The notes below the pieces were generated by a model. The model was not told where the DNA came from. It saw only the letters and a program-made list of their open reading frames with translations, and did no database searches. From positions 1-39,480 of the forward strand of contig JAADDY010000043.1 in assembly GCA_013153725.1 (NCBI GenBank): a stretch of DNA of 39,480 nt, given 5' to 3'. The stretch comes from Thermodesulfobacteriota bacterium (lineage in GTDB: Bacteria; Desulfobacterota; Thermodesulfobacteria; Thermodesulfobacteriales; Thermodesulfatatoraceae). Both the position numbers and the translations under genes were made by a program. Positions 1 through 39,480 of this stretch are shown piece by piece (the stretch's first letter is position 1; each line of letters starts with the position of its first letter).

Positions 1-6
1 AGGCAT

Positions 7-345
7 TTAAAAGCTCCCCGCTTTCTCGAGCTTTACTTCTTTTTCTTTGTTGGCTTCAGCCAGAAATCTGGCGCACCACTCTTCACCCTTACGAGAGCGG
101 AAACAGACCCTGACCCATGAGCTCTCTTTTGGGCCCAGATCCACCCTGATCGTGAGACTTTTCCCTGGCCAAATGGATCTTCCCTCCGGGAAGTCCACCC
201 GCACCTTTCAAGGCTTGCGAACATCAGAAAGCCACAAGCGATGGGAAGACGGGTTAACAAGCTTGACTTCTACGACCTCCGCAAAAGCCAAGCTGACCGA
301 GAGAAACAGCCCGCACAAAAACACCCCCAGTGTCTTTTTCATCAT
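7..345 (-). pseudogene. Small secreted protein gene interrupted by one in-frame TGA (208..210): either point-mutated pseudogene or recoded (readthrough/Sec) gene
   Basis: Minus strand GAAGGAGG RBS then ATG at 345: MMKKTLGVFLCGLFLSVSLAFAEVVEVKLVNPSSHRLWLSDVRKP*KVRVDFPEGRSIWPGKSLTIRVDLGPKESSWVRVCFRSRKGEEWCARFLAEANKEKEVKLEKAGSF*. Signal-peptide-like N-terminus. The frame is unbroken on both sides of the single TGA. The 7..204 track ORF is its second half. Confidence 0.6.
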
Positions 346-356
346 CAGACCTCCTT

Positions 357-1751
357 CTAAACGAGGGCGTGTTCCGCCACAAAGGCTTTCACCTTGTCCG
401 TCTCAGCGGGAAGGACCACCTCCCGCCTCGGCCTATCTTCAAGCCCTCTGAGGGCCTCTGGCCTCTCTGGTTCATGCCCGATGGCGCTCTTCACGGCTTC
501 AGGAAACTTGGCCGGATGGGCCGTGGCTAAACATATCATCGGCCATTCGTTGAGAAAGTGTAAGCCCGCCCTCACCCCCACCGCGGTGTGAGGATCAAGG
601 ACATAGCCTGTTTCTTCGTAAAACGAGGCGATGGTGGCCAGTGTCTCTTCCTGGCTCACAGAGATCGAAAGGAAATCTTCCTGCACCCGGGCGAGCTCTT
701 CTGCCGAAAAAGTAAGCCTTCCTTCGCGGGAAAATCCGGCCATGGCATCCTTCACTCGGGCCGGGTCTTCACCATAAAGATAGTAGAGATAGCGCTCGAA
801 GTTACTGGCGATTTGGATATCCATAGAGGGGCTGATGGTCGGAGTTACCTGCCCCAGAGAGTAATCCCCCTTGTTCACGAAACGGGTGAGAATATCGTTC
901 TCGTTGGTGGCCAGGACCAAACGCTCGATACGCCCTTCTCCCAGCATTACTTTGGCCACCAGACCGGCAAAAATATCGCCGAAATTCCCGGTGGGCACAG
1001 AGAAACGAACTCTTTCCTTCTCTTCGGCCTCCGAAACCCGAAAATAGGCCCAGATATAATAGACGACCTGGGCCAGAACACGCGCCCAGTTGATGGAATT
1101 CACCGCGCCCAGGTGATAGCGCTTCTTGAACTCAAGGTCTCCAAAGATCTTCTTCACGATGGCCTGGCAGTCGTCAAAAGTGCCTTCGATGGCCAGGCAG
1201 AAGACGTTTTCATCAGGCACAGTGGTCATCTGGAGGGCCTGGACCGGTGAAACTCGCCCATGGGGGAAAAGGATGAAGATGTTGATGTTTTTCCGCCCGC
1301 GCACCCCGTAGATGGCTGCCGAACCGGTATCCCCCGAGGTGGCCCCGAGGATGTTAAGCTTTGCTCCCCGCTCCAGGAGGAGATATTCGAAGAGATTTCC
1401 CAAAAACTGGAGAGCAATATCCTTGAAGGCCAGTGTGGGACCGTGAAAAAGCTCCAGGATCCAGAGTTTGCCCTTTTTGACCACGGGGCAGATCTCAGGA
1501 TGCGAAAAGGTGCTGTAAGCGCGGAAGATGAGATCTTTCAGGTCTTCTTCAGGGATGTCGTCTATGAAAAGACTCATGACCTCCAGAGCGAGTTCCGGGT
1601 AAGAAAGGTTTTGCCACCGGGAGAGGAGCTCCGAAGAGACCCGGGGAATCCTTTCCGGCAGGATAAGACCTCCGTCCTCCGCAAGCCCCATGAGGACCGT
1701 TTCCTTGAAAGGAATGGGGTTTATTCCGCCACGGGTGCTCAGGTATTTCAT
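357..1751 (-). CDS. thrC: Threonine synthase
   Basis: MKYLSTRGGINPIPFKETVLMGLAEDGGLILPERIP..., PLP-site region FHGPTLAFKDIALQFLG, GATSGDTGSAAI. Internal ATG at 1751 with upstream GGAGG preferred over the track start at 1823. Confidence 0.95.
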   Translation of the reverse strand: MKYLSTRGGINPIPFKETVLMGLAEDGGLILPERIPRVSSELLSRWQNLSYPELALEVMSLFIDDIPEEDLKDLIFRAYSTFSHPEICPVVKKGKLWILELFHGPTLAFKDIALQFLGNLFEYLLLERGAKLNILGATSGDTGSAAIYGVRGRKNINIFILFPHGRVSPVQALQMTTVPDENVFCLAIEGTFDDCQAIVKKIFGDLEFKKRYHLGAVNSINWARVLAQVVYYIWAYFRVSEAEEKERVRFSVPTGNFGDIFAGLVAKVMLGEGRIERLVLATNENDILTRFVNKGDYSLGQVTPTISPSMDIQIASNFERYLYYLYGEDPARVKDAMAGFSREGRLTFSAEELARVQEDFLSISVSQEETLATIASFYEETGYVLDPHTAVGVRAGLHFLNEWPMICLATAHPAKFPEAVKSAIGHEPERPEALRGLEDRPRREVVLPAETDKVKAFVAEHALV

Positions 1752-1825
1752 TTTTCCTCCTTTTACGGTTGCCTTAATCTTAGCAAGTATGGCAAATTTT
1801 GCATGAATACCCTTAGGAGGCAAAA

Positions 1826-2047
1826 ATGTTAGAAGGACTTTTCGTGAATCTTATTCCCCAGGAACTCCTGGCGGTTTTAGCCTGCCCCAAATGTAAAGGA
1901 GATCTCGTACTCGAAGAAAAGCTCTCGGGGCTCATTTGCCAGAAATGCGCTCTACTTTATGAAATAAGGGACGGAATCCCCATCATGCTTGTCGAAGAAG
2001 CCAAACCCCTTCAAGAAGCGCCAAGTGCCGAAGAAAAAGATGAGTGA
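1826..2047 (+). CDS. Trm112-family zinc-ribbon-like protein
   Basis: LLAVLACPKCKGDLVLEEKLSGLICQKCALLYEIRDGIPIMLVEEA matches the Trm112/UPF0434 pattern (CPxCKG...LxCxxC...YPIRDGIPVML). Confidence 0.88.
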   Translation: MLEGLFVNLIPQELLAVLACPKCKGDLVLEEKLSGLICQKCALLYEIRDGIPIMLVEEAKPLQEAPSAEEKDE

Positions 2048-2567
2048 ACCAACACCGCCGAAACCAGCTCAGCTCTTTTTCAGCATCTTTTCTGCAAGGG
2101 AGGATCTCATCGAAACCGCCATCAGAGAACTTGAAGGATGTCTGGGGCCCAGAGAATTCGAGAGCCCGCTCCTTAACTTCGATAAGACCAGCTATTATGA
2201 AAAGGAGTTCGGCGGGGGTCTGGTGCGGCGCTTTGTGTTTTTTGAGAAACTCATTCCTCAGGAGAAGATCGTCCCCATAAAACATCTGGCCTACAAAATC
2301 GAAAAAAAGCACTCTCGCGACGGTGCTCGCACCGTAAACATAGACCCGGGCTATCTCCTCCTGGAACGTCTGGTTCTGGTAACCTTCAAAAACTTCTCCC
2401 ATCGCATCTATCTGGGAGACTATGTCTATGCGGAAGTAACCCTCCTCTTCAGCAAGGGGGAATTTCAACCGTTGCCCTGGACTTATCCTGATTATGCTGA
2501 CCCTGAAGCCCAGAAAATCTTCATTGAAGCCCGAAACCGCTACCGGGACAAACTCAAACGATGCTAA
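2040..2567 (+). CDS. DUF4416 family protein
   Basis: MSEPTPPKPAQLFFSIFSAREDLIETAIRELEGCLGP...YYEKEFGGGLVRRFVFFEKLI...NIDPGYL resembles DUF4416. Start at 2040 preferred over 1989. Confidence 0.8.
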   Translation: MSEPTPPKPAQLFFSIFSAREDLIETAIRELEGCLGPREFESPLLNFDKTSYYEKEFGGGLVRRFVFFEKLIPQEKIVPIKHLAYKIEKKHSRDGARTVNIDPGYLLLERLVLVTFKNFSHRIYLGDYVYAEVTLLFSKGEFQPLPWTYPDYADPEAQKIFIEARNRYRDKLKRC

Positions 2568-3529
2568 ACGACGCTTTCGGACGCCAGATAGATTATCTGC
2601 GGGTTTCGGTTACCGACCGCTGCAACCTGCGCTGCCTCTACTGCAGCAGCAAAGACCAGTTCGCCTGGCTCCCTCCGGAAGAAATCCTCACCTACGAGGA
2701 GCTTCTGCGGGTGATTCGCATAGGGTTAAGACTCGGGATTCGCAAGATTCGCCTTACCGGAGGCGAGCCCCTGGTCCGCAAGGGACTTTTGGATTTCATC
2801 GCCAGGGTCTCTCGACTTGAGGGGCTTAAAGACCTTTCTCTCACCACGAACGGGATTCTTCTGGCTGAGATGGCGGGTGCCCTCAAAGAGGCGGGGCTCA
2901 GACGGGTGAACATAAGCCTTGACACCCTTCGACCCGAGCGCTACGCCCGCCTTTGCGGGCGCCCCTATCTGGAAAAGGTCCTGCAAGGGATAGAAGCCGC
3001 CCTTAAAGCCGGCCTGCATCCCGTAAAGATCAACACGGTGGTCATGAAAGGGCAAAATGATGACGAGCTCGAAGACCTGGCCCGGCTCACCCTCAAGGCC
3101 CCCCTGGAAGTGAGGTTCATCGAGTTCATGCCCGTGGGAGAAGGGGCTCCCTGGCAAAAAGAGGCCTTTCTCTCCGCCCGCGAGATCAAGGAACGCCTCC
3201 TTTCTCTTGGGGATTTGAAGCCCACCTCTTCAATAGGTGCTGGGCCAGCCAAAACTTACGCCTTTCCCGGCGCACCCGGAAAGATCGGTTTTATCACCGC
3301 CATGAGCGAGCACTTTTGTGAGCGCTGTAACCGCCTCCGCTTGACCCCGGAAGGAAAACTGAGACCATGCCTTTTTTCAGACCAGGAGTTCGATTTGAAA
3401 CCTCTTCTGCGAAGCCACGCCGGGGATGAAGCCCTCGCAGAGGCCTTTTTCTCCGCCCTGGCGCTCAAACCAGCCTCTCGCTTCAAAACCCGTATCCCGC
3501 GCCGCCTGATGCGCAGCATTGGTGGTTGA
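2561..3529 (+). CDS. moaA: GTP 3',8-cyclase (molybdenum cofactor biosynthesis protein MoaA)
   Basis: Radical SAM motif CNLRCLYC; DAFGRQIDYLRVSVTDRC; RLTGGEPLVR; C-terminal CERCNRLRLTPEGKLRPCLF. Confidence 0.97.
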   Translation: MLNDAFGRQIDYLRVSVTDRCNLRCLYCSSKDQFAWLPPEEILTYEELLRVIRIGLRLGIRKIRLTGGEPLVRKGLLDFIARVSRLEGLKDLSLTTNGILLAEMAGALKEAGLRRVNISLDTLRPERYARLCGRPYLEKVLQGIEAALKAGLHPVKINTVVMKGQNDDELEDLARLTLKAPLEVRFIEFMPVGEGAPWQKEAFLSAREIKERLLSLGDLKPTSSIGAGPAKTYAFPGAPGKIGFITAMSEHFCERCNRLRLTPEGKLRPCLFSDQEFDLKPLLRSHAGDEALAEAFFSALALKPASRFKTRIPRRLMRSIGG

Positions 3530-3632
3530 CCTCCTTCTTCTCTTTCTTAATTTGGAGAAAACAAAAAAGTCTCTTGCCAAAGAGCTATTATTCCGATAAT
3601 CGGTGGTAGCTAATTTGAAGGAGGTGAAAGGA

Positions 3633-4064
3633 ATGCGCATTCCAGAAGATCGGCTCTATTCCGAAAATCATCTCTGGGTCAAGAAGAAGCGGGGCAACAC
3701 CGCCCTTATTGGCATGACAGACCTTGGACAACTAAAATTAGGTGAAATCATCGATATCGAGTTACCTGACGAAGGAGACGAACTCATAAAAGACGAAGTC
3801 TTTGGCAGCGTAGAATCGGCTCAAGGGGTGTTTGATCTGGTGGCCCCTGTCTCAGGAGAAGTGCTTGAAATCAATGAAGATCTCCTCGACGCCCCGGATA
3901 TCATCAACGATGATCCCTACGACGAGGGCTGGATTGTTAAGGTCCGGCTTTCCGATCCCGACGAACTCGAAGAACTCCTCACGGCTGACGAATACGAAGA
4001 AGTCTCAGCCGGAGAGGAAATTCCTCTGGAAGAAGACGACTTTGATTTCGAGGAAGAGGAGTAG
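3633..4064 (+). CDS. GcvH-like (glycine cleavage H-type) protein lacking the canonical lipoyl lysine
   Basis: MRIPEDRLYSENHLWVKKK...ALIGMTDLGQLKLGEIIDIELPDEGD...FGSVESAQGVFDLVAPVSGEVLEINEDLLDAPDIINDDPYDEGWIVKV aligns throughout with GcvH. The usual VESVKA is VESAQG. Acidic C-terminal tail. Confidence 0.85.
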   Translation: MRIPEDRLYSENHLWVKKKRGNTALIGMTDLGQLKLGEIIDIELPDEGDELIKDEVFGSVESAQGVFDLVAPVSGEVLEINEDLLDAPDIINDDPYDEGWIVKVRLSDPDELEELLTADEYEEVSAGEEIPLEEDDFDFEEEE

Positions 4065-4066
4065 AG

Positions 4067-4981
4067 ATGCGGGTCTTCATGTTTCCCGGACAGGGTTCTC
4101 AATATGTAGGGATGGGAAAGGCGGCTTATGAAAGCTCTGAAGCAGCCCGAAAGGTATTCGAAATTGCCGAAGAGATCACCCGCATCCCCCTGAGAAAGCT
4201 CTGTTTCGAAGGCCCTCTCGAGGACCTCACCCGCACCCTAAACCTTCAACCCGCTCTTACAGCGGTCAATCTGGCGGTCTTTCACGCCCTGGAAGAACGA
4301 AACTTCGGAGCCGAAATCTTCTGCGGGCACAGCCTGGGAGAATATAGCGCCCTTTACGCCAGCGGCGTCATAAGCCTTGAAGATACCTTTCGCCTCGTGC
4401 TCAGGAGGGGTGAACTCATGGAAGAGGCTGCCAGGCGCTTCCCTGGCGAGATGTACGCCGTGATCGGGCTTCCCCGGGAAAAGCTCGAAGAGATCGTCGC
4501 CCGCGCGCAGGAACGCGGGGTGGTAGCCCTTGCGAACCACAACAGCCCGGTTCAAATCGTCATTACCGGAGAAAAGGAAGCCGCGGGTCTTGCAGCAAAG
4601 CTTGCCAAGGAGGCCGGAGCCAAGCGCGTGGTAAAACTCAAGGTTAGTGGCGCCTATCACAGCCCCCTGATGAAAGAAGCGGCCCGTGAATTCCAAAAAC
4701 TTTTGAACGAAATTCCCTTCCAAAAACCACAAAAACACTTTTTCTCAAACGTCTCCGCCCAAAGAGAAGAAGATCCTTCGCGCATCAGGGATCTCATGGG
4801 CAAACAGATAGAAAGCCCGGTAAGATGGGTGGAGGAAATCGAAAACATCTTCGCTTTTGGGGGACGAGAATTTGTGGAAGTTGGTCCCAAAAACGTCCTG
4901 GCAGGTCTGGTCAAAAAAATTCTTCCTTCAGAAGAAATCTCAGTTCGGACAATTGAAGACCCGAAACTTCTAGAAAATTAA
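4067..4981 (+). CDS. fabD: Malonyl-CoA:ACP transacylase
   Basis: FMFPGQGSQYVGMG, active-site GHSLGEYSAL, VSGAYHSPLM, VGPKNVLAGL. Confidence 0.96.
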   Translation: MRVFMFPGQGSQYVGMGKAAYESSEAARKVFEIAEEITRIPLRKLCFEGPLEDLTRTLNLQPALTAVNLAVFHALEERNFGAEIFCGHSLGEYSALYASGVISLEDTFRLVLRRGELMEEAARRFPGEMYAVIGLPREKLEEIVARAQERGVVALANHNSPVQIVITGEKEAAGLAAKLAKEAGAKRVVKLKVSGAYHSPLMKEAAREFQKLLNEIPFQKPQKHFFSNVSAQREEDPSRIRDLMGKQIESPVRWVEEIENIFAFGGREFVEVGPKNVLAGLVKKILPSEEISVRTIEDPKLLEN

Positions 4982-5016
4982 GTTTCAAACCTTATTTTCC
5001 GAATATTTTTTGCAGT

Positions 5017-6033
5017 ATGAAGAAAAGCCGTCTTTCCATACCGGATTTGTTGCCAGAACTCCCCGAGTATCTCTTTTTAATCTCTCCCGATTTTCGCATC
5101 CTCTGGACCAACAAAAAAGCGGCTTCTCTTCTGGAAGGCCCGGAAACACTTTGTTTTGAAGCCGTACACGGCCGAAAGGAGCCTCCCCCGGGTTGCCCGG
5201 CCTTGAAGGCCCTGACGGAAGGGCGCCCGGTACAGGCTATCCAGAAGGCCGAGCGCCTCCAGAAAGATTTCTATGTCAGCGTCGTTCCCATAAAGGAGGA
5301 AGACAAGATCACCGCTCTCTGGCACCTGGCGGTAGACGTGACCTCAAATCAAGTCACCGAAAGAGACCTATCTTCCTACACTTACGAAATCATAGGTTAT
5401 CTGGCCGCAGGATTGAGCCATGACCTCAAAAACATGCTCACCGCCGCCCTGGGGGAGCTTCAGGTCCTCACCCTGATGGCTGAGAATCAGCCTCACCTCA
5501 AGAGACGTTATCAGAAATTGGCCAACATCCTGCAGGAGATCGTCTCCTTCAGCCAGAAATTGTGCTCTCTGGGCAAGACCAAGAGCCAACCCGAGCTTCT
5601 CAACTTGAACGAAGTCTTATCTGAACTTAGCAACCTCATGAAAGCCCTGACCCCCAAGAGGATTCAACTTCAGTTCATCATAAACCCCTATGTGAAACGG
5701 GTTTATATGAACCGTGCCATGTTAGAACAAATCATCCTGAACCTCTTCCTGAACGCCCTTCACGCCATTCCAGAGACGGGAAAAATCACCATATCCACTT
5801 CCCAGGAAGAAAACTTTGCCGTCCTCACCATCGAAGATACCGGAACGGGCATGAAACCAGACCTGGTCAAGTGCATTTTTGACCCCTACTTTACCACCAA
5901 AGAAGAAGGGTCCGGGCTGGGGCTGGCCCTGGTCAAACGCTGGGTGGAGGAAGCCGGGGGACGAATAAAAGTCTTTACCGAAGAGGGGCTCGGAAGCCGC
6001 TTCGAAGTCTGGCTCCCCACCGTGGACCACTAA
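5017..6033 (+). CDS. PAS-like sensor histidine kinase
   Basis: N-terminal PAS-like segment, phosphoacceptor region LSHDLKNMLTAAL, HATPase motifs (NLFLNALHAIPETG, IEDTGTGMKPD, GSGLGLALVKRWVEEAGG). No receiver domain. Confidence 0.9.
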   Translation: MKKSRLSIPDLLPELPEYLFLISPDFRILWTNKKAASLLEGPETLCFEAVHGRKEPPPGCPALKALTEGRPVQAIQKAERLQKDFYVSVVPIKEEDKITALWHLAVDVTSNQVTERDLSSYTYEIIGYLAAGLSHDLKNMLTAALGELQVLTLMAENQPHLKRRYQKLANILQEIVSFSQKLCSLGKTKSQPELLNLNEVLSELSNLMKALTPKRIQLQFIINPYVKRVYMNRAMLEQIILNLFLNALHAIPETGKITISTSQEENFAVLTIEDTGTGMKPDLVKCIFDPYFTTKEEGSGLGLALVKRWVEEAGGRIKVFTEEGLGSRFEVWLPTVDH

Positions 6034-6902
6034 AGATCACCCCGCAGGAAATCTTTCACCGCCTCAAAAAAAAGCCCCTCAAAACGCCCGCCAAGGGCAC
6101 GTCTACCGAAGACGTAATTTATCTCATTCAGAAGCACCTCGGTTTCCGTCACCAGAAAATCTACCGCCGCAAGGTCGATGCCGGTTTGCCGGACGAGTTT
6201 TTCCACCAGCTTGAGGGCCTCTTCTTCCAGCCTTTCAGACGGAGAAGCAACCAATCTCCCACCCTGCACGAGATTTCCTCGAAAATCATCCCCCTTCTGG
6301 CGCCAGAAGGGGAGTTTTTGGCGGCCAAAGATAACGACCCTCAAATCGTAAGAAGAGGGAACGAACTCCTGCAAAAGGAAGCCAAACCGCCCTGTACGCT
6401 CGCGCTCCTTGAGAAGAGACAGGACCTTTTGCCATTGATTTTCATCCTGAAGCAGGAAGATCCCTTGACCTTCGTGTTCGTCGTTAACTTTCAGCACCAG
6501 GGGGAAAGCAAGCTCCACCGGCCTTGCTCCGGGATGAGGACCCAGGGAGGCTATCTTGGGCACCAGCACACTTCTGGGATGCGGCAGACCAAGGGACCTG
6601 AAAAGAAGAACCTGCCCGTCCTTCCCGGGAAAATCCAAGCGGGCGTCGTAGTTCGGAAAGGAAAGGAGCCCCCTTTTGCGGGCATACCGGTAGAAGCAGC
6701 CAGGGAAGACCTGGGGCCAGATCACCGCCTCCGCCTCTTCCAGCGCGGCCAACACCTCTTCGTCGAGGGCGGTGAAGGCCCAGAAGTTGAAATGGGCCTT
6801 CACCAGAGGGTGAAAAGAAACGACTCTCTTACCATCAAGAGTGCTTATATTTAGTTCGGCTGACAAAAGAGACTCCACGGGGAGGTTTTTGGATGGAGGC
6901 AA
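6030..6902 (-). CDS. ATP-grasp domain protein (RimK/glutathione synthetase-like)
   Basis: PLVLKVNDEHEGQGIFLLQDENQW...FLLQEFVPSSYDLRVVIFG...DLAAVDFLVTETEVLLNEINYV has ATP-grasp core organisation. The start is uncertain because it overlaps the divergent gene. Confidence 0.75.
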   Translation of the reverse strand: MPPSKNLPVESLLSAELNISTLDGKRVVSFHPLVKAHFNFWAFTALDEEVLAALEEAEAVIWPQVFPGCFYRYARKRGLLSFPNYDARLDFPGKDGQVLLFRSLGLPHPRSVLVPKIASLGPHPGARPVELAFPLVLKVNDEHEGQGIFLLQDENQWQKVLSLLKERERTGRFGFLLQEFVPSSYDLRVVIFGRQKLPFWRQKGDDFRGNLVQGGRLVASPSERLEEEALKLVEKLVRQTGIDLAAVDFLVTETEVLLNEINYVFGRRALGGRFEGLFFEAVKDFLRGDL

Positions 6903-8179
6903 TTATCCTGGCAGCGGGATTGGGAACACGCCTGCGGCCTCTTACGGAAAATTTCCCAAAACCTCTCCTCAAGGTCGCTGGAAGGGAGCTCCTCTATCGC
7001 CACCTTCACCTCCTCTCCGAAGGACCTATCGAACATTTTATCATCGTCATCAACCCGCAGCACGAAGCATTTTACCGGGAGTTCCTGGCAAAACATCCCC
7101 GATTCTCCTGTACCCTGGTCAAGAACCCTCACCCGGAGAGGGGTAACGGCTATTCCTTCTTCCTGGCCAGAGATCACGTCTCAGGCCCCTTTGTGCTTAC
7201 CATGGGTGACCACGTCTACGAAAAAGACTTTGTGAGGGAAGCTCTTGGCCTCAACGGCCTGGTCGTAGATCGAGAAGGGCGTTTCATCGACCCGCAGGAA
7301 GCCACCAAAGCCCTCTGCCAGGGAGGACGTGTTGTCTCCCTCGGGAAGGATCTCTCTTCTTACACAGGCTTCGACACCGGCTTCTTCATCCTGGAGCCAG
7401 GCGTATTTTCCACAGCCGAAAAACTCTTGAGAGAGAAGCAAAAAGTAAATCTTTCCGAGATCATGGAAAAGGCTCAGATACCCTGCAGTGAGCTCTCAGG
7501 CCGTTTCTGGATGGACGTGGATACCCCGCAAGATTTGCGACGGGCCACCAAACTCTTGATAAAGGCCGCGGTCAAGGAAAGTGGAGACGGTTTCATCTCT
7601 CGCCACCTAAATCGCAAGGTCTCCACCTGGTGTTCGAGCTTTCTGGTGGATTATCTCTCTCCAAACGCCGCCACTCTCCTTACCTCTTTCCTCGGTCTTT
7701 TGGCGGCCTCCCTACTCTACTGGTCTCCCAAGGCAGCGGCCCTTCTCTATCAGTTGAGTTCGATGCTAGATGGTATAGACGGAGAAATCGCCCGGGCAAG
7801 TCTTCGGGAAAGCCCTTTTGGGGGATGGCTTGATTCGGTCCTCGATCGGTTTGTCGATTTTGCCTTTCTCCTGGGGCTCTATCTCTTGCTAAACCCTGTT
7901 TCCCCCTGGCAGCAGGCGGTGGCCCTCCTGGCCTTCTTCGGCTCACTCATGGTGAGTTACACCGCCGAAAGATTCAAAGGGGCCTTCGGGCGCGACATCT
8001 ACTCGGAGATCCCCCTTTTGAGGAAACTTCCCGGCAAGAGGGACGAAAGGGTCTTTTTCATCATGGTTTGCGTGCTTTCAGGGCATCTTTGGGAGATTTT
8101 CTGGGTCCTCGCCTTGGTTACCAATCTTCGGGTTTTGCTCACCTTGATCCTGGTAGCCAGAAAGAAGGCCCGAGGTTGA
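6893..8179 (+). CDS. Bifunctional nucleotidyltransferase / CDP-alcohol phosphatidyltransferase (IPCT/DIPP-synthase-like)
   Basis: N-terminal MEAIILAAGLGTRLRPLTENFPKPLLKVAG (NTP transferase); C-terminal DGIDGEIARASLRESPFGGWLDSVLD (CDP-alcohol PT signature). Confidence 0.88.
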   Translation: MEAIILAAGLGTRLRPLTENFPKPLLKVAGRELLYRHLHLLSEGPIEHFIIVINPQHEAFYREFLAKHPRFSCTLVKNPHPERGNGYSFFLARDHVSGPFVLTMGDHVYEKDFVREALGLNGLVVDREGRFIDPQEATKALCQGGRVVSLGKDLSSYTGFDTGFFILEPGVFSTAEKLLREKQKVNLSEIMEKAQIPCSELSGRFWMDVDTPQDLRRATKLLIKAAVKESGDGFISRHLNRKVSTWCSSFLVDYLSPNAATLLTSFLGLLAASLLYWSPKAAALLYQLSSMLDGIDGEIARASLRESPFGGWLDSVLDRFVDFAFLLGLYLLLNPVSPWQQAVALLAFFGSLMVSYTAERFKGAFGRDIYSEIPLLRKLPGKRDERVFFIMVCVLSGHLWEIFWVLALVTNLRVLLTLILVARKKARG

Positions 8180-8181
8180 GG

Positions 8182-8991
8182 TCAGATCCTGCAAAGGAGA
8201 GCGGCCCACCCCTCTTCAGCCAGAACCTTTTCGGCTTCGGCCTGAGGAAAGAGATTTTTTACTTCTGCCACCTGATCCAGCATGAAGCCTGAGAGGATCA
8301 TACGCCCGCCCGGCCTCAAAAGGGCGGGAAATTCTTTCCCCAGGGTGAGAATGGTGCCAATGGTGAGATTTGCCAAAAGGAGATCAAAGAAAGCCCGCCG
8401 GGCGCAGGAAAGCGAACCCTGGACCACCAGAATTTGTTCTTCATATCCGTTTGTGAGGACGTTGGCCCGGGCTTCTCTTACCGCGCGGGGGTCAATGTCT
8501 GCCGCGAGGATCTCTCGGGCCCCCAGTTTCGCGGCACACAGCGCCAGGACCCCGCTTCCGGTACCCAGATCGAAAACCCTTGCAGGGCGCTCCTTCTCAA
8601 AAGCTTCCGCCAGAAGCCGGGCCGATAGCTTGGTTGTGGGGTGAAAACCACTGCCAAAGGAGAAGTTCGTCTTGAGAACGATTTCACCCTCCCGGGGAGT
8701 GATCTCTCCTCCCGGAGAAACGATGACCAGACCCTCGGCGTATCGTAAACGATAGCCGGAAACCGGCCCGGCGGAAGGATAGAGCCCGGTTTCCAGGATG
8801 TCTGCACCGGGGGCAAAATCCAGAAGATCTCTCAAAATACTGTTTACGTCTTCGGGTTCGAAGACCAAAACCAGGGCTTCGGGTTCCTCAAAAAGGTTCA
8901 CCAGGCTGGGATGCGAAAAGGCCCCTTTCTTGAAACCGCGGGGGGCAATCTTCACGTGCAGGAAATTTTTTGCCGCTGGACGATACTCCAT
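8182..8991 (-). CDS. prmA: Ribosomal protein L11 methyltransferase-like SAM methyltransferase
   Basis: LKTNFSFGSGFHPTTKLSARLL, VFDLGTGSGVLALCAAKLGA, ADIDPRAVREARANVLTNG, LLLANLTIGTIL are PrmA-type motifs. Confidence 0.88.
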   Translation of the reverse strand: MEYRPAAKNFLHVKIAPRGFKKGAFSHPSLVNLFEEPEALVLVFEPEDVNSILRDLLDFAPGADILETGLYPSAGPVSGYRLRYAEGLVIVSPGGEITPREGEIVLKTNFSFGSGFHPTTKLSARLLAEAFEKERPARVFDLGTGSGVLALCAAKLGAREILAADIDPRAVREARANVLTNGYEEQILVVQGSLSCARRAFFDLLLANLTIGTILTLGKEFPALLRPGGRMILSGFMLDQVAEVKNLFPQAEAEKVLAEEGWAALLCRI

Positions 8992-8992
8992 A

Positions 8993-9442
8993 TCAGAAGA
9001 TCTTCCTGCTATCGAGGAGCAAGGTTACCGGGCCGTCGTTCACGAGTTCCACTTCCATCATGGCCCGAAAGCGACCAAGCTTCACCGGAATCCCCTCTTC
9101 TTCGAGCCTGGAGGCCAGGGCCAGATAAAGTTTCTCGGCCTCCTTCGGAGGGGCGGCCTTGTCAAAGGATGGGCGATTCCCTTTCCGGCAATCTCCGTAG
9201 AGGGTAAAGTTCGAAACCAGAAGGATCTCTCCGCCGATATCCTTTATCGAGCGGTTCAATTTACCGGCTTCATCTTCAAAGACTCTCAGATTGGCAATTT
9301 TGCGCGCCAGATAGGCCAGATCTTCGGAGGCGTCCTCCCTCGAGACCCCGAGCAGGACCAAGAACCCCCTCCCGATGCGAGAGATCTCCTCTCCGGAGAC
9401 TTTGACCCTTGCTTCTTTTACCCTCTGAATGACAGCCCGCAT
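8993..9442 (-). CDS. dtd: D-aminoacyl-tRNA deacylase
   Basis: [97 protein letters not shown] is characteristic Dtd. Confidence 0.96.
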
Positions 9443-9489
9443 CGGAGCCTTATCTTACATAGGAGAAAAATTCTTACCAGGGGGAAAGG

Positions 9490-10257
9490 ATGAAAAAAAT
9501 CTGGGTAGGCACCTGTGGCCAGGTGGTAGCCTGGCAGAAATTCTTCGATCTCTTCTCAGCCCTTGAAATAAACGCCACCTTCTACAGATTCCCCACGGAA
9601 AGGCAGGTCAAGAACTGGAAAAAGTATCTTAAAGAGGGAAAAGAAAAAGGGGCTTTCCTTTCGATGAAGGCTCACCAGCTCTTTACCCATCCTTTGAGAT
9701 CACCCACCTGGAAGCGCTCCGAATTCAGCCCGGAGGAGAGAAAGAGGCTCAAGGACCTCGTTGGTTGCCTCAAATGGAATGACTTCACCAGAGGCCAGCT
9801 CGAACGCACCAAAATTCTCCTCGAAGAACTGGTCCTCGACTTTCTTCTTTTCCAGCTTCCCGCAGCCTGTGAGGCGGAAAAGGAACAGATCTTGCCCTTT
9901 CTAAGGCAAGCCAGAGAGATGTTAACCCGCTGGGGAATAGGGCTTGAGATCCGCTGGGAAGATAGGACCTTGCTTGAGGAGGCTTACGCCGAAGGGATAA
10001 CCCCGGTCTTTGACCCTTTCCTGGAACCGGACCTGCGAGAAGAATTCTTCCCGAAGCTCGATTTTCTCTACCTCAGGCTCCACGGCGAAAAAGGCCCAGG
10101 TGGAAGAATAAACTACCGGCATCGCTATGAAGATCAGGAGCTAAACACTTTGAAGGACTGGCTCTTCGAGGCGAAGGCGGAAAGAATCTGCGTGCTCTTC
10201 AACAATGTTTACATGAAGGAGGATGCCTTGAGGTTTGAGGAGTTGCTTCAAAAATAG
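9490..10257 (+). CDS. DUF72 domain-containing protein
   Basis: MKKIWVGTCGQ...FDLFSALEINATFYRFPTERQVKNWKKYL...YLRLHGEKG...RICVLFNNVYMKEDALRF resembles DUF72. Confidence 0.85.
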   Translation: MKKIWVGTCGQVVAWQKFFDLFSALEINATFYRFPTERQVKNWKKYLKEGKEKGAFLSMKAHQLFTHPLRSPTWKRSEFSPEERKRLKDLVGCLKWNDFTRGQLERTKILLEELVLDFLLFQLPAACEAEKEQILPFLRQAREMLTRWGIGLEIRWEDRTLLEEAYAEGITPVFDPFLEPDLREEFFPKLDFLYLRLHGEKGPGGRINYRHRYEDQELNTLKDWLFEAKAERICVLFNNVYMKEDALRFEELLQK

Positions 10258-10260
10258 AAA

Positions 10261-10336
10261 TGGAGCGGGAGACGGGACTTGAACCCGCGACATCCACCTT
10301 GGCAAGGTGGCGCTCTACCAACTGAGCTACTCCCGC
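10261..10336 (-). tRNA. tRNA-Gly (GCC)
   Basis: Reverse complement GCGGGAGTAGCTCAGTTGGTAGAGCGCCACCTTGCCAAGGTGGATGTCGCGGGTTCAAGTCCCGTCTCCCGCTCCA folds as a cloverleaf. 7-bp acceptor stem, anticodon loop CTTGCCAA, GGTTCAAGT T-loop, encoded CCA. Confidence 0.96.
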
Positions 10337-10382
10337 TCCGGAACGTCTTTATAAATAACGAGCCGTAAAAAAGCTGTCAAGC

Positions 10383-11321
10383 CTAAAGCTCGGAGAGCTT
10401 CACCAGCCGCTCGTACTCGGCATCCACCCGCCGTTGAATCTCTTCGATAATTTCAGGGGTAAGGTGCCGAAAGCGCCGCTGAGCCTTGAGATACTCCTCT
10501 ACCGGCTTGGGCTTGGTGATCTTCCGCGTGAGATAGTACTTGCCTTCGATCACCTCATAGAGAGGAAAAATCTTCGTGTCCACCGCCAAGCGGGCAAGCT
10601 TGATGGAGTCTTCTCCTCTCGTTCCCCAGCCCGTAGGACAGGGAGAATAGATGTGAACGTAGGCCGGACCTTTTACCAGAGCCGCCTTCTTGACCTTGTT
10701 CATGAGATCCAGGAAAAAGGCCGGACTAGCCGTGGCCACGTAAGGAATACCGTGGGCAACGGCGATCTGAGGAACATTCTTCTTCCAGGTCATCTGGCCG
10801 ATGGAGCGCGCCCCAGGAGGGCTCGTGGTGGTCATCGCCCCAAAAGGTGTACAACTCGAACGCTGCACCCCGGTGTTCATGTAGGCCTCGTTGTCGAGAC
10901 AGATGTAGACAAAGTCGTGCCCACGCTCCAGCGCTCCGGAAAGGGCCTGAAGACCGATATCCGCTGTGCCGCCGTCACCGGCCACGGCGACCACGTCTAC
11001 GTGGCGACTCTTGGGGAAACGCCCGTGCCGTTTGAGCACCTTCAAGGCCGCTTCCACTCCCGAAGCTACCGCGGCAGCGTTTTCAAAAGCGATGTGGATC
11101 CAGGGTACACGCCAGGAAGTGTGCGGAAAAGGAGAGGTGACGATCTCCATGCAACCTGTGGCGTTACAGACGATAACATCCGTCCCCAGAGCCTTCATGG
11201 CCATTCTAAGGGCCAGGATTTCACCACATCCCTGACAGGCCCGGTGACCCGGAGCCAGAGGTTCTTCCTTTGGCAAGTTTTTAATGGAATATCCCTTGAA
11301 TTTCGTAAGTTCTGGTATCAT
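10383..11321 (-). CDS. porB: Pyruvate (2-oxoacid):ferredoxin oxidoreductase beta subunit
   Basis: LAPGHRACQGCGEILALRMAMKALG, GDGGTADIGLQALSGALERGHDFVYICLDNEAYMNTGVQRS, PCPTGWG: TPP-binding PorB features. Confidence 0.94.
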   Translation of the reverse strand: MIPELTKFKGYSIKNLPKEEPLAPGHRACQGCGEILALRMAMKALGTDVIVCNATGCMEIVTSPFPHTSWRVPWIHIAFENAAAVASGVEAALKVLKRHGRFPKSRHVDVVAVAGDGGTADIGLQALSGALERGHDFVYICLDNEAYMNTGVQRSSCTPFGAMTTTSPPGARSIGQMTWKKNVPQIAVAHGIPYVATASPAFFLDLMNKVKKAALVKGPAYVHIYSPCPTGWGTRGEDSIKLARLAVDTKIFPLYEVIEGKYYLTRKITKPKPVEEYLKAQRRFRHLTPEIIEEIQRRVDAEYERLVKLSEL

Positions 11322-12496
11322 GACTCCCTCACCCCTATCATTTCGTAGGCTTCTTTGGGCCGCTTCTTGAGGTAGAAGGCAGCCCTGTCCGCCATTTCTT
11401 CGAAGTCCTCTACGGTAACGTCTCTTCCACCAAGTCCCGCGATGAAATTGACCACTCGCGGACGACGCGCGGCATTGTAAAGGGCCGAACGCACCTCGGT
11501 GGCTACCGGCCCTCCTACCCCACCCGGGGTAAGGGCCCGGTCTATTACCGCTAACACCGGAATGCCAGAGACAGCCTTGCGGAACTCCTGCATCGGGAAG
11601 GGCCTCCAGAGACGGAAGCGCATGAGCCCCACCTTCTTGCCCTGCTCCCGCATCTTGTCTATCGCAGTCATCGCGGTCTCGGCCAGACTGCCATTGATGA
11701 GGAGGACTACCTCGGCATCTTCGGTGCGGTAAGTTTCTACCGGATTGTAGACTCGACCAAATCTCTTGGCCCAGTCCTTCCAGACACGCAGGATGGCACG
11801 GCGCGAGTTTTTGAAGGCCTCATCCTGGGCCTTTTTGGCCTCAAAATAGATCTCCGGGATACCAACCGGCCCCATGGTGAGAGGCTTGCGCGGATCAAGC
11901 TTGTACTTGGGCTTGAAAGGTGGCAAGAAGTCGTCCACTTCTTCCTGGTCTGGAAGCTCCACGGGCTCTATCACGTGAGAAAGTGTGAAACCGTCGATGT
12001 TAACGATGGTTGGGAACATCACGTTGCGGTCCTCGGCAATACGAAAGGCCTGGATCACGAGATCGACAGCTTCCTGGCCGTTTTCCGCCCAGAGCTGGAT
12101 CCAGCCGATATCCCTCTCGGCCATGATGTCGCTGTGGTCGTTCCAGATACTGATGGGAGCAGAAAGGGCCCGGTTGGCCACCACCATCACCACTGGAAGC
12201 CTGAGAGCCGGGGCGATGAAGAGTATCTCGTGCATCAGGGCCAAACCCTGTGACGCGGTGGAAGTAAACGTCCGTGCCCCGGTGGCCACCGCCCCCAAAG
12301 CGGCACTGATAGCCGAATGCTCAGATTCTACGGTGATGTACTCGGCGTCGAGCTCGCCGTTGGCTACCAGTTCACTGAGATGCTCGACGATATGGGTCTG
12401 CGGGGTGATGGGATAGGCTGCGATGACCTCTGCCCTTGCCAGTTTGACGGCGTCTGCAATCGCAATGGATACCTCTTTGGCCACTCTCTTTCCCAT
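11318..12496 (-). CDS. porA: Pyruvate (2-oxoacid):ferredoxin oxidoreductase alpha subunit
   Basis: MGKRVAKEVSIAIADAVKLARAEVIAAYPITPQTHIVEHLSELVANGELDAEYITVESEHSAISAALGAVATGARTFTSTASQGLALMHE. Start at 12496 preferred over 12553. Confidence 0.94.
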   Translation of the reverse strand: MGKRVAKEVSIAIADAVKLARAEVIAAYPITPQTHIVEHLSELVANGELDAEYITVESEHSAISAALGAVATGARTFTSTASQGLALMHEILFIAPALRLPVVMVVANRALSAPISIWNDHSDIMAERDIGWIQLWAENGQEAVDLVIQAFRIAEDRNVMFPTIVNIDGFTLSHVIEPVELPDQEEVDDFLPPFKPKYKLDPRKPLTMGPVGIPEIYFEAKKAQDEAFKNSRRAILRVWKDWAKRFGRVYNPVETYRTEDAEVVLLINGSLAETAMTAIDKMREQGKKVGLMRFRLWRPFPMQEFRKAVSGIPVLAVIDRALTPGGVGGPVATEVRSALYNAARRPRVVNFIAGLGGRDVTVEDFEEMADRAAFYLKKRPKEAYEMIGVRES

Positions 12497-12498
12497 GA

Positions 12499-12795
12499 CT
12501 AGACCTCCTCCATGACCATTGTGATGGCTTTTTTGGGGCAGACAGCAGCACAAATCCCGCAGCCCTTACAGTAGTAAAGGTTGACCAGATAGTAGCCCTC
12601 TTCGTCCTGCTGGTCGTAACACATATCAGGGCACATGATGTAACAAGTGCCGCACTTGACGCATTTTTCTTTCTCCAGCACGGGGCGGAGAGAGCGCCAG
12701 TTGCCGGTCTTGAATTCCGCACTATTCCCGGGCTCCAGAATATAGAGCCCAAAGGGGACTTCTTTCCAAGGCATCATACCTTGATCTTTACCCAT
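12499..12795 (-). CDS. porD: Pyruvate (2-oxoacid):ferredoxin oxidoreductase delta subunit, 2x[4Fe-4S] ferredoxin
   Basis: CVKCGTCYIMCPDMC and CKGCGICAAVCP cluster motifs, located between por subunit genes. Confidence 0.92.
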   Translation of the reverse strand: MGKDQGMMPWKEVPFGLYILEPGNSAEFKTGNWRSLRPVLEKEKCVKCGTCYIMCPDMCYDQQDEEGYYLVNLYYCKGCGICAAVCPKKAITMVMEEV

Positions 12796-12805
12796 CGCTT
12801 GCTCC

Positions 12806-13357
12806 TTACGTGTAAAGTTTGGTTTCTTTCATGGCTCGCGCCATCGCTGCCTTGTTCTTCTCGGCCAGACGGCCAAAACGATGTTCAAGGGCCTCTTCAA
12901 GATACTTCTTATCCACCAGCCCTGTGGCCTTCAGGAAGGCCCCCAGCATCGTGGTGTTGGTGATGGGAAGCCCCAGAACTTCCATGGCAATCTTGGTGGC
13001 ATCCACCACCGCAAGCTTGCCCTTGTATCCTCCGAGCATCTTGCGGATAGTCTTCTCGTCTTTGCTGGAGTTGAGTATGACCCAACCGTCTTCTTTGAGC
13101 CCTGCCGTAACGTCCACAATGGAAGGAAGGGAAGGATCAAGTACTATGACGATATCAGGGGTGTAGACCTTTTCTCTCAGACGGATCTTCTCGTCACTCA
13201 CACGTACAAAGGCCATTACCGGTGCTCCCCGACGCTCAGGGCCAAAACTCGGAAAGGCCTGGGCATATTTGTTTTGGTTGATAGCTGAAATGGCAATCAG
13301 TTCCGCGGAGGTAACCGCTCCTTGACCGCCTCGACCGTGGAGTCTGACTTCGATCAT
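12806..13357 (-). CDS. porC: Pyruvate (2-oxoacid):ferredoxin oxidoreductase gamma subunit
   Basis: MIEVRLHGRGGQGAVTSAELIAISAINQNKYAQAFPSFGPERRGAPVMAFVRVSDEKIRLRE is a canonical gamma subunit. Confidence 0.95.
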   Translation of the reverse strand: MIEVRLHGRGGQGAVTSAELIAISAINQNKYAQAFPSFGPERRGAPVMAFVRVSDEKIRLREKVYTPDIVIVLDPSLPSIVDVTAGLKEDGWVILNSSKDEKTIRKMLGGYKGKLAVVDATKIAMEVLGLPITNTTMLGAFLKATGLVDKKYLEEALEHRFGRLAEKNKAAMARAMKETKLYT

Positions 13358-13408
13358 TGGCCCTCTCCTTGAAGGATTCTAAGTTGGAACTTCCGTTAAC
13401 ATACCTTT

Positions 13409-14461
13409 TTGCTAGGTGTCAACAACGATAGATCCCAAAATTATGCCTTTTGGAGTGATTACCGAAAAGATAAACGATCAGGCAAAAAATTTGGTAGGAG
13501 GCCTTTTTTGGGAAAACTTCACTGCACCTGGCAGGCCCCGCAAGATTCAGAAGAAGAGGCTTCCCTAGAAGGGCTAGATTTTTCGGGAAAGGACCTGAGC
13601 GGTGAAGATTTAAGCGGCGCCAACCTGAGGAAAGCAAAGTTCTTCCGGGCCAATCTTCGCGGAGCCATCCTGACGGGAGCTGATCTTACCGGAGCAGATT
13701 TCACAGGCGCCAACCTTGAGGGAGCAAATCTCGAAGGGGCCAAAGCCGAAGCCGCAGGCTTTGGCATGGCCAATCTCAAGGGCGCAAGACTCTTTCACGC
13801 CGACCTTCGCCACACCACTTTCACCAAGGCCAACCTGGAGGGAGCAGACCTGGGGTGTGCCGATCTTTCCCACGCAAGACTTCGAGAGGCCAACCTCCAG
13901 AGGGCCGATTTTACTTCGGCCAATCTCCAGGACGCACACCTCAACCTGAGCGATGTCTCCGGGGCCATCTTCAAGGACGCCGACCTGAGAAAGGCCCATT
14001 TGAGGATGCTCAAAGGCTACAAATCTGCCAACTGGATAGGGGCTGACATCCGAGATATCAACTTTGCCGGGGCCTATCTCATAAGACGCCACATCCTCGA
14101 CGAGAACTATCTCGAGGAGTTTCGCAAGCAGGGCAAATGGGCCCAGATAGTCTATTACCTCTGGTGGCTCACCTCAGATTGCGGGCGAAGCCTCAAGCGC
14201 TGGTGTATCCTCATCGCCATCCAGGCCCTCATCTTTGCCGGCCTTTACCATTTTGTTGGGGTCGATTACGGAAAGTACCCCACTCCTCTCTCACCCCTCT
14301 ATTACAGCATCGTCACCCTTACCACCCTGGGGTATGGAGACGTGATTCCCAATTCCATGCCCGGACAAATCCTTGCCATTTGCGAAGTAATTATGGGCTA
14401 CGTCATGCTAGGCGGGCTTTTAGCCATATTTACCAACCGTATTGCGAGGAGGGCGGACTGA
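13409..14461 (+). CDS. Pentapeptide-repeat protein fused to a two-TM potassium-channel pore domain
   Basis: More than 20 A(D/N)LxG-type pentapeptides (SGEDLSGANLRKAKFFRANLRGAILTGADLTGADF...), then two hydrophobic segments flanking SIVTLTTLGYGDVIPNS (selectivity-filter motif). N-terminal start uncertain. Confidence 0.87.
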   Translation: MLGVNNDRSQNYAFWSDYRKDKRSGKKFGRRPFLGKLHCTWQAPQDSEEEASLEGLDFSGKDLSGEDLSGANLRKAKFFRANLRGAILTGADLTGADFTGANLEGANLEGAKAEAAGFGMANLKGARLFHADLRHTTFTKANLEGADLGCADLSHARLREANLQRADFTSANLQDAHLNLSDVSGAIFKDADLRKAHLRMLKGYKSANWIGADIRDINFAGAYLIRRHILDENYLEEFRKQGKWAQIVYYLWWLTSDCGRSLKRWCILIAIQALIFAGLYHFVGVDYGKYPTPLSPLYYSIVTLTTLGYGDVIPNSMPGQILAICEVIMGYVMLGGLLAIFTNRIARRAD

Positions 14462-15318
14462 TGGGATTTCTGGGTTTTCTAAAAAAGAGGAAAAAAACTG
14501 ACCCCCGCAAAGAACTGCGGGAGCTCCTGGGGGGGTTCGAGCTCCCCTACTTTCCGAAAGCAGCCATGTCGGCTCTTGAGGCCTTGAGAGACCCTCAAAC
14601 CCCCACCTTCGAAATCGCAAGACGAATATCCGCCGACCCCGGTATTCACGTTCGGGTGCTCAAGACCGTAAATTCCGCAGCCTTCGGACTTCCTAGAAAG
14701 GTCTCCAATATTGAGCACGCGGTCGCTCTTCTGGGGAGGGCACGCCTGGAATCTCTGATCTTGCCCCTGGCGGTCCACCAAACCCTTCCCAAGTTCAAAA
14801 GCGCATGTCTCGATCTGGAACTTTTCTGGCTGGCCGCCGCCAAAAGGGGAAGCCTTGCCCGGCAGATCGCCCAAGTGCTTCATCCCAATACCAACGTCGA
14901 ATCCTTCAGTGCCGGGCTCCTTCAAGACATGGCCATCCCGGTCATCATACATCTCAAGGAGAAGATCTATTGCCCCACTCTCCAGAACTGGAACCAAGAT
15001 CCTCGCGTCAACCTGGTCGAGCTCGAAAAAGAGAGATTCGGCTTCGATCACCAAAACATCGGAGGGCTGATGGCGGAAGAGTGGAACCTTCCGGATTTCC
15101 TCGTGCAGGCGGTCTCGGCCCACCATCATCCCGAAATAGAACCCGCCGTTTATCTCGTTTCTCACATCCGCTACCAGCACGATCCCGACCACAGCCTGGA
15201 AAAAGAAATCATCGTGGAAGAGGCCCGCGACAAGTTCAATCTCCGCGCCGACCTCACCATGAACATGATCAAAAAGGCCGAACAGGAGGCCACAGAACTT
15301 GCCAAAATCTTTCTCTAA
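14461..15318 (+). CDS. HDOD domain-containing protein
   Basis: MGFLGFLKKRKKTDPRKELRELLGGFELPYFPKAAMSALEALRDPQTPTFEIARRISADPGIHVRVLKTVNSAAFGLPRKVSNIEHAVALLGRARLESLIL is HDOD-like. Internal ATG overlaps the upstream stop (TGATG). Confidence 0.88.
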   Translation: MGFLGFLKKRKKTDPRKELRELLGGFELPYFPKAAMSALEALRDPQTPTFEIARRISADPGIHVRVLKTVNSAAFGLPRKVSNIEHAVALLGRARLESLILPLAVHQTLPKFKSACLDLELFWLAAAKRGSLARQIAQVLHPNTNVESFSAGLLQDMAIPVIIHLKEKIYCPTLQNWNQDPRVNLVELEKERFGFDHQNIGGLMAEEWNLPDFLVQAVSAHHHPEIEPAVYLVSHIRYQHDPDHSLEKEIIVEEARDKFNLRADLTMNMIKKAEQEATELAKIFL

Positions 15319-15362
15319 TCTTGCAGATCGACCCCGATAGATTATCTTTTAGGAGACCAAGA

Positions 15363-15437
15363 TCCCGGGTCGTCTAATCGGCAGGACATGGGGTTTTGGC
15401 CCCCACGGTGGTGGTTCGAGTCCACCCCCGGGATCCA
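15363..15437 (+). tRNA. tRNA-Gln (TTG)
   Basis: TCCCGGGTCGTCTAATCGGCAGGACATGGGGTTTTGGCCCCCACGGTGGTGGTTCGAGTCCACCCCCGGGATCCA. Acceptor TCCCGGG/CCCGGGA, anticodon loop TTTTGGC, GGTTCGAGT T-loop, encoded CCA. Confidence 0.94.
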
Positions 15438-15449
15438 CTCTACCTTCCG

Positions 15450-16169
15450 ATGCATACGGTTCTCGAAGTCGAAGACCTGACCAAGTGTTTCGGAAAAATC
15501 TGTGCCCTGAAAGGGATCTCGTTCACCCTGTGTTCCGGAGAGATCCTCGGGGTAGTGGGGCCCAACGGGGCCGGAAAGACCACGCTCATAAATTGCCTCT
15601 TGGGACTCGTCTTACCCACTTCGGGAAAGATCCGTTACTTTGGCAAAGATTTCTTCCGAAACCGGAGCCAAATACTTGCAAAGGTAAACTTTGCCTCCAG
15701 TTACGTGGCCTTGCCGCTCTCCCTGACCTTGGAAGAGAATCTCCTCGTCTATGCCCACCTTTATGGCCTCAGGGAACCGCGGGAGAGAGTGGCGGAGGTC
15801 TTGAAAATCTTCGGCCTCTACGAGAAACGGAAGAGACGCACCCGCACCCTTTCTTCCGGTCAGATGATGCGGCTCTGCCTCGCCAAGGCCCTGCTGAACC
15901 ATCCCCGGGTACTCCTACTCGATGAACCCACCGCCGGGCTTGACCCTGAAGTCGCCCAGAAGACCCGGGACCTGATCCTCAATTATGCCCGTCAGGAAAG
16001 GACGGCGGTCCTCTTTACTTCTCACAATCTCGCAGAAGTAGAGCGCATCTCTAGCAGAATCCTTGTTCTCCAAAAGGGCCAGATAAGGGCGCTAGGAAAG
16101 ATAGCGAAACTGCTGGAGGAGTTTGAGGCCGAGAGCCTCGAAGAACTCTACTTTCGGCTGGCAGCATGA
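15450..16169 (+). CDS. ABC transporter ATP-binding protein (ABC-2 exporter type)
   Basis: Walker A GPNGAGKTTL, signature LSSGQMMRLCLAKALLNHP, Walker B VLLLDEPTAGLDP. ATG at 15450 preferred because the track start lies inside the tRNA. Confidence 0.93.
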   Translation: MHTVLEVEDLTKCFGKICALKGISFTLCSGEILGVVGPNGAGKTTLINCLLGLVLPTSGKIRYFGKDFFRNRSQILAKVNFASSYVALPLSLTLEENLLVYAHLYGLREPRERVAEVLKIFGLYEKRKRRTRTLSSGQMMRLCLAKALLNHPRVLLLDEPTAGLDPEVAQKTRDLILNYARQERTAVLFTSHNLAEVERISSRILVLQKGQIRALGKIAKLLEEFEAESLEELYFRLAA

Positions 16170-16981
16170 ATCCACGGCGTGTCTTTGCGGTCCTTCTGCG
16201 GCAAATATATCTTTACCGAAGGAGCTTCACCCGCATCCTTGACGTCTTCTACTGGCCCACCGTGGATCTTCTTCTCTGGGGGTTTGTGACCCTCTATCTT
16301 GAGAAAGCCGGGACAGAAATGCTTGAGAAAGCCGGGACAGAAATGCCTCACTATGTCTCATTCTTCCTGGGAGGGCTCATCTTGTGGAACATCCTCCTGC
16401 GAGCCCAGCAGGGGATATCCGTCTCTTTCCTCGAAGACATCTGGGCGAGAAACCTCTTAAATCTCTTCGTCTCCCCCCTCACCATTTCGGAATATCTACT
16501 CGGTCTCGTCCTGGTAAGCGTCGTGAAGGTGCTGATCGCCTTCCTGGTGATGGGGGCCCTGGCGGCCTTCTTTTTCGACTTCCACGTCCTGGTCCTGGGG
16601 GGGTCCCTTCTTCCCTTTGTTCTCAATCTCTGCGCCCTGGGCTGGGCCATCGGTCTCGTTACCATGGCCGCTATCCTGCGCTTTGGCCAGGAGGCCGAGA
16701 TTCTTGCCTGGGCGCTCGCCTTCCTCTTTCTCCCCGTCTCCGCAGTCTTCTATCCGGTGGAGGTCCTGCCACCCTTTCTCCAAAAACTGGCGACCTGGGT
16801 CCCCTCTTCTTACGTGTTTGAGGGAATGCGGCAGGTCATCCTGGAAGGAAGTCTTAAACTTGGGCCCCTTTTGAAGGCCAGCCTCTTAAACATGGCTTAT
16901 CTCGGAGGCAGTTACCTCATATTTTTGAGGGTACATCACGGCGCCCTTCTTCGTGGTACGATTCCCAAAATCGGAGAGTGA
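16166..16981 (+). CDS. ABC-2 type transporter permease
   Basis: Overlaps the ATPase gene by 4 nt. Multiple hydrophobic segments; FVSPLTISEYLLG and LPVSAVFYPVEVLPPFLQKLATWVPSSYVFEGMR are typical of ABC-2 permeases. Confidence 0.9.
   Translation: MNPRRVFAVLLRQIYLYRRSFTRILDVFYWPTVDLLLWGFVTLYLEKAGTEMLEKAGTEMPHYVSFFLGGLILWNILLRAQQGISVSFLEDIWARNLLNLFVSPLTISEYLLGLVLVSVVKVLIAFLVMGALAAFFFDFHVLVLGGSLLPFVLNLCALGWAIGLVTMAAILRFGQEAEILAWALAFLFLPVSAVFYPVEVLPPFLQKLATWVPSSYVFEGMRQVILEGSLKLGPLLKASLLNMAYLGGSYLIFLRVHHGALLRGTIPKIGE
16298..16345 (+). repeat. Perfect 24-bp tandem duplication inside the ABC permease gene
   Basis: cttgagaaagccgggacagaaatg occurs twice in tandem (16298-16321, 16322-16345), encoding LEKAGTEM-LEKAGTEM. 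Confidence 0.97.
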
Positions 16982-17023
16982 TTGCAAATTTTCCTCTTTG
17001 GGGTAAATTTTGGGGCGTCTTTC

Positions 17024-17052
17024 TTGACAAAAAAGGGGCAGTCTTTTAAAGA
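17024..17052 (+). promoter_or_regulatory. Putative sigma70-type promoter for rplM-rpsI
   Basis: TTGACA (17024-17029), 17-bp spacer, TAAAGA (17047-17052), 31 bp upstream of rplM. Confidence 0.5.
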
Positions 17053-17082
17053 AACGGAGCCGATTAAGCGGAGGAAATAAAG

Positions 17083-17526
17083 ATGGCTATTTTCACCTCA
17101 CAAACCCCGATGCTCAAAAAGGAAGAGGTAAAGCACAACTGGTACGTCATAGACGCCAAGGGCAAGGTCCTGGGCCGGCTGGCAAGCGAGATTGCCTACC
17201 GTCTCCAGGGCAAACACTACCCGAATTTCACACCCAACGTGGATGCCGGCGATTTTATCGTCGTGATCAATGCGGACAAGATCCGTCTCACAGGCCGAAA
17301 GACCGACAAAAAAATGTACTGGCGTCATTCCGGCTATATGGGAGGGCTAAAACTTACCCCGACCCGTAAGATGCTTGAGACCAAGCCCGAAGAAGTCATT
17401 CGCCTGGCGGTAAAGCGGATGCTCCCCAAGAACCGCCTCGGGCGCAAAATGCTCAAGAAACTGAAGGTTTATCGGGGAGGAACCCACCCCCATCAGGCTC
17501 AAAAACCGCAAACACTAGAATTTTAA
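17083..17526 (+). CDS. rplM: 50S ribosomal protein L13
   Basis: [71 protein letters not shown]...[18 protein letters not shown]. Confidence 0.98.
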
Positions 17527-17542
17527 GAGAGGGTGAGAGGAA

Positions 17543-17944
17543 ATGGCAGAAACCAAGGAAAGATATTACGCCACAGGCAAACGCAAAACTGCTATCGCCC
17601 GCGTCTGGATCATGCCTGGTAGCGGGAAGTTCCGCGTGAACGATCAGGATTTCGAGGAATACTTTGCCGACAACATCGTTGCTCGCCACGTGGTAGAGCA
17701 GCCCTTCAACGTCACCGGAACTCTCGGCAAATTTGACATCATCTGCACGGTAACGGGCAGTGGCAAATCCGCCCAGGCAGAAGCCATCAGGCACGGCGTG
17801 GCCCGGGCCCTGGTGGCCTACAACGAGGATCTGAGGCCTTCCCTCAAAAAGGCCGGGTTTCTCACCCGGGATGCCCGTGTCAAGGAAAGAAAGAAATACG
17901 GGCTTCGGGGAGCGAGACGCGGTCAACAATACTCCAAGCGTTAA
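17543..17944 (+). CDS. rpsI: 30S ribosomal protein S9
   Basis: YYATGKRKTAIARVWI..., C-terminal RDARVKERKKYGLRGARRGQQYSKR. Confidence 0.98.
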   Translation: MAETKERYYATGKRKTAIARVWIMPGSGKFRVNDQDFEEYFADNIVARHVVEQPFNVTGTLGKFDIICTVTGSGKSAQAEAIRHGVARALVAYNEDLRPSLKKAGFLTRDARVKERKKYGLRGARRGQQYSKR

Positions 17945-17947
17945 ACC

Positions 17948-17980
17948 AGAAGGGGTGCTTCGGCACCCCTTCTTAATTTT
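17948..17980 (+). terminator. Rho-independent-like terminator after rpsI
   Basis: AGAAGGGGTGC-TTCG-GCACCCCTTCT (11-bp perfect stem, TTCG loop) followed by TAATTTT. Confidence 0.85.
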
Positions 17981-17988
17981 GAGGATTT

Positions 17989-19026
17989 ATGCTCAAAGTT
18001 GCCATCATCGGAGCCACAGGGTACACCGGTCTTGAACTCTTAAGAATTCTGGCCAAACATCCCAAGGTCGAGGTCACCTGCGTTACCTCTCGCCAGGAAG
18101 CCGGCAAGAAGGTCTGCGAAGTTTTCCCCTTCGAGGACCGGTTTGGAGAACTTGTTTTCGAAGAACCCTCTCCCGAAAGGATTGCCAACAAAGCGGATCT
18201 GGCCTTTCTTTGCGTACCGCACGGGGCGGCGGCGGAAACCGCCAAAGCCTTGCTGGAGGCAGGCCTCAAGGTAATCGATCTTTCGGCAGATTTTCGTCTT
18301 AAGGACCCCCGCACATACGAAGAGTGGTACGGGGCCACCCACAAAGCTCCGGAACTTCTGAGCGAAGCGGTCTACGGCCTGGCGGAGATATACCGAGACC
18401 AAGTAAAGATTACGCGCCTGGTGGCAAACCCGGGATGCTATCCCACGGCAAGCACCCTTCCTCTTATTCCACTTCTCAGAGAAGGCCTCGTAAGCCCGGA
18501 GGGGCTCGTCATCGACGCCAAAAGCGGAGTCTCCGGTGCGGGAAGGAGTGCCAAACTGCGGCTCATCTTTTGCGAGGTAAACGAGGATTTCTGTGCTTAC
18601 AACGTCGCCATCCATCGTCATACCCCGGAGATCGAACAAGAACTCTCCCTGGCGGCGGGAGAAGAGCTTCGCCTCAACTTCACCACCCACCTCGTCCCCA
18701 TGAGTCGGGGGATTCTTGCCACCATTTACGCCACCCCACGCACCAGAGATGAAAGGGTTTTGCACGAGGCTCTGCAAAACTTTTACGCCCAAAGCCCCTT
18801 TGTCAGGATACTCCCGCCAGGGGAATATCCCCGCACCGCCCATGTCAGAGGTACGAACCTCTGTCTCATCGGTCTCAAGCTTGATCCGCGTACCGGAAGG
18901 CTCATCATTCTATCTGCCATCGACAATCTGGTGAAAGGGGCCAGCGGGCAGGCGGTCCAAAATATGAACCTTATGTACGGTTTTCCGGAAGATCTGGCCC
19001 TGGAAAGCCGCCCACTCTTTCCTTAA
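17989..19026 (+). CDS. argC: N-acetyl-gamma-glutamyl-phosphate reductase
   Basis: MLKVAIIGATGYTGLELLRILAKHPKVEV, LPHG-like region FLCVPHGAAAETAKAL, VANPGCYPTAS, DAKSGVSGAGR. Confidence 0.97.
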   Translation: MLKVAIIGATGYTGLELLRILAKHPKVEVTCVTSRQEAGKKVCEVFPFEDRFGELVFEEPSPERIANKADLAFLCVPHGAAAETAKALLEAGLKVIDLSADFRLKDPRTYEEWYGATHKAPELLSEAVYGLAEIYRDQVKITRLVANPGCYPTASTLPLIPLLREGLVSPEGLVIDAKSGVSGAGRSAKLRLIFCEVNEDFCAYNVAIHRHTPEIEQELSLAAGEELRLNFTTHLVPMSRGILATIYATPRTRDERVLHEALQNFYAQSPFVRILPPGEYPRTAHVRGTNLCLIGLKLDPRTGRLIILSAIDNLVKGASGQAVQNMNLMYGFPEDLALESRPLFP

Positions 19027-19029
19027 ACG

Positions 19030-19827
19030 ATGCGCAACCTCAAACTCACCATCGCCTATGATGGTACCAACTATCTCGGTTGGCAAAGGCAAAGGGTGGG
19101 ACCAACCATCCAGGGAATCCTCGAAGAGACGATTGCTCGCCTTGTAGGGCACAAGGTTAAGCTCCGGGCCGCCGGACGTACCGACGCCGGGGTCCACGCC
19201 CTAGGGCAGGTGGCCAACTTTTTGACCACCAGCAAGATCTCTCTCCCCGACCTTCACCGGGCCTTAAACGCCCTCCTTCCCAAGGATATCGCCATCGTGA
19301 AGATCGAAGAGGTGCCCATCAAGTTCAACGCCCAGTATGACGCCCGCTACAAGACCTATTTCTACCAGATCTACAACCATCCCATCCGAAACCCCATCTG
19401 GCGCCTTTACTCCTGGTGGGTCCCTCAAAAGCTCGATCTTGAAGCGATGAAGACCTGCCTCCCCCTCTTTGTGGGGCAGAAGGATTTTGCCAGCTTTCGC
19501 AAGGTGGGAAGTGACATCAAGACCACGGTACGCACTGTCTTTCGGGCCGAACTCAAGCGCGCCGTAGGTATCGCCGGGATGATCCGGTTTGAGATTTCGG
19601 CTCGGGGATTTTTGCGCTATATGGTAAGAAATATCGTAGGTGCCTTGGTAGAAGTGGGGTTGGGACGGCTAAGCCCCGAGGAGCTTGCCGAAATATTTGA
19701 AGCCAAGGATCGAAGCCTCGCGCCACCACCCGCCCCACCCCAAGGGCTGTTCTTGAAAGAAGTGGTCTACGAAAAAAGGAGGCCCAGCCGTGAAGGAAAA
19801 ACTAGCAACCAGGGTTCGCCAACTTAA
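19030..19827 (+). CDS. truA: tRNA pseudouridine(38-40) synthase
   Basis: MRNLKLTIAYDGTNYLGWQRQ...LRAAGRTDAGVHALGQVANF...FLRYMVRNIVGALVEVGLG. Confidence 0.97.
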   Translation: MRNLKLTIAYDGTNYLGWQRQRVGPTIQGILEETIARLVGHKVKLRAAGRTDAGVHALGQVANFLTTSKISLPDLHRALNALLPKDIAIVKIEEVPIKFNAQYDARYKTYFYQIYNHPIRNPIWRLYSWWVPQKLDLEAMKTCLPLFVGQKDFASFRKVGSDIKTTVRTVFRAELKRAVGIAGMIRFEISARGFLRYMVRNIVGALVEVGLGRLSPEELAEIFEAKDRSLAPPPAPPQGLFLKEVVYEKRRPSREGKTSNQGSPT

Positions 19828-20992
19828 ACCTTCCGCCACCCTGGCCATCAACGCCAAGGCCAAAGCACTCAAAGCTCAGGGGATCGACATCATCAACCTT
19901 TCCGCCGGGGAACCAGATTTCGACACCCCGGAACACATCAAAGAAGCCGCCATCAAGGCCATCCGTGAGGGTTTTACCCGTTACACCCCGGTGGCAGGAA
20001 TTCCCGAACTTCGCGAAGCCATCGCCACCCAGATTCAAAAAGACTACGGGCTTTCTTACACCCCGGAAGAGGTGGTGGTGAGCTGCGGGGCCAAACAGGC
20101 CCTCTTCAACCTCGCCCAGGCCCTCTTCGAAGAGGGAGACGAAGTCCTCGTCCTGGCCCCTTACTGGGTTTCTTACCCTCCCATCGTGGAACTCGCCGGG
20201 GCAAGACCTGTCATCGTGCCTTCGGAGAAGGAAAACCTCTTTGAGCCGGAGCTCTCGGCCCTTGAGAGAGCCATTACTCCCAAGACCAAGGGCCTCATCT
20301 TGAACAGTCCTTCCAACCCCACGGGCCAGCTCTATAGCCAGAACTTCTTGAAAGGGGTAGCGGAACTTGCCAAGCAACATGGCTTCTTCATTATCTCGGA
20401 CGACATTTACGACAAGCTGCGCTTCGACGGCAGGGGGCCGGAAAACATTCTCACCGTGGCACCGGAGCTGCGAGAACAGACGATCATGGTAAACGGAGTC
20501 TCCAAGACTTACGCCATGACTGGCTGGCGGATCGGCTGGGCGGTGGGCCCCAAAGACATCATCGCCGCCGTCTCACGCATCCAGGGGCAGAGCACCTCCA
20601 ACGCCACTTCTATAGCGCAGAAAGCAGCCCTCGAAGCACTCTGTGGCCCGCAGGACTGCATCGTCGAAATGAGAGAGGCTTTCAAAAGACGGGCCACGCT
20701 CCTCTATCAAAAGCTCAAAGAGATTCCCGGCCTTGATCTCCCCAAACCCCAGGGGACTTTCTACGCCTTTGTGGATTTCTCCGCCTACTACGGGCGACAG
20801 GCTCCCGGAGGCACGACCCTCGAAGACTCCCTCACCATGTGCGATTACCTCCTAGAGGAGGCCAAAGTGGCCACGGTACCCGGAATAGCCTTCGGGGACG
20901 ATCGTTGTCTCAGGATTTCCTTTGCCAATGCCGATGAAGAAATTGAAAAGGGGGTCTCTCGTATCGGAGAAGCCTTAAAAAAACTAGCTTAG
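19790..20992 (+). CDS. Class I pyridoxal-phosphate aminotransferase (aspartate aminotransferase-like)
   Basis: LKPSATLAINAKAKALKAQGIDIINLSAGEPDFDTPEHIK, NSPSNPTGQLY, PLP-lysine region NGVSKTYAMTGWRIGWAVGP. GTG start overlaps truA by 38 nt. Confidence 0.95.
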   Translation: MKEKLATRVRQLKPSATLAINAKAKALKAQGIDIINLSAGEPDFDTPEHIKEAAIKAIREGFTRYTPVAGIPELREAIATQIQKDYGLSYTPEEVVVSCGAKQALFNLAQALFEEGDEVLVLAPYWVSYPPIVELAGARPVIVPSEKENLFEPELSALERAITPKTKGLILNSPSNPTGQLYSQNFLKGVAELAKQHGFFIISDDIYDKLRFDGRGPENILTVAPELREQTIMVNGVSKTYAMTGWRIGWAVGPKDIIAAVSRIQGQSTSNATSIAQKAALEALCGPQDCIVEMREAFKRRATLLYQKLKEIPGLDLPKPQGTFYAFVDFSAYYGRQAPGGTTLEDSLTMCDYLLEEAKVATVPGIAFGDDRCLRISFANADEEIEKGVSRIGEALKKLA

Positions 20993-21001
20993 GGGTGTCA
21001 T

Positions 21002-23062
21002 TTGCTCACAATCTTTCTGCTGTGGGGGCTTTTGACCTTTTTTCTCCCGACTTTTGGCTGGGGGCATGAAGCCAAGCCCGGAGCCGTTCTTGAAAGCTTC
21101 CTTTCCAGTGCCACCGAAGTAGCCACCTTCAGCGGTTTCAACATCGATCAAATCCCTTCCTCTTTCACCATTTTCGACCGCAAAATGATCGAACGCACCG
21201 GAGCCACCACCATAGCCGAGCTCTTGCGTTTTGTCCCCGGGCTCGAGGTCATTCGAGAGAACAACGGTACCTATCATCTCATCGTCCGCGGAAACTATTC
21301 GGACCGCAGGGTTCTGATTCTCTGGGACGGTCAACCCTTGAACCACTTGCTTCTCAGAAGAGCTTTGAGTTTTGTGGGAGCCCTTCCGGTGGACATCCTG
21401 GAGCGTATCGAGATCTCCAGAGGCCCTTCTTCGGCGGTTTATGGCTCTTATGCCGTAGGAGGCGTGATAAACCTTGTCCCCCGACGCTGGAAGAATAGCG
21501 GGGAGATCGGCGGAGCCTTGGGACATTTCGATACCGGACGGGGGTTCATCTCCGGAGGTTTCATAAAAAACACCTGGGAGTTTCAGTTCAGTGCCGGAAA
21601 GAGCACCTCAAACGGAGATCGCTTTCACGTAAAGGATGCCGCCGGCATCCCCGGTACGGCAGACACCCATTTCGATACCAACTGGCAGGAGTTCCGGCTG
21701 GCCTGGAAGGGGTTGCGTTTGAAGATGTTCCGCTTCGACGTCACTCTTTCTCATTACTACGGTCTTTCGGATCGCCTTGGTAGAAGCAATGACCCCGAAA
21801 ACCACTACAAACAATTCGGCGGGCAGGTAACTTACGATTTCGAAATCGCCAAAGAAACCACCGGGCATCTCTATTTCAACTGGCGCCAAAACATCCTCGA
21901 TTACGGGACCTTTTACGTTTTTCACCCCGCCTCCAAAGAAATTCCCCCTGTAAAGAGATTCCTCTTGCGCTTTCCCGATCCCTATGACGCTCCTACCCTG
22001 GCTCACGAAAAGAGTCGTCTGAGGGAGATCGTTTACGGCTTCAGGTTGAAAACGAAGTGGCAGACGCATTCCTTGCGTTTGGGAGTAGAGTTTCTGGAAA
22101 ACGGTATCCGCTCCTCCAAACTCCTGGCCAATCGTTCTCTACCGGAGTTTCGCCCCCTACCCACCCTTGAGAGACAACACGACCCCTGGCCGCCAAAGAC
22201 CGAGAGGATGTGGGCGGTCTACTTTCAGGACGAATGGGAACTCGGACCCCGTGACGAACTCAATCTGGGGCTGCGCTACGACAAATACAACGGCTTCAAC
22301 GGGCAATTCAGCCCTCGCATCGTCTGGATACACCGTTTCACCCCGAAACTGATTTCAAAATTCATCTACGGGCATGGCTTTCGGATCCCGGATCTCGATG
22401 CCCTCTACGACGACCACTCCCCCCTGGTGGTCGGGAACCCGGATCTCGATCCTGAAAAACTCGATTCTCTGGAACTGGTCCTCATCTGGAAACCCAATCC
22501 CAAAAACCGATTGAGCCTCAGCCTCTTCCGTATGTGGCTCAGGGATGTCCTCGGACGCCGAAATCCAGTGGGCATAGGAGGATGGACCTACCAACAAGGG
22601 GGAGACGAAGATGTCGTAGGTGGCGAAATCTCTTACCACTACCGGGGTGTTCACTGGGATATCTATCTTTATGGGAGCTACCAGTGGGGAGAAAACGAAT
22701 TTGACGAACCGCGCCCCTACGTGGCCAACGTCTTGGCCGGAGGTATCATTTCCTACACCTTCGGTTCCCTTCCTTTGGAGATAAACCTGGCCTGCAACTA
22801 TGTGGGGCCTCGCTGGCGCGAGAAATTCAACCCCGTCCGTGGCACCAACACCTACATTCCAGACCCTCGAGACAAACTTGACGGTTACACCAACGTCAAC
22901 CTCAAAATAATCTACGACGTCACCTCCAAGATTTCGGCCTGGTTTGGAGTCACCAACCTCTTCGAGGATGATATCCGCTACCCTTCTTCTTGGGGAGGAA
23001 TTCCGGACGATTATCAGGAAAATGGGCGTTACCTTGAGATGGGGCTTCGGATTCGATTTTAG
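21002..23062 (+). CDS. TonB-dependent outer-membrane receptor
   Basis: Hydrophobic leader, plug domain (GATTIAELLRFVPGLEVIRENNGTYHLIVRGNYSDRRVLILWDGQPLN...ERIEISRGPSSAVYGSYAVGGVINLV), beta-barrel with C-terminal YLEMGLRIRF. Confidence 0.94.
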   Translation: MLTIFLLWGLLTFFLPTFGWGHEAKPGAVLESFLSSATEVATFSGFNIDQIPSSFTIFDRKMIERTGATTIAELLRFVPGLEVIRENNGTYHLIVRGNYSDRRVLILWDGQPLNHLLLRRALSFVGALPVDILERIEISRGPSSAVYGSYAVGGVINLVPRRWKNSGEIGGALGHFDTGRGFISGGFIKNTWEFQFSAGKSTSNGDRFHVKDAAGIPGTADTHFDTNWQEFRLAWKGLRLKMFRFDVTLSHYYGLSDRLGRSNDPENHYKQFGGQVTYDFEIAKETTGHLYFNWRQNILDYGTFYVFHPASKEIPPVKRFLLRFPDPYDAPTLAHEKSRLREIVYGFRLKTKWQTHSLRLGVEFLENGIRSSKLLANRSLPEFRPLPTLERQHDPWPPKTERMWAVYFQDEWELGPRDELNLGLRYDKYNGFNGQFSPRIVWIHRFTPKLISKFIYGHGFRIPDLDALYDDHSPLVVGNPDLDPEKLDSLELVLIWKPNPKNRLSLSLFRMWLRDVLGRRNPVGIGGWTYQQGGDEDVVGGEISYHYRGVHWDIYLYGSYQWGENEFDEPRPYVANVLAGGIISYTFGSLPLEINLACNYVGPRWREKFNPVRGTNTYIPDPRDKLDGYTNVNLKIIYDVTSKISAWFGVTNLFEDDIRYPSSWGGIPDDYQENGRYLEMGLRIRF

Positions 23063-23071
23063 AGGCAAAAA

Positions 23072-23641
23072 GTGGGCAGGAAGATCCTTCTCGGAACGAT
23101 CATTGGACTCTTCTTAATGGCCTCCAAGGCCCATCCCCGGACCTTGGTAACCATAGAGTCAGAGAAAGCCCGTCTCACCCTGGCCCTCCTTTCCCGTCTG
23201 GTGAGGCTCGAGAAAAATTTTAAAGACCATCTCCCCCTCCGGGTGCTTGTCATCCTTCCCCAGACCAAGACCGCCTTTCAGGATCAGAACATCGTCAATG
23301 AGGCAGTGAAGGACTTTTTCTTGGAAAACCAAGAGTTCCAGGCGACCTTCGTGAAAGACCCCCAGGAGGCCCTCACCCTTCTTGAGAAGGATGACTTCGA
23401 TATTCTCTATGTAGCGGGGCCTCTTCCAAAACTGAAACAAATCCTGGAGAAGGCCATAGCAAAAAAAGTCCTGACCATTTCTCACCTCCCTGAGCTCCTG
23501 GAGGCGGGGCTTGCCCTCTCCCTCGATCTGGATCGCCGAAAGGCCTGCATCGTGGTAAACAAAGAAACCTGGAGAAAGCTGGGGTTGGAATTTCCACCAG
23601 AGGTAATCCAAAAATTCTGTTTCATATCCTCTAAGAAATGA
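23072..23641 (+). CDS. YfiR/DUF4154-like periplasmic protein
   Basis: N-terminal signal-like hydrophobic stretch ([21 protein letters not shown]); [72 protein letters not shown] fits the YfiR pattern (ILYV...LTVSD...F..NG..I.L....R..F.IN...A...GL..S..LL). Confidence 0.7.
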
Positions 23642-25515
23642 TCTTCCGAAAAGGGCGTCTCTTTCAGATCAAGTTTCTCTTCGTGGCGGCGATTGTATTT
23701 TCTCTGGCCATCTCCTTCGGGGCCACCCTCTGGGGAACCTACGTGCTCCGCCAGGAACTCCTGCGTGAAAGAGAAGAGACCTTGAGACTTCTCATAAAAC
23801 ACACGGCCGAAGTCCTGAAACCGCACCTCAAATTCAAGGTGAGGAAAGAGATCTCTCGTATTCTGGAAGAACTTCTCCAGTTCGATTTCATAAACGGAGT
23901 AAGGGTCACCTGGAAGGAACCTCCCATCTACCAGGACATCAGACACCTGGACATCCTCCTGGGAGAAAAGACCTCTCCTGCCGTTCAAACTCTCTCCGTG
24001 CAGAAGGGCAATCTCAACGAAGGGAAAATTATCACCTTTCCGTTGAAAGACGGAAAAGAAACCCTGGGTTACCTGGAAGTGGCGGTGGACGATAGCCTGC
24101 ACCAGAAGATTATACAAAAGGCGCTCTTCAACTTTTTGCTCATAGGATTCCTCCTCTCGAGCTTATTGTGCGGAATCCTCTATCTCTACTATCACTTCGT
24201 AACCATGCCGATTCTGGATCTGGCAAGCCACATCAAGGAGCTCCAGGAAAAATCCAAAGAAGGCAACCTGAAACCCTTTCCCGAGCTTCTGGCCCCTGAA
24301 GAGATAAAGAACCTCATCAGGGTGTTCAACGAACTCATCAAACGCATAAACATCTCTCAGGAAAATCTGAAAAACACGATGGAACAATGGCGCATCGAAG
24401 CTCACCGCGCCGAGCAAGCAAGCCAGGCCAAAACCAAATTTCTGGCAAACGTCTCTCACGAGATTCGCACCCCCATCACCGCGGCCCTGGGAATGGTAGA
24501 GCTCCTGAAAGACTCCCCTCTTACTCCGGAACAGAGAGAACAGCTCTCTCATCTGGAAAAGTCCCTTGAAAATTTGAGAGAGCTTTTGAACGAAACCCTG
24601 GATTTTGCCAAACTCGAAGAAGGAGCTGTCATCCTCAAGGAAGAACCTTTTGATCTCAAAGCCCTGCTGGAAGAATGTCTCAAACTCTTTATCCCCGAAA
24701 TGGAAAGGAAAGGGCTTCGCTACGAAATCAAGGTTCCCGAAGGATTGCCGCAATTTTTGGGCGACCGGGCCAAAATCAAACAGATCATCCTCAATCTTTT
24801 GAGTAACGCCGTAAAGTTCACCGAACGAGGCAAAATCACTCTGGAAGCCGTCCCCCTCAAAAAGGGCGAAAATTTCTATCACTGGCAAATAGCCGTTCGC
24901 GATACCGGACGAGGGATAACCGAAGAAGATCTCGAAAAGATCTTCTTACCATTTGAGCGCCTGGAGGAAAGCTTCGACAAGTTCTATTTTGGCTCCGGTC
25001 TCGGGCTTGCCATTGCCAAGCGTTTGGCCAAACTCCTGGGTGGCAAACTCTGGGCCGAAAGTTATGGTTCCGGCAAGGGAAGCACTTTCTATCTCGAGAT
25101 CCCTCTCAAAGTCTACGATCTGGAAAAGGAGGAAAAGAGCAACCTTCCCGAGAAACTATCGGGGAAGGTCCTCCTTGCCGAAGACAACCCGGTAAACCAG
25201 CTTTATTTTCGCAAGGCGTTAGAGAGGTTGGGGCTTGAAGTTACCCTGGCCCGTGACGGCTATGAGACTCTTGAGATCGCCCGTAAAGGGTCTTTCGATC
25301 TCCTCCTTCTGGACATCCGAATGCCCGGAATAGACGGGCTTGAAGTGGCTCGTATCCTCCGGCGGGAAGGTTATTCCGGGCCCATCCTTGCCCTCACCGC
25401 CCATGTGGTAGAAGAAATCGAAAAAGAGGCCCAGAGGGCCGGTCTTGACGGCTTTATTACCAAGCCCGTTACCCGCCAGGAACTTGCCAGGCGTCTGGCA
25501 AAATGGCTTTCTTAA
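23638..25515 (+). CDS. Hybrid sensor histidine kinase / receiver protein
   Basis: TM - periplasmic region - TM - HAMP-like linker, H-box [23 protein letters not shown], HATPase ([39 protein letters not shown]), C-terminal receiver [11 protein letters not shown]...[16 protein letters not shown]...LTAH...KPV. Confidence 0.96.
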
Positions 25516-25580
25516 CTTGCCACCAGGGCTTAAGGCTTCTAGTATTCCTGCGTATACAAACTAGATGAAAGGGGTGCGCC

Positions 25581-28427
25581 ATGGCGGAAAAAACCGACTG
25601 GAAGGAGACCCTCAACCTCCCGCAGACCGAGTTCCCCATGAAGGCCAATCTGGCCAAACGGGAGCCAGAATTTCTGAAGTACTGGGAAGAAATCGACCTC
25701 TACCGCAAAATGCTCGAACGTCGCAAGGGCGCTCCGCTCTTCGTGCTCCACGACGGCCCCCCTTACGCCAACGGCCACATCCACATGGGAACCGCACTCA
25801 ACAAGGTGCTCAAGGACTTCATCATCAAAAGTCGACGCATGGCTGGTAACAACTGCCCTTACGTCCCCGGATGGGATTGTCACGGGCTGCCCATCGAGCT
25901 CAACGTGGAAAAGGAACTCAAGGTAAAACGCGGGGAGCTCCCCAAGCTCACCATCCGGAAACACTGCCGGGAATACGCCAAACGCTGGATCGAGATCCAG
26001 AGGGAAGAATTCAAGCGCCTGGGGGTCATCGGCGACTGGGAAAACCCCTATCTCACTATGAGCTACGACTATGAGGCCACCATCGCCCGCGAATTCGTGC
26101 GCTTCCTGAGTGAAGGCTACGTCTACCGCCGCAAAAAACCCGTCTACTGGTGCATCCATTGTGTTACCGCCCTGGCGGAGGCAGAAGTAGAGTACGAACC
26201 CCATCGCTCGCCGTCCATCTACGTGAAGTTCCCCCTGAAAGAGGACGCCCTTAAGGTCCTCCCGGAAGAAGTCCGGAAGCTTCCCGTCTCCATCGTGATC
26301 TGGACCACCACGCCCTGGACCCTTCCGGCCAACCTGGCGGTTGCCCTGCACCCTGAATTCGACTACGTGGTGGTGGAGCTTGACGGCGAGGCTCTCCTCC
26401 TGGCCGAGGGAAGGCTTTCGGCCCTGGCAGCCGAGCTGGGGCTCGAAAAAGTGCCCCCCATCCTTTGCCGCGTAAAGGCCCAGGAACTCGAAGGCAAACA
26501 CGCCGCCCACCCCTTCCTGCCCCGGGAGTCTCTCATCGTGCTTGCGGATTACGTAACCCTCGAGGCCGGGACGGGCTGCGTCCACATCGCCCCGGGCCAC
26601 GGTGAGGAAGACTACGAAACCGGGCTCCGCTACGGCCTTGAGGTCTATTCTCCGGTAGACGCCGAGGGGCGCTTTGAGAAAGACCTCCCGGAGATCGGCG
26701 GCGAGAACATCTACCAGGCCAACGAAAAGATCATCGCCATCTTGAAAGAAGCGGGCCGCCTCCTTCACGTGAGCGAGATCGAACACAGCTACCCCCACTG
26801 CTGGCGCTGCAAGAAGCCCGTCATCTTCCGGGCCACGGAGCAGTGGTTCATCTCCATGGAGGCCCACCGTTTGCGCGAAAGGGCACTTGAGTGGATCGAA
26901 AGGGTGAAGTGGATCCCGCGGTGGGGAAAGGAGAGGATCCGGAGCATGGTGGAGAGGCGGCCGGACTGGTGCCTCTCCAGGCAAAGGGCCTGGGGGGTAC
27001 CAATCATGGTCTTCGTCTGCGAGGAGTGCAACGAGATCCTCAAGGAAGCCCGCCTTTACGAGAAGGCCATCGAGCTCTTCGAGGCCCACGGAGCCGATAT
27101 CTGGTTCGAAAAGGAGGCTTCCGAACTCCTTCCCGAAGGCACCACTTGCCCCCGCTGCGGAAGCCGCTCTTTTCGCAAGGAAGAAGACATCCTCGACGTC
27201 TGGTTCGACTCCGGCGTTTCCTTTGCCGCGGTCCTCGAAAGGAGGCCAGAGCTCAAGTTCCCGGCGGAGCTCTATCTCGAAGGCTCGGACCAGCACCGGG
27301 GCTGGTTCCAGAGCTCTCTCCTTTGCGCGGTGGGCACCCGCGGCCGGGCCCCGTATGAAGCCGTCCTCACCCACGGCTTCGTGGTGGACGGCAAGGGGCG
27401 CAAGATGTCGAAATCTCTGGGGAACGTCATCCCGCCGGAGAAGATCATCAAACGCTACGGGGCCGAAATTTTGAGACTCTGGGTGGCGGCCGAGGATTAC
27501 CGCGACGACATCCGCCTCTCAGACGAGATCCTCTCCCGCCTCACGGAAGCCTATCGCAAGATCCGCAACACCTGCCGTTTCATGCTGGGAAACCTCTACG
27601 ATTTCGACCCGGAGAAAGACCTCGTCCCGCTTGAGAAGCTTCCGGAGTTTGAGCGCTACCTCCTCTTCCGGCTCTCGGGCCTCGTCTCCAAGTGTCTCAG
27701 GGCCTATGAGAGCTACGATTTCCACCACGTAACCCACGGTATTCACCAGTTCTGTGCCGTGGATCTTTCGGCCATCTTTATCGACGTCAGCCGCGACACC
27801 CTCTACTGCGAAGCCCCGGATTCCTTCGCGCGCCGTGCGGCCCAAACGGTGCTCTACCACGCCACGAACGCCATCACCCGCCTCATGGCCCCCATCCTCT
27901 CCTTCACGGCGGAAGAGATCTGGCGCTACCTCCCTGGCCAAAAAGAGGCCGAAAGCGTCCACCTGGCCTCCTTTCCGGAACCACCCCTGCCGCAGGTGGA
28001 GCCCGCCTTTCAGGAAAAGTGGGAAAAACTCTTTGCCCTGCGCTCTGAAATCACCAAGGCCCTTGAAATCGGCCGCAAAGAGGCCAAAATCATCGGAAAC
28101 TCTCTGGAGGCCGCGGTGGTTCTGGCAAGTGAAGACAAAGACTTGAGAGACTTCCTTGCTGAAAACCGGGATCTCCTCACCTATCTGGCCATCGTTTCGG
28201 AGCTCGAGGTGCAGGAAGACGTAAGCCCCGAAGAGGGCGCCGTCTTTTACGAGGGAGAAGAGTTGCCGCTCAAGGTCTTGGTGCGCCGGGCCTCTGGCAA
28301 AAAGTGCGAGCGCTGCTGGAAGTGGAGCCCCACCGTGGGGACCAGAGAAGATCTCCCGGGAGTTTGTGAACGCTGCTACCGGGTGGTGAAGGAAAGATGG
28401 CCGGATCTCAAAGAGTCTTCCTCCTAA
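25581..28427 (+). CDS. ileS: Isoleucyl-tRNA synthetase
   Basis: HDGPPYANGHIHMGTALNKVLKDFI, PGWDCHGLPIE, KMSKSLGNVI, C-terminal zinc site CERCWK...CERCY. Confidence 0.98.
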   Translation: MAEKTDWKETLNLPQTEFPMKANLAKREPEFLKYWEEIDLYRKMLERRKGAPLFVLHDGPPYANGHIHMGTALNKVLKDFIIKSRRMAGNNCPYVPGWDCHGLPIELNVEKELKVKRGELPKLTIRKHCREYAKRWIEIQREEFKRLGVIGDWENPYLTMSYDYEATIAREFVRFLSEGYVYRRKKPVYWCIHCVTALAEAEVEYEPHRSPSIYVKFPLKEDALKVLPEEVRKLPVSIVIWTTTPWTLPANLAVALHPEFDYVVVELDGEALLLAEGRLSALAAELGLEKVPPILCRVKAQELEGKHAAHPFLPRESLIVLADYVTLEAGTGCVHIAPGHGEEDYETGLRYGLEVYSPVDAEGRFEKDLPEIGGENIYQANEKIIAILKEAGRLLHVSEIEHSYPHCWRCKKPVIFRATEQWFISMEAHRLRERALEWIERVKWIPRWGKERIRSMVERRPDWCLSRQRAWGVPIMVFVCEECNEILKEARLYEKAIELFEAHGADIWFEKEASELLPEGTTCPRCGSRSFRKEEDILDVWFDSGVSFAAVLERRPELKFPAELYLEGSDQHRGWFQSSLLCAVGTRGRAPYEAVLTHGFVVDGKGRKMSKSLGNVIPPEKIIKRYGAEILRLWVAAEDYRDDIRLSDEILSRLTEAYRKIRNTCRFMLGNLYDFDPEKDLVPLEKLPEFERYLLFRLSGLVSKCLRAYESYDFHHVTHGIHQFCAVDLSAIFIDVSRDTLYCEAPDSFARRAAQTVLYHATNAITRLMAPILSFTAEEIWRYLPGQKEAESVHLASFPEPPLPQVEPAFQEKWEKLFALRSEITKALEIGRKEAKIIGNSLEAAVVLASEDKDLRDFLAENRDLLTYLAIVSELEVQEDVSPEEGAVFYEGEELPLKVLVRRASGKKCERCWKWSPTVGTREDLPGVCERCYRVVKERWPDLKESSS

Positions 28428-28858
28428 CGTGTCTCCTGGTACTCGGCCTTGACCAGGCCACCAAGTTCCTGGTGAGAGAGATCCTCGCCCCCGGGGAGAT
28501 AAGAGTCGTGATCCCCGGGTTCTTCAACCTGGTTCACGTCTGGAACCCGGGGGTGGCCTTCGGGTTCTTCGCCAGAGGGGCCGAGGGCTTGCGCTACTTT
28601 TTCATCCTGGCCAATCTCCTGGCCGCGGGGGGTCTTTTTCTCTACGCCAGAGGCAAAGATCACCTCGTCCAGTTTCTCTCCGGTCTCATTGCCGGGGGGG
28701 CCTTGGGGAACCTTCTCGATCGCATATTTTACGGCCGGGTCTTCGATTTTCTCGATTTCCACCTCGGCCCCTACCACTGGCCCGCCTTCAACCTCGCTGA
28801 TACCGCCATCACGCTGGGAGTCCTGGGCTTCTTCCTGAAACTCCTGCGGGAATCTTAG
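28397..28858 (+). CDS. lspA: Prolipoprotein signal peptidase (signal peptidase II)
   Basis: LDQATKFLVRE, FFNLVHVWNPGVAFGFF, GALGNLLDRIFYGRVFDFLDFH, WPAFNLADTAITLG. Start overlaps ileS. Confidence 0.97.
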   Translation: MAGSQRVFLLTCLLVLGLDQATKFLVREILAPGEIRVVIPGFFNLVHVWNPGVAFGFFARGAEGLRYFFILANLLAAGGLFLYARGKDHLVQFLSGLIAGGALGNLLDRIFYGRVFDFLDFHLGPYHWPAFNLADTAITLGVLGFFLKLLRES

Positions 28859-28916
28859 CCTTCAGGATTCCCGATATGGGCCCTTTTTCTGACTCAAAAA
28901 ATCAAAAATTGAGGCC

Positions 28917-28944
28917 TTGCCAATCGAAAAGGCGTGATTATATT
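28917..28944 (+). promoter_or_regulatory. Putative promoter for groESL
   Basis: TTGCCA (28917-28922), 16-bp spacer, TATATT (28939-28944). The -10 overlaps the CIRCE-like left arm. Confidence 0.5.
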
Positions 28945-28969
28945 AGCAGCCGGTCCAGGTGAGTGCTAA
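28943..28969 (+). promoter_or_regulatory. Degenerate CIRCE (HrcA operator) upstream of groES
   Basis: TTAGCAGCC-N9-GAGTGCTAA. Consensus TTAGCACTC-N9-GAGTGCTAA: right arm exact, left arm two mismatches, spacer exactly 9. Confidence 0.8.
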
Positions 28970-28996
28970 CAAAAATTCACTAAGGAGGGGTAACAG

Positions 28997-30948
<1,952 letters not shown>

Positions 30949-30957
30949 CCTCGCCTG

Positions 30958-30996
30958 AAAAAGGGGCGGCGGATGCCGCCCCTTTTCATTTTTTCC
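30958..30996 (+). terminator. Rho-independent terminator after groEL
   Basis: AAAAGGGGCGGC-GGAT-GCCGCCCCTTTT (12-bp perfect stem) followed by CATTTTTT. Confidence 0.92.
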
Positions 30997-31036
30997 TCAA
31001 TTCCTTTGCTTTCCGCACATTTTGTTCTAAACTTCT

Positions 31037-31064
31037 TCTTAGATCTAGAAAAATAAATCTAAGA
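31037..31064. promoter_or_regulatory. Inverted repeat upstream of toxin-antitoxin-like pair (candidate autoregulatory operator)
   Basis: TCTTAGAT (31037-31044) - 12 nt - ATCTAAGA (31057-31064), perfect 8-bp arms, directly before the ATG at 31077. Confidence 0.45.
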
Positions 31065-31076
31065 GGTTAGGTAAAA

Positions 31077-31271
31077 ATGGCCACTTTGATTTTGAAAATA
31101 AAGCCAGAAGCCTTAGAACACATAAAATGGCTCCTTTCCCATCTAAAAGAAGAAATAGAAGTCTTTGAAGTTGAAGAATTAGAAGACCAGGCCTTAATAA
31201 AGGCTATCGAAGAAGGAGATAAAAAAGAATTTGTATCTGAAGAAGAAATATTCCGATTTTTAGAGGGTTAA
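31077..31271 (+). CDS. Putative antitoxin component (small acidic protein)
   Basis: 64 aa, MATLILKIKPEALEHIKWLLSHLKEEIEVFEVEELEDQALIKAIEEGDKKEFVSEEEIFRFLEG. Immediately precedes a RelE/ParE-like gene. Confidence 0.6.
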   Translation: MATLILKIKPEALEHIKWLLSHLKEEIEVFEVEELEDQALIKAIEEGDKKEFVSEEEIFRFLEG

Positions 31272-31277
31272 AACAAC

Positions 31278-31547
31278 TTGAAAATAAAATATGAAAAGGC
31301 CTTCCTGCGAGACATACAAAAAGTTCACAATGAAGAAGTCAAGAAAGCCCTCAAAGAACTGATATCCCTTACCAAGAGAGCTTCTTGCCCCCAAGAAATC
31401 CCCAAACTGAAGAAATTAAAAGGAACACAAAAATATTATCGAGTAAGGATAAAACGGTACCGTTTAGGCCTAAAAATTGAAAAAGATACAGTAATTTTCG
31501 TTAGATTTTTATCTCGAAAAGAAATTTACAAATATTTTCCAAAATGA
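31278..31547 (+). CDS. RelE/ParE-superfamily toxin-like protein
   Basis: 89 aa basic: KAFLRDIQKVHNEEVKKALKELI...EIPKLKKLKGTQKYYRVRIKRYRLGLKIEKDTVIFVRFLSRKEIYKYFPK. KLKG..YYRVRI..YR.G....VIF.....R..IY is RelE/ParE-like. Confidence 0.8.
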   Translation: MKIKYEKAFLRDIQKVHNEEVKKALKELISLTKRASCPQEIPKLKKLKGTQKYYRVRIKRYRLGLKIEKDTVIFVRFLSRKEIYKYFPK

Positions 31548-31608
31548 TTGTTGGCCTTCCTCAATTCCCCACCGTTCGCCAAAGGAACCAAAACTTCTTA
31601 TATTTAAA

Positions 31609-32997
31609 GTGATGAGCCGAAGATTCTTGGGAACCCTTTTTTTGGCCCTTTTTCTGCTCTTGAGTGGCACCTGTTGGGCCCTCATGAGCCACGAGGAAGA
31701 AGCCCGTCTGGGGCGCCAGGTCCTCCAGATGCTCCGCGAAAAGGCCCAGTTTGTGGAAGACCCTGAAGTGGTGAACTACGTGGAGGAAGTAGGTCGCCGT
31801 ATCATTGCCCACATCGGGCCCCATTACTTTCCCTTCAGGTTCTACATTCTAAAAGACGAAAGCCTGAACGCTTTCGCCGTGCCAGGAGGTTACATCTTCG
31901 TCAATACCGGTCTTCTGGAGGAAATCGACCGGGAAGACGAGCTGGCGGGAGTGCTCGCCCACGAGCTTGCCCACGTCCAGGCCCGTCATCTGGCCAAGCG
32001 GATCGAAAAGCTCACCCGTCTCAACCTTGCCAGTGCCGCGGTCACCATCGTGGGCCTGCTCCTGGGGCGAGGAGAGATGGGGCAGGCCATCGCCGTCACT
32101 TCGAGTGCTCTGGCGGCTACCAAGGCCCTTTCCTACAGCCGCACCGATGAAGAAGAGGCCGACCGGCTCGGGTTCGAATACCTCACCGCCGCGGGTTACG
32201 ATCCGCGGGGGTTCATCGAGGTCTTCAATAAGATCGTAAGGCACCGCTGGCTCCTTTCGGAAAACGTCCCGAGCTACCTCTTGACCCACCCCGGCACCGC
32301 CGAAAGGGTCACCTATCTCGAATCCATGATCGAGTACTATCATCCCAAGGTCACTTATCGGCCAGATCCTTTCCGCCTGCGGCGCATTCAGGTACGGGTG
32401 AAGGTGCTCACCCACGACGCCGGGAGTCTCGTAGTCCGCTATCGGGAAGAGCTCCGCAAAAGCCCGGAGGACCCTTTCCTGCACTACGGCCTGGCCCTGG
32501 CCCTGGCCAAGCTGCGACGCTTTGAAGAGGCGGCCCGGGAGCTCCAGTTCGTCATCCAGAAGTTTCCGGACCACGATGATTTTCGCCTGGATCTGGCGGA
32601 AATTTATTTCCAGGGCGGACGCTACCAGGAAGCTCTCTCCATTCTAAAACGCTACGTCAAAAGACACCCTTACCGCACCGGGGCCAAATATCTCCTGGCC
32701 CGCTGCTACCAAGAGACCAAACAATACGAAAAGGCGCTTTCCCTTTTCAGGAAATTGAGCGAAAAGCTCGAAGACAACCCGGAGTTTCACTATCACCTGG
32801 GAAGGCTCTACGCGGCTTTGGGAAAGAGTGGCAAGGCCCACTACCAGTTTGCCCTGCACTTCCAGCTGGAAGGGGAGACCAAGGTCGCCCTCTACCACCT
32901 GCGCCAGGCCTATCGCAATCTGTCCCAGGGAGATCCGCTCAAGGCCAAGGTGGCCAAAAAGCTTGAAGCAGCCAAGATAAAGCCCAAAGAGGGCTAG
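31609..32997 (+). CDS. M48 family metalloprotease with C-terminal TPR repeats (BepA-like)
   Basis: Signal-like N-terminus; zinc motif [43 protein letters not shown]-like C-terminal region. Confidence 0.93.
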
Positions 32998-35045
32998 GCC
33001 CTTTTGAGATCTTCCGGGCGGTCAAAGCGCAGGAAGCGCATGGTGAAACTCGCCCGCCCCTGGGTGGCGGAACGCAGAGCCGTGGAATAGCCAAACAGCC
33101 GGGAGAGGGGGACTTCGGCCCGCACGACCTGCACCGGCTCCCGGGCCTCGATATTCACCACGTGCCCCTGGCGCTGGTTGAGATCGCTTATCACTTCTCC
33201 CAGAAATTCGGAGGGGCAAACCACCTCCACCTCCATGATGGGCTCAAGGAGGATGGGACCAGCCTGAGAGAGTGCCCTTTGCAAGGCCTTTACGGTGGCG
33301 GCCCTGGCGGCCATCTCGTGCCAGGCCCCTCCAGGGAAATCGATGTCGAGGAGGACGACTTCCACGTCTGTCACCGGCCAGCCCAGGGGGCCACTCGCCT
33401 CGAGCGCCTTTTCAAGGGTTTCCAGCAGGAGGGCCTTCTGTTCCGGGCGCAGCTTTTCTTCGGGAAGAACCGCTCCCACGAGGTTTCCGGCCCCGCGCTC
33501 GCGGGGGCGCACCAGGAGTTTCACCGTGGCGGCAAGCCTTTCTTCCCCCACGGTCTGGTCAAAGACCTCGGTGACCTCGACTTCGCTGGTGATCGTCTCC
33601 CGGTAGACCACCTGCGGGCGGCCTACCAGGAGGTCGAGACCAAACTCCCGCCTCAGGCGCTCAAGAATCACCTCCAGATGTAGCTCTCCCATGCCGGAGA
33701 TGACCCGCTGGCCGGTATCGGCATCCACCTTGACCCGAAAAGTGGGGTCCTCCTGGGCGATCTTGGCGAGCGCCTCTTCGACCTTTTCCTCTTCCGCCCG
33801 GGTCTTGGGCTCCACCGCGATGGAGATCACCGGCTCGTAAGCCCCGATGGCTTCGAGCAAAATGGGATGCTCCGGGTCGCAGAGCGTATCTCCGGTAACG
33901 GTATGCTTGAGGCCCATGGCGGCCACGATGTCCCCGGCCCCGGCTTTTTCGAGGCGGGTGCGCTTATTGGCGTGCAGGAGAAAGAGGCGGGCGACCTTTT
34001 CTTTTTTCTTTTGGGTGGCGTTAAGAACCGTCTTTCCCACCTCAAGCACCCCGGAGTAGAGGCGTAAGTAGACCATCTTGCGCCCTTCAAACATCTGGAC
34101 CTTGAAGGCGAGAGCTGCCAGGGGTGCGGCTTCGTCTGGTGGTCTTTCCTCCTCGCGCCCGGTCAGCGGATTCACCCCTTTGACCGGGGGGACATCGAGG
34201 GGAGAAGGCATGTAACGCACGATGCCATCGAGAAGGGGCTGTACCCCCTTGTTTTTGAGGGCCGAGCCGCAGAAGACCGGGACGATCTCTAGGGCCAGGG
34301 TCCCCTTGCGGATGAGCCCGTGAATTTCCTCCTCGGAGAGGGGCTCGTCAGCCAGGTACTTTTCAAAGGCGTTTTCGTCGAATTCCACGATGGTTTCGAG
34401 GAGCTCCTTCCGCACCCGCTGCACCTCCTCCTCCATTTCCGCGGGCACGGGATGGTAAGAAAATTTCTCCCCGAGACTCTCTTCGTCCCACAAAATGAGC
34501 TTTTCCTGGACGACGTCGATGACGCCCTTGAAATCCTGCTCCGCGCCATAGGGCATGGTGAGGATCACCGGCCGGGCCCCGAGCTTTTCACGCATCTGTT
34601 CCACGACCCCCCAAAAATTGGCCCCGATGCGATCCATCTTGTTGACAAAAGCCATCTTCGGGACACGGAAGCGCTCGGCCTGGTGCCAGACCGTCTCTGA
34701 CTGGGGTTCGACTCCTCCCACGGCGCAGAAGACCCCGATGGCACCGTCGAGCACGCGGAGGCTTCTTTCGACCTCGATGGTAAAGTCCACGTGGCCGGGG
34801 GTATCGATGAGATGGATCTCACACCCCTTCCAGTAGCAGGTGGTACAGGCGGAGGTGATGGTGATGCCGCGTTCCTGCTCCTCAGGGAGGTAGTCCATGG
34901 TGGCCTGGCCCTCGTGGACCTCGCCGATGCGGTGAATCTTTCCGGTGTAGTAAAGGATGCGCTCGGTAAGGGTGGTCTTCCCGGCGTCGATGTGGGCGAT
35001 GATGCCGATGTTGCGGATCTTTTTGATCCTTGCTTCGCCGGCCAT
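32994..35045 (-). CDS. Elongation factor G-like translational GTPase (possible EF-G paralogue)
   Basis: [63 protein letters not shown]...[21 protein letters not shown]...NKMDR. Stand-alone, not in a str operon. Confidence 0.94.
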
Positions 35046-35093
35046 GTGAGGATATTACCTTCCCAGAGACCAAGCTGACAAGAGAGGAGCAAA

Positions 35094-35693
35094 ATGCCGA
35101 AAGAATATCTTATCTTCGTCCTGGCCTATCTTCTGGGCTCCATCCCCACCGCCCTTCTGGTGGCCAAACCCTTCGGGATAGACCCCCGTGAGCACGGCAG
35201 CCGCAACCTCGGGGCCACCAACGTGGCCCGTCTTCTGGGCAAAAAATGGGGGCTCCTTACCTTGCTGGGAGACATGGGAAAGGGCATCCTCCCCATGCTT
35301 CTTGCCCTGAAAATCTTTGAAGGACACCCTGAAAAAGACCTTCTCGTGGCGGGAACCGGCTTCTTCGCCTTCCTGGGGCACCTCTTTCCCCTTTATTTGC
35401 GCTTTCGAGGTGGAAAGGGAGTGGCCACGGCTACCGGAGTCTTCCTGGTGCTTTGCCCCAAGGCCCTGGGAGTAGCACTCCTCCTTTTCGTATTGGCGGT
35501 GAAGTTCTCAGGCTTCGTCTCCGTGGGCTCCCTCCTGGCCTCGGCCCTGATGCCGCTTCTGATCTATTTCTTCTGCCCCAAGAAGCCATACATCCTGGCC
35601 GCCACTCTTATGGCCCTCCTCATCTGGATCAAGCACAAGGACAATATCCGCCGCCTCCTGCGCGGTGAAGAAAAAAGCTGGAAGAAGGCTTAA
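35094..35693 (+). CDS. plsY: Glycerol-3-phosphate acyltransferase PlsY
   Basis: AYLLGSIPTALLVAKPFGIDPREHGSRNLGATNVARLLGKKWG...GHLFPLYLRFRGGKGVATATGVFL. Confidence 0.96.
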   Translation: MPKEYLIFVLAYLLGSIPTALLVAKPFGIDPREHGSRNLGATNVARLLGKKWGLLTLLGDMGKGILPMLLALKIFEGHPEKDLLVAGTGFFAFLGHLFPLYLRFRGGKGVATATGVFLVLCPKALGVALLLFVLAVKFSGFVSVGSLLASALMPLLIYFFCPKKPYILAATLMALLIWIKHKDNIRRLLRGEEKSWKKA

Positions 35694-35717
35694 AATAGGG
35701 CCTTAAAAACAAAAATA

Positions 35718-35746
35718 TTGACTTGAAGCCCGATTTAGCCTATTAT
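35718..35746 (+). promoter_or_regulatory. Putative sigma70-type promoter for the YeiH-like transporter operon
   Basis: TTGACT (35718-35723), 17-bp spacer, TATTAT (35741-35746), about 30 bp before ATG 35778. Confidence 0.65.
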
Positions 35747-35777
35747 CGGCAAAAATTAGGCTGTTTTGGAGAATAAT

Positions 35778-36857
35778 ATGAGAATTGAGGCGCAGTCTCA
35801 AGTATCTGTACGCTCCAAAACCTTAGGTCAGGAAATTATCTCCAGCATTCCCGGGGCCCTTCTGGTAATCGCCGTGGCGCTTGCCGCTTACGCCATTGCT
35901 CCCCATCTTCGCAAATACGAGCTCTTTCGGACCTACATCCTGCTGAAAGACTTCATCCTGGCAATCCTTCTCGGGATCGTCATCCGCAACACCGTGGGGG
36001 TGCCAAAGGTGTTTCATCCCGGTCTCCGGTTTTCCACCGTGCTGACCAAGACTGGCATCGTGGTCATGGGAGCCAAGTACTCCATGATGGGTTTGGTGAA
36101 GGTGGGGGGGCCGGCCCTGGTCTATATCGCCACCTTTCTCTTCGGCTCGGCGATAGCTCTCATGTGGGTGGCCAATCGGTTTCGGGTTCCCACCCCGCTG
36201 GCGGCGTGTCTCTCCGCCGGGCTATCGGTATGCGGGGTCTCCGCCACCATCGCCATTGCCCCGGCGGTGCGGGCCAAAAACCGCGACATGGCCTATTCCA
36301 TCGCGGTGGTCCTCATCTTTGGTCTCCTGGCCCTCATCGTCTTTCCGACCATCGGCAAGCTCCTGAACCTGAGCGACGTCCAGTACGGGGCCTTCTGTGG
36401 CGTGGGAATTGTCAATTCCGCCCAGGTCCTGGCGGCAGGCTTCGCGTACAGCGAAGAGGCCGGCCTGGTGGCGGGGATCTACAACATCGGGCGGGTGGTC
36501 TTCCTACCCTTCGTGGTCCTCATGCTGGCCATCATGGCTGCCAGCCGGGAGGCCAAAGAAGGCGGGCAGGTGACGGAAATCAACAAGATGCAGATCATTA
36601 TCGAGAAGTTTCCGGTCTTCGTCCTGGGGTTCCTGTTCGTGGTGCTGCTGAACACCTTTGGTTTTCTCAACAAGGCCGAAATCCACCAGGCCAAGGTCTT
36701 CATGAACTGGTGCTTCCTCCTGGGTTTTGCAAGCATCGGGCTTACGACCCGGCTCTCCGATCTCAAGGCCGCCGGGCTTTCAGGTTTCCTCTTGGGGTTT
36801 GTGGTGGCCGGGCTCAAGGCCGCCCTGGCCTTAATCGTTGTAATGACTCTCATGTAG
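35778..36857 (+). CDS. YeiH/UPF0324 family putative sulfate exporter-type membrane protein
   Basis: LAILLGIVIRNTVGVPKVFHPGLRFSTVLTKTGIVVMGAKYSM...AACLSAGLSVCGVSATIAIAPAVRAKNRDMAYSIAVVLIFGLLALIVFPTIG...FCGVGIVNSAQVLAAGFAYSEEAGLVAGIYNIGRVVFLPFVV. Confidence 0.9.
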   Translation: MRIEAQSQVSVRSKTLGQEIISSIPGALLVIAVALAAYAIAPHLRKYELFRTYILLKDFILAILLGIVIRNTVGVPKVFHPGLRFSTVLTKTGIVVMGAKYSMMGLVKVGGPALVYIATFLFGSAIALMWVANRFRVPTPLAACLSAGLSVCGVSATIAIAPAVRAKNRDMAYSIAVVLIFGLLALIVFPTIGKLLNLSDVQYGAFCGVGIVNSAQVLAAGFAYSEEAGLVAGIYNIGRVVFLPFVVLMLAIMAASREAKEGGQVTEINKMQIIIEKFPVFVLGFLFVVLLNTFGFLNKAEIHQAKVFMNWCFLLGFASIGLTTRLSDLKAAGLSGFLLGFVVAGLKAALALIVVMTLM

Positions 36858-36866
36858 GAGGAAGAA

Positions 36867-36947
36867 ATGTCCAAAGAGCGCAAACAGGATCTGGCGGTCA
36901 TAATCATGGGGATCCTTCTGGTGCTCCTGGCCAAGTTGCTCCATTGA
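36867..36947 (+). CDS. 26-aa single-TM small membrane protein (not in supplied ORF track)
   Basis: TAGGAGGAAGAA-ATG: MSKERKQDLAVIIMGILLVLLAKLLH*. Strong Shine-Dalgarno, basic N-terminus plus hydrophobic helix, packed between two genes (9-nt and 1-nt gaps). Confidence 0.7.
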   Translation: MSKERKQDLAVIIMGILLVLLAKLLH

Positions 36948-36948
36948 A

Positions 36949-37398
36949 GTGTCTCGCATCCTGCTTCTCCTCCTGGAAGAAGAAGGGCTCCTGAGGGCCA
37001 TCGATTGGGCCCTCTTCTGGGCGAATATCTTTAAAGCCGCCATCAAAGGTCTCATCATCTCCGACCGTAGACTCTTCCACTTCGGAGAAGTCGATCCCCT
37101 GGCCTCTACCGCCAGTCGCAAAAAATTTCTGGCCTATCTGGAAGAGGAAGAATCCCAGAAGGTAAAGAAGCTGGCAGAAATTTTCTCCGGAAAAGTCAAG
37201 GCAAGCGGACTCTTTTACAGTTTGGAGACCCTGGAAGGACCTTTTGAGGAAAACCTTCTCGGGTGCCTGCGGAGTTTTAAGCCTCATCTGCTGATCTGGC
37301 CCTTGAGTAGCGGGAAAAAGCTCGTTTTGGCGGGAAAACTCTATCATCCCCAGGGTTATTTGCGGAAAATTCCCTGTAAGATCCTTTTTGTACCCTGA
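36949..37398 (+). CDS. Universal stress protein-like (UspA-fold) protein
   Basis: GTG start one nt after the small ORF stop: VSRILLLLLEEEGLLRAIDWALFWANIFKAAIKGLIISDRR...LLIWPLSSGKKLVLAGKLYHPQGYLRKIPCKILFVP. Divergent USP-like layout. Confidence 0.5.
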   Translation: MSRILLLLLEEEGLLRAIDWALFWANIFKAAIKGLIISDRRLFHFGEVDPLASTASRKKFLAYLEEEESQKVKKLAEIFSGKVKASGLFYSLETLEGPFEENLLGCLRSFKPHLLIWPLSSGKKLVLAGKLYHPQGYLRKIPCKILFVP

Positions 37399-37430
37399 TT
37401 TCAAGCTCGCAAAAATGACAAAATTTGGGC

Positions 37431-37459
37431 TTGACAACTTTCTACTATTTAGGTATTTA
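37431..37459 (+). promoter_or_regulatory. Putative sigma70-type promoter for the Rrf2 regulator
   Basis: TTGACA (37431-37436), 17-bp spacer, TATTTA (37454-37459), upstream of ATG 37493. Confidence 0.65.
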
Positions 37460-37492
37460 AACACCACAATATCACAGAGAGGTTTGAAGGCG

Positions 37493-37909
37493 ATGCCAAC
37501 TAGCGTTTTGAGAATTTCGGAAGCTTTATCACTGGGGCTGCACGCCATGGCCTATCTCTCAAGCACCCCGGAGAAGCCGCGGCGGGTGAAAGAAATCGCC
37601 AAGAGGCTCCGGGCCTCAGAGGCCCATCTTTCCAAGGTGCTCCAGGCCCTGGCGCGCGCCGGCCTTCTCAAGGCCACCCGCGGCCCCAAGGGGGGCTACA
37701 TGCTGGCCAAAAAGCCCGAAGAGATATCTCTTCTGGACATCTTCGAGGTCATCAATGGCCCGCTAGAAGACCAGCGTTGCCTCTTTAAGGAGCCTCTCTG
37801 TAGCGGCGAAAGGTGTCTTCTGGGCAGCCTCCTGGAAGACGTAAATCGCCTGGTAAGGGAGCACTTTTCCAAAACCACGCTCAAAGAAGCCCAAAACATC
37901 TTGACTTAA
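37493..37909 (+). CDS. Rrf2 family transcriptional regulator with three-cysteine motif
   Basis: LRISEALSLGLHAMAYLSSTPEKPRRVKEIAKRLRASEAHLSKVLQALARAGLLKATRGPKGGYMLAKKPEEISLLDIFEVINGP; RCLFKEPLCSGERCLLG supplies three Cys. ATG at 37493 preferred. Confidence 0.94.
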   Translation: MPTSVLRISEALSLGLHAMAYLSSTPEKPRRVKEIAKRLRASEAHLSKVLQALARAGLLKATRGPKGGYMLAKKPEEISLLDIFEVINGPLEDQRCLFKEPLCSGERCLLGSLLEDVNRLVREHFSKTTLKEAQNILT

Positions 37910-37926
37910 AGAAAGGAGGAGAAGCC

Positions 37927-38586
37927 ATGTTGAAGGACGGAGAAAAGGGAGCAGTTCTCCAGCGAGACAAAGAAACCTACGCCATCGTTCCACACGTTCC
38001 CCTGGGGGTTGTGACCCCGGAATTTTTGCGCAAGATTGCCGAGATTGCCGAAAAATACGGCGTCAAAGCCATGAAGCTTACCAGTGCCGACCGTATCGCT
38101 CTGGTGGGTCTCAAGGAAGAAGACATAGACAAGGTCTGGGAGGAACTGGGCGTCGAGCCCGGCGCAGCGGTGGGAGCCTGCGTGCGCAGCGTCAAGGTCT
38201 GCCCCGGGACCACCTTCTGTCGCCTGGGTCAGCAGGATTCTCTGAGCCTGGGAGCCGAGCTTGACAAGCGCTATCACGGCTACCAGCTCCCGGCCAAGTT
38301 CAAGATCGGGGTTACCGGTTGCATCAACGATTGTGCCGAGACCTGCCTCAAGGACCTGGGCTTTGTCGGCAAACCCAAGGGTTGGACCGTCCGGGTGGGC
38401 GGATGCGGTGGTTCCCGTCCGCGGCTGGCCCAGACCCTGGTGGAGAACGTCTCCACCGAAGAGGCTCTCGAGATCGCTGAAAAGATCATCAAATACTACG
38501 AAGCCAACGCCAAGAAGGCGGATCGCCTGGGCCGCCTCATCGAGCGGGTAGGTTTTGAAGAGTTCAAAAAGGCCATCCTGGGCTAA
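37927..38586 (+). CDS. Small siroheme-type nitrite/sulfite reductase domain protein (Asr-like)
   Basis: MLKDGEKGAVLQRDKETYAIVPHVPLGVVTPEFLRKIAEIAEKYGVKAMKLTSADRIALVG...ACVRSVKVCPGTTFCRLGQQDS...KIGVTGCINDCAETCLKDLGFVG: CxxxxxC ... CxxxC siroheme-[4Fe-4S] pattern. ATG at 37927 with upstream GGAGGAG. Confidence 0.92.
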   Translation: MLKDGEKGAVLQRDKETYAIVPHVPLGVVTPEFLRKIAEIAEKYGVKAMKLTSADRIALVGLKEEDIDKVWEELGVEPGAAVGACVRSVKVCPGTTFCRLGQQDSLSLGAELDKRYHGYQLPAKFKIGVTGCINDCAETCLKDLGFVGKPKGWTVRVGGCGGSRPRLAQTLVENVSTEEALEIAEKIIKYYEANAKKADRLGRLIERVGFEEFKKAILG

Positions 38587-38591
38587 AAAGC

Positions 38592-38622
38592 AAGGCCCCG
38601 GGCTCCGGGGCCTCCTTTTCTT
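38592..38622 (+). terminator. Rho-independent-like terminator after the siroheme reductase gene
   Basis: AGGCCCCGG-GCT-CCGGGGCCT (9-bp perfect stem) followed by CCTTTTCTTTT. Confidence 0.85.
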
Positions 38623-38650
38623 TTGTTGCCCTTCATGCTAAGCCTTGGGC

Positions 38651-39480
38651 ATGCGCTTTCTGAGAAGCGTTGAAAACCAGACCCTTCTTGCCATCATCCT
38701 GGCCGTCCTGGCCGGGCTCTACCTTCCGGAAGTCGTCTCAAAAATCAGTCTGCTGGGCGATATCTTTTTGCGACTGCTCAAGATGATCATCGCCCCCCTC
38801 ATCCTGGCTTCGGTCTACACCAGTGTTTCGGGCCTCGGGAGCATCTCCCGGGTAAAGGATCTGGGTCTAAAGACTCTTCTCTACTATTTTCTGACCACCT
38901 CCCTTGCCGTGCTCACCGGCCTTCTCCTGGTGAACCTCCTTGAGCCCGGGCACACCGGTGAGAAACTCTTCTCTCACACTGCTATTCACGTCAAAGGGCT
39001 CACCTTGAAGGATCTGGTGCTGAGTTTGATTCCGGAAAACCCGGTCAAGAGCGTGGCCGAAGGAGAGGTCCTGCCCATCATCTTCTTTGCCCTGGCCTTT
39101 GGCCTGGCCACCCTCTCTCTTGAACCTGCCCGTAAAAGGCTCCTTTTTGACTTCTTCGAAGCCTTAAACGACGCCCTCATCACCCTCATACGCTGGATCG
39201 TGCGCCTCACTCCCATCGGGGTCTTTGCCATCGTGGCAGGCATCGTGGCTGAAAAAGGCTTGAGCCCCCTTTTTCAGCTTTCTTCTTACGTGGTTACGGT
39301 GGTCTCCGGGCTCACCATCCACGCCGCCCTTACCCTGGGTGGCCTCCTCTTCCTTTTGGGACGCACCAAACCCTGGGATTATTTTTTGAGGGTGAGAGAG
39401 GCCCTCCTGGTGGCCTTCTCTACGGCTTCAAGCTCGGCCACCCTCCCCATCTCCCTTGAGGTAGCCGAAGAAAAGGCTGG
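38651..39480 (+). CDS. Dicarboxylate/amino acid:cation symporter (DAACS), 3' truncated by window end
   Basis: Open frame from ATG 38651 to the window end: MRFLRSVENQTLLAIILAVLAGLYLPEVVSKISLLGDIFLRLLKMIIAPLILASVYTSVSGLG...LTPIGVFAIVAGIVAEKG...FSTASSSATLPISLEVAEE (GltP/GltT serine-rich motif). Confidence 0.92.
   Translation, partial: MRFLRSVENQTLLAIILAVLAGLYLPEVVSKISLLGDIFLRLLKMIIAPLILASVYTSVSGLGSISRVKDLGLKTLLYYFLTTSLAVLTGLLLVNLLEPGHTGEKLFSHTAIHVKGLTLKDLVLSLIPENPVKSVAEGEVLPIIFFALAFGLATLSLEPARKRLLFDFFEALNDALITLIRWIVRLTPIGVFAIVAGIVAEKGLSPLFQLSSYVVTVVSGLTIHAALTLGGLLFLLGRTKPWDYFLRVREALLVAFSTASSSATLPISLEVAEEKA

Follow-up and report, generated by a model that had tools for sequence, protein, structure and literature searches.

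A TonB-dependent receptor, YfiR-like protein and hybrid histidine kinase cassette as a candidate trans-envelope signalling relay

Layout of the locus and its gene products

The window, i.e., the whole stretch of 39,480 nucleotides that was analyzed, contains a TonB-dependent receptor (TBDT), a YfiR/HmsC-like protein (DUF4154) and a hybrid histidine kinase encoded one after the other (Table 1). The first-pass annotation had described three co-directional genes, and the open reading frames were confirmed at those coordinates, in the order TBDT, DUF4154, and transmembrane (TM) transducer on the same strand. The ATGA overlap that it reported between the YfiR-like and kinase genes (23638-23641) stands, but its 10-bp gap after the receptor gene is actually a spacer of 9 bp (23063-23071). 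The aminotransferase gene stops just 9 bp 5' of the receptor start, and the cassette genes are therefore probably part of a longer transcript that includes it. Promoter-like sites were not found above chance (three against 2.0 expected). The cassette is followed by ileS-lspA.

Table 1 Features of the cassette and its flanks
Feature	Position	Strand	Evidence or remark
Aminotransferase class I/II, upstream flank of the cassette site	19790..20992	+	Pfam PF00155; synteny
TonB-dependent receptor (TBDT), 686 aa	21002..23062	+	Pfam PF07715 71.7 bits, PF00593 124.1 bits
Mature N-terminal segment of the receptor, HEAKPGAVLESFLSSATEVATFSG...	21062..21150	+	Putative short helix and TonB-box-like TEVAT
YfiR/HmsC-like (DUF4154) exported protein, 189 aa	23072..23641	+	PF13689 35.7 bits, E 1.1e-8
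Hybrid sensor histidine kinase, 625 aa	23638..25515	+	Pfam HisKA, HATPase_c and Response_reg
Isoleucyl-tRNA synthetase (ileS), downstream flank of the cassette site	25581..28427	+	Pfam PF00133; synteny

The window receptor consists of a plug, starting at residue 49, and a barrel, and the Pfam scan detected no STN domain in it. Plug and barrel resemble those of CirA, BtuB, and heme receptors, and among solved chains, the colicin I receptor and BtuB come nearest. None of the NCBIfam equivalog models reached its cut-off. TonB_C and ExbD genes were found in the source genome, and the protein thus has the plug, the barrel, and the TonB/ExbD background of a TBDT.

The middle gene had been called YfiR/DUF4154-like, which was confirmed by a PF13689 score well above the curated cut-off of 24.9 bits; the match covers profile positions 42-139 of 143. 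The signal peptide spans approximately residues 1-24. PF13689 is also the best family for the orthologues within the taxonomic family, which score 15-36 bits, some of them under the cut-off. The AlphaFold model, whose input alignment included YfiR homologues from other loci, has a single lobe (pLDDT 89). In Foldseek, it matched Pseudomonas aeruginosa YfiR chains (E 2e-5 to 1e-3; TM about 0.7 by target length, 0.70 for the match with E 2e-5) as well as PF04392-type proteins, and the fold is also close to single- and two-lobed binding proteins. A PF04392 binding protein as product of the middle gene finds no support from HMMs: PF04392 had no match in the window protein or in the scanned orthologues, and the model has only one lobe. 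Searches of PDB sequences with phmmer and with the family profile returned nothing useful, and a plasmid search with the window protein gave no matches. When a profile of the window-type YfiR was run against 3194 ORFs, the YfiRs of the other cassettes ranked top, and hhalign aligned the two groups with an E-value of 1.2e-7. By ORF ranking, hhalign, and fold, the window protein is homologous to the cassette YfiRs. It does not retain the four cysteines reported for YfiR of P. aeruginosa, and its own two cysteines vary within the genus.

As for the kinase, a hybrid protein with a periplasmic domain between two TM segments had been proposed, and both Pfam and the topology of an AlphaFold model of residues 1-254 agree. 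The first TM segment, the periplasmic domain (approximately residues 36-160), and the second TM segment are followed by a HAMP-like linker, HisKA, HATPase_c, and a receiver, with the phospho-residues H274 (HisKA) and D559 (receiver) in place. The protein contains no Hpt domain. The periplasmic domain is predicted to adopt a PAS/Cache-like fold (AlphaFold and Foldseek); the Foldseek matches of the N-terminus were limited to PAS/Cache folds of the WalK type and a weak match to a LapD-type output domain. Pfam did not detect the YfiN sensor domain, CHASE8, in the window kinase. A comparison of the full N-terminal profile with CHASE8 was significant (E 3.6e-10), but it can be explained by the TM and HAMP regions. 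The signal vanished when the periplasmic segment was taken by itself, with an HMM E-value of 61 and an hhalign score of 12.8 against up to 17.9 for column-shuffled controls. The assignment to CHASE8 by sequence was therefore set aside as unproven. The absence of an output regulator nearby, also noted earlier, holds, as no response regulator was found among the window genes scanned. A free Hpt protein of 108 aa is encoded, unlinked, on another contig of the source genome and is a possible next step of the phosphorelay.

Conservation and recurrence of the cassette

The trio was present in all ten genomes of the family that were examined, i.e., in 8/8 species of the genus and in two further genera, where DUF4154 is too diverged for the Pfam cut-off. 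It lies between the aminotransferase gene and ileS wherever the contig shows both. In a genome from a different family of this order, these two genes are separated by a 20-bp gap without the cassette, which is consistent with gain (or loss) of the cassette as a unit at this site. YfiR belongs to the parts that change fastest within the family (44-77% identity to the window copy).

The source genome has one other DUF4154 gene, whose 5' neighbour is the C-terminal end of a TBDT. The kinase of this second cassette is a hybrid with CHASE8 (40.6 bits), receivers, and Hpt, and the complete receptor of the canonical second cassette is visible in a related genome (G005). As the window copy illustrates, a cassette can drift far without a change in gene order.

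DUF4154 was found in 68 of 395 genomes of the phylum. The synteny survey suggested by the first-pass annotation covered 82 DUF4154 loci, 80 of the phylum and two canonical copies of the source genus. A TBDT was located directly upstream in 69 of them (58/64 genomes), against a chance expectation of 0.13 (median of 4.5 TBDTs per genome). It was downstream in 6 more, and in the other 7 no TBDT was nearby on the same strand. The full order TBDT-YfiR-transducer-kinase was seen in 60/82 loci. CHASE8 was matched in 63 of 65 N-termini of downstream partners, and the outputs (HK, GGDEF, GGDEF-EAL) swap while TBDT-YfiR-CHASE8 remains. Outside the phylum, TBDT-YfiR-transducer cassettes were identified in Sphingobium, Indioceanicola, Caballeronia, and Pseudoalteromonas, with Pfam-confirmed CHASE8 in Sphingobium and Caballeronia. 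Similar cassettes thus span three classes of Pseudomonadota, the alpha-, beta-, and gammaproteobacteria. Pantoea has the classical order of YfiR-CHASE8-GGDEF and OmpA. The cassette is real, conserved, and recurrent.

Co-divergence and the receptor N-terminus

Co-divergence was analyzed in 46 triads by permutation tests. Without correction for phylogeny, the divergence of YfiR correlated with that of kinase alignment columns ~1-240, which comprise the membrane and periplasmic parts (rho 0.42-0.49, permutation p 0.005), against rho 0.01-0.16 for the kinase core. In the same uncorrected set, the value was 0.465 for the mature N-terminus of the receptor, compared with 0.04 for its signal peptide, -0.05 to 0.14 for the plug, and 0.13-0.14 for the barrel. 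Only the mature N-terminus of the receptor tracks YfiR divergence. GC content fails to explain the co-divergence of YfiR.

In cassette TBDTs, this mature N-terminus is the motif LTxLSLEELMxIEVTSVSKKPQ (core LTxLSLEELMxIEVTS). An HMM trained on half of the receptors recognized 31/31 of the cassette TBDTs kept out of training; of the other TBDTs in these genomes, it matched 1/40, and that one weakly. Over the 395 genomes, of which 354 contain TBDT plugs, the motif HMM gave 90 matches in 62 genomes, and 77 of these had a DUF4154 gene no more than 6.5 kb away. The motif occurred without a Pfam match to DUF4154 in only two genomes; in one, a diverged YfiR follows the receptor, and in the other, the contig ends within the receptor gene. 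The few orphan motif receptors are in genomes with DUF4154 elsewhere. Cassette receptors are spread over several clades, so the motif does not just mark a single receptor lineage, although its model was built from the same receptors.

The window-type receptors form a separate clade of their own, and the canonical motif HMM did not match them. In their sequences, LExFLxxATE[VI]AT sits at the place of the cassette motif. The N-terminal segment of the window receptor may serve as a signalling element.

Proposed relay, alternatives and known systems

The trio probably constitutes a relay that reports ligand capture by the receptor. Its most likely mode of operation is that of YfiBNR, except that a TonB receptor provides the input and a phosphorelay the output. 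This reading builds on the identity of the genes, their conserved order and recurrence, the presence of CHASE8 in nearly all partners of the class, and the co-divergence of YfiR with the membrane and periplasmic parts of the kinase. As for the physical contacts, the sign of regulation, the ligand, and the output of the relay, we infer them. Ligand binding and TonB action would expose the N-terminal segment of the receptor to the periplasm, where it may capture or reposition the YfiR-like protein. The model for this step is the outer-membrane lipoprotein YfiB, which captures YfiR. The YfiR-like protein would then no longer act on the kinase through its periplasmic PAS-like domain, and the phosphoryl flow from H274 to D559, and from there to an unlinked Hpt protein and an unlinked regulator, would change. 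On balance, we favour this mode of action, with the window cassette as a diverged representative of trans-envelope sensors that are widespread and combine a TBDT with a YfiR-like protein and an inner-membrane transducer. More tentatively, the N-terminal extension of the receptor (LTxLSLEELMxIEVTS; LExFLxxATEVAT in the window family) might be an unnamed signalling element, an alternative to STN, which would dock the YfiR-like protein once ligand and TonB expose it.

The first-pass annotation had suggested that a kinase replaces YfiN and a TonB receptor replaces YfiB. The former is well supported for the cassette class because CHASE8 is found in 63 of 65 partners, but the periplasmic domain of the window kinase could not be tied to CHASE8. 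The latter is strongly backed by gene association and by the cassette-specific N-terminal motif, though not in what it implied about contact and the direction of the signal. DUF4154 similarity and wide synteny, on which that interpretation hinged, were both found, and the competing role in substrate binding was weakened. Its interpretation is thus partly supported.

In this competing role, the YfiR-like protein would be a ligand-binding sensor presenting receptor-imported ligand to the kinase in the manner of the two-lobed binding proteins that serve other kinases, and the receptor would supply the ligand without signalling. The top structural matches are in line with it, since they include not only YfiR but also a single-domain substrate-binding protein of R. 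marinus (E 2e-8) and PF04392 proteins with two lobes. Moreover, PF04392 proteins directly precede kinases elsewhere in the phylum (loci L163 and L167), and the window-type YfiR profile weakly reaches some of those placed before kinases. Nevertheless, DUF4154 and not PF04392 is the best family of the scanned orthologues, the single lobe is without the usual cleft, it is the N-terminus of the receptor rather than the barrel that co-diverges with YfiR, and such a specialized N-terminus is unexpected for a mere transporter. We consider this role unlikely. Slightly less probable still is that the YfiR-like protein and the kinase sense envelope redox or stress without the receptor, which would be a regulated target or just co-transcribed. 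According to an earlier report, P. aeruginosa YfiR can respond to redox without YfiB (PMC3375315), and the 7 loci that have no same-strand TBDT nearby would fit. On the other hand, the receptor is upstream in most loci while the outputs vary, pure co-regulation does not predict special receptor clades or a cassette-only N-terminal motif, and the redox cysteine pairs are missing from the window protein. The tight co-directional run with housekeeping genes could also mean that the trio shares a transcript with the aminotransferase gene and ileS but has no joint function. This is contradicted because many families, as well as four genera outside the phylum, have the same three genes together at unrelated sites; the source genome has a second copy as well, and we regard a fortuitous grouping as highly improbable.

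Among known systems, the cassette most resembles YfiBNR/TpbB of P. aeruginosa and HmsC-HmsD-HmsE, where a DUF4154 periplasmic protein likewise accompanies an inner-membrane transducer whose two TM segments flank a periplasmic domain. Canonical cassettes also share the CHASE8 sensor domain of YfiN, whereas that of the window kinase is not recognizable as such. In contrast to both systems, the outer-membrane partner is a TBDT instead of an OmpA-type lipoprotein, and the output is a hybrid kinase instead of a diguanylate cyclase. Indeed, no OmpA domain was found in the adjacent genes scanned, and the window kinase has HisKA, HATPase_c, and a receiver in place of GGDEF. Membership in YfiBNR in the strict sense was rejected, as GGDEF and YfiB are both missing. 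In its classic form, cell-surface signalling by TonB receptors is linked to the STN domain, FecR, and sigma factors. In FecA-FecR-FecI, it is a TBDT that passes the signal of ligand occupancy on across the envelope. The window TBDT is proposed to do the same, but it has no STN, and its partners are a DUF4154 protein as the relay and a kinase in the inner membrane. Neither FecR nor an ECF sigma factor was found among the adjacent genes scanned, and membership in FecIRA was ruled out by the receptor without STN.

The structures of YfiR-YfiB are known (PMC4655355). YfiR-YfiN modules without YfiB, with histidine kinase, GGDEF-EAL, or chemoreceptor outputs, were reported in Geobacter and Desulfobacterium, among others, by Malone et al. 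(2012; PMC3375315). The window cassette resembles these modules in the exchange of output domains and the missing YfiB. The passages of that paper covered by a term search contain no mention of a TonB receptor, and no paper linking YfiR-like/DUF4154 proteins to TonB receptors was found in the open-access literature searched. The use of kinases and the missing YfiB were already known in 2012, and the association with a receptor and the N-terminal motif are added here. The cassette offers a concrete upstream input for YfiR modules without YfiB, which had not been settled in 2012. A receptor segment of 32 residues is singled out as a candidate. If the proposal is true, TBDT-YfiR-kinase/cyclase relays would be a second general route for TonB-receptor signalling into the cell. 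This candidate STN-free route, whose outputs are kinases or c-di-GMP enzymes, is common in the source phylum and also occurs in Pseudomonadota.

A curated NCBIfam pair, NF053590 (TOL_0244 family TBDT) and NF053591 (TOL_0243 family YfiR-like periplasmic protein), resembles the cassette, and the consecutive locus-tag numbers suggest that the two genes are neighbours. The NCBIfam search listed neither model for the window copy. The canonical receptor, read in G005, scored 506 bits against NF053590 (cut-off 645), and the second-copy YfiR-like protein of the source genome scored 105 bits against NF053591 (cut-off 125).

Receptors of the YfiR cassette

The 32-residue N-terminal motif LTxLSLEELMxIEVTSVSKKPQ marks the TonB-dependent receptors (TBDTs) adjoining DUF4154 in the alignment of cassette TBDTs across the phylum (A8), and it is almost missing in other TBDTs. 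In G352, a phylum genome of 4.3 Mb, the sole TBDT plug detected is that of a YfiR cassette receptor, which suggests that this receptor has been retained for signalling.

Cassette loci and a parallel gene order

Canonical cassettes are present in the window's own genome and in a related one (table). Downstream of the former (L019 3705-8000), the ORFs look by eye like a TolC/membrane-fusion/RND efflux set. At L133 (G300:C34), an 858-aa ORF oriented divergently to a TBDT seems to join a kinase core and GGDEF motif to a DUF4154 region. The PF04392-kinase gene order found in the phylum is a parallel to the YfiR-kinase order.

Features of the window and of other loci
Location	Strand	Feature	Source
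L019 (G000:C74) 1-3653		Canonical TBDT-YfiR-CHASE8 hybrid kinase cassette, window's own genome	
L011 (G005:C47) 3914-7124		Same cassette, related genome	
L163 1-2268		PF04392 substrate-binding protein immediately 5' of HAMP-bearing kinase	
L167 518-3202		PF04392 substrate-binding protein immediately 5' of HAMP-bearing kinase	
Window 13409-14461		Pentapeptide-repeat protein with fused ion-channel domain (PF07885)	
Window 10264-10336	-	tRNA gene	Rfam
Window 15363-15434	+	tRNA gene	Rfam

Other features of the window

The 5' end of an ABC transporter ORF, whose called start codon is TTG, overlaps the plus-strand tRNA gene; this start was therefore probably placed too early.
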